From NCBI RefSeq assembly GCF_009834365.1, contig NZ_CP041349.1:124001-188000 (forward strand): a DNA stretch of 64,000 nt. Direction: 5' to 3'. This DNA is from Komagataeibacter xylinus (GTDB taxonomy: Bacteria; Pseudomonadota; Alphaproteobacteria; Acetobacterales; Acetobacteraceae). Position 1 is the stretch's first letter; each line of letters opens with the position of its first letter. Positions 1-64,000 of the stretch are shown here, piece after piece. The notes under the pieces were generated by a model, which made no database searches, was not told the origin of the DNA, and worked only from the letters and a program-made list of their open reading frames with translations. The translations under genes and the position numbers were made by a program.

Positions 1-290
1 AAACGGGTGACACAAGAGAATGTAGAGAACAAGCCCGCAGTTTCTGTACAGACACTAGCTCGGCATATCCGCGTTGCCCTTCTCCCAACAGTATATCCCG
101 CGTGGCGACGCCACGTAACCCCTGATGGTTAGAGACAGAGATCCAGTCGCAGAAACTGGCCATGACCAAATCGGGTCCCACACCGATGACGCCTCCTTGA
201 GGCACGTTTTCATATCCAATCAATAGGGTAACGGCTTCAGACCCTTTACTCTTCCTTCGGCTCGACTGCGGATGTACCATGACATTCTAA
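1..290. other. Intergenic left edge, no gene recognised
   Basis: I see no convincing coding frame. A perfect 15-base inverted repeat (CGTGGCG-A-CGCCACG) lies at 101-115 and could be a terminator stem or operator. A second, looser pair (GGGT ... ACCC) lies near 226-245, just upstream of the truncated ATPase. Confidence 0.4.
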
Positions 291-878
291 ATGTCTGACC
301 GAGACGCCTCTTCTTCCTCGTCTTTACCCGTTGCGTCCATCGGGAGAGACCGCATGTCAGGAAAACAGCAGATGGACGGTCAGCATACGTCCACATCTGG
401 TGCCGTTTGGAGCTGTCCGATGCATCCGGACATCAGGGAAGCGCATCCCGGCAAATGCCCGATATGCGGTATGACACTTCAGCCGATGAGCAGCCCCGAT
501 ACTATGGAACCAAAGAAGGGAATGGGCCACGACCAGGCGATTCATGATATGGCCTGCCATGATCAGAACCGCCATGCGCCCCAGACCGCTGCCTGGCCGC
601 CTACTGGTGGCCACACGATCTGGACATGCCCCATGCGTCCGCAGATCCGGCAGGACCATCCTGGAAACTGCGCGCTTTGCGGCATTGCGCTGGAGGCGGA
701 GGAACCGACCGAACAGCCTGACGACAATTCGGAGCTGAAGGACTTCACGCACCGCCTGATCGTGGCCCCCGTTCTTGCCATCCCACTCACGGTCGTCACC
801 AATGCGCTTAGGCTCGGCGCCCTACGGACCCGCACCATGCTGGTTCCATATAGTTGGTCCGCTATCTCCCTCATCTAA
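291..878 (+). pseudogene. Truncated copper-type P1B ATPase, N-terminal metal-binding part only
   Basis: The protein carries two copies of the heavy-metal-binding domain found at the N terminus of SilP/CopB-like P-type ATPases. Repeat 1 is near residues 41-66 (WSCPMHPD ... HPGKCPICGM) and repeat 2 near residues 110-135 (WTCPMRPQ ... HPGNCALCGI). Each has a C-P-M and a C-x2-C-G motif for soft metal ions. A His/Met-rich linker joins them. After the second repeat the frame reaches the first predicted membrane helix (around VAPVLAIPLTVV), loses family character and stops. A complete pump would run to about 800 residues with the CPC, DKTG and ATP-binding domains, none of which is present. An ATG at 354 is an alternative start. 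I infer a 5' remnant left by rearrangement next to the IS elements. Confidence 0.75.
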
Positions 879-925
879 GACGCGCCGCCGCCCGTCTAAC
901 CTGCTCGGGAGCGGACGTTCGTGGT

Positions 926-1120
926 CTTAGTCCATCGCATCTCTTCCGACGAAACCTTCGATCCAGCGTCGCGTCAGGTAGACCATGAAGCTTTGCACGA
1001 GTTCCGCACGCGTGGGCGCGTGGCATATGTCAGGCGCACGACGTGGAGCGACATCTCCTCGGTACGCCAGTCGCGCACGGTCTCAACGACACGGCCGTCC
1101 GCCCATCTCTCGTGTCCCAT
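926..1120 (-). pseudogene. Possible degraded minus-strand gene fragment, unidentified
   Basis: Two minus-strand frames look protein-like in succession. One, from an ATG at about 1120, reads MGHERWADGRVVETVRDW and onward. A second frame gives AELVQSFMVYLTRRWIEGFV and ends at a TAA at 926-928. Together they look like the C-terminal part of one frameshifted gene. I do not recognise the family. The rest of 879-1265 holds nothing I can support. Confidence 0.25.
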
Positions 1121-1275
1121 GAAGCCGTGATCGCCGTGCCCCGCGCTGTAGGATGTCAGCCACGGTGCTCGGGCAAGCCATACACGCGGCTACTCGATGT
1201 CTTCCGACCTCGTCCATACAGTCGGCAAGCGCTTCGCCAAGGCGCACCTTAAAAGTGCCCAGCTACGGTGTGTCG

Positions 1276-1662
1276 TCAGTTAAGCAGGATCATGATTGAG
1301 GCGAACTGCACGGCTGCAAGGAATGTTGACTTCAGTTTATCGTAGCGGGTTGCGATAGCGCGAAACTGCTTGAGTTTATTGAAAAACCTCTCAACAAGGT
1401 TTCGTTCGCTGTAAAGGGAAAAATCGGTTTTCCGTCGTGTTGTTCTGTTGCGTTTTGGCGGGATGACCAGGGTAATCCCGCGCTGTATCAGCCGATCGAT
1501 CAACCTGTCCGCGTCATACGCCTTGTCAGCAAGGAAAGCATCCGGGTCGATGTTTTCCAGAAGCGGTTCCGCTTGGGTGATATCTGCGTCCTGTCCCGGT
1601 GTGATGCCGAGTTCCACCGGATTGCCCAGAGCGTCGCAGATGGCATGGATCTTTGTAGTCAA
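1276..1662 (-). CDS. IS5-family transposase, downstream frame (OrfB)
   Basis: This is the C-terminal catalytic part of the same transposase. It has the second aspartate in LADKAYDADRL and the glutamate in ERNLVERFFNKLKQF, completing the DDE triad with the upstream frame. The internal ATG (MTTKIHAICDALG) is probably not a true start, because the homologous region continues upstream in this frame (AIGRSRGGL...) to the slippery A-run. Expression as a frameshift fusion, common in this IS group, is the likely mode. The element looks intact. Confidence 0.8.
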   Translation of the reverse strand: MTTKIHAICDALGNPVELGITPGQDADITQAEPLLENIDPDAFLADKAYDADRLIDRLIQRGITLVIPPKRNRTTRRKTDFSLYSERNLVERFFNKLKQFRAIATRYDKLKSTFLAAVQFASIMILLN

Positions 1663-2033
1663 CCCGCCTCGTGATCGTCCGATGGCCTGATCCGTGCCCC
1701 TTTTTTGAGAGCTCCGGCACTATGCTGATGCGCCCGGACAATTGTGCTGTCGATCATCATGTATTCGTTGTCGTGATCAGCGGCCAGATAACGAAATATC
1801 CGTTCGATGACACCGCTTTCACACCAGCGGCGCAGACGCCGGTGCACGTTTTTCCAGTCCCCGAAACGGGCAGGAAGGTCGCGCCATGGAATGCCCGCGC
1901 GATAGCGATACAGTACCGCCTCCACGAACAGACGGTTGTTCGCCGCAGTGCCGCCGACATAACCCTCACGACCGGGGAGAAGATCCTTTATCCGCTCCCA
2001 CTGGTCATCGCGTAAACCATAGCGCCGCATCCC
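1659..2033 (-). CDS. IS5-family transposase, upstream frame (OrfA)
   Basis: This frame encodes the N-terminal part of an IS5 transposase. It starts at MRRYGLRDDQWERIKDLLPG and contains the usual insertion-element domain (VEAVLYRYRAGIPWRDLP, then FGDWKNVHRRLRRW) and the first catalytic aspartate in MMIDSTIVRAHQ. The frame can be extended upstream, but that part lies at or beyond the IS end and lacks family character. Near its end a run of six A followed by G (plus-strand T run at 1701-1706) is a classic slippery site. A shift there joins it to the downstream frame. Confidence 0.8.
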   Translation of the reverse strand, partial: GMRRYGLRDDQWERIKDLLPGREGYVGGTAANNRLFVEAVLYRYRAGIPWRDLPARFGDWKNVHRRLRRWCESGVIERIFRYLAADHDNEYMMIDSTIVRAHQHSAGALKKGARIRPSDDHEAG

Positions 2034-2128
2034 TCTGTCTCCCCCAAAACTGGGAAAACAGTCAGCACACGCAGCCATAAAGTACAACCCACACGTGCCA
2101 CATTCAGGGCTTAACTGACGACACGCCG

Positions 2129-2310
2129 TAAGATAGATGCTTCGAAGGTCAGGGTTATGCCGCATGGCAACCAGAGTAGGCATGTACAGAGCGTTTCTGA
2201 CATGAATCCGACCAACCCGAATAAAGCTTTTACCCTGCCACTTTCCTCACTGCCTGGTCTGCGAGCCCAACAACCTGTCCATTTCCCAGTGTTCCCAGTT
2301 CGGGAATATC
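2129..2310. other. Spacer between two IS elements
   Basis: These 182 bases separate the IS5 and IS3 elements. Frames run through the spacer, but none shows recognisable protein character. It may be left over from the interrupted host sequence. Confidence 0.4.
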
Positions 2311-2369
2311 GACCCTGCCCCCTGAAATGCCCTCGATTTGAAGTAAGGTCTGTCCATAAGAGACAGACG

Positions 2370-2762
2370 ATGAAGAAAGCACGTTTCACACAGGAGCGGA
2401 TCATCGGGATCCTGAAGGAGCATCAGGTGGGCGCGACGGCTGCGGATCTGTGCCGCAGGCACGGGATCAGCGACGCGACCTTCTACACCTGGCGGTCGAA
2501 ATACGGCGGCATGGAAGTGTCGGAAGCGCGTCGGCTGACGGCTCTTGAAGAAGAGAACACGAAGCTGAAGCGGCTCCTGGCGGAGAGCGTAATGGACGTC
2601 TCGACGCTGAAGGCCTGCTGGCAAAAAACTCGTGACGCCCGGTTTGCGGCGGGACGCCGTGGCCTGCGCGATCCGGGAGAAAGACTATTCGCAGCGACGG
2701 GCCTGCCGGCTTATTGGCATGGATCCGAAGACCTGGCGCTATGCGTCACGCCGCTCGGATGA
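2370..2762 (+). CDS. IS3-family transposase OrfA (helix-turn-helix)
   Basis: It starts at [18 protein letters not shown] and contains the IS3 HTH ([20 protein letters not shown]). A leucine-zipper-like segment ([19 protein letters not shown]) normally mediates transposase multimerisation. In this copy the frame does not stop soon after the zipper but runs on about 40 codons inside OrfB DNA, so the usual OrfA stop has been lost. Six A at 2623-2628 is the probable slip site for producing the OrfAB fusion. Confidence 0.8.
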
Positions 2763-3480
2763 TGCCACAGTGCGGGGGCGGCTGCGTGAACAGGCTGCAG
2801 AGCGACGACGATTTGGCTATCGGCGCCTGCAGATCCTGCTCGACAGGGAGGGGCTGGTGATGAACCACAAGAAGCTGTTCCGGCTGTATCGCGAGGAAGG
2901 GCTGTCAGTCCGTAAGCATGGCGGCCGTAAACGGGCGATGGGCACGCGCTCGCCGATGATGCTGCCCGACGGGCCAAACCAGCGATGGAGCCTGGACTTC
3001 GTCTCGGACGCGCTGAACAACGGACGACGCTTCCGTGTGCTGACAGTGGTGGACGACTACACGCGAGAGTGCCTGGCGCTGGTAGCGGATACGTCGCTGC
3101 CAGGCGAACGGCTCGGCCGCGAACTCGACCGGATCGGGGAACAGCGCGGCTTTCCCATGATGATCGTCCGTGACAACCGCACCGAGATGACCTCGAACGC
3201 GATCGAGGCCTGGCAGGAAAAACGGTCGGTGCTGTGGCACTACATCGCACCAGGCAATCCGCAGCAGAACGGGTTCATCGAGAGCTTCAACCGCCGGTTC
3301 CGTGACGAATGCCTCAACGAGCACCTGTTCCGCAACCTCGCCCACGCCCGTTCGGTCATCAAGGGCTTGCGGCCTGACCACAATGCCGTCAGGCCCCACA
3401 CCAGCCTCGGGGGCATGACCCCAGAGGTTTTCGCTCAACACACCGACAAGGCATACAGCAACCCACAGACCCTAACTTAA
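2632..3480 (+). CDS. IS3-family transposase OrfB (integrase core)
   Basis: The frame has a GTG start, although the active product is normally the OrfAB fusion made by a -1 shift at the A-run just upstream. It has an HTH_21 segment ([14 protein letters not shown]) and the rve integrase core. The catalytic triad is visible: D in WSLDFVSD, D in IVRDNRTEM and E in NGFIESFN, with the canonical 35 residues between the second D and the E. The usual S-D-N-G-T-E around the second aspartate is changed to R-D-N-R-T-E. I cannot judge whether it is still active. Confidence 0.8.
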
Positions 3481-3505
3481 AACTGAGGGCACGCTCGGGG
3501 TAGGG

Positions 3506-4399
3506 TCACTTCAGGCCCAGATGATCCCGATAGCGGCGAAAGCAGGCCGCGCCACATTCCAGCCGCATCAGGGCGCCTTCGGCGATGGCCGGGGCACGAC
3601 GCGAATCTTCCGCGATGAGCGGGCTGATAACCTCTGCATTCCATGTTGCGGAATGGCGCACATCCAGCACGGCATGCAGGTCGAAATAATGCCGGTCATC
3701 GGGCTGCACGCCCAATCGTTTCAGCCCTGCCGCGACCATGGCCGCCCTACCCGGCGCGGTCAGTTCGATCACGCCCAACGCGCCGACCGCGTGAAACGCC
3801 AGATGCCGGCGGCAGGCCAGACCGGACATGGTGTTGGCTAGGGCCAGCGACTGCCACACCGTCGTCTCCGATTGGGACCGCAGCCCGAGGGCATGGACCA
3901 AATGCGCCAGCATCGGACCGTGCATGCCGGCTTCCCGGCCATGACCCATTTCGTCCCAGTAATTGCGCGCCAATTCCAACTTGGGGCGCGTTGGCATACG
4001 GACCTGGACCAGTGCCGTCAGGTCCTCGAAACCCGCTTCCCCTGCGGCTTCCTGTTCAAGGAACCAGCACATGGCCTCACGGGATGCATCATGCGCCAGC
4101 CAGGGGAAAAGGCTGTCGTGCTGGCCGGGACCGGTCTGTTCCAGTTCCTCGAACCATGCGAGGAAAGCCGCGGGCTCCCGGGGAGCCTGGGCGGCGATCG
4201 GTGCGACCTGTTCGCGCAGGGAGCGCAGAAAACCCGCTTCCTCCGCCAGCAGACGGGGCAGATCCAGTCCCGCCGCACCGTCCTCCTCGGGCAGGCACGG
4301 CGTCAGCCTTAGACGATTGAGCCCGGCCAGTGCCAGATGGAGTTCCCGCTGCGCCCGGTCGCTACTCTTGCCCGTCAGGATATTGTTCATTGACACCAT
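3506..4399 (-). CDS. Haem-oxygenase-like di-metal oxidase (iron-containing redox enzyme family)
   Basis: This 297-residue all-helical protein resembles the haem-oxygenase-like diiron oxidase/oxygenase superfamily. Candidate metal ligands are spread as expected: glutamates in the EQEAAGEAGFEDL helix, E and H in RNYWDEMGHG, E in ALGVIELTAPGR, and D/H in HAVLDVRHSATWN. Characterised relatives cleave or oxidise small amine or acid substrates using O2 and iron; the substrate here is unknown. The gene lies 10 bases downstream of the methyltransferase on the same strand, so they are probably co-transcribed. Its TGA stop straddles the IS3 junction (one base from the host side, two from the IS), so the native C terminus may have been trimmed slightly. 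Confidence 0.7.
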   Translation of the reverse strand: MVSMNNILTGKSSDRAQRELHLALAGLNRLRLTPCLPEEDGAAGLDLPRLLAEEAGFLRSLREQVAPIAAQAPREPAAFLAWFEELEQTGPGQHDSLFPWLAHDASREAMCWFLEQEAAGEAGFEDLTALVQVRMPTRPKLELARNYWDEMGHGREAGMHGPMLAHLVHALGLRSQSETTVWQSLALANTMSGLACRRHLAFHAVGALGVIELTAPGRAAMVAAGLKRLGVQPDDRHYFDLHAVLDVRHSATWNAEVISPLIAEDSRRAPAIAEGALMRLECGAACFRRYRDHLGLK

Positions 4400-4409
4400 G
4401 CCTCTCCTG

Positions 4410-5359
4410 CTATCGCCGTGTCACGGTCAGGCAGATCACCGCGATCCGCTCCGCCGTGGATAGCGGACCATTCTCCAGCTCCTCACCAAAGACATCCGGA
4501 TCGAGCTCAGTGGCTGCCCACGTAAACTCCCGGCCATCCAGCAGGGCCACCACATCGCGCAGGAAGGGATTGTCCCCATTGATGATTGCGGTCCCGGTAT
4601 AGAGCAGCAACGTCCCGCCGGGCGTCAGCCGCTCCATGGCCGTTCTGACAATCGCCAGTGACAGGCCCGCCCCCAGCCTGCCGCCGCCATCTCGGTACAG
4701 TCTGCAACCGGGATCGGGCAGATAGGGTGGGTTGGAGATGATCAGGTCGAATGCACCCGAAAGCCCCGACAGGAGATCGCCCTGCCACGCCATGATGCCG
4801 CCGACGCCGGCAAGACCAACGTTGATCCGCGCCAGCCGCAATGCGTCGGGGTTGATATCGACCATCACCACTTCGGTTGACGGGCAGACCTGTGCAATCA
4901 TGATCGCGCCAAGTCCCGTGCCGCAGCCAATGTCCACTGCCCGCACGGGCGGCGGGGCGGAGCGCAGGTGGGCCGCCAGCACCGCGCCGAACCGGTAGCT
5001 GTCGGGGCCGAAGAACACCGCATCCGCCGCCACGGTGGGAAAGGCGGAATGGAAGAACCCGTTGCCCCCAGCGTGGAGAACCGGAACCGGCTGCGCCAGG
5101 CCCCGTTATCAGCGACAAGCATCCCTGCTTCCGTCGCCTGCGCAAAGAGGGACACGGGCAGCGCATCACGCCGGAAGGGCCGGCTCCAGCCAAAGATATC
5201 GACGGGGTTCGCCGCCCACCCATTACCCGGTCGCGCGTTGACGCGGCGCTGGGTCTCTGGCGTGGGGCAGACAAACCTGTAGCCTGATCGCAACAGCGTG
5301 ATCCCCACCTGTTGCATTGCGTGATCCCGAACTGCCGCGGGGAAGATAGGATTGTCCAT
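4410..5359 (-). pseudogene. PrmC/HemK-like class I methyltransferase, frameshifted
   Basis: Two minus-strand frames form one protein of about 316 residues. The N-terminal part starts at MDNPIFPAAVRDHAM (ATG at 5359). The C-terminal part carries the SAM-binding motif I (AVDIGCGTGLGAI), an acidic loop (VVMVDINPDAL) and the signature NPPY (ISNPPYLPDPG) typical of N-methyltransferases such as PrmC and HemK. The frames meet at a run of five C on the plus strand (5065-5069). One additional base there restores a continuous reading STLGGNGFFHSAFPTVAADA. It may be a true frameshift or a sequence error. The substrate is unknown; position suggests it works with the adjacent oxidase and the divergent ATP-grasp gene. 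Confidence 0.7.
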
Positions 5360-5429
5360 GATGAAGCCCCAACGCAGCACGAATTACGCCTGTTCCCACC
5401 ATGCTGGCAACGCCTGCAGCTTTGGTGCG

Positions 5430-6443
5430 ATGGAACGGCTTCCGAAGCCGGTATTGTGTATACCCCTTGTCCTGCAGTGGCTATGGCTGGGGCTACGCTA
5501 TCGCAGCCTGACGCTGCCATCGGTGGTCAATCCGGCGATCGAGACCGGGGGACTGGCAGGCGAATCAAAAGCAGCCTGCCTGGCCCGGATCGGTCAGGCG
5601 CATGCGCCATGGGTCGCCCGTACCGTCCTCGTCTCCCCCGCTGACATCCCGGCGGCAGCGTCCATGGCGCGGACACTGGGCTACCCGCTGGTTGCCAAGC
5701 CCGATATCGGCTGGTGCGGCCATGGCGTGCGACGGATCGATGTCGTAGATGGGCTGACGGCCTACATCGCGGCCTTCCCCCCCGACGCCAGCTTCCTCTT
5801 GCAGGAATTCGTGCCCGGCCCCTTTGAGGCCGGACTGTTCTACAGCCGTGGCCCGACCGAAGCCCATGGCCGCCTTATCGGTCTCGCCATCCGGCATTCC
5901 CCACAGGTCACGGGCGACGGCGTGCGTTCCATCGCGGCCCTGATGGCCGCCGACCCACGGCTGTGCTCGCGGATCGGGCATTACCGGCGCGCCCTTTCCA
6001 CCAGAGGGATTGACCATGTTCCGATGCGTGGCGAACGCGTCATCCTTGGCACGGTCGCGTCCCTGCGGGTGGGCGGCCGCTATGAGGATGCCATGCGGCT
6101 CAATACCCCTGCCCTTGAAGACCGTGTCGATGCCATAGCCCGCTCCATGCACGGCTTCCATTTCGGTCGCCTGGACGTACGTTTTGGCAGCGAGGCGGCC
6201 CTGCAACGCGGAGAGTTCCGGATTATCGAAATCAACGGCGCCGGATCCGAAGCCATCCAGTTCTGGGACCCGACGATGCGCCTGCGGGATGCCTATCGTG
6301 GCGTGTTCGCCAAGCAGGCGGCCCTGTTCGCGCTGGCGGCCCGGATGCGGGCCGATGGCGCGGTCCCGATCAGCGCAATGGCGCTGGCCACGGCATGGTG
6401 GCGGCAACTCAGGCTGATGCGGCGCTATCCTTCGTCCAATTAG
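5430..6443 (+). CDS. ATP-grasp protein, D-Ala-D-Ala-ligase-like
   Basis: The ATP-grasp fold is visible: a nucleotide-binding lysine in GYPLVAKPDIGWCGHGV, an adenine-site acidic loop in LLQEFVPGPFEAGLFYSR, and metal/phosphate ligands in FGRLDVRFGSE and FRIIEINGAGSEAIQFWDP. I prefer the ATG at 5430 (MERLPKPVLCIPLVLQWLWL), which begins with a hydrophobic segment; ATG at 5358 and TTG at 5352 would overlap the divergent methyltransferase start. ATP-grasp ligases join a carboxylate to an amine or thiol through an acylphosphate. Substrates cannot be read from sequence. The divergent arrangement with a methyltransferase and a di-metal oxidase suggests a small-molecule or amino-acid modification pathway (inference). 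Confidence 0.7.
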   Translation: MERLPKPVLCIPLVLQWLWLGLRYRSLTLPSVVNPAIETGGLAGESKAACLARIGQAHAPWVARTVLVSPADIPAAASMARTLGYPLVAKPDIGWCGHGVRRIDVVDGLTAYIAAFPPDASFLLQEFVPGPFEAGLFYSRGPTEAHGRLIGLAIRHSPQVTGDGVRSIAALMAADPRLCSRIGHYRRALSTRGIDHVPMRGERVILGTVASLRVGGRYEDAMRLNTPALEDRVDAIARSMHGFHFGRLDVRFGSEAALQRGEFRIIEINGAGSEAIQFWDPTMRLRDAYRGVFAKQAALFALAARMRADGAVPISAMALATAWWRQLRLMRRYPSSN

Positions 6444-6539
6444 TTCATATGTGCAGCCCGGATCATGATCTGGAAACAGGCTCCGCATCTGTATGACCCT
6501 GATCGGCGCTGTCATGCCATGATACGTGGTTCCACCGCC

Positions 6540-7349
6540 TCACCCCTTCTGCAATCGGGGAAGCAGGCGTTCCAGCCGCAGCCTCCCCCGGCTGTCCGTC
6601 AGCCGCCAGGCTGCCAGGTGGGCCGCGGCTGTCGCGCCGATCAGGTTGCCACTGACGATAAGTGACATCAGCAGGACCTGGTACCTTGAGGCTGCCAAGG
6701 GGTTCATCCCCGCCAGGATCTGCCCTGTCATGATTCCGGGCATGGTAATGATCCCGGCGGCCGCCATCTGGTTCAGCGTCGGCAGCAGGGCCGTCCGGAT
6801 GGCCTGGCGAATCAGGCCGTTCATTGCCTGCGCGCGGGTCGCGCCGAGAATGATCCGCGCCTCGATGGCCTGCCGTTCGCGCGTGATGGCGGACAGGAGT
6901 GTATTCATCGACAGGCTTGTTGCATTCATGACATTGCCCAGCAGCAGGCCCGTCAGGGGAATGGCCGTGCGGGCCACATACCACGGGTGGGGCTGGAGGC
7001 CGGTCAACAGCCCGATCAGCACCACGATGACCGTCCCTGTTACCGTGGAGGCACCCGCGATCCCGAAATGCCACCACAGACCAAGGCGGACCTGCTGGCG
7101 TGACCCGGCTTCCCGGGCGGCGGCGGTGAACATGAAGGCCAGCAGCCCGATGGTCAGCCACACGGAGGCATGACCAAACACGAACAAAAGCACACTGCCG
7201 ACAAGCGCAAGCTGTACCGCCATGCGCACGGCGGAAACCAGCAGCACCCGCTGCAACCCCAGCGACAGCAGGAACGACAGCGCGCTGCCGATGGCGATCA
7301 GGGCAGCGGCCACCAGCATGTCCCCGGTCGTCAGCACTATGGGTGTCAT
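6540..7349 (-). CDS. fetB: FetB/YbbM-like ABC exporter permease
   Basis: This 269-residue protein has about seven predicted membrane helices and the family signature MPGIMTGQILAG near residue 200, with GNVMNATSLSMN in the middle, diagnostic of the UPF0014/FetB family. In Escherichia coli FetAB exports iron and protects against peroxide stress. The start overlaps the stop of the ATPase gene by 4 bases, indicating translational coupling. With VIT1, RND efflux and arsenic genes nearby it fits a metal homeostasis island. Confidence 0.85.
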   Translation of the reverse strand: MTPIVLTTGDMLVAAALIAIGSALSFLLSLGLQRVLLVSAVRMAVQLALVGSVLLFVFGHASVWLTIGLLAFMFTAAAREAGSRQQVRLGLWWHFGIAGASTVTGTVIVVLIGLLTGLQPHPWYVARTAIPLTGLLLGNVMNATSLSMNTLLSAITRERQAIEARIILGATRAQAMNGLIRQAIRTALLPTLNQMAAAGIITMPGIMTGQILAGMNPLAASRYQVLLMSLIVSGNLIGATAAAHLAAWRLTDSRGRLRLERLLPRLQKG

Positions 7350-7975
7350 GGCGCGATTTCTTCCATGTGTCCCCGTGCCATCCGGAACCGCGTCCCGGCC
7401 ATGCGCCCCGCCTGCCCCATGTCGTGCGAGACCAGGACAATGGCCGTCCCCTGCGCCCTTGCCTCCTGAAGAACGGCTTCAACCCTGTCCGTCGTGGCGG
7501 CATCCAGCGCCGAACAGGGTTCATCAAGCAGCAGGACACGGGGATGCAGCAGCAGGGCGCGGATCAGGGACAGCCGCTGGCGTTCCCCCGTGGACAGGCG
7601 TGACAGCGGCGAGCGCAGGCAGTCTTCCCGCAGGCCAAGGCGCGCGACCAGCGCGCGCACCGCGTCCGTATCCACCATGTGGTCCAGCACGATATCGGAC
7701 CACCACGCGGGTTCCGCCGGGACATATTGCACCAGGCGGCGCCACTGCGCCGCAGGCATGCCCGAGCAGGCCTGTCCATCGATGCGTGCATCGCCTTCAT
7801 GCGGGTCAAGATCCGCGATCATGCGCAGCAGTACCGACTTCCCGCTGCCTGATGACCCGGTGATCGCCACGCACGCCCCCGCCGGGACAGTGAATGCAAA
7901 CGGGCCACCATGGACGCTGCGCATGGCCAGTACCTCCAGCGCCACAGGCCTGGCCTGATCTGTCGCTACAGTCAT
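7346..7975 (-). CDS. fetA: FetA/YbbL-like ABC transporter ATPase
   Basis: I place the start at the ATG at 7975 (MTVATDQARPVAL), preceded by a strong AGGAGG; the open frame extends upstream without family character. The 209-residue ABC domain has Walker A (ITGSSGSGKSVLL), a Q-loop region (LVQYVPAEPAWW), signature motif LSTGERQRLSL, Walker B (RVLLLDEPCSALD) and the H-loop (VLVSHD). It pairs with the FetB permease just downstream. The predicted role is ATP-driven iron export across the inner membrane. Confidence 0.85.
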   Translation of the reverse strand: MTVATDQARPVALEVLAMRSVHGGPFAFTVPAGACVAITGSSGSGKSVLLRMIADLDPHEGDARIDGQACSGMPAAQWRRLVQYVPAEPAWWSDIVLDHMVDTDAVRALVARLGLREDCLRSPLSRLSTGERQRLSLIRALLLHPRVLLLDEPCSALDAATTDRVEAVLQEARAQGTAIVLVSHDMGQAGRMAGTRFRMARGHMEEIAP

Positions 7976-8259
7976 CCATCCTCCTGAACAGCCATCCCTG
8001 CCCGTTCGCGCGAAGACATCAGCCACGTTGCGTCCAGTCCCGGGCCTTTTCCCATATCTGAATTTCTCGATATGAGGAAATATTATATCCTCGCCGGACA
8101 TGGCGACCGGCATCGCGCCGGTGTGCATGGCCCGGGCTACGGTCCATTTATGGACAGGTCCCGGCGACAGGACGGCCTGCCCCCGCGCCAGCCCGATGAA
8201 ACCGGCCAACGCTGTAGGCGTTGGGAACCCTGCCTGTTTGCCCATAATCGGATATTACC

Positions 8260-8825
8260 ATGATGCTGGATCGCCGTTCCTTTCTGGCATTGTCCGGACG
8301 AACGACGCCGGCGGCCATGATCCCGCGCCGGGGCCGTGGCGCTGGCCCCGTCATGGGTGGAAAAGCGGACCATACGCTGCGGATCGCCACGGGACAGGTC
8401 GAACTTGCCCCCGGGCGCATCATTTCAACCACGCTTTATAATGGCCAGTTTCCCGGCCCCCTGCTGCGGCTTGAGGAAGGCAGGCTCAGCGTGATCGACA
8501 TCTTCAATGATACCGATACGCCGGAACTGGTGCATTGGCATGGCCGGGGGCGATCTCAACCGTGGTACCTATACCGGGCAGGTCGGGCTGGTCTATATCG
8601 AGCCGAAGGATAATCCTGGCGCCCATGACCGCGAGATATTCCTTGTGCTGAAGGAATTCGCGCCATTCTTCAGCCGTGGCGGCGACATGGCGGTGGGTGC
8701 GCTTGCGGGCGACCCGGTAGCCGAACTCCAGCGGCTGGGAAAGGGCGCCGACGCGGTCGCCACGCAAGGGACGAAGGGGTTCGAGGTCGGCTACAGGTCA
8801 TTCACGATCAACGGCCCATTCAATA
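8260..8825 (+). pseudogene. Multicopper oxidase (CopA-like) remnant with internal deletion
   Basis: The 5' part (MLDRRSFLALSGRTTP, then LYNGQFPGPLLRLEEG and LVHWHG) is a Tat-type N terminus and first cupredoxin domain of a copper-resistance multicopper oxidase. After the first copper-ligand motif HWHG the sequence jumps, with a change of frame, to AGGDLNRGTYTGQVGLVYIE and LKEFAPFFSRGGDM, which in intact enzymes come about 45 residues later. The intervening HxH region is missing, consistent with deletion between short CATG(G/C)C-like repeats. Homology ends at about SFTINGPF (near 8822), where it runs into the convergent RcnB-like gene. All later copper sites are absent, so the gene is not functional. 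Confidence 0.75.
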
Positions 8826-9160
8826 AGGTGGCGTATAAGCTGGTGCTGCCGGATAGGGCGCCGTCGGGTAAGCAGGCACGACCGGCACGACCGGTACAGG
8901 CATCGCCACGCCTGTAGTGGCAGCAACCACGCCCGCGATCAGTCCGGTTACCGCCGCCACAAGCAGGTACTGCGCTCCGGACTGCATCCAGTAATAGCCT
9001 GATGGCGGTGCCCACAGGCCATGGTAGCGCCGCCAGTCACGGCCCCGCCACTGCCACGACGGTCATGACCGCCATGCCCCCATGGCGGATCCGCACGGGC
9101 CGTCGCACTGGTCAGGATCAGGCAGGCTGACAGGATGGCGGCCGGAAATCGATCTATCAT
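8820..9160 (-). pseudogene. RcnB-like small periplasmic protein, frameshifted
   Basis: From ATG 9160 the protein starts with a clear signal peptide (MIDRFPAAILSACLILTSA, cleavage near ARA-D) and a His/Gly/Arg-rich stretch. A second frame then gives DWRRYHGLWAPPSGYYWMQ and a hydrophobic AAVTGLIAGVVAA segment ending in a Pro-rich tail, with TGA at 8820-8822. This is the layout of RcnB-family proteins linked to nickel/cobalt homeostasis. The frames join if one G is added to the GGGG run (plus strand C run 9043-9046), giving GSGGGRDWRRYHG. The gene is not readable as a single frame and overlaps the oxidase remnant end to end. Confidence 0.65.
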
Positions 9161-9223
9161 GGTGCCTCCATCGGCAAGCAGGGTAAGGAACACAGGCTCT
9201 CATGGCTTATGCATGAACGTACG

Positions 9224-9235
9224 CCCCCCCCCCCC
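9224..9235. repeat. Run of twelve C upstream of arsR
   Basis: A homopolymer of 12 cytosines lies 15 bases upstream of a TTGACA hexamer and about 50 bases upstream of arsR. Tracts of this length can slip during replication. Confidence 0.9.
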
Positions 9236-9250
9236 GCGCCAGGACAGGGA

Positions 9251-9293
9251 TTGACATTATTTTATATATCCACAATCAAAGATATATGGATAT
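9251..9293 (+). promoter_or_regulatory. arsR promoter/operator region
   Basis: A TTGACA at 9251-9256 is a consensus -35 element. A 7-base inverted repeat, ATATCCA (9266-9272) and TGGATAT (9287-9293), surrounds the start of arsR and is a plausible ArsR operator. I see no clear -10 match at ideal spacing, so the exact start of transcription is unsettled. Confidence 0.45.
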
Positions 9294-9639
9294 GGAATCG
9301 GCCCTTGCCGCGCTCAGCGCCCTGTCCCAGTCCACGCGGCTGGCTATCTTCCGCCTGCTTGTGCGCCATGAACCGGACGGCCTGCCCGCCGGAGATGTCG
9401 CTCGCCATCTTGATATGCCGCAGAACACGATCTCGACCCACCTCGCGATCCTGACACGTGCCGGCCTGCTGAGCGCGCAACGCCACAGTCGGCAGATCGT
9501 CTATCGCGCCTGTCTTGCTCGCCTGCAGGACCTGATGCTCTTCCTCGTCAGGGACTGCTGTGCGGGCAGTCCCGAACTCTGTGCGCCCCTGATCGCGACC
9601 CTGTCCTCCTGCTGTCCGTCCCCCGAATCCTGCTCATGA
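9286..9639 (+). CDS. arsR: ArsR-family arsenic-responsive repressor
   Basis: This 117-residue winged-helix protein has the ArsR HTH (LPAGDVARHLDMPQNTISTHLAIL) followed by the wing (SAQRHSRQIVYRA). Candidate metalloid-binding cysteines cluster at the C terminus (RDCCAGSPELC and SSCCPSPESC), not in the classical ELCVCDL helix, as seen in several proteobacterial ArsR groups. An ATG at 9292 is an alternative start. It overlaps arsC by 4 bases and heads the arsenic operon, where it probably represses its own promoter until arsenite or antimonite binds. Confidence 0.85.
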   Translation: MDMESALAALSALSQSTRLAIFRLLVRHEPDGLPAGDVARHLDMPQNTISTHLAILTRAGLLSAQRHSRQIVYRACLARLQDLMLFLVRDCCAGSPELCAPLIATLSSCCPSPESCS

Positions 9640-10058
9640 CCATCACGATCTATCACAACCCGGCCTGCGGCACGTCGCGCAATGTGCTGGCACTGATCCG
9701 CAACAGCGGCGAGGAGCCTCGCATTATCGAGTATCTGAAAACGCCTCCCAATCGTGCGGAACTGGTCGATCTGATTGCCCTTATGGGCGTTCCGGTGCGC
9801 TCGGTCCTGCGGGAAAAGGACACGCCCTTTCACGAACTTGGCCTCGATAATCCGGCCCTGAGCGATGACGCGCTGATCGATGCCATAATCGCACACCCAA
9901 TCTTGATGAACCGACCGATCGTCGTCACCCCGCTCGGCGTTGCGCTCTGCCGTCCGTCCGAGACGGTTCTGGACATCCTGCCCAACCCACAGCAGGGCGC
10001 ATTCGTCAAAGCGGACAACGAGAAAACCGTCGATGAATCCGGAAAGCGGATCGTCTGA
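9636..10058 (+). CDS. arsC: Arsenate reductase, glutaredoxin-dependent type
   Basis: This 140-residue ArsC has the catalytic cysteine in [16 protein letters not shown], the conserved arginine region in [13 protein letters not shown] and the family motif IIEYLKTPP. It reduces arsenate to arsenite in the cytoplasm using glutathione/glutaredoxin. It overlaps arsR (ATGA) and arsB (TGATG), so the operon is tightly coupled. Confidence 0.92.
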
Positions 10059-11353
10059 TGCTGGCGCTTCTGATTTTCGTTGTCACGCTGGTTTTTGTCA
10101 TCTGGCAGCCTCGGGGGCTGGGCATCGGCTGGAGCGCAATGGCAGGTGCCGCCGTGGCTCTGGCGGCTGGTGTGATCCACTGGCACGACATTCCGGTCAT
10201 CTGGCACATCGTCTGGGACGCGACCTTCACCTTTATCGCGCTGATCGTTATCTCGCTGTTGCTGGACGAGGCCGGGTTCTTCCATTGGGCCGCCCTGCAC
10301 GCGGTGCGTTGGGGCAAAGGGCGAGGCCAGACGCTATTCCCGCTGATCGTGGTGCTGGGAGCGGCCATTGCAGCGGTTTTCGCCAATGACGGCGCGGCCC
10401 TGCTGCTCACGCCCATTGTCATCGCCATCCTCACTCAGCTCCGCCTGAGCCATACTGCAGCCCTGGCCTTCATCATAGCGACCGGCTTCGTCGCGGACAC
10501 CACCAGCCTGCCGCTGGTCATCTCCAATCTGGTGAACATCGTCAGCGCCAATTTCTTTGGCATTGCGTTCGATCGCTATGCCACGATCATGGTCCCTGTC
10601 GATCTGGTAGCACTTGGTGCAACGCTGGCCGTCTTGTGGCTGTGGTACCGGCGGCAGGTGCCTGCGACCTATCCCGTCGCCGAACTGCCCGCACCTGCCA
10701 CGGCCATTCGTGACCCTCATGTATTCCGGGCGGCATTTCCGCTGCTAGCCCTGGTTCTGGCGGCCTATTTCCTGACCGCGCCGTTTCATATCCCGGTCTG
10801 TGTCGTAGCCTGCCTGGCTGCTGCAATCCTGCTGCTCGTCGCCGGATATGGCCGGGTGATCTCTGTTCGCAAGGTGCTGCGGGGTGCCCCGTGGCAGATC
10901 GTGATCTTCTCCCTAGGCATGTATCTGGTGGTCTATGGGCTGCGCAATGCCGGGCTGACCGACTATCTTGCGACCGCACTGGTCTGGCTCGGTCATCAAG
11001 GGACGTTCACGGCCACCATCGGCACCGGCTTTCTAGCGGCTGTTCTGTCGTCCATCATGAACAATATGCCGAGTGTGCTGGTCGGGGCGCTGGCGATCCA
11101 GCAGGCTCACGACATCACGCCGCTGACACGCGACCTGATGATCTATGCCAACGTCATCGGCTGCGACCTCGGGCCGAAATTCACGCCCATTGGTAGTCTC
11201 GCAACACTGCTGTGGCTGCATGTGCTGGCATCCAAGAATCATCGGGTCACGTGGGGGCAATACATGAAGGTCGGGCTGGCCATCACCCCGCCGGTCCTGC
11301 TGGCCACGCTCATCGCGCTGGCCCTGTGGCTGCCCCGGGTCAGCCACCCGTAA
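10058..11353 (+). CDS. arsB: Arsenite efflux membrane protein ArsB
   Basis: This 431-residue integral membrane protein has about 11-12 hydrophobic segments and ArsB-family motifs ([70 protein letters not shown]). It extrudes arsenite, the product of ArsC, using the proton gradient. No arsA ATPase follows, so it acts alone. Confidence 0.92.
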
Positions 11354-11373
11354 CGCATGAAGGGAACCGCTCC

Positions 11374-12072
11374 ATGACCGCACCTGACCTGCCCGCCCTG
11401 CATCCGGAATATCTCGAACGGGTTGACCTCGCGCGGCTTGAGCCACACCCACGGGTTGACCATCCGCCCCGCATCCTGCTGCTCTATGGCTCGCTGCGAC
11501 CACGCTCGTTCAGCCGCCTGCTGGTGCTGGAGGCGGAGCGCATCCTGAAAGCCCTCGGCGCGGAAACGCGGATATTCGACCCGACCGGCCTGCCGGTGGC
11601 GGATTCCGTACCTGCCACCCATCCGAAGGTGCAGGAACTGCGCGCACTCTCGCTCTGGTCGGAAGGCCAGGTCTGGTGCAGCCCCGAACGGCACGGTAAC
11701 ATAACCGCTGTGTTCAAAAACCAGATCGACTGGTTGCCACTGTCCGAAGGCTCGATCCGTCCGACGCAGGGCCGCACGCTGGCGGTGATGCAGGTCTCAG
11801 GCGGATCGCAAAGCTTCAATTCCGTCAATGCCCTGCGGGTTCTGGGCCGATGGATGCGGATGTTCGCCATCCCCAACCAGTCCAGCGTGCCGATGGCCTA
11901 TACGCAATTCGGTGATGATGACCGGATGAAGCCCTCCCCGCTCTATGACCGCATGGTGGATGTCATGGAGGAACTGATGAAGTTCACATGGCTGCTGCGG
12001 GACCGGGCCGATTACCTCGTTGATCGCTATAGCGAGCGCAGGCAGGACCATCGCCCGCCTGAAGCGCGGTGA
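11374..12072 (+). CDS. arsH: ArsH, NADPH-dependent FMN reductase
   Basis: This 232-residue flavoprotein has the FMN phosphate loop [13 protein letters not shown], a substrate/flavin region [17 protein letters not shown] and the family motif [12 protein letters not shown]. ArsH oxidises trivalent organoarsenicals and reduces quinones or dyes in characterised relatives. I start it at [18 protein letters not shown] (ATG 11374), 20 bases after arsB. It is the last gene of arsRCBH. Confidence 0.92.
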
Positions 12073-12688
12073 GGCCGGGACGGGACGGAACCGTTCAACG
12101 TGGTGATTGCGGATGGCGGCCATGCTGCGGGGCCGTAAGCCTGCTACGCTCCAGCCAACGCCAAAGCGGCAACACTTCAGGCTTACCGTATCCGTGATCC
12201 TGTGATCTGGATTAATAAACCCCAATCTTCGTGCGACCATCTTGTCGCTTTATCAAAGCTCTTGTAAAAACAAAAAGAAATACTTTGTCATGAACATAGC
12301 GTTATGGAATCTTTCCAATTGAAAACCTCCATAAACAGTAAAATCCGTCACGATCCACAAGAAACTACCAAGGTTCTTGTGGTCAACACCCTCCTGACGT
12401 GAAGACAAACACCGTGTCCTGATTTCGCATATAGCGATCTTCCTATACCGCCTTGATGTGCCTGGGCATCATAGCCTGCTCATGCCGTTGGCCACGGTCG
12501 TTCGAGATTACCAGGATAAAAGCAATAGTGGCGGTCACCGATATTGTACCGGCCCACCTGACCGACACCACTACGAAAGGGGTTCACCCCATGTTACCCT
12601 TACAGTCGAGTTGCGCCCTGCCTGAGGCTGCCACGTCTCGAAATGGACGGGAAGGCATCTGTCTTGATCATGACCAGTCCTTGCAGCA
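12073..12688. other. 616-base gap after arsH, no gene supported
   Basis: No frame here has recognisable family character. A GGGGT-TC-ACCCC hairpin lies near 12578-12589, about 100 bases upstream of the radical SAM gene. The middle (12235-12330) is AT-rich and may hold its promoter. Confidence 0.4.
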
Positions 12689-14302
12689 ATGGATCCTTGC
12701 ATGATGACCGAAACCTGCAAGGTCCTGATGATCTTCCCGCTTTTCAACGCCAATTCATTCTGGAACTACAAGGAAGCCTGCGATCTTGCGGGCGCACGCT
12801 ATCCGGCGGCCCCCCTTGGCCTGGTCACGGTCGCAGCCCTCCTGCCCCGGGACTGGGAAGTCCGGTTGGTCAACCGCAATACCGAAGACCTTGTGGATGC
12901 CGATTACGACTGGGCCGACATGGTCATGACCGGCGGCATGCTGCCGCAGCGCAATGATGCGCTGCACATCATCGAGACCTGCCGCGCGCGCGGCAAGCCG
13001 GTGGTGGTGGGTGGCCCCGACGTGACCTCTAGCCCATCGCTTTACAGCGCCGCCAATTTTCAGGTACTGGGCGAGGCCGAGGAAATCATGGATGATTTCG
13101 TCGCGGCCTGGCGCAGCGGTGCGCGGCAGGGCGTGTTTGAAGCACCAATGGGCAAGACGGATGTTACAAAAAGTCCGTTGCCGCGCTTTGATCTGCTCAA
13201 GCTTGACCAGTACCTACATGTTGGCATCCAGTTCTCGCGTGGGTGTCCGTTCAGTTGCGAGTTCTGCGACATCATTGAACTCTATGGCCGAGTGCCGCGC
13301 ACCAAGACCAATGCGCAGGTCATGGCCGAACTCGATGCCCTGTACGCGCTTGGCTATCGCGGACATGTGGATTTTGTCGATGACAACCTGATTGGCAACA
13401 AGAAGGCGCTCAAGAAATTCCTGCCCGACCTGAAACGCTGGCAGAACGAGAAGAACTTTCCATTCGAGTTCTCGACCGAGGCATCGATCAACCTTGCCGA
13501 TGATGCCGACCTGCTGCGCAGCCTGGCCGATACCAATTTCTTCGCCATATTCGTCGGCATCGAAAGCCCGGATACAGACTCCCTCGTGCTGATGCAGAAA
13601 AAGCAGAACACGCGGCGCAGCCTGCAGCAGAGCATCGAGACAATCCACAAGGCCGGGATTTTCGTCAATGCGGGCTTCATCGTGGGTTTCGACAGCGAAA
13701 AGGGCAGTGTCGCCCAGGGCATGATCGACTGTATCGAGGATACGTCCATCCCAGTCTGCATGGTCGGCCTGCTTTACGCCCTGCCCACGACGCAGCTGAC
13801 GCGGCGCCTGCTGGCGGAAGGCCGCCTTTTTTCCGGCAGTGAACAGACGCAGTCGGGCGACCAATGCACGGCGGGGCTGAATTTCGAGACAAAACGCCCG
13901 CGTCGCGACGTGCTGAACGATTACAGGACGGTGCTTGCGGCCATCTATGACCCAGTCGCCTATTTCGGCCGCGTGCGCAGGCTGGGCCGGATGCTCGGGC
14001 GCAAGCGCGCGCACCGGATGATAAAGGGTGATTTGCGCAGCTTTGTCCGGCTCATGTTCCGCATCCACCGTGCGGGGCCGGGAACGGCCGGGCAGTTCTG
14101 GCGCATGATGCTGGACTGCGCCCTGCATAACCCGCGCGCGCTGCCCTATGTGGTGATGACAAGCGCGCTTTACCTGCATCTTGGCCCGTTTTCACGCCAG
14201 GTCATTGCCGAGATCGACCGCGAGATCGCGGATGTGGAACAGGGCCGCTGGCATGTGCCGCCCGTTGTACGTCATGTCAAGGCAGAACTCGTGCCAGCCT
14301 AA
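12689..14302 (+). CDS. B12-binding-domain radical SAM protein, HpnP-related (DUF4070)
   Basis: An N-terminal cobalamin-binding-like domain (residues about 10-160, PAAPLGLVTVAALLP and VVGGPDVTSSP) precedes a radical SAM core with the CxxxCxxC cluster motif in RGCPFSCEFCDII. Further family motifs are YRGHVDFVDDNLIGNKK and FFAIFVGIESPD. A C-terminal helical region ends the 537 residues. The architecture is that of the DUF4070 group that includes the hopanoid C-2 methylase HpnP. The N terminus (IFPLFNANSFWNYKEA) resembles the wider group more than HpnP itself, so a C-methylation or ring-forming reaction on a lipid or other substrate is possible. ATGs at 12701 and 12704 are alternative starts. Confidence 0.75.
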   Translation: MDPCMMTETCKVLMIFPLFNANSFWNYKEACDLAGARYPAAPLGLVTVAALLPRDWEVRLVNRNTEDLVDADYDWADMVMTGGMLPQRNDALHIIETCRARGKPVVVGGPDVTSSPSLYSAANFQVLGEAEEIMDDFVAAWRSGARQGVFEAPMGKTDVTKSPLPRFDLLKLDQYLHVGIQFSRGCPFSCEFCDIIELYGRVPRTKTNAQVMAELDALYALGYRGHVDFVDDNLIGNKKALKKFLPDLKRWQNEKNFPFEFSTEASINLADDADLLRSLADTNFFAIFVGIESPDTDSLVLMQKKQNTRRSLQQSIETIHKAGIFVNAGFIVGFDSEKGSVAQGMIDCIEDTSIPVCMVGLLYALPTTQLTRRLLAEGRLFSGSEQTQSGDQCTAGLNFETKRPRRDVLNDYRTVLAAIYDPVAYFGRVRRLGRMLGRKRAHRMIKGDLRSFVRLMFRIHRAGPGTAGQFWRMMLDCALHNPRALPYVVMTSALYLHLGPFSRQVIAEIDREIADVEQGRWHVPPVVRHVKAELVPA

Positions 14303-14332
14303 ACCGTGTTAAGGGAAGATGAAGGAGTATGC

Positions 14333-14458
14333 ATGATGTACAATAAAGGCGCTAATATGCATTGCCTGTTAAAGCGCATTTCGTATAAATTCCGACATAA
14401 CGAAGCTATTCCACTTATCAAAATATATATTGAATTAATGAAAAGAATTGTTCAATAA
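14333..14458 (+). CDS. Candidate 41-residue small protein with Shine-Dalgarno
   Basis: An ATG at 14333 is preceded by GAAGGAG at 6-7 bases spacing. The frame encodes MMYNKGANMHCLLKRISYKF and a further 21 residues ending IYIELMKRIVQ, a basic, partly amphipathic peptide. It lies in an AT-rich gap between the radical SAM gene and the porin. I do not recognise it, and low GC alone can produce chance frames; the ribosome site is the main support. Confidence 0.35.
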   Translation: MMYNKGANMHCLLKRISYKFRHNEAIPLIKIYIELMKRIVQ

Positions 14459-14500
14459 ATAATTTGTTTTAGATTTTATTATACGATATTTTTTCGAAAA

Positions 14501-15847
14501 ATGAGGCGCATCTGGCATAATCATCATATATGGTTACATACAATCATATTATTGAAAACCTGCTCTTTTGCATATGCCCAGCCTGTTCCCGTAAGCGTGC
14601 TGAGCGCGGGCGTTACGCCACAGCAGAATATTCCCGACCATATTGACCCGCGCACCCATCTGTCCGGCAACTGGGGCGGAATACGGAACTGGCTGCTGGC
14701 ACAGGGAATTGATATCCGTATATCGGATACCAATGAATTCTGGTCCAACCCGGTGGGGGGCGCGCAGGCATCCAGCAACTACATCGGGTCCGCCGCGGTT
14801 GAAATGGTGACGGATCTGCACACCCTGACGGGCCTGCCACTGGGTACATTTGACATCAGCGCCATGGAAATCCGTGGGCGACCATTCAGTAATACGCCCC
14901 TGTATGTTTTCAACCAGACATCGAATATCGAAGCGGATGATAACGGGCGGCTATATGAACTGTGGTACAGCCAGAAATTCATGGGAGAACGCCTGGCCTT
15001 CCGGATTGGCAAGCTGGATCTCGGGCATGACTTCATGGTCAGCAGCGTCGGGCTGAACTTCCTCAACGCGTCCTTTTCCTGGCCCATCATGCCCGATAAT
15101 GACCTGTATGACCAAGGCCCCGTCTCCCCCGTGGCCACGCCTGCGATACGGTTACGCTATACCCTGTCCCCACACTGGAATTTCCTGTTCGCGGCAGCCG
15201 ATGACAATCCTGTGGGCGGCCCCTTCATCAACGCGAAGGACCCGTGGAACCAAAACCGCGACCCCGGTGGCACGCGCTTCAGTTTCCGCACGGGCGCTCT
15301 TTTCTTCGGGGAGGTCCAGTACCGGCGGACCCTGTACGGAAGGCAGGGCACATATAAACTTGGCGGTTACTTTGATACCGGACGCTTTCCCGACCAGTCC
15401 GATCTCAGAAAAAACCATAAAACCAACTGGGCCGTCTACGCCATTGCGGATCAGACGCTGCAGCATTTCGGGCGAATAACGGAGCTTGACGCTTTCATTC
15501 GGGGGAACTGGACAGCGGACACCGACCGCAACCAGATCGTCTATGCCGCAGATGCTGGGTTGTCCCTGAAGGGGCCGTTTGGACGTGCAGGCGACATGGC
15601 GGGGTTTGGTGCGGGCCTGGGGGCGGCTAGTCCCTATCTTGCCCAGGCGGACCGGCGTTCTGGCCTGCCCATGCAGGGCACCGAATATCATCTGGAGTTG
15701 ACCTATCAGATCCCAATCACGCCATGGTTCATGCTTCAGCCTGATATTCAGGGCATCATATCGCCCAGTGGTGGTGTTCTCGATAATAAAGGGCAGCATG
15801 TGCATGACGAAGCCATCTTCGGTCTGCATAGCAGCGTAACATTCTGA
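14501..15847 (+). CDS. OprB-family carbohydrate-selective porin
   Basis: The 448-residue protein has an N-terminal signal region ending SFAYAQ and a mature start near RTHLSGNWGGIRNWLLAQGI. Family segments follow (MEIRGRPFSN, LYELWYSQKF, RIGKLDLGHDFM, ATPAIRLRYTLSPHWNFLF), ending in a terminal phenylalanine (HSSVTF) typical of outer-membrane beta-barrels. OprB porins let sugars and related small molecules cross the outer membrane. It is convergent with a second, related porin 73 bases away. Confidence 0.88.
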   Translation: MRRIWHNHHIWLHTIILLKTCSFAYAQPVPVSVLSAGVTPQQNIPDHIDPRTHLSGNWGGIRNWLLAQGIDIRISDTNEFWSNPVGGAQASSNYIGSAAVEMVTDLHTLTGLPLGTFDISAMEIRGRPFSNTPLYVFNQTSNIEADDNGRLYELWYSQKFMGERLAFRIGKLDLGHDFMVSSVGLNFLNASFSWPIMPDNDLYDQGPVSPVATPAIRLRYTLSPHWNFLFAAADDNPVGGPFINAKDPWNQNRDPGGTRFSFRTGALFFGEVQYRRTLYGRQGTYKLGGYFDTGRFPDQSDLRKNHKTNWAVYAIADQTLQHFGRITELDAFIRGNWTADTDRNQIVYAADAGLSLKGPFGRAGDMAGFGAGLGAASPYLAQADRRSGLPMQGTEYHLELTYQIPITPWFMLQPDIQGIISPSGGVLDNKGQHVHDEAIFGLHSSVTF

Positions 15848-15920
15848 ACCACTCTGTACAAGGTTTTTTTGAAAAGATCCGACCAGACTGTGTTGTCCCG
15901 CCTTTTCATTCCAGGTTCAT

Positions 15921-17516
15921 CTAGAAATTCACATTGGTATGCAACCCGAATACGGCTTCATTACCAATCCGGTGCGTCGGACAGGATGGATCTCCCGTGC
16001 CGCCCGAGGGGTTCAGGACATATTGGAAATCGGGCTGCACGACCATCCATGGTGTGATCTGGGCCTGATAGGTCAGTTCAAAATGATTTTCGTTTCCCTG
16101 CACCAGGGCACCGCGCGCGCGATCATAGGCACGCACGCCTGATGTGACGCGACCGATACCCCAGCCCAGACCAAGTGTATCATTCGTCCTGCCTGAAAAG
16201 GGCGCCTTCAGGTTAAGGCCGGCATCAATGGCGAAGCTTATGATATTGCGATCACCACTATTACCCGTCGCCCGGACAAACAGGCCAAGTGCGCGTGATG
16301 CATCAGGCGACGGACGCCAGATCAACTGGTCGATTATCCCGTAAATCAGCCAGTTTCCCCGATCCCAGCGGGGTGTACCACCATCCGCGCCAAGAGACAG
16401 TCCCTGTGTGTTATATCGATAATCCGGAAATCGTGCCGTATCATAATAGCCTCCAAGTTTATAAACGCCTGACAGGCCCGGATGACTGGCCGCGCGTCCA
16501 CTGTCGCCAGATTGAGGATTGAAGGCATACTGAATTTCGGTAATCAGTAGCGCGCCGGTTCCCATATTGAACTGCGTGCCACTTCCATCCCTTATGGTCT
16601 GGCTGGTGGGGTCCGCCGGGTTTCCGGTCACGCCAAAGACACTGCTATCCTGATTACCCGACGGATTGTCATCCGCCGCCGCGAACATGAATGTGTATTT
16701 TTCACCGGGTCGGTAGCGCAACCGGATTGCGGGAGCTGCAAGCGGCCATGAAGGACCGCCAGCATAAAGGTTGACCGAAGGACCCATTGGCCATCCGAAA
16801 TTGGCGTTGAGGTACAGGGACGCGTAATCGCTGATCAGGAATTCCGTATCGAGATCCTGCTGGCCGATCTTGACGTCCAGCGCGCCCCTGAGAAAGGACT
16901 GCTGGTACCAAAGTTCAAACAGGCGGGTGGAGCGATCCGCCTCAAATCCGCTGATGGGGTTGAAATTGCCCAGATGGTCCTGAGTGACGGCACGTCCCCG
17001 GATCTGCAGGGCACTGATGTTGATTGTCGCGCCTTTAAGCCCGATCATCCTTTCCAGATCCGCCATCAGGGTCGGCATGGTAATGCCGATATAGGAAGGG
17101 CCCGTGCCCGATCCCCTGCCATCGCCATTGGTACTGCCGATCCCGCCCGTGGCGTTACCCCATAACTCGTTGACGTCCTGAATGCTCAGCGTCAGGCCGT
17201 AGCGGGCCAGCCATGGACGCAGTCCCCCCATATTCCCCAGCAGGCTCCCACCGGCAGACGGCGTATCTTGGCTGTGGCTGGTCGTGATTGCGCCTGCTTG
17301 CCAGGAATCACGCACGGTCGCCGGGTCAATCTGGGCCAAGAAAGGTGTACTGGCGCCCAGATGGGCCTGCCCACCCGCAATGGCGGTCTGGGCCTGCCCC
17401 GCAACGGAGATGAAACCGCCGATGCCCCAGAAGAAAATTCCCTCACATACACGCCGGAACAATCGGGTAACGCAAACCGCCGGAATCCTGCGTGATGTCA
17501 GTTCGCACGGTCGCAA
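15921..17516 (-). CDS. OprB-family carbohydrate-selective porin, second copy
   Basis: This 531-residue paralogue of the neighbouring porin shares the same blocks (LQIRGRAVTQ, LFELWYQQSFL, KIGQQDLDTEFL, APAIRLRYRPGEKYTFMFAA) and ends HTNVNF with a terminal F. It is longer because of an extended N terminus and loop insertions rich in Gly/Ser. The start shown is a TTG; no ATG gives a better signal peptide, so the true start is uncertain. The facing orientation of two distinct relatives suggests divergence or separate acquisition, not a recent tandem duplication. Confidence 0.88.
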   Translation of the reverse strand: MRPCELTSRRIPAVCVTRLFRRVCEGIFFWGIGGFISVAGQAQTAIAGGQAHLGASTPFLAQIDPATVRDSWQAGAITTSHSQDTPSAGGSLLGNMGGLRPWLARYGLTLSIQDVNELWGNATGGIGSTNGDGRGSGTGPSYIGITMPTLMADLERMIGLKGATINISALQIRGRAVTQDHLGNFNPISGFEADRSTRLFELWYQQSFLRGALDVKIGQQDLDTEFLISDYASLYLNANFGWPMGPSVNLYAGGPSWPLAAPAIRLRYRPGEKYTFMFAAADDNPSGNQDSSVFGVTGNPADPTSQTIRDGSGTQFNMGTGALLITEIQYAFNPQSGDSGRAASHPGLSGVYKLGGYYDTARFPDYRYNTQGLSLGADGGTPRWDRGNWLIYGIIDQLIWRPSPDASRALGLFVRATGNSGDRNIISFAIDAGLNLKAPFSGRTNDTLGLGWGIGRVTSGVRAYDRARGALVQGNENHFELTYQAQITPWMVVQPDFQYVLNPSGGTGDPSCPTHRIGNEAVFGLHTNVNF

Positions 17517-17936
17517 ATGTTTCTCATATTATCGTAAAAAAGGTCGTAATCCAGACAGATATCATATACCCGGTCTTCTTTCCACAACATGATGTTTTTG
17601 TTAAAGACACAATGTGAATAAAAGAGAATTGTGATATTATATCGTTCTCGTAATTTAATTTATTATTTTTAAAAAATATGCCTGAAGGTCATAAAAAGGT
17701 GTCTATTCTGCTTTGGCGATGGACGAAAACACATAGCGGAAAATAAATTATCGCGGCTGCCGCTTCTATGGAAAACAATTCAGACTTTTCACTTTGGCTG
17801 CCTGCACAAAATGATCGCCGGCATGCGTGGTAATACTGAGTACCATGCTGCCTGCTACAAGGATTGGCGGCCCTACCATTGCTCATAACGGCTGATCTCT
17901 TGCTAGCAGCGTCTCCCCCGTGACCTTATTTTCCGT
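17517..17936. other. AT-rich gap upstream of the OprB porin
   Basis: The part at 17525-17760 is strongly AT-rich and probably contains the promoter of the minus-strand porin. No gene is supported. Confidence 0.4.
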
Positions 17937-17966
17937 GTTCAGGTTCACGTCATGTCTGCGTGTTAC
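17937..17966 (+). promoter_or_regulatory. Tandem-repeat box plus -10 element, copy 1
   Basis: The 16-base box GTTCAGGTTCACGTCA (17937-17952) is followed after exactly 8 bases by TGTTAC (17961-17966), a plausible -10. The same arrangement recurs at 18733-18762 and, on the other strand, at 33757-33786. The box plus flank reads as two TCAGGTT-like half-sites 11 bases apart, the spacing used by OmpR-family response regulators. It lies 66 bases upstream of the secreted lipoprotein gene. Confidence 0.65.
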
Positions 17967-18031
17967 AAGAACAGCGAGCATCGGCATGATGGCATGGCCA
18001 GGGTCAGGTGCCAGGAGGCCGGACAAATATT

Positions 18032-18514
18032 ATGAGATCGATAGTGAATTACGGATTGGCAATCCTGATGATAGTCAGCATATCCGGCTGTGTGGCGCGC
18101 GCCGAAACAGAAACAGAAACAAACGGTATTTGCGAGACAGTGGAACAGGGTATCCGGCTGCATGTCGACGGCACGTATGGCGGATATCCCCATTCCGTCC
18201 TGCGTGATGCGGTGCTGGAGAGCGTAGCCTGTCCTTCGGGGGATGCAGAACTACGCGCTTTCCATACCATTGCGATACCGCCGCCCCATATGCGTATTGC
18301 CGTCATGCGCCCCATCGGGCAGGGCCAGCAGGGATCGCTGTCCATCATGCTGTTTTCACAAGGGCATTTCGTTATCGGCGAACGGATGTCCCTCTCTCCT
18401 TTCTCACGCACCCAGTCTCCTTTTTCGGTAAAGGCAGACATCAACCTTGCAACAGCACGCCTATGGGGCGATCTGGCGAACCGGATCGCACAGGGGAAGC
18501 GTGCCATTCCATAA
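18032..18514 (+). CDS. Secreted two-cysteine lipoprotein, unknown function (paralogue A)
   Basis: The 160-residue protein starts MRSIVNYGLAILMIVSISGC; the SISGC lipobox suggests anchoring in a membrane. The mature part has two cysteines (NGICETV and VACPSGD) likely to form a disulfide, and blocks shared with the gene at 33218-33694: YGGYPHSVLRDAVL, RPIGQGQQG, SQGHFVIGERMSLSP, QSPFSV and a final RAIP. I do not recognise a named family. The shared upstream box and the position of the paralogue at the head of a metal efflux operon suggest a periplasmic role in metal stress (inference). A longer N terminus from 18008 is possible. Confidence 0.7.
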   Translation: MRSIVNYGLAILMIVSISGCVARAETETETNGICETVEQGIRLHVDGTYGGYPHSVLRDAVLESVACPSGDAELRAFHTIAIPPPHMRIAVMRPIGQGQQGSLSIMLFSQGHFVIGERMSLSPFSRTQSPFSVKADINLATARLWGDLANRIAQGKRAIP

Positions 18515-18732
18515 TGGGGAAACACGCTCAGTCCATCACATTTGCGATCCGGTTTACCGAAAATGGCCGTAGCTTGCACATATTCTGCGATGTCATTAGG
18601 TCACGGGCGCCACACAGTTATCTGGATACAGGTTCCTTGCTCGCTGCCGGTGTCGTCGTGGGTTTACCATCTCCGTTCTTTTTTTACAGTCTGAACACCA
18701 ACTGGCCGCAGGTATCGGCAAGGCGGCCAATC

Positions 18733-18762
18733 GTTCAGGTTCGCGTCATGTTTGAGTGATAT
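18733..18762 (+). promoter_or_regulatory. Tandem-repeat box plus -10 element, copy 2
   Basis: GTTCAGGTTCGCGTCA (18733-18748) differs from copy 1 at one base and is followed after 8 bases by TGATAT (18757-18762). Transcription from it would begin only a few bases before the cytochrome b561 ATG at 18773, implying a nearly leaderless mRNA. Confidence 0.6.
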
Positions 18763-18772
18763 GATCGTTCGG

Positions 18773-19342
18773 ATGAAATACAAATCTGGCCTTTCCCCAG
18801 CACGTTATGACGCACCAACAATCATTTTCCACTGGGGATGCACGGCCATTATCATGTTGCAGTTCGCAACCGCGAATTTATGGGGCCTGTTCCGGAACCC
18901 GCTACACCATCAACTGGTGGTGACCCACCTGACGGCAGGCATGGTACTGAGCGTTCTGTTTCCCGCACGCCTGCTATGGCGACTAGGCTGGGGGCGGCAG
19001 ATCCGCGCCGCCGATCGCTGGCTTGATGCCATGCTGGCGCGCTACGTGGAATACAGCCTGTATGGGCTAGTCCTGCTGGAAATCCTCCTTGGGTATCTGT
19101 GGCGATGGGGCAATGGGCAGGCCATGAGTTTCCTGTCCATCCAGATCATGCCGCCCTTTGGCAGGTTTCCGACATCGACAGTCGGCATTCTGCACTGGCT
19201 GCACCAGTGGAATGGCTGGCTGATCATCGTGCTTGCCACGGGTCATGCGCTGGCCGCGTGTTTTCATTACTTCATTCTCCGGGACAATGTTTTTCAGAGA
19301 ATGCTGCTGACAGGGAATGTATCCGATGAATATGGAAAGTAA
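18773..19342 (+). CDS. Cytochrome b561-family membrane protein
   Basis: The 189-residue protein has four predicted helices with haem-ligand candidates: H in APTIIFHWGC, H in VVTHLTAGM, and two in the fourth helix region (ILHWLHQWNGW and ATGHALAACFHY). This is the CybB/b561 pattern for a di-haem membrane electron carrier, often taking electrons from quinol. I choose MKYKSGLSPARYD at 18773; in-frame ATG 18761 lies inside the predicted -10. The end overlaps the next gene by 17 bases, so the two are coupled. Role with a metal transporter: possibly reduction of a metal ion before transport (inference). Confidence 0.8.
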   Translation: MKYKSGLSPARYDAPTIIFHWGCTAIIMLQFATANLWGLFRNPLHHQLVVTHLTAGMVLSVLFPARLLWRLGWGRQIRAADRWLDAMLARYVEYSLYGLVLLEILLGYLWRWGNGQAMSFLSIQIMPPFGRFPTSTVGILHWLHQWNGWLIIVLATGHALAACFHYFILRDNVFQRMLLTGNVSDEYGK

Positions 19343-20039
19343 AATACCGCTGCGCCCCAAAGAAATCCACGCGACCTCCCGTCTGGGCTGGCTGCGGGCC
19401 GCTGTTCTGGGGGCGAATGATGGTATCCTGTCAACATCCAGCCTGATCATCGGCGTTGCCAGCGCCCATGCGACACAGGGGAGCATCCTGCTGGCTGGAA
19501 TTTCCAGTCTGGCTGCCGGGGCCATGTCCATGGCCGCGGGGGAATATGTGTCCGTTAGCTCGCAGGCGGATTCTGAGAAGGCTGACCTCGCCCGCGAAAA
19601 AAAGGAGCTTGGCAGTAGCTGGGACGCTGAAGTGAGCGAACTGGCCGGGATATACCGTCAGCGTGGCCTGGATGATATTCTGTCACGCAAGGTTGCCCTT
19701 CAGCTCATGAAGCATGATGCACTGGGGGCGCACGCCCGCGATGAACTCGGCATTTCGGACGCGACAGCGGCGCGTCCGGTACAGGCCGCCTTTGCATCGG
19801 CTAGCGCATTCTCTTCCGGTGCCATACTGCCCGTGCTGGCAGCCCTGCTGTCGCCAGCCAGCGTGGTCTCGTGGAGTGTATCCGCTGTATCCCTGATTGG
19901 TCTGGCGGTATTGGGAGTCGTGGGTGCGCGTGCAGGTGGGGCCTCACCATGGCGTCCGGCAATGCGGGTCATATTCTGGGGCATCGTAGCGATGGCCGTG
20001 ACGGCTGCCATCGGCCGGATATTCGGGGTACAGACATAA
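19326..20039 (+). CDS. VIT1/CCC1-family iron/manganese transporter
   Basis: This 237-residue membrane protein has the family N-terminal helix (LRAAVLGANDGILSTSSLI), the second helix motif LAAGAMSMAAGEYVSV, a charged cytoplasmic metal-binding helix region (REKKELGSSWDAEVSELAGIY ...) and three C-terminal helices. VIT1 relatives export Fe2+ or Mn2+ from the cytoplasm by proton antiport. It starts at MNMESKIPLRPKE inside the end of the b561 gene. Confidence 0.88.
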   Translation: MNMESKIPLRPKEIHATSRLGWLRAAVLGANDGILSTSSLIIGVASAHATQGSILLAGISSLAAGAMSMAAGEYVSVSSQADSEKADLAREKKELGSSWDAEVSELAGIYRQRGLDDILSRKVALQLMKHDALGAHARDELGISDATAARPVQAAFASASAFSSGAILPVLAALLSPASVVSWSVSAVSLIGLAVLGVVGARAGGASPWRPAMRVIFWGIVAMAVTAAIGRIFGVQT

Positions 20040-20470
20040 TGTATTAAATATTTCTGTATATTGAATGAATGGAATGATATCGTGAATGTACTTCTTGTAA
20101 TTGTGCTATCAAAGGCAGTCGTTTCAGTGCTCTGCATGCGACTTGCATTTCATTTATATCGTGACAAAAACAATATAATATTACATAGAAATAGGTCTGT
20201 GGGATTATGCTATCCCGGCAATAGATAGTGGGCATCAACTTCCTTGAAGACTTTCCCAAGGCGGCTATGGGAACCCCGCTTCTCCTGCGGGACGCGAATT
20301 ATATGCGCAGTGATCTCTATTCCGTTGTCGCTGCGATCATTAATGGCCGACTACGATGTCGGACCGAAAGGCATTTGCCTACACGCCATGGTCATCCTGC
20401 TTGCGTACCTATCTCATCCAGGATGGCCGAACCGGGCATGCATGCAAGATCATCCTATACCGCCAGGGAG
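20040..20470. other. 431-base gap between convergent genes, nothing recognised
   Basis: The VIT1-family gene and the response regulator converge here. AT-rich at 20040-20190, then GC-rich with short frames lacking family character. A terminator is expected but I see no convincing stem-loop. Confidence 0.35.
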
Positions 20471-21157
20471 TCACGCACTCATGACATAACCGCTACCCCT
20501 GACGGTGTGGATCAGAGGTTGGCCATCCTGCCCCAGTTTCTCCCGCAGACGACAAATATGCGTTTCGACGATGTTCGTACGAACCGGGAAATCCATATGC
20601 CAGACATCCTTCAGCAACATTTGCCGGGAAAGCACCGTGCCTGCATTCCTCATGAAATATTCCAGAAGTTTTAGTTCCTGAGGCTGCAGAAGAACCTTTT
20701 CGCCATTCCGTGTCACTGCAAGCGTCAGCAGATTGAGTTCAACGTCAGCCACATTCATTATTGTTGTATGCTGGAAGGAAGATGATCGACGAAGCAGTAC
20801 CTGCACGCGCGCGACCAACTCGCGTAATGCAAATGGCTTGATCATGTAATCATCCGCACCATGCCGCAGACCGGCGACACGGCTTGGTACGCCATCCATC
20901 GTCGTCAGGAACAGGACTGGCGTCATGATGGCATAAGAGCGCATGCGCATGAGAATTGTCAGTCCATCCAGACCAGGCAGCATGCGATCCAGAATGACGA
21001 TATCCCACGTTTGCGACAGGGCATGCTGCGATCCATCGGTCCCGTTAGCGACACAAACCACGTCAATTCCGCTTTCCTCCAGTCCCTGCCGCACGTAATC
21101 CGTAGTTGCGTGGTCATCTTCAACCAAAAGCAGGCGGGGGCGTGTTACCAGCGTCAT
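20471..21157 (-). CDS. OmpR-family response regulator
   Basis: The 228-residue regulator starts at MTLVTRPRLLLVEDD (ATG 21157). The receiver domain has acidic residues in LLVEDD, the phosphoacceptor D in IVILDRMLPGLDG, T in LFLTTMDG and K in DDYMIKPF. The C-terminal winged-helix DNA-binding domain is seen from LQPQELKLLEYF to HTVRGSGYVMS. It is divergent from the sensor kinase gene at 21611 across a 450-base gap. Metal- or copper-responsive CusR/CzcR types are the closest in style, but the signal is not readable. Confidence 0.88.
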   Translation of the reverse strand: MTLVTRPRLLLVEDDHATTDYVRQGLEESGIDVVCVANGTDGSQHALSQTWDIVILDRMLPGLDGLTILMRMRSYAIMTPVLFLTTMDGVPSRVAGLRHGADDYMIKPFALRELVARVQVLLRRSSSFQHTTIMNVADVELNLLTLAVTRNGEKVLLQPQELKLLEYFMRNAGTVLSRQMLLKDVWHMDFPVRTNIVETHICRLREKLGQDGQPLIHTVRGSGYVMSA

Positions 21158-21610
21158 GAAGCAGGCCAATCAACAAATTTAATGTCCCGCCCAGCGAGAC
21201 TGAGTTCTTGATCAGGTTATCAGAATCATTGTTACATGACACCATCCATGACGATGGATAGACAATTATTGGCATTTTTTAATGTATCGACCATGTCTCC
21301 AAATTGAATACAGAATAAATAATATCAATATTTCATGTGATACATATCATAAATGTGGATGTATATGTATTATATTTTATACGGTATTAAAACAAATACT
21401 ACGTACGCGCAGGCATATAAAAAATAAAAGACGGTAATTTCTCTCCGGACAGGACAAGGCAAAGGGGTTAACGCGGAAAGACCATTGGGGGTAAAGTCAG
21501 GCTACAGGGCTGGAGCCTATGCCAACCGGACCTGTCATGATCGGGGACGGGTGGATCTTGTCCGGTCATCCATATCCTGAGAGGATGTCGCTACATGATA
21601 AATATGTCCA
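21158..21610. promoter_or_regulatory. Divergent regulatory gap between response regulator and sensor kinase
   Basis: The gap is AT-rich in the middle (21270-21430). It contains a perfect inverted repeat ATCCAT-GACG-ATGGAT at 21244-21259 and two CATGAC copies 12 bases apart (21235 and 21247). On the minus strand these are GTCATG repeats, resembling the GTCATG half of the shared box upstream of 18032 and 18773. Autoregulation is possible. Confidence 0.4.
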
Positions 21611-23008
21611 ATGATGTCGTGGAATAGGATATCCCGACGCCGAAATGTGGAGACACGACGTATCATCGCCACGACGTCGTTTCGTATCGTCACGTTGTTC
21701 GCCGGTCTTTTTATATTGGGCGGCATGGTCATGACTATAACGTCAGGCCTTTACAGCCAGTCAACCATGCGCCAGCAGATCCGCCGGGAAGTGGAGAACG
21801 AGAGCCATGAGACATTTGCAGATGCTGGTGTTGCGGATGTCCGTCATCTCCTGCCAGTTGTGCAAGGACTGATCGAACATGAACCCGGTTTCCATTATTT
21901 GCTTCAGGACCCCGGACAGGTCATTGTCGCAGGCAACATGCTGCATCTGCGACCAGTGCCGGGCGAACGCTGGCTGGCATGGTCCCATCGCCTGCCGAAA
22001 GAAATCAACCAGGATATCGTTTATGGAATAGGTTATCGCCTTGATGACGGCGGCTATTACTTCGTGGGCATGGATGCCTCGCCCCTGACGCATCTCCAAC
22101 GCGCATTATGGACAACGATCCTGTGGGGCATTGCAGGATTTGGTCTGATAGGGGTAGCAGGCGGCCTTTTCCTGAGCAACCTGATCCTGAAATGGATCGA
22201 GACGATAAGCAGGACGGCACGGAGCATCATGCAGGGCGATATGTCTCGCCGCATCCCGCTACGTGGCACGGATGATGAGCTTGATCATCTCTCGGAGAGC
22301 CTCAATGCGATGCTCGACCAGAATGAATACCTGATTGCAAGTCTGAAACAGGTCTCCAATGACATCGCGCACGACATGCGCCGCCCGCTGGCGCGTATGC
22401 GCCAGAATCTTGAGCGCGCCATTGGGGCACATGGACCTTCCGATACCATGCATGAGCAGGTCGAGTGTGCAATCGAGGATCTGGATGCCGCATTGGAAAT
22501 ATTTTCCTCGCTGCTCAAGCTGGCGCAACTTGAGTCCGGGGCATGGAACAACGAAATGGAACCCCTCGATCCCGCACGACTTCTGGAATCAGTTCTAGAA
22601 CCGTATCGCTCCGTTATCGAAGACAATGGACAGCGCCTGGAAACCGAAATCATTCCCGCCTGCCCTACCGTCACCGGTCATCCAGTCCTTTTACGGCAGG
22701 CGTTCTCCAACCTGATCGAGAATGCCGTACGCCATACGCCCGACCAGACCACCATCACAGCGACCATAATGCTTTCGGACAAGACCATCACGATAGAAAT
22801 AGCCGATAATGGTCCAGGCATTCCGGACGAAGCCATGCTTCGGGTATTCGACCGCTTTGTCCGTCTTGATACAAGCCGTACGCATGACGGTAACGGGCTA
22901 GGGCTTACCATGGTGAAAGCCGTAGTACAACTGCACCGGGGCACGATCGTCTTGTCTCACAACAACCCTGGCGTAAGGTGTATCGTTAAATTACCCATAG
23001 AGCTCTAG
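21611..23008 (+). CDS. Two-component sensor histidine kinase
   Basis: The 465-residue protein has a first membrane helix (VTLFAGLFILGGMVMTI), a periplasmic sensor domain of about 120 residues, a second helix (ILWGIAGFGLIGVAGGLFL) and a HAMP segment (ARSIMQGDMSRRIPLRGT). The phosphoacceptor histidine is in VSNDIAHDMRRPLARM. The ATPase N box (NLIENAVRHTP), G1 (ADNGPGIPD) and G2 (HDGNGLGLTMVK) follow. It is the presumed partner of the divergent response regulator. The sensor domain is not recognised; it may sample a periplasmic metal or redox signal. Confidence 0.88.
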   Translation: MMSWNRISRRRNVETRRIIATTSFRIVTLFAGLFILGGMVMTITSGLYSQSTMRQQIRREVENESHETFADAGVADVRHLLPVVQGLIEHEPGFHYLLQDPGQVIVAGNMLHLRPVPGERWLAWSHRLPKEINQDIVYGIGYRLDDGGYYFVGMDASPLTHLQRALWTTILWGIAGFGLIGVAGGLFLSNLILKWIETISRTARSIMQGDMSRRIPLRGTDDELDHLSESLNAMLDQNEYLIASLKQVSNDIAHDMRRPLARMRQNLERAIGAHGPSDTMHEQVECAIEDLDAALEIFSSLLKLAQLESGAWNNEMEPLDPARLLESVLEPYRSVIEDNGQRLETEIIPACPTVTGHPVLLRQAFSNLIENAVRHTPDQTTITATIMLSDKTITIEIADNGPGIPDEAMLRVFDRFVRLDTSRTHDGNGLGLTMVKAVVQLHRGTIVLSHNNPGVRCIVKLPIEL

Positions 23009-23198
23009 CCTTCACGGCCTCATAGACAGCAGACCTCCTGGCTCGTTAGAGATGTGCAAATACGACTGAAGATTGGGGCATTGTAAGCTGACATCCCCGT
23101 GAGCTTTCGCCAGAAATAATGATGCCGCGCGCCCATGCGATGTGGCCGCCTGCAACGGTCCCGGCGAGCAGGGATCCAAATCGGGATTCATACAAACC

Positions 23199-24110
23199 AT
23201 GCTGCTCTGGTCCCTGATTCTGGTTGCATCAGCCGCGGCATTTGGCCTGAGCGCCGTGTCGGGAGGCGGTGCCGGGCTGCTCCTAATGCCCCTGCTGGGG
23301 CTGGTGCTGCCTGGCACTCAGGTGCCAGCCGCCCTGTCGATCGGGACAGTTGCCAGTTCGGCGACGCGCATCATCTCGTTCCGGCAGGCGATCCGGTGGG
23401 ACATCGTCCGGCATTTTGCGCCCACCGCGTTGCCCTTCGCCGCCCTGGGCGCATGGGCATTGAGCCGTATGGAGCCAGCCTATCTGTCGCTGCTTCTTGG
23501 CGTATTCCTGATGGGGAATCTTCCCCTTCTCTTTCGCAAGCCTGCACCCCAGGTCACTGTGAAAACGCCCCACGCTATCGAACTGCACGTGCTGGGTGCT
23601 ACCGCCGGCTTCATTTCCGGTTTTACCGGAGCGGTCGGCCTGGTGTTCAATGGGTTTTATTATCGACTTGGTCTGCGGAAGGAAGAAATCGTCGCAACCC
23701 GCGCGGCCAACGAAATCATGCTGCATGTGCTCAAGATCGCTCTCTACGCTGAGTTCGGCCTGTTGAATACCCGGGCCAGCATTGCGGGTATCGCTGTTGC
23801 TGCGGCGGCGGTTCTGTCATCAATAATCATGAAGTACCTGTTGCCGCACCTGCATGATCGCTTGTTTCACCATATTGGTCATGCCGCCATGGTCGTGGCG
23901 GGTGTCATGATGGTGATCTCCGCCAGTAGTCAGTTAGCGCGGCAGGCAAATGTCACGGTGCATTTCGCCCACGTAGCCCATGAAGCCGCAGCGTCCGTGT
24001 CATGGCGACAACACACTTTCGCGGTCGAATGGGAAAATGGTGATGAACGCGAGTTGAGCCCCCGAGTGCTTTCCAGACTGGCTTCATCCCCTATGATAAC
24101 AACCCATTGA
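23199..24110 (+). CDS. TauE/SafE-family sulfite/sulfonate-type permease
   Basis: The 303-residue protein is predicted to have about eight membrane helices in two repeats (GLSAVSGGGAGLLLMPLLGL and GATAGFISGFTGAVGLVFNG), the signature of the TauE/SafE (former DUF81) family. I start at MLLWSLILVASAAAFGLSAV (23199); the upstream extension lacks helices. After the last helix (AAMVVAGVMMVISA) there is a soluble tail of about 60 residues with several His and acidic residues (HFAHVAHEAA, FAVEWENGDEREL). The substrate cannot be told; sulfite, sulfoacetate and similar anions are known for relatives. Confidence 0.8.
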   Translation: MLLWSLILVASAAAFGLSAVSGGGAGLLLMPLLGLVLPGTQVPAALSIGTVASSATRIISFRQAIRWDIVRHFAPTALPFAALGAWALSRMEPAYLSLLLGVFLMGNLPLLFRKPAPQVTVKTPHAIELHVLGATAGFISGFTGAVGLVFNGFYYRLGLRKEEIVATRAANEIMLHVLKIALYAEFGLLNTRASIAGIAVAAAAVLSSIIMKYLLPHLHDRLFHHIGHAAMVVAGVMMVISASSQLARQANVTVHFAHVAHEAAASVSWRQHTFAVEWENGDERELSPRVLSRLASSPMITTH

Positions 24111-24154
24111 TTTAAGTGCGGGAATCTGATTCAGGCTCTGTGAGGAGACTGGAG

Positions 24155-24910
24155 ATGAGCGACCTGTTTTGGCTGCCGGACGAACAAATGGAGCGTCTGC
24201 GGCCCTTTTTCTTTAAGAGCCATGGTAGAGCCTGCGTTGATGACCGCCGAATGCTGAGCGGCATCATTTTTGTCAATCGGAACGGCTTGCGCTGGCGCGG
24301 TGCGCCCCGGGAATACGGTCCACATAAGACGCTCTAAAACCGTTGGAAGCGCTGGGGCGCCATGGGGATCTGCGCCCGGATGATGGACGGTCTGGCTGCC
24401 GGAAAGGCAGAGCCCCAGACCATCATGACTGATGCGACGTATCTCCAGGCACACCGCACGGCTTCGAGCGTGCGGCTAAAAAAGGGGATCCAGGTCGCTT
24501 GATCGGCCGCACCAGAGGGGCATAAACACGAAGCTGCATGCGATCACCGACCAGAGTGGGCGACCGCTGAGCTTTTTCATGACTGCGGGACAGATAAGCG
24601 ATTATACCGATGCCGCTGCCCTGCTGGATAGTCTTCCTGAAGCACAATGGATGCCGGGAGATCGCGGGGATGACGCCGACTGGTTCAGGGACGCCCTGGA
24701 AGCAAAAGGTATAAAAGCCCTGCATTTCAGGACAGAAATCTCGCGGAAAACCGGTCAGATACGACAAGAGAAAATATAAACGCCGCAATCGCATCGAGAT
24801 CATATTCGGAAGGCTCAAGGGCTGGCGGCGGGTTGCAACCCGCTACAACAGATGCCCGACCGTCTTCTTCTCAGCCATCTGTCTCACCGCAACCGTCATG
24901 TTCTGGCTAT
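24155..24910 (+). pseudogene. Degraded IS5-family (IS1031-like group) transposase
   Basis: The reading begins intact (MSDLFWLPDEQMERLRPFFF, then NRNGLRWRGAPREYGPHKT), then meets a stop at about 24335. It continues through further stops and frame changes: IMTDATYLQAHRTASS, SDYTDAAALLDSLPEAQW, IIFGRLKGWRRVATRYNRC. These match, in order, the whole length of an IS5/IS1031-type transposase. It cannot be expressed. The terminal repeats are not clear. Confidence 0.75.
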
Positions 24911-25153
24911 GTGTCCCGAGCCTAGAAGCCGTCCGTACTTTGGTAAAAATCTTTCAACACCGTAATAATAATAACGTCCGCTATCATTATATTACCCGCA
25001 ACAAAATGAACTTTGCACCTGAAGATTATATGAATCTTACTTCACACGAGATTCACTATGACTACAGTGACATTTTTTTCATCGACGGCTTCAAATGTTC
25101 TATCAACTGTTTGAGGGAGGCATCATGCCAGGATGGAAAAGTGAGCAAACACA

Positions 25154-25564
25154 TTATCCTGAACCACTAGTGAGATCCAGTAAGCTCATTCCATCGGAAA
25201 ATGCCATAAATGCATCAACGGCCTGTACTATGAGATGGCGAAACTGACAAGCATTGCCCAGTATACACTGGTTATTGCCAGATGGGTGACAGGCGCCAGG
25301 GGATTCTTTTTCAGTTTCCATGAGCCGCATAATATGACCGACGTTGATGTTTCTGGCAGACACAGCCAGACGGATGCCACCAGTACCTCCCCGGGTACCT
25401 TGTACGATCCCGGCATGACACAGGTGTTGTACAACTTTCACAAGATGATTGTGCGAAATGCCCTGCAACTCAGTGATGTTCCTGACGGTAACACGCGAAT
25501 CAGGATTACACGCCAAGTGGATCAACACACGGAAAGCGTAGTCGGTACGCAGCGAAAGAGGCAT
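25154..25564 (-). CDS. Rrf2-family regulator, NsrR-like
   Basis: I start the 136-residue protein at MPLSLRTDYAFRVLIHLACN (25564), which fits the family N terminus; the open frame extends upstream without homology. The winged HTH reads TVRNITELQGISHNHLVKVV. Three cysteines in ACHPSGNNQCILGNACQF are placed like the iron-sulfur ligands of NsrR/IscR-type regulators. NsrR senses nitric oxide and usually represses detoxification genes; no such target is adjacent. It lies 169 bases downstream of the sensor kinase gene and may be separately transcribed. Confidence 0.8.
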   Translation of the reverse strand: MPLSLRTDYAFRVLIHLACNPDSRVTVRNITELQGISHNHLVKVVQHLCHAGIVQGTRGGTGGIRLAVSARNINVGHIMRLMETEKESPGACHPSGNNQCILGNACQFRHLIVQAVDAFMAFSDGMSLLDLTSGSG

Positions 25565-25733
25565 CAACCCCACCACCCATAGGCACGTGTTGACTGATTT
25601 TCCCAAGCAGCCTCTCAGAATATTGCCAACGGGCTGCTGTACCAGGCAACCGTGACGCAGGGCATTCGTGACATAGGGGAGTAGAGTACGCAAAATGGAG
25701 TTGCCTGCGCGTCTGTTCCTCTACTGTCATGAA

Positions 25734-27070
25734 TTAGGTTACCTTCGAGTTTGGAAAGGTGACACACACACCAAATCCTCTGGCAGATCCTGTAAGTGGG
25801 GAACGTAAGCGCAGAGTAACGTCCATTTGGGTAGCGATATTACTGGCAATGGCGAGACCCAGGCCACTGCCATGATTACCGGTCCCGCCGCGCACGAATG
25901 GGCTAGTCAGCCGCTGGAATATGCCGGGTGGCAGCGCGGGGCAGTCATTGGTGATGTCGATTCCACCATCTGGTAGCACGGCCACCCGCACGGGCATATG
26001 GTGCCCTCCATGCAGCAGGGCGTTTTCAAGCAGGTTGCGCAACATGATGCCGGTCGCATCCATGTCACCATGTACGAATATGTGGTGAATCCCGTCTGGC
26101 GCGATGACAATGCCCTGCCCGTCACACGGATTATGCCCAAGATCATCGACAAGGACATGCACTACGGTCATCAGGTCGAAACGGTCGCGCCGGAAAGCGA
26201 CGCCGGACGAGGCGCGGGAAAACTGCAGCAGTTTTTCCACCGTGCGGCCCAGCCTGCGGGTCCGGTCGGCAATGAGCTCCACCCGCCGGCCCGTATCCGA
26301 AGCCGCCGGCATCAGTCGGCCCAGCATCTGTACCTGCGCCAGAAGGGCTCCAAGCGGGTTACGCAGTTCATGCGCAGCGCTTGCGGCAAAGGCGCGCTCG
26401 GTAGAGAGCGCTGCCTCCAACCGCGCCAACAGCGTATTGATCGAGCGCTGGATGGAGACTAGTTCGTCAGGGAGATCAAGGGGGGAATGGGCTGAAGGTT
26501 GCCGCTGCCACGTGCGCGCATCTCGTCATGCAGCAGGTCCAGCGGGCGCAGGGCGCGCCGCACGATCAGGCGCACCAGCCACCAGATCACCGGCATGAAA
26601 AGCAGCATGGGCACGACAGAGATCAGCATCGCGCGCCGGACGGCCTCGCGCCGGTGGAAGGTCGGTTCCCCCACAAGAACGCGGTATTTCTCCGCCACGG
26701 GTGACGCGACATAAACGCGAAAATGCGGAACATTAGCAAACCCGGTCCGCCACGCGCGCTCGAATGCGTCCTGCGGGGCATTCTGGGAACGCAACACGAC
26801 ATGCCCGGTCACATCCACGATCTGATAGGCCAGGGTGCGTGGCCCGACTTCCGGCAGCCAGGCGATGGACGACGCCGCACCCGGATCATGCAGTCGTGTC
26901 TCCACAGCCGTCTGCAGGCGCTCGGAAACTTCCTGAAGCGAGTTGTCCAGCCGTTCCGTTACCTCGTAGCGGGTAAATCCACCTACCGCGACACTGAGGA
27001 TCAGCAGCCCCAGTATCACGACCATGAGTACGCTGCTGATGATCCGGGTAGACAGGCTCCAGCTTTTCAT
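25734..27070 (-). pseudogene. Sensor histidine kinase of the efflux operon (CzcS-like), frameshifted
   Basis: The N-terminal frame (MKSWSLSTRIISSVLMVVIL ...) gives two membrane helices, a periplasmic domain and the start of HAMP (RRALRPLDLLHDEMRARGSG), then stops at 26459. The other frame continues DLPDELVSIQRSINTLLARL. It includes the phosphohistidine in ASAAHELRNPLGALLAQV, the N box (LLENALLHGG) and a G2 box (GTGNHGSGLGLAIASN). The frames meet at a run of six G (26480-26485, plus strand); one extra base gives PIPPLDLPDELVS. If the frameshift is real the operon has no functional kinase. Composite length is about 445 residues, normal for the family. Confidence 0.75.
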
Positions 27071-27738
27071 GCGCCGTCCCTTGCATCGAGGCAGTAGCCA
27101 CGGCCGCGTATGGTCCGGATGACCGTGTTGCCGACCTTGCGCCGCAGGCGGCTGATGAAAACCTCGACGGTATTGCTGTCCACGTCCCGGTCCAGCGCAT
27201 ACAGCGCGGTGTCAATCTGCTGGCGCGAATAGATCCGGCCCGGACTGCGCGACAGCAGTTCCATGATGCTCCATTCCCGCGCGGTCAGGTCCAGCCGCTC
27301 GCCATCACGCGATACAGACCGGTTCTCCCGGTCTATCGTAATCTCTCCCACGCGGCAGTGCGCGTGCCTGCGCGGCGATGCATACCGGCGGGCCACTGCC
27401 GCAATACGTGCCACGAGTTCATTCAGGTCATAGGGCTTGACGATATAATCATCTGCCCCTTCGGACAGACCCGCGATACGGTCACTGATCTGGTCCTCTG
27501 CCGTGGTGATGAGGATGGCGATGTCTGATGATGTCCGACGGACCTCACGCAACAGGTCGCGCCCACTTCCATCGGGCAGGCCAAGGTCGAGCAGCATGAA
27601 ATCATAATCCACCGTTGCCATGGCCGCGCGCGCGTCCTCCAGCGTCGTGAACCAGTCCACGGCATGCCCGTCCAGACCCACGCGCTCCTGCACCGCCACA
27701 CCCAGATCGTATTCATCCTCGACAATAAGGATACGCAT
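27067..27738 (-). CDS. OmpR-family response regulator of the efflux operon (CzcR-like)
   Basis: This 223-residue regulator has receiver motifs ILIVEDEYD, FMLLDLGLPDGSG (phosphoacceptor D), ILITTAED and DDYIVKPYDLNEL. Its winged-helix domain runs from LDLTAREWSIMELL to RTIRGRGYCLD. It overlaps czcA at one side and the kinase gene at the other by 1-4 bases. It is the best candidate to bind the tandem-repeat box at 33771-33786 that drives its own operon, and possibly the two other copies of that box. Confidence 0.88.
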   Translation of the reverse strand: MRILIVEDEYDLGVAVQERVGLDGHAVDWFTTLEDARAAMATVDYDFMLLDLGLPDGSGRDLLREVRRTSSDIAILITTAEDQISDRIAGLSEGADDYIVKPYDLNELVARIAAVARRYASPRRHAHCRVGEITIDRENRSVSRDGERLDLTAREWSIMELLSRSPGRIYSRQQIDTALYALDRDVDSNTVEVFISRLRRKVGNTVIRTIRGRGYCLDARDGA

Positions 27739-30700
27739 CAGTCCTGATCCTTTTCCCGCATGACCCGGGCATACAGTGATGGCAGCACAAGCAGGGTCAG
27801 CAACGTGGACGTGACCAGCCCGCCGATCACCACACTGGCCAGCGGGCGCTCGACTTCCGCGCCCGCACTTTCGGAAAACGCCATGGGAAAAAAGCCAAGG
27901 CTGGCGACAAGGGCTGTGGCCATGACGGGACGGAAGCGGGATTCCGCGGCCGCAAAGGCCGCCTGTGCCACGGCCATTCCCCGTGCCCGCAGGGCTGCGA
28001 TCTCACTGACCAGCACCACGCCATTCAGGATCGCCACGCCAAACAGCGCGATGAAGCCGATCCCCGCCGAAATGCTGAACGGCATGCCGCGCAGCGTCAG
28101 CGCCACGATGCCGCCGGTTGCCGCCACCGGCAGGTTGACGAACACCAGCAGCGCGGGCCGCACCGCGCCAAACGCCACCACCAGCAGCGCAAAGATCAGG
28201 CCAAGGGCAACGGGCAGCACGATCTCCAGCCGCCTTGTAGCTGATTGCAGGTTACGGAACTGCCCGTCCCACTGCATGTTATATCCTGCAGGCAGTTTTA
28301 CGTCCCGCGCCACACGGGCCTGTGCTTCGGCCACGAATGATGCAAGGTCACGCCCGCGCACGTTGGCCTGCACCACCATGCGCCGGCGTACCCGGTCGCG
28401 GCTTATGCGCGGCGGCCCATCGACTTCATGCACATGCGCCACCTGTGACAGCATCGCATTCCCCTGCCCGTCCATCCGCCGGACCTGCAGCGCGCCAATG
28501 GCGGCGGCGGATGTCGCCACGCGGGGGTCAAGGCGGACCTGCGTGCCGATGATGGCGTTATCCACGATCACCGGCCGGGCGCCGATATGCCCGCCTATGG
28601 CCTCCACCGTATCGAGAATGTCCTGCACCGCCACATTGCGGCTGGCAGCCTGCGTGCGGTCAATGTCGACCACGATCAGCGGCACGGTGCCGTCCCCCGC
28701 AGCCGCCACGTCCGCTGCCCCCTTCACGCCGGACATAGCCGCCACCACCCGGTCACCCAGCTCGGCCAGCATGGCCAGGTCATCGCCAAAGATCGAGACG
28801 GCAATCTGCGTGCGCACGCCAGAGAGCAGGTCATCCATGCGCATCTGCACCGGCTGGCTCCATGAATACAGCGCATCGGGCAGTTCGCGCCGCAGGGTAT
28901 CATCCATCGCGGCGACCAGCCCCGCCTGCGTGCGGGCGGTTTTCCATGTGGAGGGCGGGTTGAGGAAGATGAAGCTGTCGGTCTCGTTCACGCCCATCGG
29001 GTCGGTGGGAATGGCGGACGTGCCGGTATTGCTGACCACCGCGCGCACTTCAGGGAAGCTGCGCAGGATCTGCTCCTGCTTCGTGACCGAAGCCAGCACG
29101 GTATCAAGCGAGGCCGAGGGCAGCCGCGTGGTGGTGACCGCCAGCGCCCCTTCATCAAGCTGGGGAATGAACTCACCGCCCAGCCTCATCGCAAGCCCCG
29201 CTGAAAGGGCCAGCACCACCAGCGTACCGCCAAACAGGATGCGTGGATGGGTTTCCCCCATGTCACCATATGGGTATAGGGCCGGCGCAGGAAGGCAATC
29301 AGCCGCGTATCACCCGCAGGCCGCACGCCCCCCAGCGCAAGGGCGGCCAGAACGGGCACGCAGATGAAGCAGTACGCCAGCGACGCCAGCAGCGCCATGA
29401 TGACCGTCTGCGCCATGGGGCGGAACATGTGCCCCTCGATCCCCTGCAGGGTCAGGATCGGCAGATAGACCATGATGATGACCAGTATGGCAAACCCCAC
29501 CGGGCGCATGACCTGCTGCACGGAGGAGATGACCAGCGGAATGAATTCGGCGTCCGGCTCCTCCTCCCTGCGCGACAGCACATGTTCGATCACCACCAGC
29601 GAACCATCGACAATCATGCCGAAATCGATTGCGCCAAGGCTGAGCAGGTTGGCCGAGATACCGAACTGCCGCATGCCCGCCATCGCGCAGACAAGGGCAA
29701 CCGGAATGACCGAGGCAATGACAAGGGCGGCCTGCCAGCTCCCGATCACCACCACCAGCACCCCCACCACCAGCACGGCGCCCATGACCAGGTTGTCACG
29801 CACGGTGGCGATGGTCTGCCCGGTCAGGGTGGCGCGGGTGTAATAGGGTTCGATCGTGACGCCTGCGGGCAAAGCCTGCCGTATGCCCGGCAGCGCACGG
29901 TTGATGGCGGCAAGCGTTGCGTTGGAACTCGCCCCGCTTTCCATCATCACCACGCCGATCACGATCTCGCCCTGCCCGTCACGCGTTACCGCCCCCAGAC
30001 GGGTGCGCGCGCCCCTGGTGATGCGGCCAAGGTCACGCAGCCGCACGGCGGAGCCATCGGGGTTGGTCCGCACGGCGATATTGCCAAAATCCGCAAGGCT
30101 GCCCACCAGCCCGCGTCCGACCACGCTCTGCTGTTCGGCATGGTGCGTGATCCATCCGCCGCCGGATGCCGCGTTGCCGGCATCCACCGCACGATAGACC
30201 TCGCCTACCGAAAGGTTGCTGCCGATCAGCCGCGCGGGGTCCAGCGTCACCTCATAGGTTTCTTCCGCCCCGCCATTGACGTTGACATCCACCACACCGG
30301 GTACAAGACGCATCTGCGGCACCACGGTCCAGTTCATGATGCGGTTGAGTTCCATGAGCGAACGCCCCGCGCCACGGATCTGGAACTGCATGATTTCGCC
30401 CATGCCAGTGGCCAGCGGCCCCATGCTGACGGTAATGCCGGGCACGGATATGTTTGAACGCGCCTGCTGCATGCGCTCGTTCACGCGGGTGCGGTCCAGG
30501 TTGATGTCGGTATCATCGGCAAACTGCACATACACCACCGAGACGCCGCCGCGCGATACGGAACGCAGGTCAGTCATGCCGGGGATTCCGGTCATGCTGG
30601 TCTCGACGGGAAAGGTGATGAGTTTTTCCACTTCCTCCGTCGCAAGGCCCGGCGCCACGACCGAGACGAGAACCTGCCGGGGCGAAATATCCGGCACCGC

Positions 30701-30811
30701 TTCCACCGGCAGGCCCAGGACAGTCATGATGCCCGCGGCCAGCAGCAGGCCAAGACCGCCCAGCACCAGCATGCGCGCGCGGATCAGGGTGGCAAGGTAG
30801 GCATGTGCCAT
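27738..30811 (-). pseudogene. CzcA-like heavy-metal RND efflux pump, split by a frameshift
   Basis: Two frames give one 1024-residue pump. The first (start 30811, MAHAYLATLIRARMLVLGGL) contains the first helix, the porter domain and the metal-relay motif in helix 4, LGAIDFGMIVDGSLVVIEH, whose DFG...D...E pattern points to Zn/Co/Cd/Ni rather than the Cu/Ag CusA group. The second frame begins around GETHPRILFGGTLVVLAL and ends YARVMREKDQD. They meet at a run of five C (plus strand 29255-29259); one more base gives HMVTWGETHPRI. If real, the two halves might still be translated separately, as a GTG or ATG lies at the junction (ATG at 29261). With CzcC and CzcB it forms a tripartite envelope pump. 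Confidence 0.8.
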
Positions 30812-31962
30812 CAGTCTGCATCCATTCCGGCCAGACCGATGACGGAACGCAGGGCAAAACTACCATGACCCACCACCGGCTCGCCCTCTGTCAGGCCGGA
30901 ACGCAGCACTGCCTGCCGCCCGTCATCCAGTGCCACATCGACCACGACCGGCCGGTAGTCCGTCGCGTTCACCCGCACGAACACGACGCTGCGCCCGTCA
31001 ATCTGCTGGATGGCTTCGGACGGCACGACAAGACCCGCCACGCTGTCACGCTGAGCCAGTGCGGAATCCAGCACCATACCGGGCACCAGCGCGCCAGTGG
31101 GGTTTGACACACGGCTTATGACCCGGACCAGCCCGGTCAGGGAACTGGCCATCCCGTCCACCGTATCGATACGGGATGTAAACGGGCCGTCTGCCGTCCG
31201 CGTTACCTGCTGGCCGCCTGGTGCGATCCGCGCCGCCTGGTCCGGCGGGATGTCGGAGACAAGCCATATGCTGGACAGATCCGCGACGGTGGCCACATCC
31301 ATGCTCGGGTCCACATCACCCGCCACTGACGTACCGATCACCTGCACCATGCCGTTGACAGGGGAGATCAGGGTCGAGGTTTCGTCTTCCGCGCCCTGAC
31401 TGTCCTGCTCCGATGATGAATTGAACTCCTCGGCAAAACGGTGGCCCAACGTGTCCACATCCGCCTGGCGTGCACGCATGGTGGCATCCGCCTGTGCCAG
31501 CACGTCCTGCCTGCGGCGCAGTTCGGCCAATGATATGCTCTCGCCAGCCAGTGCCCTAGCCCGCTGCACCGCGCCTGCCGCATCGGTCCGGGCCGCAATG
31601 GCGGCAGCAAGCGCTGCACGCATCTGAACCGCCTGCAGGCGCGCAACATGCAGGGAATGATCCTGATAGCGCACCAGCGCCTGCCCCCGCTGCACGGATG
31701 CTCCGGGCTGTACCATTACTGCCAGCACCTTGCCACTGCCGGCGGGATGGATATGCACGACCCGCGTCGTATCGGGCATGACCCGGCTCATGACCGGCAG
31801 CATGGGTGCCACGCGACCCGGCGTGGCCGTGACGATGGTTACCCCTTCATTGGCAACCGCCGCCCCGTCCAGCTTCACGATCGGGGGCAGCGCCCCCTCC
31901 CCGGCATGGGCAGGCAGGGCGGGCAGGCCGAGAAGAAACAGGATGGAGGCAATCCGCTTCAT
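30811..31962 (-). CDS. CzcB-like periplasmic adaptor (membrane fusion protein)
   Basis: I start at MKRIASILFLLGLPALPAHA (ATG 31962), giving a signal peptide; the frame extends 16 codons upstream into the czcC end. The 383-residue protein shows a lipoyl half-motif (SGKVLAVMVQPGASVQRGQA), an alpha-helical hairpin rich in Ala/Arg/Asp, the second lipoyl half (ISPVNGMVQVIGTSVAGDV) and a beta-barrel domain (VPSEAIQQIDGRSVVFVRV). It bridges the RND pump and the outer membrane factor. It overlaps czcC by 4 bases. Confidence 0.85.
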   Translation of the reverse strand: MKRIASILFLLGLPALPAHAGEGALPPIVKLDGAAVANEGVTIVTATPGRVAPMLPVMSRVMPDTTRVVHIHPAGSGKVLAVMVQPGASVQRGQALVRYQDHSLHVARLQAVQMRAALAAAIAARTDAAGAVQRARALAGESISLAELRRRQDVLAQADATMRARQADVDTLGHRFAEEFNSSSEQDSQGAEDETSTLISPVNGMVQVIGTSVAGDVDPSMDVATVADLSSIWLVSDIPPDQAARIAPGGQQVTRTADGPFTSRIDTVDGMASSLTGLVRVISRVSNPTGALVPGMVLDSALAQRDSVAGLVVPSEAIQQIDGRSVVFVRVNATDYRPVVVDVALDDGRQAVLRSGLTEGEPVVGHGSFALRSVIGLAGMDAD

Positions 31963-33206
31963 GGCACAACACCTGTTGCAATCAGCATGCGGATGCTGGC
32001 GACATGCCATTCCACCTCAGCCCGGGCACTGGCCAGTCGGGTATTGGCGGCCGCCTGCCGGGCGGCAAGCGCCGTATCCACACCGGCTTCGCCTACCCGC
32101 CAGGCCCGTTCCTGCGCCTGGGCCCGCTTTTCCATATTCTCTGCGGCACTGCGGGTAGCCTGTCGTGCCGTGGTGGCCGCGATCAGGCGTTCACGCACGC
32201 GCATCATTTCCAGATGCACCATGCGCCGCGCCTGCGTTTCCTGGCTGGTGGCCGTGGCCAGGCGGTTGCGGGCTTCGGACATGATGGGCGTGTTACGGAC
32301 CTCGCTGGGCAGGGGGATGCTGAAATTCACGCCCACACGATCATCCCACGGGCTGCCGTACTGCTTTTCATGAATGGCGTCCACGCCGATTTCCGGGTTG
32401 GGCATGAACGAACGGCGCGCCAGTTTCATGTTCGCTTCGGCGGCTTCCACATTGCGGTGCGCGACCTTTATGCGGGGATCGTTGTCTTCCATGTCGCGCG
32501 GGCTGACAAAACGGGCCTGCGTCACGTCGCCGCCACCATAACGGCTCAGGTCAGGCACAACCGGGCGCCCCAGCAGCACCTCCAGGGCCGTAGTCGCGTT
32601 CTGCGCTTCCTCCTGTGCCAGGGCCAGTTCATCGCGCGCGTTCTCCATCGCCGCCTGCGCCACCTGCCCGTCGGTCGCGGCCAGTTCGCCCCCCTGCACC
32701 GCGCGCGTGGCGCTGGCGGCCATGCGCGCGGTCGCATCATACAGGGTGCGGGCCACATCCACCCGGCTGCGGGCGATCAGGGCGGCGGCGCCTGCATCAA
32801 GCACCCGGATGGACAGTGCCATGTGTTCGACATTGAGCTGTTCATCAATCGACGCGGCTTCCGCGCTGGCGACCTGTTTCGTGGCGCTGCCCTGCCCCGG
32901 CAGCCACAGCGGCACCGACACGCCGCCCTGATAGGTTGTATAGCCTTCGTTACTGCCCAGCATGTGGTCATCCATGTATTCACCCGACAGGGTCGGGCCG
33001 CCGGCAAACCATGACCCGGCAGCGCTGGCGCGGGCGCGGGCGGAATGATGGCCGACCTGAAGTTCGGTGCGGACGGGATCGATCGCCCAGGCCATGCCGA
33101 CGGCTTCATGGAAGGATGGGCCAGGGCGGGCGTCCTGGGCCAGGGCCATCCATGGCAGGGCACAGGCCATGGCGATCGACACGATGGGGGGGATGGCGCG
33201 GTTCAT
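31959..33206 (-). CDS. CzcC-like outer membrane efflux protein (TolC family)
   Basis: This 415-residue protein has a signal peptide (MNRAIPPIVSIAMACALPWM ... ALAQ) and two repeated alpha-helical domains of the outer-membrane-factor family (AVQGGELAATDGQVAQAAME and related heptad-rich segments; VGVNFSIPLPSE). It forms the outer-membrane channel of the Czc-type pump. It starts 11 bases after the secreted two-cysteine gene and overlaps czcB by 4 bases. Confidence 0.85.
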   Translation of the reverse strand: MNRAIPPIVSIAMACALPWMALAQDARPGPSFHEAVGMAWAIDPVRTELQVGHHSARARASAAGSWFAGGPTLSGEYMDDHMLGSNEGYTTYQGGVSVPLWLPGQGSATKQVASAEAASIDEQLNVEHMALSIRVLDAGAAALIARSRVDVARTLYDATARMAASATRAVQGGELAATDGQVAQAAMENARDELALAQEEAQNATTALEVLLGRPVVPDLSRYGGGDVTQARFVSPRDMEDNDPRIKVAHRNVEAAEANMKLARRSFMPNPEIGVDAIHEKQYGSPWDDRVGVNFSIPLPSEVRNTPIMSEARNRLATATSQETQARRMVHLEMMRVRERLIAATTARQATRSAAENMEKRAQAQERAWRVGEAGVDTALAARQAAANTRLASARAEVEWHVASIRMLIATGVVP

Positions 33207-33217
33207 GCTTCAGGCCA

Positions 33218-33694
33218 TCATGGAATGGCGCGACCACCATGGCTGATCCGTTCGGCCAAATCGCTCCACAGTCGCGCCATCAGCAGATTGATCTCGGACG
33301 TGACCGAAAACGGGGACTGCGAACGCGCCAGGGGCGAAAGGGACATGCGTTCCCCGATGACAAAATGCCCCTGCGAGAACAGCCGGGCCGAAATCGCCCC
33401 CTGCTGCCCCTGCCCCATGGGCCTCGTAACGGAAATACGCAGGTGTGGCGGCGGGTCGGCAATGAGACCGAAGACATGCCGTTCAGCTTCATCAGAGGGG
33501 CACGCCACGCCCTGCAGCACGGCGTCACGCAGTACGGAATGGGGATAACCCCCATACATGCCATCTACATGCAAACGTATACCATGCCGGACCGTCATAC
33601 ATATGCCCTCTGTCCCATCATCCGCCCAAGCGGCCGACACCCCTAGGAAGAAAATACAGGCTGCATACAGACTATCCCGCACTATCCTTTGCAT
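33218..33694 (-). CDS. Secreted two-cysteine protein, unknown function (paralogue B)
   Basis: The 158-residue protein starts MQRIVRDSLYAACIFFLGVS and has a signal peptide ending at about AAWA-D, without the lipobox of its paralogue at 18032-18514. The mature part shares about half its residues with that paralogue, including GIC, YGGYPHSVLRDAVL, GVACPSDE, GQGQQGAIS, SQGHFVIGERMSLSP, QSPFSV and the end RAIP. It is the first gene of the metal-efflux operon and sits 63 bases downstream of the shared promoter box. I suggest, without proof, a periplasmic metal-binding or sensing role coupled to the pump. A longer N terminus from 33721 is possible. Confidence 0.7.
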   Translation of the reverse strand: MQRIVRDSLYAACIFFLGVSAAWADDGTEGICMTVRHGIRLHVDGMYGGYPHSVLRDAVLQGVACPSDEAERHVFGLIADPPPHLRISVTRPMGQGQQGAISARLFSQGHFVIGERMSLSPLARSQSPFSVTSEINLLMARLWSDLAERISHGGRAIP

Positions 33695-33756
33695 AATAAG
33701 CGTCTGTTCCCCGGCGTACATAAAGTTCCTGCCATCACGACGATGACTTTCTGACG

Positions 33757-33786
33757 GTAACAGAGAAACCTGACGTGAACCTGAAC
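33757..33786 (-). promoter_or_regulatory. Tandem-repeat box plus -10 element, copy 3 (efflux operon)
   Basis: On the minus strand GTTCAGGTTCACGTCA (33786-33771) is followed after 8 bases by TGTTAC (33762-33757), identical in box, spacing and -10 to copy 1. Here the repeat is clearest: TCAGGTTCACGTCAGGTT contains two TCAGGTT units 11 bases apart. It is placed to drive the whole operon from 33694 down to 25734. Confidence 0.7.
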
Positions 33787-33816
33787 ATCCGGTCTACAAA
33801 AGAGAATTTATATTAT

Positions 33817-33834
33817 GAAAATGATTATCATTTC
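33817..33834. promoter_or_regulatory. Fur-box-like palindrome
   Basis: AAATGAT-T-ATCATTT at 33819-33833 is a perfect 15-base palindrome inside GAAAATGATTATCATTTC, close to the classical Fur operator. It lies just upstream of the efflux promoter and 40 bases from an IS remnant, so its original target may be the operon or a gene removed by the IS. Confidence 0.5.
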
Positions 33835-33870
33835 TATATTTAGAGTAAGCGATAATTTCATATGTGAATT

Positions 33871-34640
33871 TAAGGCTCTGTTAGAGCCTGAATTAGAAAG
33901 CGGTTTGATTGATTTGTCTCAGCACCCTGCAGATATGGACAATCATCACCTGTGCACAGGATAACGAGATTGGTGCCTCGACATGTTTCGTGAAACGGCG
34001 GCAGCGTCCGAGCCATACGAAGCGATGCTCCACGATCCAGCGTTTCGGCATGATGATGAAGCCTTCAGCCCGATCGCTGCGCTTGACGATCTCGATCGTC
34101 CGTCGGCCACGTTCGACCAGCACACCACGCAACTTCTCGCCAGCATATCCACCCTCACCAATCAGATGGCGCAGCCAAGCGAACAATGAGCGTATTTTGG
34201 TTGCTGCCAGCGGCGCACCGTTATGATCCTGAATGTCGGCGGGATGCACGACAGCTGCCACGACATGACACAGCGTGTCGGTCGAGATATGCCGCTCGCG
34301 ACCCTTGATTTTTTTTTGCTCGCGTCATAACCACAGCGGCCGCTGTTGTAGCGGTTTTAACCGGCTGGCTGTCAATAACACCCACCGAAGGCGTGGCGTC
34401 TTGCCCACTTGTGCTGCTCTGCCACAGCTGGCTAGGCTCGTATCTCGGATTTGAGCATCTGTTAAAGTTCCTTGCTACGGACGGACATGATGCTGTCGTG
34501 CCCTCGGTACCCAGCTCTGCCTTTTTCAACCCGATCACCGGTATCATACATAGGCCCGCGTTGTGCAGCCGCACTCATATGCGGGCTGATGGCTCGTCTA
34601 GCCGGTACCCGGCGTTTTGAACGCTCATCGGCGTCAGGAT
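33871..34640 (-). pseudogene. IS5-family transposase remnant
   Basis: The C-terminal part is clear on the minus strand: VVHPADIQDHNGAPL, GEGGYAGEKLRGVL and RWIVEHRFVWLGRCRRF, ending at 33893. Upstream, in another frame, TPSVGVIDSQPVKT carries the first catalytic aspartate. The frames are separated by a run of nine A (plus strand T run 34309-34317), and further upstream the reading is scrambled. At the low-coordinate edge GGCTCTGTTAGAGCCTGAAT looks like the IS terminus; I find no matching opposite end. It is truncated and inactive. Confidence 0.65.
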
Positions 34641-34925
34641 AAGGCTCCAGACTCACCCCGCACCCAGACTGAAACAGGTGATTTCACACCCCTGCCCAAT
34701 TAGAGTACAAAACCCGACCACAGCCCGGTGCCATTGCTAACGTATAGCAACCTACCGCCAGGAATGTGCTGGCAGCCGCAACCGAACGTGACCCTGTTCG
34801 GCTGTGCTGCACATCTCATGTTTCCGTTTTCTGGCGCAGAGGCCAACGTTGCCCTGTATGTCGGCGTAGAACGTGGTTGATCGCTCATCAGACAAGCGCA
34901 TGCAGCGTCGAACCTACAACACATA
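34641..34925. other. Gap between IS remnant and mazF, no gene recognised
   Basis: About 285 bases with only short frames lacking family character. Part may be the lost 5' end of the IS remnant. Confidence 0.3.
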
Positions 34926-35331
34926 TTAAGAAGTCCGGCAGGACATGTTTGAATACATTGAAATGTTCGGGCTTCCCTGTTTCCCTCGGCCAGCCAGTAA
35001 TCTGGCATGCTGACGAACTGCCTCAATTTCCTTTGCCGAGACCTTTCCTTTGAGCTTCGCGTTCCGCATCCGCCAGTCCAGACTTCTCACCTGATCAGAG
35101 AGGACCACACTGGCGGGTTTTACTACCACGGCTACTTCAAACGGATAGCCTTTGATTTTAGTGGTCATGGGGCAGCAAAGCGTCATCCCCGCTTTGGCAT
35201 TATAACTTGCAGGGCTGAGAAGCACCGCAGGCCGATGCACAGCCCGTTTCCGCCCCGGCTGAGGGATCAAATTCCAACCAGACAATGTCGCCGCAGTCAG
35301 GAACCCACGTGACCTGGGATTTGATGCTCAC
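34926..35331 (-). pseudogene. MazF/PemK-like toxin, frameshifted
   Basis: Starting from a GTG that overlaps the antitoxin stop (TGGTGAGC), the first frame reads VSIKSQVTWVPDCGDIVWLE, the normal MazF N terminus with its G-D-I-V-W motif. A second frame then gives QPGRKRAVHRPAVLLSPASY, KIKGYPFEVAV and VLSDQVRSLDWRMRNAKLKG. Removing one base from the CCC just after the EFD codons (near 35272) would join them. MazF-type proteins are mRNA endoribonucleases. As read, no full-length toxin would be made. Confidence 0.65.
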
Positions 35332-35534
35332 CAGCTTTCGTCACCTACAGACTGTCCAAAGTCAATTTCATCATGCCCGTTCAGATCGGTAATCCCGGCG
35401 ACGAGATCTTCCAGTTTGAGCAGTGTGGCGCGAACCGGCTCAATGATAACTCGATCACCTTCCTCATGGACATTCATCATCTGATCATCCTGACGTTCGG
35501 GTGATGCATGGATGCCTAGTTGCCTTATAACCAA
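35328..35534 (-). pseudogene. MazE/PemI-like antitoxin, N-terminally damaged
   Basis: The C-terminal half is recognisable (NVHEEGDRVIIEPVRA, then LEDLVAGITDLNGHDEIDFG and SVGDESW), the toxin-binding part of MazE. The N-terminal swapped-hairpin DNA-binding half (KWGNS-type motif) is missing or out of frame, and the frame has only a TTG start. It overlaps mazF by 4 bases, the usual coupling in this module. Confidence 0.55.
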
Positions 35535-35557
35535 GCCCGATAGGCCGGGCTGATCAG

Positions 35558-36226
35558 TCAGACCTTGGCCCCTTTTGCTTTCGTGCCGGTCTTCCGTATC
35601 GCACGCGGTCTCGCTGAAGTCTTGGAACCCGGCGTTTTCCTTGGCGATGCTGCGGAAGATCCGGTTTCAGTTGCCGACGACCTGGATCGCTTCGAAATCG
35701 TTTTTTTGGCGGGCACTACGGCCTCAGAAGTATCGACCGATATTTCTTTCGTCGCACTATCAACAGAAGGGACTACAGTTGCCTCGCCCACGGGACCGGT
35801 CGGGGGAACCAAAATCTTGCGTCCAAGACCCGCGTCTCGCGCCAGAGCCGCCCGCATTTTGGCATACTCCGGAGCAACCATGGGATAATCCATAGGAAGC
35901 TGCCACTTCTCTCGGTATTGCGTTGGCGTCATTCCGTACCTTGTCTGCAGGTGACGCTTGAGCATTTTGAGTTTTTTGCCATCTTCCAGACAGACGATGT
36001 GGTCAGGAAACACCGACTGCCCGACTGGAACTGCAGGCTGCTGGGCAGGAATGCTGCTGTTTTTCTCTGTGGCCGGTGTTGTTTCGCGGATAGCAGCGTA
36101 GACATCGCGGATAAACGCCGGGACATGTTCTGTCGGCAGAGAGGTATTGGTATTGCCGAGATGCGCTGCCACGATGTCGCTCATGGCAATTACAATTGCC
36201 GGGGATAGGTCGTCTGATTGGTCCAT
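35558..36226 (-). CDS. MucR/Ros-family transcriptional regulator with basic tail
   Basis: The 222-residue protein has the conserved MucR core: VFPDHIVCLEDGKKLKMLKR followed by HLQTRYGMTPTQYREKW, DYPMVAPEYAKMRAALA and GLGRK. The zinc-finger-like C...H...H arrangement sits in the CLEDG-KRHL region. Beyond the core, about 75 extra residues are rich in Lys, Arg, Ser and Pro (TISKRSRSSATE, TSARPRAIRKTGTKAKGA), resembling a histone-H1-like nonspecific DNA-binding tail. MucR proteins bind AT-rich DNA and often silence acquired genes; here it may control the element itself (inference). Confidence 0.85.
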   Translation of the reverse strand: MDQSDDLSPAIVIAMSDIVAAHLGNTNTSLPTEHVPAFIRDVYAAIRETTPATEKNSSIPAQQPAVPVGQSVFPDHIVCLEDGKKLKMLKRHLQTRYGMTPTQYREKWQLPMDYPMVAPEYAKMRAALARDAGLGRKILVPPTGPVGEATVVPSVDSATKEISVDTSEAVVPAKKTISKRSRSSATETGSSAASPRKTPGSKTSARPRAIRKTGTKAKGAKV

Positions 36227-36610
36227 GATAAAGCCTCTCCGCTATATTTTTACCGAATAACATTGCCGGAGTGTAAGTCTATATGCAATCGGCAAAATAT
36301 GGCGTATCGAAAGCTGAATTATATATTGCGGTACGTTGCATACATCGATCACATCGCACCATGAACATCAAGTTTTACGCAAATTGTATGCGGCGGAGCC
36401 TGCCCCTGATTACGCTATCAGACGGCGTAAACTGGCTTATGCAACGGGCCTTTCACGAAAACTACGGCTCACCCCAATGTCGATGATAAGTTTTTTAGTC
36501 CGAATATATCCACACACGAATTTTCCATGACGTGGTGAGCGGATACAGTATTTATCTCTATCACCTGTCCGATGATCACACCGGGTTACCCCTGCAGGTA
36601 ATGCAGCCAG
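36227..36610. other. 384-base gap upstream of mucR, no gene recognised
   Basis: AT-rich near 36240-36330, a plausible region for the mucR promoter. The short plus-strand frames here have no family character. Confidence 0.35.
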
Positions 36611-36925
36611 TCATGGCTGTGTAACGATATAGCCGCGTTTCAGGCGATAACGGATCATCGCGGTCAGGGCATTCACCGCGGCGCCTTCATCCGGATAGAG
36701 ATCCACGCGCTGGGTGCCAGCTGTCCCGATCCTGCCCCAGTTACGAACAAGCGCGGCACCACCGAACAGGTCGGGCTGAACTGACAGTCCGTAATACCGC
36801 CACTCATTGAAACTGGGTTGAATACGGCGCAACTGGACCGATAGTGGGAACAGTCCAAGCTGTATTGTTTTCTCTGGGGGAACGGCGCTCGTTGATCTTC
36901 TGGATGTCATATTGGTCCTGCGCAT
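36611..36925 (-). CDS. WGR-domain protein
   Basis: The 104-residue protein is almost entirely one WGR domain: VQLRRIQPSFNEWRYYGLSV, then PDLFGGAALVRNWGRIGTAG with the W-G-R motif, and YPDEGAAVNALTAMIRYRLK. WGR domains bind nucleic acids; small stand-alone versions occur on plasmids and near mobile DNA in alphaproteobacteria. Specific function unknown. An ATG at 36910 is an alternative start. Confidence 0.8.
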   Translation of the reverse strand: MRRTNMTSRRSTSAVPPEKTIQLGLFPLSVQLRRIQPSFNEWRYYGLSVQPDLFGGAALVRNWGRIGTAGTQRVDLYPDEGAAVNALTAMIRYRLKRGYIVTQP

Positions 36926-37451
36926 CGCATGATGCTAACATGATCTATTATCCAAGTACAGATATTCTGAACTTCTTTCAGCCTTTTGCAACTTCGCTTG
37001 GAGCATGCATGGATCATTTCCTGCGATCTATGGGTCGGATGGTACGATGCGGATGTCTTCCGATACGTCAGTCATCCAGCATGTTGGTGGTTGCTTCAAG
37101 CCACGACCGATCGCAAGATGACGTAGAAGACGCTTTTTCTTGCCATCCAGGCATGACTGCCCTTCGATCACCCAGCAATAGCTCCGCATGTTTCGAACAT
37201 ACGTTGCCCGCAGAATATCGACGAAACACTCGGTAACAATAATGAGATATACGTTACAACGATACGGAATCGTGTAGATTGGGTAGCCTGATCATGATTC
37301 CGTGGAGCTAGGTGACCAGATTAAATCACGACGAAAATCGTGAATAATAGCAAAGTATATCGGGTTATGCCGCTCCAGCGCTCCGTAAGAAACATGGCAA
37401 CCGTGCACTGCGTTGCTTCAGTGTGTTCGTCTTGATCCGTGTGAGGATGAC
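36926..37451. other. 526-base gap, no gene recognised
   Basis: Neither strand shows a frame I can support. Base composition drops in GC near 37230-37350, with short AT-rich stretches and near-repeats (TGATCATGATTCCG, AATCACGACGAAAATCGTG). This could hold promoters or a transfer-related cis site, but I see no known oriT signature. Confidence 0.3.
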
Positions 37452-37841
37452 ATGAAGTTTGATGAACTTCACTCGCGTTTCGAGCTTATCGATGACGAAC
37501 CATCTGGACAGCTATGTCTAACGCTGGTTCAAGCAATTTTAGCGCTTAGGTGCAATATTGAATATATCGCTTCTCCGGCGAAAACTTCAATCGCGAGGCG
37601 TGAGCAGGCGCAGGCGCTTTATCCTATCCTGATGCTTTGCTACGAAAAAGGCTGTCAATTGAAAAAGGACTATCCGGATTGCCATTATTTGCAACTCCGC
37701 GTTGATATCCTTGTAAAAATGATAAGCGAGATGTCAGTCGACGAGTTAGGAAGCGAGGCAGAAGAGACGTTTATTCTCCCCCCGATTAACCCTGCTTTTG
37801 AAAATCCCCTGTCTCGAGAAAGGGGGAACAACAAGGAATGA
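37452..37841 (+). CDS. Hypothetical soluble protein of 129 residues
   Basis: It starts MKFDELHSRFELIDDEPSGQ after a GAGGATG-like ribosome site. The protein is helical and acidic at the end (MSVDELGSEAEETF) with several cysteines (QLCLTLVQ, MLCYEKGCQL, DYPDCHYL). Codon use is more AT-rich than its neighbours, suggesting separate origin. I do not recognise it. Confidence 0.5.
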   Translation: MKFDELHSRFELIDDEPSGQLCLTLVQAILALRCNIEYIASPAKTSIARREQAQALYPILMLCYEKGCQLKKDYPDCHYLQLRVDILVKMISEMSVDELGSEAEETFILPPINPAFENPLSRERGNNKE

Positions 37842-37902
37842 TTTTTTAATCGTAGTCGCGTGATCAGGGCGTACGGGACATAGGTATTGTCCGGAGTCCG
37901 CC

Positions 37903-38907
37903 ATGCGCAGTTTCTACGTGTTGCCATTTCTCCTGTTCATGCACGTGCCAGCGCGAGGACAGCAATGCTCTGTGTCTATTCCGATTGAGTCCAGGAGCGA
38001 CACCATAGGGCCGCCCCTGGAACACAATGATAAAGGTAGGACCGATGCAGTTGCCCACCTTGGGATCGCCGGGGCCAACATCGAAAAACTACCCGATCTC
38101 CACGGCTTCGAAGCTGGCATTGCCCATACCCGGAACGAACTCCTGGTCTTTTTCGCCCCGGAAAGCCACGCGATCGTGCTTAGCGGCACGCTGATCCCGG
38201 TACCCTACGACACCCTACGTTCCCTGGCCGGGTCGCGCGCCCACGATCTCGCACCGGTCGATGGCATCAGGGGAATGTTTGTTCGGGCAGATAACCGTTT
38301 TCAGGTCATCTATGCGACCCCGGATGGCAAGGCAGCAGTCGCTGCCCGCATGTGGGGCGCCACCGGACAGGATATCACGAAAGACCAGATCAGGGGCATT
38401 CCGGGAGCCGTCCCAGAAATCAGTATCTCTGGCGCTTCATCCGACGCTAACGAACAGTCCGGGCTCCAGGGTCTCTCGGGAGGCCTTATAGGGACACCTT
38501 CAGCGCCAGAAGTCATTATGTTCATAGACCCGCAATGTGTCTACTCGATGAAGGCGATGCATATCCTTCAGCCCGCAGTCGATGCCGGGAAAGTTCGCCT
38601 GAAAATAGTCCCGCTGTCATTGCTTGATTACGAGGATAATGGCGCTAGTACCGTCAATGCGAGAGCCATGCTGTCGCTTCCGGCAAACGAAATGGCACAA
38701 GCGTGGGTCAACGGTCGTCTAAACCCGGAATTGACTGCACCTGAACCGGATAGTGGGGAGAAGCTTGTCCGCAATACGGAGATTGCACGGCAGCTAGGGC
38801 TCACAGGGACCCCAACCTTCGTCTGGATGCACCGCAATGGCCGGATCGGCCGGATCGACGGCGTTCCCACCGATGTCGCCACGTTTCTCACCTCGGTCTC
38901 GCAATGA
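37903..38907 (+). CDS. DsbC/DsbG-like periplasmic thioredoxin-fold protein with CxxS site
   Basis: The 334-residue protein has a signal peptide (MRSFYVLPFLLFMHVPARGQ), a long N-terminal domain and a C-terminal thioredoxin fold. The active site reads FIDPQCVYSMKAM, so the usual CxxC is CVYS, with only the nucleophilic cysteine kept. The cis-proline loop is present (GLTGTPTFVW). CxxS variants of this fold can shuffle or capture disulfides but do not oxidise efficiently. Dsb-like proteins often accompany conjugation systems, where secreted components such as DotC/DotD or pilus parts need correct disulfides. It overlaps the next gene by 4 bases. Confidence 0.75.
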   Translation: MRSFYVLPFLLFMHVPARGQQCSVSIPIESRSDTIGPPLEHNDKGRTDAVAHLGIAGANIEKLPDLHGFEAGIAHTRNELLVFFAPESHAIVLSGTLIPVPYDTLRSLAGSRAHDLAPVDGIRGMFVRADNRFQVIYATPDGKAAVAARMWGATGQDITKDQIRGIPGAVPEISISGASSDANEQSGLQGLSGGLIGTPSAPEVIMFIDPQCVYSMKAMHILQPAVDAGKVRLKIVPLSLLDYEDNGASTVNARAMLSLPANEMAQAWVNGRLNPELTAPEPDSGEKLVRNTEIARQLGLTGTPTFVWMHRNGRIGRIDGVPTDVATFLTSVSQ

Positions 38908-39440
38908 AGACACGACAGGACCAGACCGGCCCGCGACGTTTTTTTGCAAGAACGCGCAAGCTTGCCCGCCTGGTGATTGGCGATCCACGTACATTGGTCG
39001 CCTGGTCCGATGTGACGAGAAATGCCGCGCTGATTGAAGCCCTCGGGAAGGCATTACTAAAGCCTAAAGCCGGCATGCAGAACCCGCGGGCGCCAGACGG
39101 TACCCCTATTGATATCGCCGCGATTGCTGCCGAATATGGCGTCGAACCCCGCGTTGTCGCGATCTTACTCGATCAGAGACAACATGAGACATACAGGCGG
39201 GCGCTCGCTGCCAGTATGCTCGCCGTTGTTCTGGTTCTTGGCTGGACCGGAGAAATGCTCCTTTCCCACTGGAAGGGCAGCCAAATCCTTGCTGCGCTGG
39301 AGTTCGCGCCCTTCTGGACATTTCTGACACTCGTGGCGTTTCAGAACGCGTGGCTCAACTGGCAGATCCGCGAACGCCGCCTAGGTTCCGCTCGCCAATT
39401 TGTCGCCACCGCCGACAGCCTCATTCCCCGCAGGCCGTAA
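38904..39440 (+). CDS. Two-helix membrane protein, transfer-region unknown
   Basis: The 178-residue protein has a basic N terminus (FFARTRKLARLVIGDPRT), a soluble segment and two adjacent membrane helices (ALAASMLAVVLVLGWTGEML and LEFAPFWTFLTLVAFQNAWL). It is coupled to the Dsb-like gene by ATGA overlap. Size resembles TraX of IncI plasmids, but I cannot show homology. Confidence 0.5.
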   Translation: MKTRQDQTGPRRFFARTRKLARLVIGDPRTLVAWSDVTRNAALIEALGKALLKPKAGMQNPRAPDGTPIDIAAIAAEYGVEPRVVAILLDQRQHETYRRALAASMLAVVLVLGWTGEMLLSHWKGSQILAALEFAPFWTFLTLVAFQNAWLNWQIRERRLGSARQFVATADSLIPRRP

Positions 39441-39491
39441 GCGCAAGTCCGTCTGCATTGCGCTGGTGAATAGACAGGATCGGCGGAGCAC

Positions 39492-39797
39492 TCAGAACGT
39501 GCCGGGAGGCGCGTTCTTGTCGCCGCCCTGAGCGCCTGTTGCCCAAGAGGCGTGTTCATAATCCTCGCGCCCCGACATCGCCCGTGGATCATCAGGCCGG
39601 ACGATCGTACCGGCGCGATCGTACGTGGGGGGTGTCCAGATTACGTGTGTCGATCCGTATGCAGCGTGCGGATCATAACGCGCATGCCTGGTTGGGGGAG
39701 CCTTTGGGCCATGCACATGGGCAGCGGATGACACGTTGCCAGCGCTGCATGCCGCAAGCCATGGGGAGAGGACAAGAGGCAGAATGAAATGTTTCAC
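39492..39797 (-). CDS. Small lipoprotein, unknown
   Basis: A 101-residue protein with signal peptide and lipobox MKHFILPLVLSPWLAACSAG, then a His/Pro/Tyr-rich mature part ending GGDKNAPPGTF. Last minus-strand gene of the dotA block. Possibly an entry-exclusion or envelope component by position; no family recognised. Confidence 0.55.
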   Translation of the reverse strand: MKHFILPLVLSPWLAACSAGNVSSAAHVHGPKAPPTRHARYDPHAAYGSTHVIWTPPTYDRAGTIVRPDDPRAMSGREDYEHASWATGAQGGDKNAPPGTF

Positions 39798-39845
39798 GAA
39801 TGGTCTCCCGCGTAGAGGCGACCATCCTGACCAAAGATCTTGCGA

Positions 39846-40343
39846 CTAGGGCTGCCGCTTTCTCCATTCATTTTCCATGGAAAGGTAGCCCCAAATCCGT
39901 CGTTCCATGTTCTCGGCTTTAGTCTTCAGCACTGTATGCTCATCGCTAAGTCGATGGTATTTGTCGTGGGCTGCCTCAAGATCGCACGCTAGGCGTTCCT
40001 CTCGGTCCCCAGCAGCCTTGAGTTGAGCTGCCTGCCGCGCAGTTGCTGCATCTGCAAGAGCGAGGGTGTCTTTCAGGTCTTTGATCTGAGCCTCCAGACC
40101 AGAAGCATATTCCCTGGATCTGAGCAGATGCTCCTCAAGTCTGTCAGATTCCGCGTTCTTCTGTCGCAGTAAACTTGTCATCTGCGAAAGCAGGTCAGCG
40201 AGTTCATCGGCTTCTGTCGGTCGCGCAGACCGTCGGCCGTAAAGCGCACGTTGTATGGAGTTTCCCAGCGTCTGTTCGTACTGGTGCGATGCACGTCCCA
40301 ACATGAACGCTGCAGCCCCGCTCAGGCCACCATAGTTCGACAT
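39846..40343 (-). CDS. Coiled-coil protein, unknown
   Basis: The 165-residue protein starts MSNYGGLSGAAAFMLGRASH and from about residue 45 is a long predicted coiled coil (DELADLLSQMTSLLRQKNAE, SGLEAQIKDLKDTLALADAA, ...). No signal peptide. It follows dotA/traY by 23 bases on the same strand and so probably belongs to the transfer operon. Confidence 0.6.
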   Translation of the reverse strand: MSNYGGLSGAAAFMLGRASHQYEQTLGNSIQRALYGRRSARPTEADELADLLSQMTSLLRQKNAESDRLEEHLLRSREYASGLEAQIKDLKDTLALADAATARQAAQLKAAGDREERLACDLEAAHDKYHRLSDEHTVLKTKAENMERRIWGYLSMENEWRKRQP

Positions 40344-40366
40344 CTCAGTTCCTCCTGACCCTAAAG

Positions 40367-42727
40367 TCAGACGCTCTTTTTCATTGTTGTATCACTTATT
40401 AGAGCCCGAGCACCAGAAGATATGCCACCGTTGCCTTGTCCCGGCCCATTCTGATTATCTGCTTTATTTCCTGCCAGAGACTGCTGAATCGAGAGCAACG
40501 TGCCCGCCATACCGACAACGGCGGCGTCCCTGCTGAACTGGTCGATATCAACGCGATCCACGTCACCGAATCCGATCATGGCGGGAACCCGTTGGGGCAG
40601 GATCGAGATCATCCTGAATGAAATGAACGCCAAAGTGACATGAATCATGACAAAGAGGCTAACCAGAACAATCATGCCGAGGAAGTTGCTGACAATCCAA
40701 CCGTTTGACAGCACCAGTCCGGCCGCAATGCCGAAACACATGTGGATCAGCCACGACACTGAATCAAATATAAAATATCCAAGGAAAAGCCCGAACAGCA
40801 TCAGCACCGGCCGGAAGATGACATTGAACAGAAGGGCATAACCCTGTTTTGCATGACCGTGCAGCCCCTCCCCGTTCATGGTCATATGCGCGAGCATCCA
40901 CAGAGGCGCTGCAATCACGGACTCACAGACCATGATGAACCATCCAGCCACGGCAAACATCCACATGACAAACGGGATCATCGGGATGACATAGGCGATA
41001 GTGAGGCCTGGCATAAGCATGGCGAAACAGCCGCCGATAATCGGCGCGCCAAAAAAGTGCATCAGCGCGTGCCCGGCCCCTGCCGCAACGGCACCTTCTG
41101 GATTCCCGCTCAGAAGCGACAGCACGCCGATACCAACGGTCCCGGCCGTAGAAGAAAGAACCGACGCAGTGCCCATCGTGAGAAGGGCAGTCGTGATCAT
41201 CCAGTTTCCAAGTGACATGAGATTGCCAAACGGATCCGTCCAGTAGCCGTTCGTCCCGGACGGCTCGATAAATCCGGTTACGATCTGCAGGGCATAATCG
41301 TTCAGGTGCAGAGCGCGGAACAGCTGGTCGAGCACACCTGCACCGTCTCCACCCGGTATCGCGCCCGTGTACAGGTCCGCATTCCCGCCTGGCGCGGTCA
41401 CGCCATCCTGCGTCGCAACCATGCTGTCGATGTTCTCCATAAAGGTGTCCGCAGACTGCACCAGGGGCGCAATGTCCGAGGCAAGATAGTTTCCGAGACC
41501 GGAATAGGATGGCGTAGTGATGGTTGGCGTTGCGGTCATGAGAGACAGGGTCTGGCCATTGAGGCGCGCGAATTCGAGATAGTAGGCTCCTGCGCCAGTC
41601 CACCCGAGATTATCCATCTGGTTGCTGGTGTTGACCGCATCTCCGTTCGTCGAAATCCCCCATTGGTGGAGCGCTAGCGTCTGATTGTTGACCGTGTCCT
41701 GAAGCTTCGAGCGCAGTTGTGCCGCCTGCGTCGTGAGACGCGACGCATAATCGTTGGTGGCATTGACGATGATGGTCATGAGTGGGGCCAGGGACGCTGT
41801 CGTTTTCGTCTGCCAGTAATTCTGCGCGACCTGCGCAACCTGGCTGCGAATGTCGCCAAGGATCACGGAATCAAGAACCTGTTTTTGCATACCCGCCTGG
41901 TCGACCTGGAAACCAGCCAGATTCACTGCGTCAGTATTGGGCGCCTGCAGACTTACGGCCCCGCAAACTGGTGTCCCGTCTCCTGCGCCGGCTGCCATAT
42001 TGTAAGAATAGTTGATGATTCCCATCTTCCCGCCGGTCACGGACAGGACGGTCTGCCCGGTCGGGGCCGCAATCAGGTTCGTGTTATTCGCAGCAATGTT
42101 AATAATGGCCCGGCAGAACTCATTTTTCACAAGACCGGTCACAATCCCTTTTGTGCCGGGGATAAGGGGCTGTGCGATGACCTTGCCGTCTGGTCCGATT
42201 GCTTGCTTCGCCTTGTCATAGACGACCTTCGCCATACCGATGCCCCAAAGCGAGCCCTGCACGACAACGGCCTGCGCCGCATTGAAGCCGGTTGTCGGAA
42301 GCGGCCACATCAGGATGGCCGCAATCCCGATCCGCACGATCGACATGCTGGTCTGGTTGTTACCAAGGAGTTGCGCTGTTTCTGCACCCCGGTGGATGTT
42401 CATGAAGTAGATATAGCTTACGACCGCCATCGCAAATGCCATGACGAACCCGGAGAACCACCCGATCATGGTTCCTATGACGGTCGCCTCATTGCCGATG
42501 CTGGGCGCGCCCGTATCCTGGCCGAAAACCGGGAATACGGACCGGATGACCTGCGCCGCCCAGTCACTGCCCGGATCAAGCAGGTCCCATGTCACGTTAT
42601 AGCCCGTGCTGCTGGCTGCATCTCCCGAACCGGTCGCAACAACCGTCTGCGCTGCCGCGGACACGGTAAGAGCCGACAGAAACAGAAGCGGCAGGATGGC
42701 AAATACAGGGCGACGAAAGGGCGTCAT
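40367..42727 (-). CDS. traY: DotA/TraY-family conjugation integral membrane protein
   Basis: The 786-residue protein has a signal peptide (MTPFRRPVFAILPLLFLSAL), early helices (GWFSGFVMAFAMAVVSYIYF), a periplasmic region of about 350 residues, and a C-terminal cluster of helices with DotA/TraY motifs (SWLIHMCFGIAAGLVL, PLWMLAHMTMNGEGLHG, GYALLFNVIFRPVLMLFGLF, VPAMIGFGDVDRVD). In Dot/Icm and IncI systems this polytopic protein is an essential channel component. It anchors identification of the minus-strand block as part of the transfer apparatus. Confidence 0.85.
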   Translation of the reverse strand: MTPFRRPVFAILPLLFLSALTVSAAAQTVVATGSGDAASSTGYNVTWDLLDPGSDWAAQVIRSVFPVFGQDTGAPSIGNEATVIGTMIGWFSGFVMAFAMAVVSYIYFMNIHRGAETAQLLGNNQTSMSIVRIGIAAILMWPLPTTGFNAAQAVVVQGSLWGIGMAKVVYDKAKQAIGPDGKVIAQPLIPGTKGIVTGLVKNEFCRAIINIAANNTNLIAAPTGQTVLSVTGGKMGIINYSYNMAAGAGDGTPVCGAVSLQAPNTDAVNLAGFQVDQAGMQKQVLDSVILGDIRSQVAQVAQNYWQTKTTASLAPLMTIIVNATNDYASRLTTQAAQLRSKLQDTVNNQTLALHQWGISTNGDAVNTSNQMDNLGWTGAGAYYLEFARLNGQTLSLMTATPTITTPSYSGLGNYLASDIAPLVQSADTFMENIDSMVATQDGVTAPGGNADLYTGAIPGGDGAGVLDQLFRALHLNDYALQIVTGFIEPSGTNGYWTDPFGNLMSLGNWMITTALLTMGTASVLSSTAGTVGIGVLSLLSGNPEGAVAAGAGHALMHFFGAPIIGGCFAMLMPGLTIAYVIPMIPFVMWMFAVAGWFIMVCESVIAAPLWMLAHMTMNGEGLHGHAKQGYALLFNVIFRPVLMLFGLFLGYFIFDSVSWLIHMCFGIAAGLVLSNGWIVSNFLGMIVLVSLFVMIHVTLAFISFRMISILPQRVPAMIGFGDVDRVDIDQFSRDAAVVGMAGTLLSIQQSLAGNKADNQNGPGQGNGGISSGARALISDTTMKKSV

Positions 42728-42749
42728 GGTTTGTCCTCCAGCAGCACAG

Positions 42750-44162
42750 TCACGGCGCAGGACTGGCGGTGGGACCGGGATTCATCCGCGTCATGAAATC
42801 CGTGACTGCAGTCACAGCCTTGTGCATCATCTCGCGGACCTTCTCGCTCATGTCTTCCAGCGCACTGGCCCCCTCTTTTTTTCCGGGCACTTCGGCAGCA
42901 GTCCTGCCGATCTCGGCATCGATCTGGGTGAAGCGCTGCGTCACACTGCCGGGCATTCCCATGCGCTGGCCTGTTGCCTCGGCGGCTTCCCTTCCCTTTC
43001 CGTAGGCTTCGAGCTTGCTGGTGACATTCTCCAGTTGCGCCGCAAATGCCTGGTTATTCTGTTTCTCCGTCACAAACTGGCTATGCAGATCCGCATACCG
43101 GCCACCGGCCTTCATCTCCGACAACACACCGGCAACACCGTCAGGGTCGCCCTTTCCTGCATCTGAAATCGCCGCCATGATGGAGGAAGCTGGCCGCTCC
43201 CTGAGGTCACGCAGGGCCTCCACCGCCTGCTTTCCCAGACGTTCGGTCGCCTCCAGGCTCTTTTCGTCACGCGCGTTGTGCAGCCGGGTGCTGAAATCGG
43301 CGGCCTTTTCCATCCACGATGATGCCGGGCTCGCAGGCTGGCTATCAATGCGCGAGGCAATCGCTTCTGCTAGGCGGGCAAAGCCGCCACCGCGAATAAC
43401 CTTGACGTCCTCCTGATCCCTGGCCGCCCCGTTCGTTTCCCGTGTGTTCGCTGCCGCCTTTTCCTTTGTGCCGTTGCCATCCATCGTCGATCGGCTTTCC
43501 GGCGCGTCTTTTGCCGGACCTGTCTGTTTCTCTCGAAAGTCCTTCTGAGGATCCGTCGTATGGGTCTGTCCGGGTTGACTGCTGGCCGACTGCTCCGGTC
43601 CAGGCGGAGCGCCCTCCCCCGGCGACGCCATTCCACGGGTTTTGTCCGGCTGACCTTTCTCATCGTGCGCAGACCCGGCAGCATGGTCATGCCCTGGCGC
43701 TGGCTGATGCCCTGGTTCGGGAAAGACGGTCGCCCTCAGGTTCTCGATGGTGTGCGCGATGTCCGGGTGGTCCGGATCCTGACGTCCTTCAACCAGTTCG
43801 CTGGCAAGTGTCCGGATCGCGTTTACTTCTGGCTGCTGAAGGCGATGCGTTTCACGCATCATCGCAGCGACCACAGGTTCGTTCAGACCTGGGTAATGCG
43901 CCGCGCGCTCTGTCATCTCGGTGCGGAGAGGATGCTCCTTTTCAAGCGTCGGTCCCAAAAGGCGCTCTACATCCTGCACGGCGTATGCGACGCGCGTACG
44001 GAAGCCGGGATCATTATGGACGTCAGGCTCACGGGATTCCTGCCGCAGCCGATCATATGCAGCGGCCTGCCCGGGTGCCTGCTTCCTGTATTCGGACTGC
44101 ACGCGATCAAGGGTTTTCAGCACATCCTCGATATCGCCGGTTTTCTGCTGGGCCTCAGACAT
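42750..44162 (-). CDS. Large soluble, partly disordered protein, unknown
   Basis: A 470-residue cytoplasmic-type protein without signal peptide. Residues about 1-150 and 270-460 are helical (DIEDVLKTLDRVQSEYRKQA; LGKQAVEALRDLRERPASSI). The middle (about 170-260) is low-complexity, rich in Gly, Pro, Lys, Glu and Thr. It lies between dotA and the secreted 394-residue protein, with gaps of 9-22 bases. No recognised family. Confidence 0.6.
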   Translation of the reverse strand: MSEAQQKTGDIEDVLKTLDRVQSEYRKQAPGQAAAYDRLRQESREPDVHNDPGFRTRVAYAVQDVERLLGPTLEKEHPLRTEMTERAAHYPGLNEPVVAAMMRETHRLQQPEVNAIRTLASELVEGRQDPDHPDIAHTIENLRATVFPEPGHQPAPGHDHAAGSAHDEKGQPDKTRGMASPGEGAPPGPEQSASSQPGQTHTTDPQKDFREKQTGPAKDAPESRSTMDGNGTKEKAAANTRETNGAARDQEDVKVIRGGGFARLAEAIASRIDSQPASPASSWMEKAADFSTRLHNARDEKSLEATERLGKQAVEALRDLRERPASSIMAAISDAGKGDPDGVAGVLSEMKAGGRYADLHSQFVTEKQNNQAFAAQLENVTSKLEAYGKGREAAEATGQRMGMPGSVTQRFTQIDAEIGRTAAEVPGKKEGASALEDMSEKVREMMHKAVTAVTDFMTRMNPGPTASPAP

Positions 44163-44171
44163 GGCAAACCT

Positions 44172-45356
44172 CTAGGGATTGATCGTGGGGGAAGGCATCG
44201 GTGTCAGGCCGTCCTTGAAGGCGACCTCTTCTTCCTGCGCAACCCGGGCAGCTCCCATGGTCACGAGGTAGAGCCCGAGACGGTAGTTCTGCAGCGCAAG
44301 GTAATTGGACTGCGCCATCTCGGTGGCAACTTCGCGCATGACGGACGCGGGAGGCATTGCCTGGAGCGAGGCGTTCCAGCTTACGCTGGAGACCCTGCGA
44401 TTGACTTCCAGCGCCATGGCCTGCAGCCATGACGCCTTGTCGAGCGGTGCGAGCCCCTCGGCCGTCATTTCGGCCTTCTGGTCCTGCGTCAGCGTGACGG
44501 ACGGAACGCCAAGAGATGTGACGTAGCCCGTGACCCAGCGGGCAAGAGACATACGACTGTTGTACGACCGGCGCCGGGTTGCGGCTTCACGTCCCCGAAG
44601 GCTGGACAGCTGCTCGCCACGCAGGGCCGCCGGCGCTACCGGCTGGATGAGCGTGGTCGCATAATCATTGGCTGCATCCACTGCGCCATCCGCGGACAGG
44701 GTATCGGCGCCGAACAGGCTGGCGGCACGCTGGTCGGCGTTCGGCAGCCGGGACACGGAAGAGCAGAGCCCCTGCGCCACGTCGTCGGATGAACAGTAGC
44801 GCTTGAGGTGCAGGGACATGTTCGCATCCGTGCCCTGTGACTTGCCGTAATAGGAGGGAGTCCCCTGACCTGCCTCACCACGGGGATCGCTCACGGTCGC
44901 AATGGCATACACCGCGGATCGAGCCGCCTTGGACGCGGCCACGGTGGACTGCTGGGCATCAAGGCCCGCGCAGAATTCCGGATTCATCATATGCTCGTCC
45001 CGGATTCCGGTTTCCTGCTGACGCCGTAGAAATCCGGCCATCGCCGCGTCCTGGGCATCCATGAGTTGCGACTGGGCACCGACCTGGGCTTTCGCGTAAT
45101 TGGCAACTTGCGTGAAACCCTTCGTCAGGAGAGACGCAACGGAATTCGGGTTTGCAAGGCTACTGAGATTTGAATCGATGCTGTCCGTCAGGTTTTTCGT
45201 CATCGTATTGAGGGCGTTGCCCGTGAACGCCTGGAGAAGCTTGATCGCTGCAACGACCGCAGCATCACTGAAAAGCGCGTATGCCGGACGCGGCGTGACT
45301 GCCAGCACGCAGACGCACGAAGCGGCACCAATGGCAACCATCTGCAGCCTGCGCAT
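44172..45356 (-). CDS. Secreted transfer-region protein, TraW-like by position
   Basis: The 394-residue protein has a signal peptide (MRRLQMVAIGAASCVCVLAV ... AYA), a helical N-terminal domain (IKLLQAFTGNALNTMTKNLT), and conserved-looking cysteines (PEFCAGLD, KRYCSSDDVAQGLCSS). IncI plasmids carry a TraW of similar length just upstream of TraY, which is why I compare them; I cannot see a decisive motif. TGATG overlap with the upstream gene. Confidence 0.6.
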   Translation of the reverse strand: MRRLQMVAIGAASCVCVLAVTPRPAYALFSDAAVVAAIKLLQAFTGNALNTMTKNLTDSIDSNLSSLANPNSVASLLTKGFTQVANYAKAQVGAQSQLMDAQDAAMAGFLRRQQETGIRDEHMMNPEFCAGLDAQQSTVAASKAARSAVYAIATVSDPRGEAGQGTPSYYGKSQGTDANMSLHLKRYCSSDDVAQGLCSSVSRLPNADQRAASLFGADTLSADGAVDAANDYATTLIQPVAPAALRGEQLSSLRGREAATRRRSYNSRMSLARWVTGYVTSLGVPSVTLTQDQKAEMTAEGLAPLDKASWLQAMALEVNRRVSSVSWNASLQAMPPASVMREVATEMAQSNYLALQNYRLGLYLVTMGAARVAQEEEVAFKDGLTPMPSPTINP

Positions 45357-45943
45357 CAGAACACTCCGTCCACGAGATTGCTCAGGCTGTATCCGGTCGG
45401 AAGCTGGGGAGAGCCGTTGATATACAGGTCAGTCGTACCGCTCGACGTCCCCGCAATGGCGGTCGCAATTGGCGGACCACCACCACCGAAGCTCAGGCTC
45501 GGGCACATGAGTCCGCTACTCGAGCCAAAACCGAGCCCCAGGTTAACGCCTGACAGACTGAGTCCACATTGGGTCGACCCCATGGCGTTACCCCATGCCG
45601 CCTGTGCGGCCTGACAGACCTGGCCGCCTATCTGGCCCTCGACGGCCTGCAGGAGGGCTGCGGGGTCAAGGCCGTTCGTGATGAGATTCAGTCCGGTGCC
45701 GTTGAAAAAATTGCTCAGGCAGGACAGGCCGTTGACGCTATCCGGCTGCTTTTCATAGGCGTCGTTGGCCTGGACGCGTTCGTTTACGGCTGTTGCCGCC
45801 GCCTGGGTCAGGGCGGCGCAGCCGACGCTTCCCGTAGATGTCGTGGCACCAGAGGCGCCTGATGACGTGGTCTGCGCATGCCCCTGTATCGATACAAGAG
45901 CGGCAGCCACTGACAACAGGACACGGAAGCGCAGACGGATCAT
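45356..45943 (-). CDS. Secreted Ser/Gly-rich cysteine protein, unknown
   Basis: A 195-residue protein with signal peptide (MIRLRFRVLLSVAAALVSIQ-GHA). It has five cysteines after the signal (VGCAALT, GLSCLSN, QVCQAAQ, TQCGLSL, LMCPSLS) and glycine-rich loops (LGLGFGSSSG, LSFGGGGPPIA). Overlaps neighbours by 1 and 4 bases. Likely envelope component of the transfer machine; family unknown. Confidence 0.6.
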   Translation of the reverse strand: MIRLRFRVLLSVAAALVSIQGHAQTTSSGASGATTSTGSVGCAALTQAAATAVNERVQANDAYEKQPDSVNGLSCLSNFFNGTGLNLITNGLDPAALLQAVEGQIGGQVCQAAQAAWGNAMGSTQCGLSLSGVNLGLGFGSSSGLMCPSLSFGGGGPPIATAIAGTSSGTTDLYINGSPQLPTGYSLSNLVDGVF

Positions 45944-46329
45944 GCGGCCTCCTGACGTGTAGCCGGACGCGTCACAGCCTCCAGCAGGGCAATCCTTTGC
46001 GGAGCAAGAAGGCGATGAAGCGCCTGGCGCCTGCTTTCCGAGATCACGCCACGTCCAAAAGGGCTGTCCGGCGACAACAGGTCCCTGCGGCCGCGCAGAT
46101 AGGGGATCAGCGCGTCAAGGGAGCTGACCAGATCAGGCCATTCATGCGGCGCAACACCAGCGAGGATGGCGTACCAGGCCGTCCTCGCTGTCATATCATT
46201 GTCCAACATCGCAATGACGTCCTTTCCGCCCCTGATGCGCCAGATCTCGCCGAGCGCATCCAGCGCAAGGGCGACATTGGGCATCGGGGAAGGAGGTCCG
46301 GATTTCCGGACGGATGAGGGCTTGTTCAT
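45940..46329 (-). CDS. Small soluble transfer-operon protein, unknown
   Basis: A 129-residue helical protein with no signal peptide (NVALALDALGEIWRIRGGKD, PDLVSSLDALIPYLRGRRDL). It could be a chaperone-like partner as seen in Dot/Icm loci, but no motif supports this. ATGA overlap with the following gene. Confidence 0.5.
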   Translation of the reverse strand: MNKPSSVRKSGPPSPMPNVALALDALGEIWRIRGGKDVIAMLDNDMTARTAWYAILAGVAPHEWPDLVSSLDALIPYLRGRRDLLSPDSPFGRGVISESRRQALHRLLAPQRIALLEAVTRPATRQEAA

Positions 46330-46381
46330 GGAACCTTCCTCGGGTGGTTACGACGAAGGTGTCGGGCCATCATGCGACCGG

Positions 46382-46864
46382 TCAGCGAATTCGATGTCGG
46401 ACCGCGACTTTATTATGGCCGACATCAATGACGTCGCCCGCCTGGGCTACCGTGGTCGCCAGAACCTTGTTCCATTCCCGGCCGCCCTGCCAGTCAACAG
46501 GAACGCTGGTGTCCACGTCCGCCGCGAACACGACGCGCACCCCATGCGGAACGATCTGGCGTACGGCGAAGCCAAGTGGAACCTGCTTTCCGTATCCACT
46601 GGCGATATGGAAATATCGACGGGCTGGAACATTGCCGGATGTTCGAGGATCCGTACCAGTACCCGGCAATACGCCCGGCCCTTCCTGACCAGCATCTCCC
46701 GGTGAGGGTAAGGTCTCCCCGCCGGTCGTCCCCGTTGAGGGCAACGTCAATGCCGGCCGGGGCGGAGTGTCCGGAGAGGTTGTCTGGACCAGATGAAACG
46801 CGGCAGGTGTGGCAGATATGGGGCCAGAGGCCAGCGCCATAACCACGGCAGGCATAACAGGCAT
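46382..46864 (-). CDS. TcpQ/PilL-C-like secreted protein
   Basis: The 160-residue protein has a short signal-like N terminus (MPVMPAVVMALASGPISATP), a Pro/Thr/Gly-rich linker, and a C-terminal domain (VPLGFAVRQIVPHGVRVVFA, then VPVDWQGGREWNKVLATTVA) with the W-x-G-G-x-x-W pattern of TcpQ/secretin N-terminal-type modules. Such domains link lipoproteins or secretins to type IV pilus and Dot systems. First gene of the minus-strand block. Confidence 0.6.
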   Translation of the reverse strand: MPVMPAVVMALASGPISATPAAFHLVQTTSPDTPPRPALTLPSTGTTGGETLPSPGDAGQEGPGVLPGTGTDPRTSGNVPARRYFHIASGYGKQVPLGFAVRQIVPHGVRVVFAADVDTSVPVDWQGGREWNKVLATTVAQAGDVIDVGHNKVAVRHRIR

Positions 46865-47060
46865 ATGAGTGTCTCCATCAAGCTCTCCTGACCAGAGCAG
46901 CGGCCTTTGCGACCTCAGACACCTTTTTTACGGGCTCCAACTCGACTATCATGACGTTCCGTCACGGCTGATCCGCTGTCAGGACGCGGCCAGTCGATAT
47001 CTTCTGGATGTTGGAAGTTTCTTTTGCTGAGGAAAATGCCTGCCGTGAGAGTAAACGAAA

Positions 47061-47864
47061 ATGTCCCATGACAATGGCAAGATGCAAGCCGAGGCTTTAT
47101 TTGCATCCGGCCAATTATATAAAGACATCGGGGAAATCATTTATGACAGGCGGACGGCGCTTGACTGGACGCAGGTGCACCTCGCCAAACTGGCACGGTT
47201 GAATGTATCGGTCATACGGAGCATCGAAGCAGGTCGTCCGGTTTCCCTGGAAACATTATCGGCGCTGCTACGGGTATTTGAAATAGATCCGCGCGATATT
47301 CTTCCGCAAGGTGCACCAGAAGGTACATGGTTTGCCCATCTGGATCTGGCGGCATCCGCCACGCAGCTGAAAAAAACCATGAAGCAGTGTTCGGACTACA
47401 ATCTGGCAATCCAGAAATTACGCGACATTATTGGCAATATTTCAAAGACGTTTAACCTGCCGGAAATACCGGCCAGATTGCCGATCGATCATTATTCACA
47501 CAGTGTCGCCTTCACCTCGGGGGAACGGCAGGACCTCCTCGAGATATTTGGGCGCAGGATTCAGATCTTCAGGACGCTTCAGGGGGCAACAGCGAGCCAG
47601 ATCGCCCATAAATCACACGTTTCCCTGACCAGCCTGAGCCTGATCGAAGCAGGACTCAGAAATCCAAGCCTTGAAACGGTTTATCGCATTGCCGAAGGAC
47701 TGTCTGTCTCCGTTTATTACCTGATCCCGGGAATACATGACGACGCAGACCTTTTGCGTTCCCTGGACATGACCGCGTGGGCAATGTCCGCGCAATCACA
47801 ACTCGAAGCCCTCGCTGATCTCGAGTCCATTATTGGTCACCTCGACGATATCGCAAACCACTGA
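47061..47864 (+). CDS. XRE-family regulator with two HTH domains
   Basis: The 267-residue protein carries two Cro/C1-type HTH domains: the first around residues 23-80 (LDWTQVHLAKLARLNVSVIR SIEAG), the second around 160-220 (ATASQIAHKSHVSLTSLSLI EAG). A helical linker joins them. Two tandem XRE domains in one chain are uncommon. It is divergent from the minus-strand transfer block and upstream of the plus-strand block, so it is a candidate transfer regulator. ATG 47082 is an alternative start. Confidence 0.8.
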   Translation: MSHDNGKMQAEALFASGQLYKDIGEIIYDRRTALDWTQVHLAKLARLNVSVIRSIEAGRPVSLETLSALLRVFEIDPRDILPQGAPEGTWFAHLDLAASATQLKKTMKQCSDYNLAIQKLRDIIGNISKTFNLPEIPARLPIDHYSHSVAFTSGERQDLLEIFGRRIQIFRTLQGATASQIAHKSHVSLTSLSLIEAGLRNPSLETVYRIAEGLSVSVYYLIPGIHDDADLLRSLDMTAWAMSAQSQLEALADLESIIGHLDDIANH

Positions 47865-48112
47865 CCGGGTGCATGAAGGTATGGAGGCTGCCAGGAAAGG
47901 GGTCTCCTTTCTTATGGCAGGCACTATGCCTTGGACTGTCCATTCCAGGTGATGTGCCCCGGCTGATCACCAACGCGGACCGGAAACCGCGTCCGGAGTC
48001 ATATTAGCGCGTTCTGCGCTATTTATTTCTTGACGGTTATATAACGCTTAAGAGATATTATTGCCAAAACACGCAGCCTATCCCGAAAACGCGATGACGA
48101 GGGCATACCGCC

Positions 48113-48991
48113 ATGAAGTCAGCATCGTTCGGCCAGGTTATAAAACACGGTCTGTTTACATGGCTTCAGACCTATCCCACGCCAGAAATGACGCGCGCCC
48201 TCTATGCCAGGCTGTGCGACGAGGTCCTTGTAGCGACAATGCTTACCCTGACAGTGCAGGAGGTAAAGGAGTCAGTCGCGCAATGGGCCGACCGACCCCA
48301 GAATGTTTTTTATGAAGCGCCTGCACGCAGGGGAGCATGGACAAGGACCCAGTTGCTCATCCTTGGCCAACGCTGGCTCTGTGGTGATAAAACCGCCGAC
48401 ATAGCCGAGATGCTTGGCCGCTCGGCCGGGAGCGTGCGTGCAAAAAGAAAGCAGCTTGGCCTGCCACCGCGCATCAGGCTCTCAAAAATACAGGCGGAGA
48501 CCATACTTGCCGAAAAGCGGAGCGCCATTCCCGCAGATCCCGAAGCTGTCCTGACATGGGAACAGGCCTCCCTGCTTCCTCATGAAGCCCGGCGGGGACG
48601 GACATGGCTTGTCAGGAACAGCCTCAACAAGCTGACCCTCACAGGACATAAGGGAGGAGACAAGGTACGGTGGCACGAGGCCGCCAACATTGAAATCGCA
48701 TACCGCCATTTTGCATTTCAGAACCCGCGTGAAATTGCGCGGGACTTCCTTATTTCGGAAAGCGCGCTGAAATCCCAAAGCTGCTGGGAACAGCTTCCGC
48801 CACGACGCGGCGCCAAAGTGCCCTGGTTCATTCACGCGAGGGCCGAATATTATATCGGCGAACACCACTACATCCGGCGGGAATGCCTCTGCAAGAGCGG
48901 ATGCTTTTTCTGGACCACCCGCAAGGGTGGTGACCGGGTCAGCAGACGATACCGCCGCAGCATTGCCGCCACGCATGGCATTGCCGCCTGA
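48113..48991 (+). CDS. GcrA-like HTH protein, unknown
   Basis: The 292-residue protein has a central helix-turn-helix resembling GcrA/Myb-type domains: WTRTQLLILGQRWLCGDKTA followed by DIAEMLGRSAGSVRAKRKQL and GLPPR. The remaining N- and C-terminal regions are not recognised; a Cys pair near the end (ECLCKSGCFFW) could bind a metal. It sits between the XRE gene and dotI, 130 bases before the transfer operon, suggesting a regulatory role in conjugation. Confidence 0.6.
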   Translation: MKSASFGQVIKHGLFTWLQTYPTPEMTRALYARLCDEVLVATMLTLTVQEVKESVAQWADRPQNVFYEAPARRGAWTRTQLLILGQRWLCGDKTADIAEMLGRSAGSVRAKRKQLGLPPRIRLSKIQAETILAEKRSAIPADPEAVLTWEQASLLPHEARRGRTWLVRNSLNKLTLTGHKGGDKVRWHEAANIEIAYRHFAFQNPREIARDFLISESALKSQSCWEQLPPRRGAKVPWFIHARAEYYIGEHHYIRRECLCKSGCFFWTTRKGGDRVSRRYRRSIAATHGIAA

Positions 48992-49123
48992 GTAGTAGCG
49001 GGAACCGTCAAAGAAAAAACGTGCCGGTCGCAAGATAGACTTCCAGCCTGCTCTCATCACCGTCGGGAAATGAGAGTAGAGTGATGACCACCTTTTTTCA
49101 TGCCCCCGTAAGGGAGGCGCGCC

Positions 49124-49759
49124 ATGCGGCTGTTTAATTCCGCAGTAACCAGGCGGCTTACCGACCCCGACTTTCAGGGGATTGTTGTAGACAGATCACT
49201 GCTGCTCAACATCGCACTGGCGGGCGTGGTCATCGTGTTCGCGGCGCACGACGCCTATATCCGTGCACACCCGCCCACACCCCTCTATTTCTACGTTGAC
49301 GGCCAGAATGCTCCCCGACCGGCCGTGGCCCTCACCAGTCCGGTACTTGGCCAGGATCAGCTTCTCGGCTGGGCCGTCAAATGGGCGATCGCACCCTACA
49401 ACATCAACTATCGTGATTTTCCAACCCAGATGAACACCGCGGGCGCTCACTACACGCTCAACGGATGGAACACCTTTGCAAAGTCTTTCATTACGCAGGG
49501 GAATCTGGCGAAACTCAGGGATGCAAAACTGCTCTGTTATGCGCAGCCGACACGGGCCGCGACCGTACGCGCCGAGACAGTCGTGCAGGGACACGCGCGC
49601 TACGTAATACAGTTTCCTTTCATCCAGACCTGCGAAAACGTGAACCAGCAGAACACGCAAATGCTGATGGCAACCGTGACGATTGATCGCGTGGAGGACC
49701 TGGATCACCCGGATGGACTGGCCATCGAACAGCTTGTCGTCTCGTCGGGGAGGGAGTGA
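49124..49759 (+). CDS. traM: DotI/IcmL/TraM-family core component
   Basis: The 211-residue protein has an N-terminal membrane helix (LLLNIALAGVVIVFAAHDAY) and the DotI periplasmic domain: FYVDGQNAPRPAVALTSP, WAVKWAIAPYNINYRDFP, YTLNGWNTFAKSFI and the QFPFIQTCEN motif near the end. DotI forms an inner-membrane ring with VirB8-like folds. It overlaps the next gene by 4 bases (GTGA). Confidence 0.85.
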   Translation: MRLFNSAVTRRLTDPDFQGIVVDRSLLLNIALAGVVIVFAAHDAYIRAHPPTPLYFYVDGQNAPRPAVALTSPVLGQDQLLGWAVKWAIAPYNINYRDFPTQMNTAGAHYTLNGWNTFAKSFITQGNLAKLRDAKLLCYAQPTRAATVRAETVVQGHARYVIQFPFIQTCENVNQQNTQMLMATVTIDRVEDLDHPDGLAIEQLVVSSGRE

Positions 49760-50736
49760 CAACCGTGCGAATTCTTTCTCTCTTTCCGCTGACCCTGTCC
49801 ATCCTGCCACTTGCGGCACTCGCACAGCAGCCATCACAGCCCGGGCCTGCGGCAACGACACCTGCAGACGATCAGGATCAGGCAGCCGAAGGTGAGGCCG
49901 AGCATGAGGCCATTCCTTTCACCCCCGAAGAAATCCTTCGGCTGGGGGAACGCCTGAAGGACGTGCGTCGTGCCACGGAGCAGGTCGGTACGGAATTCGC
50001 GACCCCTAATGCGCGCCCTGCGATCCGTGTCTCCTTTGCGCCTGGTCAGCAGACAAGCCTGATCTTTACGACAAAAGGCTATCCGACCGCATTGTCCTTC
50101 GTGGACAGCACGGGACAGCCCTGGCCGATCGCATGGAATACGTCTGGCAATTCCGCCAACCCGGACGGCAGCACGAACTGTGCTTCCGGCAAAAGCGGCG
50201 CGTCGGCCGGGAATCCTGCGGTTGAGACAACGGGTTTCTATACCTGCGTCCCGTTCAAGGGCTCCAATACCATCAATATCGAACCGATGTCGCTCCAGCC
50301 CAGAGGTGGACTGCTCGTAACGCTTCAGAACGCGCCAAAGCCGGTCTCCTTCCTGCTGATCGCGGGACGTGGATCCTACGATGACAACCTGACCGTTCGC
50401 ATGTCCGAGGGAGGGCCCAATGCCCGGGAGCCGGTCGACAGCCGCCCCGGAGTGCCCGCGACAGGCGAGCCCTACATGAACGCCATGCTAAGCGGCATTC
50501 CACCAGCGTCAGCCGTTCCGCTGGCCGTCGAGGGTATTTCACCCGATGACGTACGCGCCTGGCGGATTGGAAACGAGGTCTATCTTCGCACGCGCCTTCA
50601 TCTCATGACGCCCTCCTCGGACAGCATGGAGCAGGGTGAAGGGGGATACACGCTCTATGCCTTCCATGAGTCCCCCGTTGTCCTTCTCTCCGATGCGGGA
50701 CGGACGGTCTCGGCCCATATCAGGGACGCACAGTGA
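49756..50736 (+). CDS. traN: DotH/IcmK/TraN-family outer-membrane core component
   Basis: GTG start at 49756 overlapping the traM stop. The 326-residue protein has a signal peptide (ILSLFPLTLSILPLAALAQQ), an acidic linker, and the DotH domain: IRVSFAPGQQTSLIFTTKGY, TALSFVDSTGQPWPIAWN, FKGSNTINIEPMSLQPRGGL and PVSFLLIAGRGSYDDNLTVR. With DotC, DotD and DotG it forms the outer-membrane core of the I-type secretion channel. Confidence 0.85.
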   Translation: MTTVRILSLFPLTLSILPLAALAQQPSQPGPAATTPADDQDQAAEGEAEHEAIPFTPEEILRLGERLKDVRRATEQVGTEFATPNARPAIRVSFAPGQQTSLIFTTKGYPTALSFVDSTGQPWPIAWNTSGNSANPDGSTNCASGKSGASAGNPAVETTGFYTCVPFKGSNTINIEPMSLQPRGGLLVTLQNAPKPVSFLLIAGRGSYDDNLTVRMSEGGPNAREPVDSRPGVPATGEPYMNAMLSGIPPASAVPLAVEGISPDDVRAWRIGNEVYLRTRLHLMTPSSDSMEQGEGGYTLYAFHESPVVLLSDAGRTVSAHIRDAQ

Positions 50737-51974
50737 TGAAACCCAGGTTCAACCAGCTGCTCAGTGATGCGTCGCGGGGCGGAAACCGGCGTCTGCTCGC
50801 AATCCTTGGGAGTATAGGCACCGTTCTTGGTGTCACGCTGCTCATCTCCACCATCCACCGTAAGGAGCTTCCACGCTCGGACCCCGGCAGGCCGCCCGCC
50901 GCCAACCCCCTGCCCGGCGGCCTGAATTCCAATCCGCGCCAGCAGGAACTCCGCGAAGATCAGATCCGCGACGAGGCAGGTCGGGCACAGACTGCGGGAC
51001 AGTCGTATTCACCCGATATTGCACCGGGCACGCCCGCCCATCCCGACGACAAGCTTCCCCCGCCCCCAGTCGCCCAGGAGGTCGGGGCGGACGTCAACCC
51101 GGCGCTGGCCAAGGCCGCCGCAGCGCCAGCCCCGCACGCGCCTGAGGTCGTGCCAAGCGTTCCCGTCGTACCAGTGCAGACGGATGCAGCCTTCCGTGCA
51201 GCCATGCCACGTGACCCACAGCTCCAGAAAGACGCCATCACCGCATACAGACATGCGATCATGGATCTCGCGGGCCGTCTTGATGGACGCTTTCCTGTCA
51301 CAAATGTCCTGTATGAAAAGACGGAAATCGGAAGGGAACAGACAAAAAAACCGGTGGTCTCCCCTTCAATAACTTCGGCCGCGACAGCAAATTCCCAGAC
51401 GGCCCTCTCCCGCGTCCTTGTTCCTGCCGGGCGGGGGATTTACGCCCATACGGTTTCAGCAACCAACAGCGATCTCGGGGGAGAAATCATCCTGGAAGCT
51501 GATTCAGGTCCACTCGCTGGCGACAGGATGAAAGCATCCGTCAGAAGGGCCGGGGGACATCTGAACAGGCTGGTTGTCCGCGTTGATCAGGTCTTCCATA
51601 AGAATGATCCGACCCCGATCCAGGTCGAAGGTATGGTGGTTGCGCCGGACACCATGGAAGCTGCGGTGGCCTCAAGCGTTGACCAGCTATACGTCGAGCG
51701 CTTTGTTCTTCCCGCCGCAGCCGCCTTTGTCCAAGGGCTCGGGCAGGCGATCGAGATGACGTCGAACACGACCGGTTCGATCGGAGCCCTCGGCAACGTC
51801 AACTACGTCCAGTCACTGAATTTCCCGCAACAACTGGGCGTGGCGGCCGGTGCAGCGGCCTCGCAGGTCAACAGCGCGCTCATGCAGCAGATGCCGACCC
51901 AGCCGCGCGTAAATCTTGCCGCTCAGGTCAGTGTTGGCGTGATCTTCATGTCGGACGTCGTCATGAAGAAGTAA
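50733..51974 (+). CDS. traO: DotG/IcmE/TraO-family (VirB10-like) core component
   Basis: GTG at 50733 or ATG at 50736 starts a 412/413-residue protein with one N-terminal membrane helix (RRLLAILGSIGTVLGVTLLI), a Pro/Ala-rich periplasmic linker and a VirB10/TrbI-like C-terminal domain (VLVPAGRGIYAHTVSATNSD, GGEIILEADSGPLAGDRMKA, RFVLPAAAAFVQGLGQAIEM). It spans the periplasm and links inner and outer membrane parts. Confidence 0.85.
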   Translation: MMKPRFNQLLSDASRGGNRRLLAILGSIGTVLGVTLLISTIHRKELPRSDPGRPPAANPLPGGLNSNPRQQELREDQIRDEAGRAQTAGQSYSPDIAPGTPAHPDDKLPPPPVAQEVGADVNPALAKAAAAPAPHAPEVVPSVPVVPVQTDAAFRAAMPRDPQLQKDAITAYRHAIMDLAGRLDGRFPVTNVLYEKTEIGREQTKKPVVSPSITSAATANSQTALSRVLVPAGRGIYAHTVSATNSDLGGEIILEADSGPLAGDRMKASVRRAGGHLNRLVVRVDQVFHKNDPTPIQVEGMVVAPDTMEAAVASSVDQLYVERFVLPAAAAFVQGLGQAIEMTSNTTGSIGALGNVNYVQSLNFPQQLGVAAGAAASQVNSALMQQMPTQPRVNLAAQVSVGVIFMSDVVMKK

Positions 51975-52040
51975 GTTTTCGGGCACCGGTCGCATGATAT
52001 CGGCGAATTCTGCACTCTCTACCAGAAGGCAGCATTCACC

Positions 52041-53207
52041 ATGACCTCAGCCGCAACCGCAACGACGTCCCGGGATCCGTTCAGCGCGGATCGCGGCATT
52101 GAACCTGTTCCGTTTCGCAAGCTGGGCACGACGCCCGAGCCTGACCCTTCGCCTGAACCGGACACAATTGCCGAGCCTCTCTCTCCTCACCCGCAACCTG
52201 TGACAGCAGCACCTGACAGAAACCGACCCGTTCCACATGCAATAGCCCTTTTCAGGGCGCTTCCGCGCCGCAGGCAGGTCATCATCGCGGGTACTGCCGT
52301 CGGCAGTCTGCTCTCCCTCTTCCTCGTGATGGGCATAACAAAGAGGCAGGCGTCTCCCGTGGGCCAGGAAGTCGGAATGATTTCCGCCCCGCTACCAGCA
52401 GGCCCCAAAGCGTCTCCAGCGCCAGGGCACTCACCTACATCATTGCCATCACCCCCGGCACCTCAGGTCTCAGCTACAGATGAGGATCTCAAGGCACTCC
52501 TTGCGATGAAAAAGCCGCCCCATCCCGCCGACCCAATACCGGCAACTCCGTCGGCTGAGAACACGCCTACGCAGAGACACGATATCGGCATCGAAACGGC
52601 CGTTCCAACCGACGATGCGGTCCAGAAAGCAACCCGGCTGCAAGCGGCTCCCATGACATCGGACGACCAGTTGCAGGTGCTGCAGCTTGTAACGGAAGAA
52701 GCAGCACTGGTGCAGCGGACCCGCAGCGACATCGCAGCGCTCCGGCAGGATCTTGACCGGCTGCGTATCGCAGATACGGCAAAGGCTTCGGATCTCAACC
52801 GCCGGATGTCGCTCCTCGAAGCGAAACGAGCCGTGGCCGACGCCGAAGCACCCCCGTCAGATGGACCGGCCGCCACACGCGCCGCGGCCGACAAGGCACG
52901 GGCAGCTCTGGAAGCGGCGGCGGCCGAGCCGCAGCCAGCACCAACGCCGCCGCAATCTCCAGCGTCCCGGACAGCGAAAATGCGCCAGATGCCTCCTGCT
53001 CCGCCCCCGACATGGACGCCGCACTACCGGATACTTGCCGCATCTCCCCAGCTTGCCATGGTGCAGGACGACGCTGCGCCGGCCGGACAACCGCCGCAGT
53101 CCGAAATCGAAATCGGCACCGATCTCCGCGGATATGGTCGAGTGCGCGCCATCTCTCAACGCGGCACGATGTGGGTGATCCAGGCTGAACGCGGCATCAT
53201 CCAGTAA
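52041..53207 (+). CDS. TraP-like conjugation protein
   Basis: The 388-residue protein has a cytoplasmic Pro-rich N terminus, a single membrane helix near residue 90 (VIIAGTAVGSLLSLFLVMGI), a coiled-coil stretch (EEAALVQRTRSDIAALRQDL) and a C-terminal domain (YRILAASPQLAMVQDD, then LRGYGRVRAISQRGTMWVIQ). Order and topology match TraP of IncI systems, following TraO. Similarity in motif is limited, so the name is by synteny. Confidence 0.65.
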   Translation: MTSAATATTSRDPFSADRGIEPVPFRKLGTTPEPDPSPEPDTIAEPLSPHPQPVTAAPDRNRPVPHAIALFRALPRRRQVIIAGTAVGSLLSLFLVMGITKRQASPVGQEVGMISAPLPAGPKASPAPGHSPTSLPSPPAPQVSATDEDLKALLAMKKPPHPADPIPATPSAENTPTQRHDIGIETAVPTDDAVQKATRLQAAPMTSDDQLQVLQLVTEEAALVQRTRSDIAALRQDLDRLRIADTAKASDLNRRMSLLEAKRAVADAEAPPSDGPAATRAAADKARAALEAAAAEPQPAPTPPQSPASRTAKMRQMPPAPPPTWTPHYRILAASPQLAMVQDDAAPAGQPPQSEIEIGTDLRGYGRVRAISQRGTMWVIQAERGIIQ

Positions 53208-53224
53208 GGCAAGGACACATCGAC

Positions 53225-53770
53225 GTGCAAGGTCTGGTCAACCTCGTCAACGATCTCGCTCTCGCCATGGCCTGGCTGCTGCCAATGGCCTGCTATATTG
53301 CAGCGTGGATTGCCTTCCTGACCGGGGCATGGGGATTATGGCAGCAGCGCCAGCCCCAGAACCCGTTCGTCGGCCGTCCCTGGGTGCCCTGGATCGGGAT
53401 TGTCCTGTCCGGCGTCTTTGCCACTTTTGACAGGATACTCACAAAATCCACCACCTCTGCCGGTCTCGATACGCAGGTTGCGCTGGGAGCTTCTGTCACC
53501 GGCTACACGGAAGCGACGACGGGAAGCGTCATTTCCGGGACTGGCCCAGAGGATGCCATCCTGTCAATCGTCAGTGATTTCGCCCTGTTCTTCGAAATGT
53601 TCGGCGCCTGGGCGGCGTTCATGGCGGTCGTTGCGTGGAACGCGTCAGCGACCGGAAAAACAAACCGCTCAAAACTCAGTTGCCTCATCCAGTTCGTTTT
53701 CGGCGTGATCCTCCTCAATCCCGTCAAGGAAGCAACCTGGATCCTGAACCACTGGACAACGTCCGGCTAG
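53225..53770 (+). CDS. TraQ/DotE(IcmC)-like membrane protein
   Basis: The start at 53225 is GTG (QGLVNLVNDLALAMAWLLPM follows). The 181-residue protein has about four membrane helices (MACYIAAWIAFLTGAWGLWQ, PWVPWIGIVLSGVFATFD, LFFEMFGAWAAFMAVVAW, LIQFVFGVILLNPV). Its place between the TraP-like and TraR-like genes fits TraQ, related to IcmC/DotE. Confidence 0.65.
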   Translation: MQGLVNLVNDLALAMAWLLPMACYIAAWIAFLTGAWGLWQQRQPQNPFVGRPWVPWIGIVLSGVFATFDRILTKSTTSAGLDTQVALGASVTGYTEATTGSVISGTGPEDAILSIVSDFALFFEMFGAWAAFMAVVAWNASATGKTNRSKLSCLIQFVFGVILLNPVKEATWILNHWTTSG

Positions 53771-53863
53771 GTCCTGTCCGCAAAGAAAGCGTTCGAAGTC
53801 GCATGTTGCCGACAGAACAATGATTTGGGGGACATGATCCCTCTTTCAACGGAGCCCTCGACC

Positions 53864-54334
53864 ATGAACCTCTCTCGCACAGGCACCACCAGCGCGGCGC
53901 GACTGACGCGTCTGGTGACACAACGGGCCGGATACAGACAGCGTGCCGTCACGGCACTTGGCACATTGGCCGTCCCGATCCTCATTGCCAGCCATGCGCT
54001 GGCCCAATCCGCAACCGGCAGCGCAAACGGTATCGGGGCCCAGATGCAGGCCACCGCCCAGGAGGGACTGACAGCGGGCGGCTTTGTCGCTGCTGCATGC
54101 ATGTATGTCGCTGCCTTCATCTGCTTCATCGGCGGCGTATGGGCGGCCTGGCAGAGCCGCAACGAACAGAACCGTTCGCCCGGAAAGGTCGGTATGGCAA
54201 TCGCCGGCATCGTGCTGTGCGGTCTTTTCGCAACGGGTCCGCAGTGGATCAACAAGGCTGCCAACACCGCGTCCGGTGGCTCGGCAACCGTTGGTACGCA
54301 GGCTCAGGCCTATCAATTCACGAGCGGCGGCTAG
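53864..54334 (+). CDS. TraR/DotP(IcmD)-like pilin-sized membrane protein
   Basis: I start at MNLSRTGTTSAARLTRLVTQ (53864). The 156-residue protein has a long signal-like N terminus ending SHALAQ, then two helices (TAGGFVAAACMYVAAFICFI and KVGMAIAGIVLCGLFATGPQ), a VirB2-like layout. By position it corresponds to TraR and IcmD/DotP. Confidence 0.65.
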   Translation: MNLSRTGTTSAARLTRLVTQRAGYRQRAVTALGTLAVPILIASHALAQSATGSANGIGAQMQATAQEGLTAGGFVAAACMYVAAFICFIGGVWAAWQSRNEQNRSPGKVGMAIAGIVLCGLFATGPQWINKAANTASGGSATVGTQAQAYQFTSGG

Positions 54335-54347
54335 GAACCCGATCGCA

Positions 54348-55010
54348 ATGGCCCGTCTCACACAGTCTTTCCGGCTGCTGCCGCGCCCATGGGATCCGTC
54401 AGCGCCAGACGCCGGGGAGATGGGTGAGCCGGGCCTTTTCACATGTGCCTGCTGCGGCCTGATAACGCCTGGTCGCAGGTTTCCATGGCATGGTGACGGA
54501 CCCGGGCCTGTCTGCGCCTTATGCAACATCCTGCAGGATCCGACCCGTCCGGCCATTGAACGCGAAGCCGTCCTGATATGGTGGCCGAAACTGCCGCAGG
54601 CCCGCATCATGACCCTGACCCGCTGCGCGCATCAAGCCCTCATGCAGACGCTCGGCAATGGGCCAAACGGACAGGATGTCGTCTGGCATCGTGCAATGGA
54701 CGCGATCGCGTCAGGGTCGGACACCGCGATGATGCCTGCGCAATGCAAAAGCGCTCTCGCTGTGCTCCGCGCTCTGCACGCGCGAACGACCGAAGCCCGG
54801 CGGCGGCTGGAGACAACCTCTCCCCGACTGCTGGCGACTGCCCTGCTGATGGCGAACCGGGCTGACCCGCAGATCAATGAAAGCGCGACCGCCCTGATGG
54901 ACGGCATCCGGCTCTTCCCCCTGGGCCGTCTCCATAACGGCCCCACCGACATCTACCCGGCGCTTGTCAGGGAATGGCTTGATGCCGATCCCCAACCGGT
55001 CATGACGTGA
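54348..55010 (+). CDS. traT: DotN/IcmJ/TraT-family zinc protein
   Basis: The 220-residue protein carries two zinc-knuckle pairs (LFTCACCGLITPGRR and PVCALCNILQDPTR) followed by AVLIWWPKLPQARIMTLTRC, the order seen in IcmJ/DotN. DotN is part of the coupling complex with the DotL ATPase in Legionella; the IncI equivalent is TraT. ATG at 54348 follows traR by 13 bases. Confidence 0.75.
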   Translation: MARLTQSFRLLPRPWDPSAPDAGEMGEPGLFTCACCGLITPGRRFPWHGDGPGPVCALCNILQDPTRPAIEREAVLIWWPKLPQARIMTLTRCAHQALMQTLGNGPNGQDVVWHRAMDAIASGSDTAMMPAQCKSALAVLRALHARTTEARRRLETTSPRLLATALLMANRADPQINESATALMDGIRLFPLGRLHNGPTDIYPALVREWLDADPQPVMT

Positions 55011-55023
55011 CAGGATCATATCA

Positions 55024-58000
55024 ATGGGCGGTATTCTTTCCAGTCTGCTGGCCGGCATCAGCCTCGGGCTGCGCCAGCCCCTTGCCTCATTCTGCGATGT
55101 GGAAAGTACGCACGGGGACCATCTCATCACCAAACGCGGTGAATATGTCTCCGTACTGCGCATCAATGGCCTGCGTCGCATGTGCACGCGGCAGGAAGTG
55201 GAAGCGCTCGCCGAGCAGCAGCGTATAGAATTGCAGGGTCTCCTTGAAGAACGTGGCCATGCCATTGTGGGATGGTATATTTCCGATCCCGAGCGCTCAG
55301 GTATCGAGATTGACCGCCTGAGTCTCAATGGTTGCCGGTCCATAGCCAGACAGATCGGAGCGGACCTTTCGGACGTCATCGAAGAGAGGCGCCGACGCTG
55401 GCCAAACGTCATGCGCTGGGAGACCACTTGCTATGTCCTGTGGACCCGGCCCAGCGTGCTGACACGTGAGGACCGCAAACAGGTGGCAGAGGAGCGCCGG
55501 ACCCTTGCCTCCCAATTTCCTCGCGTGGGCAATACCCAACGTTTTGCCCTGCGCTCCGATATCATGGCGGCCCGCCATGAATCGTTCATTTCACGCGTCC
55601 AGGCCGCCTTGCAGGGGTTCGACATTTCCTGCGAATTCCTCGGTCCACATCAGGCATTGCAGGTCGCGCGCGAAGCGACCTATCGTGAAACGGCGGGCTC
55701 CGCCTGGAAACCGACCTTGTTGGGTGACCGGGTAATGCCACGGCTTCCGGACGATCTGGATGACCCGCAGCCACATCCGCAGGGCCTGCTCTGGCCAGCG
55801 ATCCGGGACCAGATCTTCAATGCCGACGCCGAAACGAAAGGCGGACAGCTCGTGACCGTGGGGGATTATACATACGCCCCGGTCGACATGACGATTGGCC
55901 CAGAGGATCCGCGCCCGTTTTCCGAACTCTCCAGCGTGCTTGGCCGCAAGAGACTGCCGTGGCGCAGCGCCATGATCCTGGAGGGTGGCGGCCGCGCCGC
56001 CTTCGGCTTCAAGGAAGCCGGAGCCGGGTTTCTGGCGATGTTTCCCGGAAATAGCGACATTCGACGGGCGTTTGCCGCACTCAAGCTGGAGCGCCAGAAA
56101 AACAACCATAATTCCGTGCGGATGCGCATGACCGCCACAACCTGGGCTCCGGTTGGAGCAGAGGCGAAGCTGCGACGGCAGGCGTCGGACCTCTCCCAGG
56201 CAATTGATGCGTGGGGCAACAGCAAGACAACGCGGATCTCTGGCGATCCGCTGGAGGCGGCCATGGGTTCTGTCCCTGCCCTGGCGCTCGGTTCGACTGC
56301 GACCTCATCGCTCGCTCTTGTCGGTGACGCGTTCTCCATGATGCCGTGGGCACGCAGTGCGTCACCGTGGCAGAGGGGATCCATTCTCTTCCGCAAACCC
56401 GATGGTTCAATCTGGCCCTATGATCCGACCGGGGGCGGGCTACGCCCATCCGTCGTAGACATTATCATCGCCCCGCCTGGCGGCGGAAAATCCGTTCTGG
56501 CCAATACCATTCTGCTGGGCTTGATCCTCAGCAGCGCCGCGATCAGCAGCCACGGCACGAAGCTCCCCTATATCGGCAAGCTCGATATCGGGCCGTCCTC
56601 GCGCGGACTGATCGAGATGCTGCGCAACGCGCTTGGCCCCGAACGCCAGCACGAGGCGGTTTACGTCAAGATGCAGGCAATCCCGGGCTTCGAGGTCAAT
56701 GTCTTCGATACCCAGGTCGGACTGGAATATCCTCTGCCACTCGAGCGCGTTTTCCTGCAGAATTTCATCTCGCTCCTTGCTACGCCGCTGGATGGCAGGC
56801 CGTGGGAGGGCATGGACCATCTGGTAGAGGACGTGATTGATGAAGCCTACCGCCTCTGTACCGGGGTGCAGGGGGGCACGCCCAAAATCTACACTCCGGG
56901 GATCGAGCCCGACGTCGATGCCGCAATAACATCGCTGGGCATCAGCCTGCCCCACCATGCGGGAGAGGACGATCCGACATGGTGGCGGGATGTCGTCGAT
57001 GCCCTTGTCAATCTCAGGGAATACCGCCTTGCAGGTTTTGCCCAGCGCCATGCAGTACCGGTCCTGCAGGATCTGCTGATTGCGGCCCGCAGCCCGGAAA
57101 TCGAAAAACGCTATTCCAAGATCACCCTGGAAACTGGAGAAAGCCTGATCGACACGTTTGATCGCTACATCATGAACGTGATCAAGAATTTTCCCATGCT
57201 GGCGTCCCCGACAAGGCTGGATATGGGGGACGCGCGCGTGATCGTTCTCGATCTTGCCGAGGTGGCACCATCCGGCTCTCCCGCGGCCAACCGCCAGACA
57301 GCGCTCATGTATATGCTTGGCCGCCATATCCTGGCCCGGAATTTCTTTCTCCATCCCGATTATGCCGACGACCCGCATATGCCCCCGTCCATGCGGGACT
57401 ATCATCTCGCCCGCTTCACTGAGATGTATGAAACGACGAAGCGTGTCGACTTCGATGAGTGGCACCGTACCGAACCAGCGCCCCAGGTAGACAAGCAGGC
57501 TGTCCGCGACGGCCGCGAGGGGCGCAAGCACAACGTCCAACTCGCCTTCATTTCACAGAACCATACCGATTTCAGCGAGGACCTTTACAAGATATCAACC
57601 GCCCGATGGGTCCTCAAATGCGGTGATCAGGAGACGGCAGACAGCCTTATCCGACGCTTTAAGCTGTCCGATGCCAGCGCCTATGTGATCCGCAACGCAC
57701 TGCCGGGACCGGGAAAGAATGGTGCGCCATTCTTCGTGGACATGTCGGCCGGAGAAGCAAAGTATGAACAGCTTCTGGTGAACGTCCTGGGGCCAATCGA
57801 ACTCTGGTCTTTCTCGACGACGCCTGGCGACACGGCGCTCCGTTCGCGCCTTTACAAACGGATCCACTTTGCCCGAGCCCTGCGGATGCTCGCCACCGTA
57901 TTTCCCTCGGGAACAGCAAACAGCGAGATCGAACGCAGAAAAAGCGAGCGCATGAATGTTTTCGGTCTCGCGACCGATGAAGCGTTTGCCGGCGTTCTGG

Positions 58001-58107
58001 ATGAACTGGCGGATGAGATCGTGGAAGGTAGAGGCGTGGCCGCAGGATTGTATGAAACCCTGCGCGCCATTGATGAACAATCGGAACTCGAATTTACCAT
58101 TGGGTAG
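55024..58107 (+). CDS. traU: DotO/IcmB/TraU-family transfer ATPase
   Basis: This 1027-residue VirB4-class ATPase has Walker A (IIAPPGGGKSVLANTILLGL) near residue 480 and a Walker B-type ARVIVLDLAEVAPSG, with the IcmB-type C-terminal region (NHTDFSEDLYKISTARWVLK, CGDQETADSLIRRFKLSDAS, NALPGPGKNGAPFFVDMSAG). The N-terminal domain (VESTHGDHLITKRGEYVSVL) is also typical. It energises assembly and transport by the Dot/Tra machine. Confidence 0.88.
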   Translation: MGGILSSLLAGISLGLRQPLASFCDVESTHGDHLITKRGEYVSVLRINGLRRMCTRQEVEALAEQQRIELQGLLEERGHAIVGWYISDPERSGIEIDRLSLNGCRSIARQIGADLSDVIEERRRRWPNVMRWETTCYVLWTRPSVLTREDRKQVAEERRTLASQFPRVGNTQRFALRSDIMAARHESFISRVQAALQGFDISCEFLGPHQALQVAREATYRETAGSAWKPTLLGDRVMPRLPDDLDDPQPHPQGLLWPAIRDQIFNADAETKGGQLVTVGDYTYAPVDMTIGPEDPRPFSELSSVLGRKRLPWRSAMILEGGGRAAFGFKEAGAGFLAMFPGNSDIRRAFAALKLERQKNNHNSVRMRMTATTWAPVGAEAKLRRQASDLSQAIDAWGNSKTTRISGDPLEAAMGSVPALALGSTATSSLALVGDAFSMMPWARSASPWQRGSILFRKPDGSIWPYDPTGGGLRPSVVDIIIAPPGGGKSVLANTILLGLILSSAAISSHGTKLPYIGKLDIGPSSRGLIEMLRNALGPERQHEAVYVKMQAIPGFEVNVFDTQVGLEYPLPLERVFLQNFISLLATPLDGRPWEGMDHLVEDVIDEAYRLCTGVQGGTPKIYTPGIEPDVDAAITSLGISLPHHAGEDDPTWWRDVVDALVNLREYRLAGFAQRHAVPVLQDLLIAARSPEIEKRYSKITLETGESLIDTFDRYIMNVIKNFPMLASPTRLDMGDARVIVLDLAEVAPSGSPAANRQTALMYMLGRHILARNFFLHPDYADDPHMPPSMRDYHLARFTEMYETTKRVDFDEWHRTEPAPQVDKQAVRDGREGRKHNVQLAFISQNHTDFSEDLYKISTARWVLKCGDQETADSLIRRFKLSDASAYVIRNALPGPGKNGAPFFVDMSAGEAKYEQLLVNVLGPIELWSFSTTPGDTALRSRLYKRIHFARALRMLATVFPSGTANSEIERRKSERMNVFGLATDEAFAGVLDELADEIVEGRGVAAGLYETLRAIDEQSELEFTIG

Positions 58108-58275
58108 AAGGTGACCGATATTTTCCTGACGGCCTCACATCCCGATCATTGCGGACACAATGATGTTGACCATGCTGTTCGATCAATAGCGCGGCGACGT
58201 CTGGCAGGGATAGATTCGACAAATTTATGTGTCGTATCTGGCATATTATACGATATTATCAGTCATATGTGACTA
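58108..58275. promoter_or_regulatory. Gap between traU and hipA with inverted repeats
   Basis: TCGTAT (58232-58237) and ATACGA (58248-58253) form a 6-base inverted repeat with a 10-base loop containing GGCATAT, the same core as the palindrome in the hipB promoter. It may be a second HipB site or a terminator between the convergent genes. Confidence 0.35.
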
Positions 58276-59508
58276 TCAGATCGTTAGCGCGATCCCGATC
58301 TGATCGTTTATGAAGGCGGCTTCATAATGACGCGCCATCGCCCCGGAAACACCAACCTCTCGCAGAACAGGCCTCCACTCATCCGAAATTCGCCGCGCTG
58401 TCACGCGGATCATCTGCCGGGCCTCAGCAGGGGTAATTTCGAAGAATTCACACGCCTCCAGTGCCAGACGGATGGACCGATCATGCGGACCGCCCTCCAG
58501 TATCGCCGTTTCCAGATGCGGGTTACGGTCGGGTGCTGGATTCACATCGAAAACGGGGGATAACCGCCAGTGTCCAGCGCCCACATAGAGAAATCCGTGA
58601 TTTTTCAGATGATCGTCCTTATTTGACACGAGAATAGTATAAACCAGACGCAGGAAGAGTTCGCGGAACTCTGCCTGGGGATCGGCGGCATAGGTCCGGA
58701 TAAAATCGACAATCTCCGTATAGGAACCCAGTTCCGTTCCGGTTTTCCCCAGAGCAGTCCTCGCCGAAATATAAGGAATCCGGCCAGCCCCACGCCGATC
58801 AAACCGCTGGATCAGAGCCACAGGAAACGGCGTTTCAGCCAGTTCCAGCCTGACCTCTGGCGTCCGGATTCCGCATGCTCTTGCCAGACGAAGCGTGGCA
58901 ACTTCAATACGTTCTATTGGCCACTGGTCGTGAACCGAGGTAAATTTTGCAAGCCAGAGCACATCGCCGTCCCGAACATTGGCCTTCGGTCGCGCCCCAC
59001 CCGAACCACCTGCACCAGCGAGCGCCTGCATATCCCTTTCGGATATGTCCTTGCCCTGTTCATATGCCCGCGCGATAGCCGTAATAGCGGCAAGATCGAC
59101 CAGACGCGGTATGGTGTCATCGGCGCCGCCACGAATGATTTCTCCGTTATCATCGGCGAAACGAAGCGCACCCTGCCGACATACGTCATCCGACAGTGTG
59201 AGATATTCAAACTCGGAAAGCCCATTACCGTAGGCACGCTCGAGAAGCCTGCGCCCCCAACTGTCGGGCGCAGCATCAGCAAAGACACCCGCAAGGGCAT
59301 CGCGCACGTTCCTTGGCTGGCCAGCCGCATGAAACGGCCCAGAGCCAAGGGGAAAGGTTGGCTGGATGGCAAAGGCCCGAGAATTCTCGACCCAGGCCGG
59401 ATCATAAGTGAAGGTCGAAAACTGCCGTGGACCTGCCTGCGTAAAACGCAGTTGACCCACGGGAGTCAGGCTGTCGCCAAGAACGACATGGGCGCTGAAA
59501 TCAGGCAT
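58276..59508 (-). CDS. hipA: HipA-family serine/threonine kinase toxin
   Basis: The 410-residue protein has the HipA N-terminal subdomain (FSAHVVLGDSLTPVGQLRFT), the Gly-rich ATP loop region (AGAGGSGGARPKANVRDGDV), the core lysine/strand WLAKFTSVHDQWPIERIEVA, the catalytic loop LVSNKDDHLKNHGFL and the metal-binding aspartate in LSPVFDVNPAPDRN. HipA kinases phosphorylate glutamyl-tRNA synthetase or other targets and cause growth arrest. It follows hipB with TGATG overlap. All catalytic motifs appear intact. Confidence 0.88.
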   Translation of the reverse strand: MPDFSAHVVLGDSLTPVGQLRFTQAGPRQFSTFTYDPAWVENSRAFAIQPTFPLGSGPFHAAGQPRNVRDALAGVFADAAPDSWGRRLLERAYGNGLSEFEYLTLSDDVCRQGALRFADDNGEIIRGGADDTIPRLVDLAAITAIARAYEQGKDISERDMQALAGAGGSGGARPKANVRDGDVLWLAKFTSVHDQWPIERIEVATLRLARACGIRTPEVRLELAETPFPVALIQRFDRRGAGRIPYISARTALGKTGTELGSYTEIVDFIRTYAADPQAEFRELFLRLVYTILVSNKDDHLKNHGFLYVGAGHWRLSPVFDVNPAPDRNPHLETAILEGGPHDRSIRLALEACEFFEITPAEARQMIRVTARRISDEWRPVLREVGVSGAMARHYEAAFINDQIGIALTI

Positions 59509-59885
59509 CAGAACGAAGCACCGTCCATATCAATAACATCCGCTCCCCCATGCGTGGCCTTATCCTTATCCTGCTGCCTGCGTAACGTGGTCGCAGAAGA
59601 CCGGCCTCGACGAGGCTGACGTTCAGCAGCCAACGCCAGTCCCAGATCATCCTTGCGGATATCAATCAGGTCGGCCAACCGGTCCAGAAGACCAAGCACG
59701 ACCAGCACGTCGGCCAGAGTGCCGATCCCCACACCCGGGTCTCCCTTTTCCAGGCGCGCGATGGAACTTGCTGACGTGCCGGCACGAGCGGCCAGGTCGG
59801 CTATCGCTATGCCGCGCCGCAGGCGCGCGCCACGAAGGTCACGCCCCAGTCGCTCAAGAGCCGCACGGGATTTTGGTGAGCCCAT
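59508..59885 (-). CDS. hipB: HipB-like XRE antitoxin/repressor
   Basis: The 125-residue protein has an XRE HTH (LRGARLRRGIAIADLAARAG, then TSASSIARLEKGDPGVGIGT) and a C-terminal extension rich in Arg/Asp that may neutralise HipA. Start chosen at MGSPKSRAALERLGRDL (59885). It precedes and overlaps hipA as in known hipBA operons and should repress their shared promoter. Confidence 0.85.
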   Translation of the reverse strand: MGSPKSRAALERLGRDLRGARLRRGIAIADLAARAGTSASSIARLEKGDPGVGIGTLADVLVVLGLLDRLADLIDIRKDDLGLALAAERQPRRGRSSATTLRRQQDKDKATHGGADVIDMDGASF

Positions 59886-59902
59886 TACTATCACTCATAT
59901 TT

Positions 59903-59917
59903 GGCATATAAAGTGCC
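59903..59917. promoter_or_regulatory. Candidate HipB operator
   Basis: GGCA-TATAAAG-TGCC is a palindrome 17 bases upstream of hipB, within an AT-rich promoter-like stretch. XRE antitoxins bind such sites. A related GGCATAT core occurs near 58241. Confidence 0.45.
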
Positions 59918-60093
59918 TTATAGCATCATATATGGAATTCTGTAAACTCCACAGCCTCTGCCCTTCACAACACGTTCCTGGCAGGAACTGGCACGTCGCG
60001 TAGAAAGCGTTGGGCAGGCCGCCTGATTTCCAAGGGCGGTTTCTGGTCGCAGGGCGATCATCACCCTATAAGTCTATTTTCCACCTTGAGGTC

Positions 60094-61257
60094 ATGATGC
60101 CTGTTCCGCCAATCGATCCCTTCCACGCGCTGTCCATCAGCGCACTGGCGCATGAACTGGCCGCGCAGGGGCGCAGCATCATTCAAATGGAATTTGGCCA
60201 GCCTTCCACCGGCGCGCCAAGCGCAGCGATCGAACGCGCCCAGCACATACTGGCGACAGACCCCATGGGCTATTGGGAAAGCCAGCCCCTGAAGGAACGG
60301 ATCGCCCTGCACTATTACGAAACATATGGCGTTTCGCTCCGGCCTGAACAGATTATCCTGACCTGTGGCGCATCACCCGCGCTGGTTCTGGCGCTAATGA
60401 CCAGTTTTGTGCCCGGCGCGCATGTAGCCATGGCGCGACCGGGTTATGTGGCCTACCGCAATGTCGTGCGCTCGCTCCATATGAAACCGGTTGAAATTCC
60501 ATGTGGGGAAAAAGAACGCTTCCAGTTGACCCCCGACGCCATTGCCGCGCTTGAACCTGCTCCCGACGGGTTGATCCTGGCCAGTCCCGCCAACCCCACC
60601 GGTACCATCCTGTCTCCTGATGAAATACGGCGCATTGTTGACGTCTGTCGCGCGCACGGGATCTGCATCATATCGGATGAAATCTATCACGGCCTGAGTT
60701 TTGGCGAACGCGCGCACAGTATTCTGGAATATGATCCCAATGCGCTGGTGGTAAACAGTTTTTCCAAATACTTCAGCATGGCGCCGTGGCGGCTGGGGTG
60801 GCTGGTTGTCCCGCCAGCAAAGGTGGAAGCCGCCCGCGCGCGGATGGGTAACCTGTTCCTGCCGCCCGCCGCCCTCAGCCAGCACGCGGCCCTTGCCGCC
60901 TTCGACTGCCGCGATGAGCTTGAAGGGCATATGGAAACCTACCGGCGCAATCGTGACCTGCTGCTGCGTGCCCTGCCCGAAATGGGGCTGCGCCATATCG
61001 CGCCACCAGATGGAGCGTTCTATATCTATGCCGATATCCGGCACCTGACGGATGACAGCATGGCGTTTTGCAAGCGCCTGTTGCTGGATACGGGTGTTAC
61101 GACAGCACCGGGCATTGATTTCGACCCCATAGACGGGAAATACTTCATCCGTTTCAGCTTTGCGGTCGCAACGGACCAGATTGAAGAAGCCATCCGCCGC
61201 ATGGTCCCATGGTTTCGTCACCAGAAGGACCGCTTACCCGTCAATGCAGTGATTTAA
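60094..61257 (+). CDS. Class I/II pyridoxal-phosphate aminotransferase
   Basis: The 387-residue enzyme (start MMPVPPIDPFHALSISALAH, ATG 60094) has fold-type I motifs: substrate-side MEFGQPSTGAP, the PLP pocket ILTCGASPALVLAL, NPTG (SPANPTGTILSP), SDEIYHGL with the PLP-N1 aspartate, the Schiff-base lysine in VNSFSKYFSMAPWRLGWLV, and the carboxylate-binding arginine in FIRFSFAV. It probably transaminates aspartate or aromatic/branched amino acids. It is a metabolic passenger between transfer modules with no obvious partner. Confidence 0.85.
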   Translation: MMPVPPIDPFHALSISALAHELAAQGRSIIQMEFGQPSTGAPSAAIERAQHILATDPMGYWESQPLKERIALHYYETYGVSLRPEQIILTCGASPALVLALMTSFVPGAHVAMARPGYVAYRNVVRSLHMKPVEIPCGEKERFQLTPDAIAALEPAPDGLILASPANPTGTILSPDEIRRIVDVCRAHGICIISDEIYHGLSFGERAHSILEYDPNALVVNSFSKYFSMAPWRLGWLVVPPAKVEAARARMGNLFLPPAALSQHAALAAFDCRDELEGHMETYRRNRDLLLRALPEMGLRHIAPPDGAFYIYADIRHLTDDSMAFCKRLLLDTGVTTAPGIDFDPIDGKYFIRFSFAVATDQIEEAIRRMVPWFRHQKDRLPVNAVI

Positions 61258-61467
61258 AGGGGGATATACGTCTGGAGCGCGTATAGTTGTGTTTCTGATC
61301 AGGAGACATGCGAATACGCACTTACCGCGACCCACTACTACGGACCATGCAGGTAGTTTCTTCCAACTTAAGTTCTGCGGCACACGTCTTGATTATAGTC
61401 AACCCCTGCTGCATGCCTTGCCCAGATCAATACATTCATACCAAACCATTACCTGCCTGCGATATTA
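61258..61467. other. Gap between aminotransferase and lipoprotein gene
   Basis: Two genes converge here. No gene or clear stem-loop terminator seen; composition is closer to average than its flanks. Confidence 0.3.
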
Positions 61468-61857
61468 CTACCTCAAGCCACTGCTGGAACTGAAATGCGA
61501 GGTGGCAAAACTATGCTTCAGCACGATCCCGTTACTCAACACAACAGTCAGCATCTTGCTTTTGTTATTTGATCTTTCTCCAAGCATGCCAAGTCCGACT
61601 ACGTCCTGCGCTATTGAAAGACCATCCTCCCTGCCGGACGTAAAACTATAAATCCAGACCTCATAACCATCTTCATAGGTTTTCTGCCCCGGTTCACCGT
61701 AAATCTGACGCACCTGGGATGAAGTTGTCACACCATCATGAATATTCTGATCAACTTCCGCGATGGTTGTTTTTTTTATGGAAGCATCACCCGTGGACGA
61801 ACAGGCACTCGTGCCTGCAATGATCGCCATCACGATGGCCGTTCTGATGATCTTCAT
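61468..61857 (-). CDS. BamE/SmpA-like small lipoprotein
   Basis: A 129-residue protein with signal peptide and lipobox (MKIIRTAIVMAIIAGTSACS), then TTSSQVRQIYGEPGQKTYED with the short-loop pattern of the SmpA/OmlA domain, and YEVWIYSFTSGRE. Such proteins sit at the inner face of the outer membrane. It is on the opposite strand to dotD, so its link to transfer is uncertain. Confidence 0.65.
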   Translation of the reverse strand: MKIIRTAIVMAIIAGTSACSSTGDASIKKTTIAEVDQNIHDGVTTSSQVRQIYGEPGQKTYEDGYEVWIYSFTSGREDGLSIAQDVVGLGMLGERSNNKSKMLTVVLSNGIVLKHSFATSHFSSSSGLR

Positions 61858-62183
61858 CCTGCACTCTACCCTCTCGGCTACATATCATCGACATACCTCA
61901 TTGTGTCCCATCGATACAGATTGTTCAGCGCACATCAGATGCTTGGTAGGACTGTCAGCAACATGGATGGCTGCCGGTGATCCCCTCACGTTCAGAGCCG
62001 AAAACAGAAAAGGGTTGCTCCTGTCCCACGCAATTCTGCGCGTCAATCCGGCGACAGCATACCCCAAAAGAGGACACGAATCCGCTCTCGGGGCCTGCAT
62101 GAAAGAAAAAGCAACGCAGCCAATTTTTGCTGCAGCAGTCGCAAGATGATCTTCGAAGCTTCTTCCGTTATCCGGAGAAGCTC
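61858..62183. other. 326-base divergent gap upstream of dotD
   Basis: The gap lies between the small lipoprotein gene and dotD, so promoters for both should be here. A frame reads through much of it on the plus strand but has no family character. Confidence 0.35.
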
Positions 62184-62642
62184 ATGAAACATTCTCTGCT
62201 CATTTTTCTTTTGCCCATGGCGCTCAACGCCTGTGCGCAGAGCCTGTCGTCACCTTCTCCCATTGCGACGACCGGCATGGCCAATCCTGAACTGGCCTTG
62301 CAGCGGTCAATAGCAGAGACCACGACTGATCTTCGGGAACTTGGCAGCATCCGCCCGTCTCCGGTCGTGGCATCTGCCAACCAACCCCCGCTCCCCGATG
62401 ACCTGACCCGCCGGATCTGGTTCGTGTGGGACGGCCCGCTGGGCAAGGCCGTCGCAAAACTCGGCCAGGAGATTGGCTATAGCGTGATTGTCACCGGCCA
62501 TCCCCGATCAATGCGCGTCGCGACCAACAGTGTTGCCGCCGTGGTGGATATCCTTCGGACATTGGGCGATCAGGCCGGAGATCAGGCCATGGTCTCGGTA
62601 GACCCGCTTCACCACGCGATAACGGTGGCCTGGCATGCGTAA
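62184..62642 (+). CDS. traH: DotD/TraH-family outer-membrane lipoprotein
   Basis: The 152-residue lipoprotein (MKHSLLIFLLPMALNACAQS, lipobox LNAC) has a DotD-like domain, RIWFVWDGPLGKAVAKLGQE followed by IGYSVIVTGHPRSMRVATNS, similar to the N0 domain of secretins. With DotC it targets DotH to the outer membrane. Overlaps dotC by 8 bases. Confidence 0.8.
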   Translation: MKHSLLIFLLPMALNACAQSLSSPSPIATTGMANPELALQRSIAETTTDLRELGSIRPSPVVASANQPPLPDDLTRRIWFVWDGPLGKAVAKLGQEIGYSVIVTGHPRSMRVATNSVAAVVDILRTLGDQAGDQAMVSVDPLHHAITVAWHA

Positions 62643-63675
62643 GATGGCGCTCTTTCTATCTTCGGCCATCGTCGTGACGGCCGCAGGCAGCCCGACCCAT
62701 GCGGCGTCTGTCTCCACGGGGAAGGTTGTCATTGAGGAGGGGCAGCACGTCCGGCTACCGACATCGTCTCCATCCCCACCACCGGCCCGCAGCGGCACAT
62801 TGGTCCCGGAGCCACAGCCGCCCCAGCCGGGTGCGGATCAGGTGGACGGGGCTGACCCCGCCCTTGCCAATCCCATCAATAAACCGGTGACAGGGGCCTC
62901 AACGCTCGACGAGGTAGTCGGCGGCGAAGCGCCTCCCTCTCTTGAGGCCCTTCAGAACACCCGCCCCAATGACGAGCCAGGCGATGACCTGAAACCCGGT
63001 CGAAGCACCCAGCTTCGGGAAGCCGCGCATATTTACGGCGCGCAGGGCGGTCTGGCCGCCCGGGCATTCGCCATCAACGAGATGCTGCGGCGCCATGAGG
63101 AGACACTCGACGCCACTTATGATTTCCGGTCGATCGTGCTTCCGATCGGGAGCGGCCAGACCCTCATGCAGCCCCCCATCGTCACCGAGGCACAGATGGC
63201 CTTTGCGCTCAATGACACCGGCCAGGTGGCGCACGAGACAGAATGTGTTTTCGAGATCACCCGGGAGGCACAACTGACATCCGCGCCCCCGGACTGGCGC
63301 ACGTATCTCGTCCGGACATGGGGCAAACCGCATCACCCGGTGGCCGCGGCCCTGCCCCGCACAAAGGCGGAAGTGTCACACTGGAACCAGTGGGTGGCCG
63401 AAGGCTGGGCAGATGGAGAGAAGCAGGCGACCGAGATCTTCCTCTCCGATCTGTCGCGCCTGCAGCGCGACATTACCGGCATGGCCCGCTACCGGGTGCT
63501 GCTGAACGCCGGGCGCGTCGAAGAACCGCGCGTCGTGTTCGAGCACCAGGACGCCGTGGGAGGAGGAGACACCCTCCACCTCAATGACCGCACGATCCGG
63601 ATCGCGAGCCAGCCGGGGCTTCAGGGCCACGTCCGGCGCGGAAGCGATTACGGTTATCCGGAGCATTGCCGATGA
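62635..63675 (+). CDS. traI: DotC/TraI-family outer-membrane component
   Basis: The 346-residue protein has an N-terminal signal (MRKMALFLSSAIVVTAAGSP), a Pro-rich linker and the DotC domain (REAAHIYGAQGGLAARAFAI, SIVLPIGSGQTLMQPPIV, TYLVRTWGKPHHPVAAALPR, HWNQWVAEGWADGEKQATEI). The usual lipobox cysteine is not visible at the expected place. ATGA overlap with the following ATPase gene. Confidence 0.8.
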   Translation: MRKMALFLSSAIVVTAAGSPTHAASVSTGKVVIEEGQHVRLPTSSPSPPPARSGTLVPEPQPPQPGADQVDGADPALANPINKPVTGASTLDEVVGGEAPPSLEALQNTRPNDEPGDDLKPGRSTQLREAAHIYGAQGGLAARAFAINEMLRRHEETLDATYDFRSIVLPIGSGQTLMQPPIVTEAQMAFALNDTGQVAHETECVFEITREAQLTSAPPDWRTYLVRTWGKPHHPVAAALPRTKAEVSHWNQWVAEGWADGEKQATEIFLSDLSRLQRDITGMARYRVLLNAGRVEEPRVVFEHQDAVGGGDTLHLNDRTIRIASQPGLQGHVRRGSDYGYPEHCR

Positions 63676-64000
63676 ATATCACCATCCCCGTCACGACCGA
63701 CGAACCCTGGCCGGATGAAGGCAGGAAAGCGTTTGCCTGGGTCGAGGAACGACGGCGTAACGCGCCGGGACTGGACTCCCTCCTTCGCTGGGCGCATGGC
63801 CTCGGCGCCTCGCGCATCGACATCAAGACCGGCCATCCGGTCACGATCAAGGTGCACGGCGTGATCCGCTACGCCACATGTAAAGCGACGGACTCCCTCG
63901 CGCTGGCGGATATCGTCGGCCATGTCTATGCCTCTGACGGGATGGCCATGCTTGGTGTCGGCCATATCCTCGATACGGCCTACAGCGTGGCACTGGACCG
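63672..64000 (+). CDS. traJ: DotB/TraJ-family secretion ATPase, N-terminal part (cut by window end)
   Basis: ATG at 63672 overlaps the dotC stop. The 109 complete codons present read MNITIPVTTDEPWPDEGRKA and continue with LLRWAHGLGASRIDIKTGHP and VTIKVHGVIRYATCKATDSL, matching the N-terminal PAS-like domain of PilT/DotB-type ATPases (GASDIHI-like motif, here GASRIDI). The Walker motifs lie beyond the window. DotB energises transfer after assembly. Confidence 0.75.
   Translation, partial: MNITIPVTTDEPWPDEGRKAFAWVEERRRNAPGLDSLLRWAHGLGASRIDIKTGHPVTIKVHGVIRYATCKATDSLALADIVGHVYASDGMAMLGVGHILDTAYSVALD

Follow-up and report, generated by a model that had tools for sequence, protein, structure and literature searches.

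A short promoter box on a plasmid of Komagataeibacter xylinus marks a candidate metal-efflux regulon. The genes behind it are very probably switched on together, because across species the box is found almost exclusively ahead of one small set of metal-efflux genes and travels with one sensor-regulator pair. Judged on sequence, the boxes likely serve as operators for a single two-component system, response regulator 2 and its operon-mate kinase, which would control the secreted paralogues, an RND pump operon, and cytochrome b561-VIT1. Computation established the specificity of the box, its conservation, the fixed promoter geometry and its co-inheritance with regulator 2.

In the window, the 64,000-nucleotide stretch that was analysed (positions 124,001 to 188,000 of NZ_CP041349.1), the 16-base form of the box occurs exactly at 17937 (+) and 33771-33786 (−) and with one change at 18733 (+), where the initial annotation had placed it. 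Up to three mismatches, the window holds three matches compared to 0.31 expected, and 100 shuffles gave at most 2. The −10-like hexamers described after the next eight bases (TGTTAC, TGATAT and TGTTAC) were found as claimed. Copy 3 had been singled out for two TCAGGTT units 11 bases apart; this repeat is real (TCAGGTT-CACG-TCAGGTT, 11-bp period), but is not unique to copy 3, since half-sites can also be read in copies 1 (TCAGGTT-N4-TCATGTC) and 2 (TCAGGTT-N4-TCATGTT), both weaker than copy 3. The box is better given as 20 bases, GTTCAGGTTCRCGTCAKGTT, from which copy 1 departs in its final base. Across 31 sites, selected for resembling the box with no regard to −10 or flanking bases, the flanks are low in information, and the box and −10 hardly vary. 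The b561 promoter has no evident similarity to the other box promoters beyond these two elements.

Table 1. Features of the window, with positions counted from its first nucleotide.
Feature	Position	Strand	Remark
Box 1, GTTCAGGTTCACGTCATGTC	17937..17956	+	Promoter of secreted paralogue A
−10-like TGTTAC	17961..17966	+	24 bases past start of box 1
Small secreted/lipoprotein-like protein A	18008..18514	+	GTG ORF
Box 2, GTTCAGGTTCGCGTCATGTT	18733..18752	+	Promoter of b561-VIT1
Cytochrome b561, PF01292	18752..19342	+	ORF from TTG
−10-like TGATAT	18757..18762	+	Follows box 2
VIT1-family metal transporter, PF01988	19317..20039	+	
Response regulator 1, cztR/silR/copR-like	20471..21169	−	Below family cut-off
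Sensor kinase 1	21611..23008	+	Divergent neighbour of regulator 1
Sensor kinase 2, PmrB/QseC-like	25734..27070	−	Judged on intact relative L091; split near 26479-26485, one-base homopolymer shortening
Response regulator 2, OmpR family, PmrA/QseB-like	27067..27738	−	Proposed regulator of all boxes
CusA/CzcA-family RND pump	27738..30811	−	Split near 29254-29259, one-base homopolymer shortening
Periplasmic adaptor, CusB-like	30811..32010	−	
TolC-family outer-membrane channel, PF02321	31959..33206	−	
Small secreted protein B (secB)	33218..33721	−	First gene of RND operon
Leader inverted repeat, GTCATCGTCGTGATGGC	33731..33747	−	Just after predicted transcription start
−10-like TGTTAC	33757..33762	−	Follows box 3
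Box 3, GTTCAGGTTCACGTCAGGTT	33767..33786	−	Promoter of secB-TolC-adaptor-pump-regulator-kinase operon
Fur-like box, AATGATAATCATTTTCA	33816..33832	−	Just upstream of box 3; absent from the initial annotation

Occurrence at many unrelated genomic sites, which had been named as grounds for giving up the regulon, was not seen. A relaxed half-site pattern (TCANSTT-N4-TCANSTT plus the −10, up to one mismatch) matched six sites in the whole 3.98-Mb Komagataeibacter genome and none in the control, and each of the six, spread over three contigs, is followed by one or other of two unit types. Further copies of these units, with the operator in front, occur on contig C3 and on C1, which is the largest contig and presumably the chromosome; a single circuit would therefore extend over three replicons. 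At the C1 copy the −10 is poor (CCCTAA).

The box was present in 19/19 genomes of the genus. It occurs there 68 times, and many of these boxes, like many of the 15 distant sites described below, belong to closely related strains and cannot count as independent. Of the 68, 47 lie ahead of a small secreted-protein gene, of TolC in the RND pump operon, or of both, and 19 ahead of cytochrome b561-VIT1 (66/68 before the two types of unit). The remaining two include one with two mismatches (G012:C1:2283390), which may be a chance match, and one (G011:C289, locus L089) that is followed by alcohol-dehydrogenase and AcrB-type genes. All 19 of these genomes have a homologue of regulator 2 with 74% identity or more; in 41 genomes outside the genus, the best identity among the matches listed was 50%, and the box matched in two. 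Among 299 genomes of the family, in which the best nine candidates per genome were scored as homologues, 12 of the 13 genomes whose regulator-2 homologue reaches 74% carry the box, as do 3 of the other 286 (G075, G221 and G090). This gives a Fisher p of ≈7e-18 that ignores relatedness and uses a threshold set after the data were seen.

In diverged form, the box is kept before the pump operon of distant relatives. We scanned both strands of 15 loci with regulator homologues of 58-67% (9.7-13 kb per locus) with a weight matrix built from 25 chosen genus sites. The top site preceded the operon in 14/15 loci; in L151 that site ranked second, and the top site faced a transposase gene, away from VIT1. 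The site in L153 did not beat shuffled sequence (10.8 compared to 14.9 for the best of 40 shuffles). In Acetobacter pasteurianus, the genes for the secreted protein, TolC, adaptor, CusA, regulator, kinase and VIT are contiguous; a box precedes the secreted-protein gene that opens the row, and another precedes VIT. Four other loci (L081, L082, L085 and L108) have lost the secreted gene or carry it decayed, and the box still stands before TolC. Together, genome specificity and genus-wide and wider conservation support the initial proposal of one operator for the secreted paralogues, RND operon and b561-VIT1.

The Czc-type efflux operon with its own regulator is present as annotated, but its RND and kinase genes are frameshifted in the assembly and not intact (RND frames 27738-29261 and 29186-30811; kinase frames 25734-26429 and 26459-27070). 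Both genes are whole in three annotated plasmid relatives, and seven of seven aligned relatives are one base longer at both split points; the frameshifts are probably assembly errors. The intact pump of a close relative (L120:5266-8340) scored 895.6 bits against TIGR00914 (cut-off 701.45), which places it among CusA/CzcA heavy-metal RND proteins. Compared with solved structures, the pump is nearer ZneA (579.5 bits) than CusA (449.9 bits), and it carries a DFG-x3-D motif, which we take to mean a divalent metal. It is thus a putative heavy-metal transporter closest to a zinc pump.

Cytochrome b561-VIT1 was supported as a candidate target, although not as a single entity, being two overlapping genes. 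The first belongs to the prokaryotic cytochrome b561 family (PF01292, 62.3 bits; cut-off 30.1), and falls short of the NCBIfam b561 equivalog (30.9 compared to 170); the second belongs to the VIT family (PF01988, 215 bits; cut-off 28.1). From conservation, b561 likely starts at the conserved ATG at 18773, 40 bases past the start of box 2, so that its mRNA would be nearly leaderless; the K. nataicola protein is annotated from 12 bases further upstream. Secreted proteins A and B are paralogues, and the named members of their family among the matches listed all come from acetic acid bacteria. A profile search found no Pfam family for protein A, which in K. nataicola is annotated from an ATG matching about 18032.

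The inverted repeat in the leader of the pump operon may form a conserved hairpin. In 14 leaders chosen by eye out of 27, without the duplicate window leader, 98.0% of cells were paired, and two-sided changes occurred in 4/7 pairs, with 0/500 shuffles as high. Each of these pairs owes its changes to a single cell, and in the alignment sequence L069 supplies three of the four. Other leaders, such as that of secA in the window, do not have the same hairpin at that place, and folding of single leaders gave few low z-scores. We treat the hairpin as a minor feature.

Between the two regulators left open by the initial annotation, the evidence picks regulator 2 as the probable reader of the boxes. 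Its receiver and winged-helix Trans_reg_C domains (PF00072, 78.4 bits, cut-off 30.2; PF00486, 71.8 bits, cut-off 26.2) place it in the OmpR/PhoB family, and the direct repeat of ≈11-bp period, whose units are putative half-sites, is co-inherited with it. Its closest solved relative is BasR/PmrA (E 3e-38). Regulator 2 missed the equivalog cut-offs for PmrA (183.6 compared to 330) and QseB (182.3 compared to 345), and by analogy it would nevertheless work like them. By sequence likeness, regulator 2 and kinase 2 resemble PmrA/QseB and PmrB/QseC, not CusR/CzcR.

In the proposed mechanism, a rise in periplasmic divalent metal would lead kinase 2 to phosphorylate regulator 2, two molecules of which would bind head-to-tail on TCAGGTT-N4-TCANGTT. 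The bound site would take the place of a −35 element, 17 bp before the −10, and, from this geometry and the example of PmrA, the bound regulator would recruit RNA polymerase. This would turn on the operon of small secreted protein, TolC, adaptor, RND pump, regulator and kinase, with positive autoregulation. It would also turn on the other secreted paralogue and cytochrome b561-VIT1, which would add a second metal exporter, in the inner membrane. Direct binding, activation as opposed to repression, the inducing metal and the secreted protein's role are the steps that we infer.

The same box may be bound by several regulators through cross-talk, namely regulator 2, its C1 paralogue and perhaps regulator 1. 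We regard this reading, a refinement of control by regulator 2 that does not exclude it, as possible but somewhat doubtful: the same box precedes the C1 operon, which encodes a regulator 77% identical to regulator 2, and the C3 copies have neither regulator in the 19 kb read around them, whereas a part for regulator 1 meets the objections given below.

Less probably, Fe(II) or manganese, and not zinc, cobalt or cadmium, is the chief signal of the regulon, and Fur acts at the promoter of the operon. VIT1 proteins are known to move iron and manganese, and b561 could reduce the metal. The box adjoining box 3 is a predicted Fur site, scored by likeness to a Fur consensus; the pattern, at up to two mismatches, gave 14 genome matches compared to none for a reversed control. 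Two TonB receptor plugs and one PepSY membrane protein were among 10 ORFs tested beside the other Fur-like boxes. Such a box lies within 120 bases upstream of 26/26 genus boxes ending in GGTT, many of them near-copies, compared to 1/41 others. Against this reading, the pump is closest to zinc pump ZneA, and parts of a study of K. xylinus E25 on ethanol report TonB receptors up and the cus cluster down, opposite to shared Fur repression (PMC6667682). Improbable, in our estimate, is the fuller proposal of a dedicated defence of acid-living bacteria against excess iron or manganese, in which b561 would reduce the metal, VIT1 would carry it across the inner membrane and the ZneA-like RND pump would export it, under one PmrA-like system over three replicons, with the secreted protein acting as a novel type of pump helper in the periplasm.

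Regulator 1 lies between the two loci, adjoins b561-VIT1 and scores nearer to the cztR_silR_copR family than regulator 2 (TIGR01387, 217.6 compared to 166 bits), although neither passes the cut-off of 279.2. It is nonetheless very improbable as the reader of the boxes in place of regulator 2: it was not found in 7/19 genus genomes that keep them (in one, G015, it may fall in an assembly gap), nor within 18.9 kb read around the Acetobacter operon with two boxes. The intergenic region of regulator 1 and kinase 1 holds one of the best eight window positions, with a score of 3.1 compared to 39.6-43.6 for real boxes, and the recognition region of regulator 1 is unlike that conserved in 12 aligned regulator-2 proteins. 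That the boxes are alike merely from recent duplication of the secreted paralogues, which can bring promoters along, and share no control is scarcely credible given the dissimilar b561 promoter, the uninformative flanks and the retention of the box before TolC in distant loci and before VIT in Acetobacter.

Control by regulator 2 would define the operator, probable regulator and targets of a regulon in industrially used cellulose and vinegar bacteria, tie an uncharacterised secreted family to metal efflux, and suggest that metal RND pumps can be controlled by a PmrA/QseB-like system. One operator common to several replicons also bears on the spread of metal tolerance among these bacteria. A czc study in G. 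diazotrophicus reportedly exists. A plasmid of K. xylinus E25 (CP004365) aligns to 100% of 17900-33800, with an identity of 99.0%. According to parts of the main texts, pump genes are named with a regulator and kinase, with joint expression changes, in the czcCBA clusters of Novacetimonas hansenii SI1 (PMC12405394) and the cus cluster of E25 (PMC6667682); the E25 cusCBASR cluster decreases together in RNA-seq, although the copy meant may not be the plasmid's. In N. hansenii on glycerol, pump genes fall significantly and repression of czcS and czcR is no more than mild (PMC12405394, in part), which suits autoregulation of a single operon imperfectly. Those parts of the two main texts, without supplements, describe no operator and do not report b561-VIT1 or the secreted family as co-regulated, and the E25 main text as available (PMC6667682) does not use the words nodulin, cytochrome b561 or vacuolar. 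Among the open-literature records listed, none described this operator or regulon.

CzcRS, CusRS and CopRS control metal RND pumps. Like them, the system described here has its two-component genes within an RND metal-efflux operon and is proposed to regulate itself; unlike them, its regulator lies below the cztR_silR_copR cut-off. The pump is like ZneA/CzcA in its TIGR00914 score (intact relative), its likeness to ZneA above CusA and its DFG-x3-D motif; a heavy metal is its putative substrate. Among solved structures BasR is the best match of regulator 2, PmrA and QseB are its best NCBIfam matches, well under their cut-offs, and PmrB and QseC are those of the intact relative's kinase. PmrA molecules sit head-to-tail on their two half-sites, and half-site 1 is where the −35 lies (PMC4660055 and PMC3973317, in part), a layout that agrees with that of the box. 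By contrast, the half-sites here are TCANGTT, compared to CTTAAT/CCTAAG in PmrA/QseB systems, and the targets are metal exporters.

The initial annotation had proposed a metal regulon under one OmpR-family regulator, read from a 16-base box at three promoters of the window. The box was recovered at each position that it gave (three matches at ≤3 mismatches compared to 0.31 expected), and a −10-like hexamer lies 8 bases past every copy, as had been claimed. In a weight matrix built from 25 sites, including the three window sites, these boxes scored 39.6-43.6, and the next best position in the window scored 8.8. The full 20-base box, which contains the direct repeat TCAGGTT-N4-TCANGTT, occurs at ≤3 mismatches at 7 places genome-wide, six of them good and the seventh with 3 mismatches. 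Adding the −10 element at ≤3 mismatches left 5 places, the copy on contig C1, which has a poor −10, being lost. A genome-wide scan with the bare half-site pattern and a short −10 pattern at ≤1 mismatch returned exactly six sites, and its reversed control returned 0. On contig C3 lie a further secreted gene (89%) and a b561-VIT1 pair (87%, 95%) with a box before it, and neither regulator was found there in 19 kb around the copies. Contig C1 carries the operon secreted-TolC-adaptor-pump-regulator-kinase, which is intact, unlike the window operon with its split kinase and pump. We conclude that the six-site operator is real and conserved and likely has one regulator, whose binding is predicted.

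Positions of boxes and associated features (window numbering unless a contig or locus is named)
Feature	Position	Strand	Context
Box 1	17937	+	precedes secreted gene A
Box 2	18733	+	precedes b561-VIT1
Box 3	33771-33786	-	precedes pump operon with secreted gene B
Box	C3:136228		host contig C3
Box	C3:137077		host contig C3
Box	C1:3257368	-	host contig C1
Fur-like box AATGATAATCATTTTCA	33816-33832	-	just upstream of box 3
Regulator 2	27067-27738	-	proposed reader of the box
Regulator 1	20471-21169	-	rival candidate
G run	near 26479-26485		kinase
C run	near 29254-29259		RND pump
Possible leader hairpin	33731-33747		extreme 5' end of secreted-protein mRNA
GAAACA units, in frame	18103-18121		secreted gene A
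9-base in-frame repeat	about 33182-33196		near TolC start
Transposase gene between two box-like sites	L151:8428-9317		distant locus

Among 60 relatives searched, 21 carry the box: 19 of 19 genus genomes, the host included, and 2 of 41 others. Targets in the 19 genus genomes were assigned by searching 880 bases beyond each of 68 places; 47 boxes face a secreted gene and/or TolC, 19 face b561-VIT1, and 2 face neither. Behind those 47 boxes some secreted copies are decayed and some operons are reduced to remnants. At locus L114 a secreted gene and a CusA remnant follow the box, with genes for CobW, alcohol dehydrogenase and an AcrB-type protein beyond them; at L089 the box leads into alcohol dehydrogenase and AcrB-type genes. 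The boxes at both loci are left over beside decayed or missing pump operons.

Across 299 family genomes, the box plus −10 pattern was matched in 15 and a regulator-2 homologue (E ≤1e-75) in 27. The box is present in 12 of the 13 genomes whose homologue is at least 74% identical, compared to 3 of the 286 others (Fisher p ~7e-18, ignoring kinship and with the 74% threshold chosen post hoc). In the thirteenth genome, which lacks a box match, the contig ends inside the secreted gene. Regulator 1, the other candidate reader, is present in 12 of 19 genus genomes; no match to it was found in the remaining 7, all of which have boxes, and in one of these (G015) a gap between two contigs could conceal it. 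An Acetobacter pasteurianus plasmid likewise carries the operon, VIT and two boxes, and regulator 1 was not found within the stretch examined. The segment SNTVEVFISRLRRK is well conserved across 12 aligned regulator-2 proteins (the window's included) and is different in regulator 1.

The distant set comprised 15 loci (L149-L163; regulator homologues 58-67%), several of them near-copies of one another, and the top site of a genus-trained matrix precedes the operon in 14 of the 15. In L151 the top site is instead flanked by a transposase gene and VIT1, and the runner-up precedes TolC. The best score exceeded all 40 first-order shuffles in 14 of 15 loci, L153 failing. In the variant boxes, e.g. 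GTTCAGCTTCCAGTCAGGTT, GTTCAGGGTCCTGTCAGCTT and GTTCAGGTTGCTGTCAGCTT, the half-sites are still 11 bp apart, and the −10-like element lies at an unchanged distance. Because this period and distance are kept while the box sequence varies, the variants match what should be expected of a slowly co-evolving operator. A box-like site lies on either side of the L151 transposase gene, which is perhaps an insertion into an old promoter region; the outer site is next to VIT1 and is oriented away from it.

An alignment of 31 sites, chosen by box likeness with the −10 region playing no part, showed A at +28 in 31/31, T at +27 in 29/31 and G at +25 in 26/31, and little information in the flanks. If a −35 element were spaced 17 bp from the −10, it would coincide with TTCAGG, that is, with half-site 1. 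The b561 or VIT mRNA would be nearly leaderless, because the ATG is only 39-40 bases past the box start (copies counted by eye). The possible hairpin in the secreted-protein leader recurs in 13 orthologous or paralogous leaders, with a small number of compensatory changes, one sequence supplying most of them. The Fur-like box had 14 genome matches at ≤2 mismatches (some overlapping) and 0 in the reversed control. When 120 bases upstream of 67 genus boxes were scanned at ≤3 mismatches (L075 left out; many loci near-copies), the element was found upstream of 26/26 boxes ending GGTT compared to 1/41 others. Since it accompanies GGTT-type boxes, the operon promoter may receive a second input through it, which the b561-VIT1 and secA promoters seem to lack. 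Ten ORFs tested beside other Fur-like matches included two TonB receptor plugs, one PepSY_TM and one RcnB; the remainder belonged to other families or none.

The window spans positions 124001-188000 of contig C2 (233,861 bases within a 3.98-Mb genome). It is close to Komagataeibacter plasmids, with identities over 17900-33800 of 99.3% (K. nataicola pKNA07), 99.0% (K. xylinus E25 CP004365), 98.0% (K. medellinensis) and 97.5% (K. europaeus). The G and C runs that split the kinase and RND pump are each one base shorter in the window than in 7/7 relatives compared. Because both homopolymer shortenings fall in one operon, assembly error seems more probable than decay, though the defect may be real. 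The GAAACA units and the 9-base repeat differ in copy number between strains.

VIT1 and b561 scored above their respective Pfam cut-offs. A Pfam search with the secreted protein gave no match, and 40 relatives were found at E ≤0.001, those named by organism belonging to Komagataeibacter, Novacetimonas, Gluconacetobacter and Acetobacter; at L158 a weak 33% match lies upstream of TolC. C41 and C74 are invariant (first alignment), and the predicted structure is confident yet uninformative (mean pLDDT 84.4). Several operons that retain the box have lost the secreted gene or carry it in decayed form, which argues that the gene's product is accessory and not the sole reason for the box.

As far as the available portions of two published accounts go, cusCBASR is down in K. 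xylinus E25 on ethanol, not necessarily in the copy equivalent to the window operon (PMC6667682), and in N. hansenii on glycerol czc clusters fall and two-component genes do so only mildly (PMC12405394). Those portions contain neither the operator nor the wider regulon.

The pump, scored on an intact relative, was assigned to TIGR00914 and is closer to ZneA than to CusA. BasR/PmrA is the closest solved structure to regulator 2, whose nearest NCBIfam families are PmrA/QseB, with scores below their cut-offs; those of the kinase (intact relative L091) are PmrB/QseC. PmrA binds with its two domains head-to-tail, the −35 lying at half-site 1 (PMC4660055). In PmrA box 1 a distance of 5 bp separates the half-sites CTTAAT and CCTAAG (PMC3973317).
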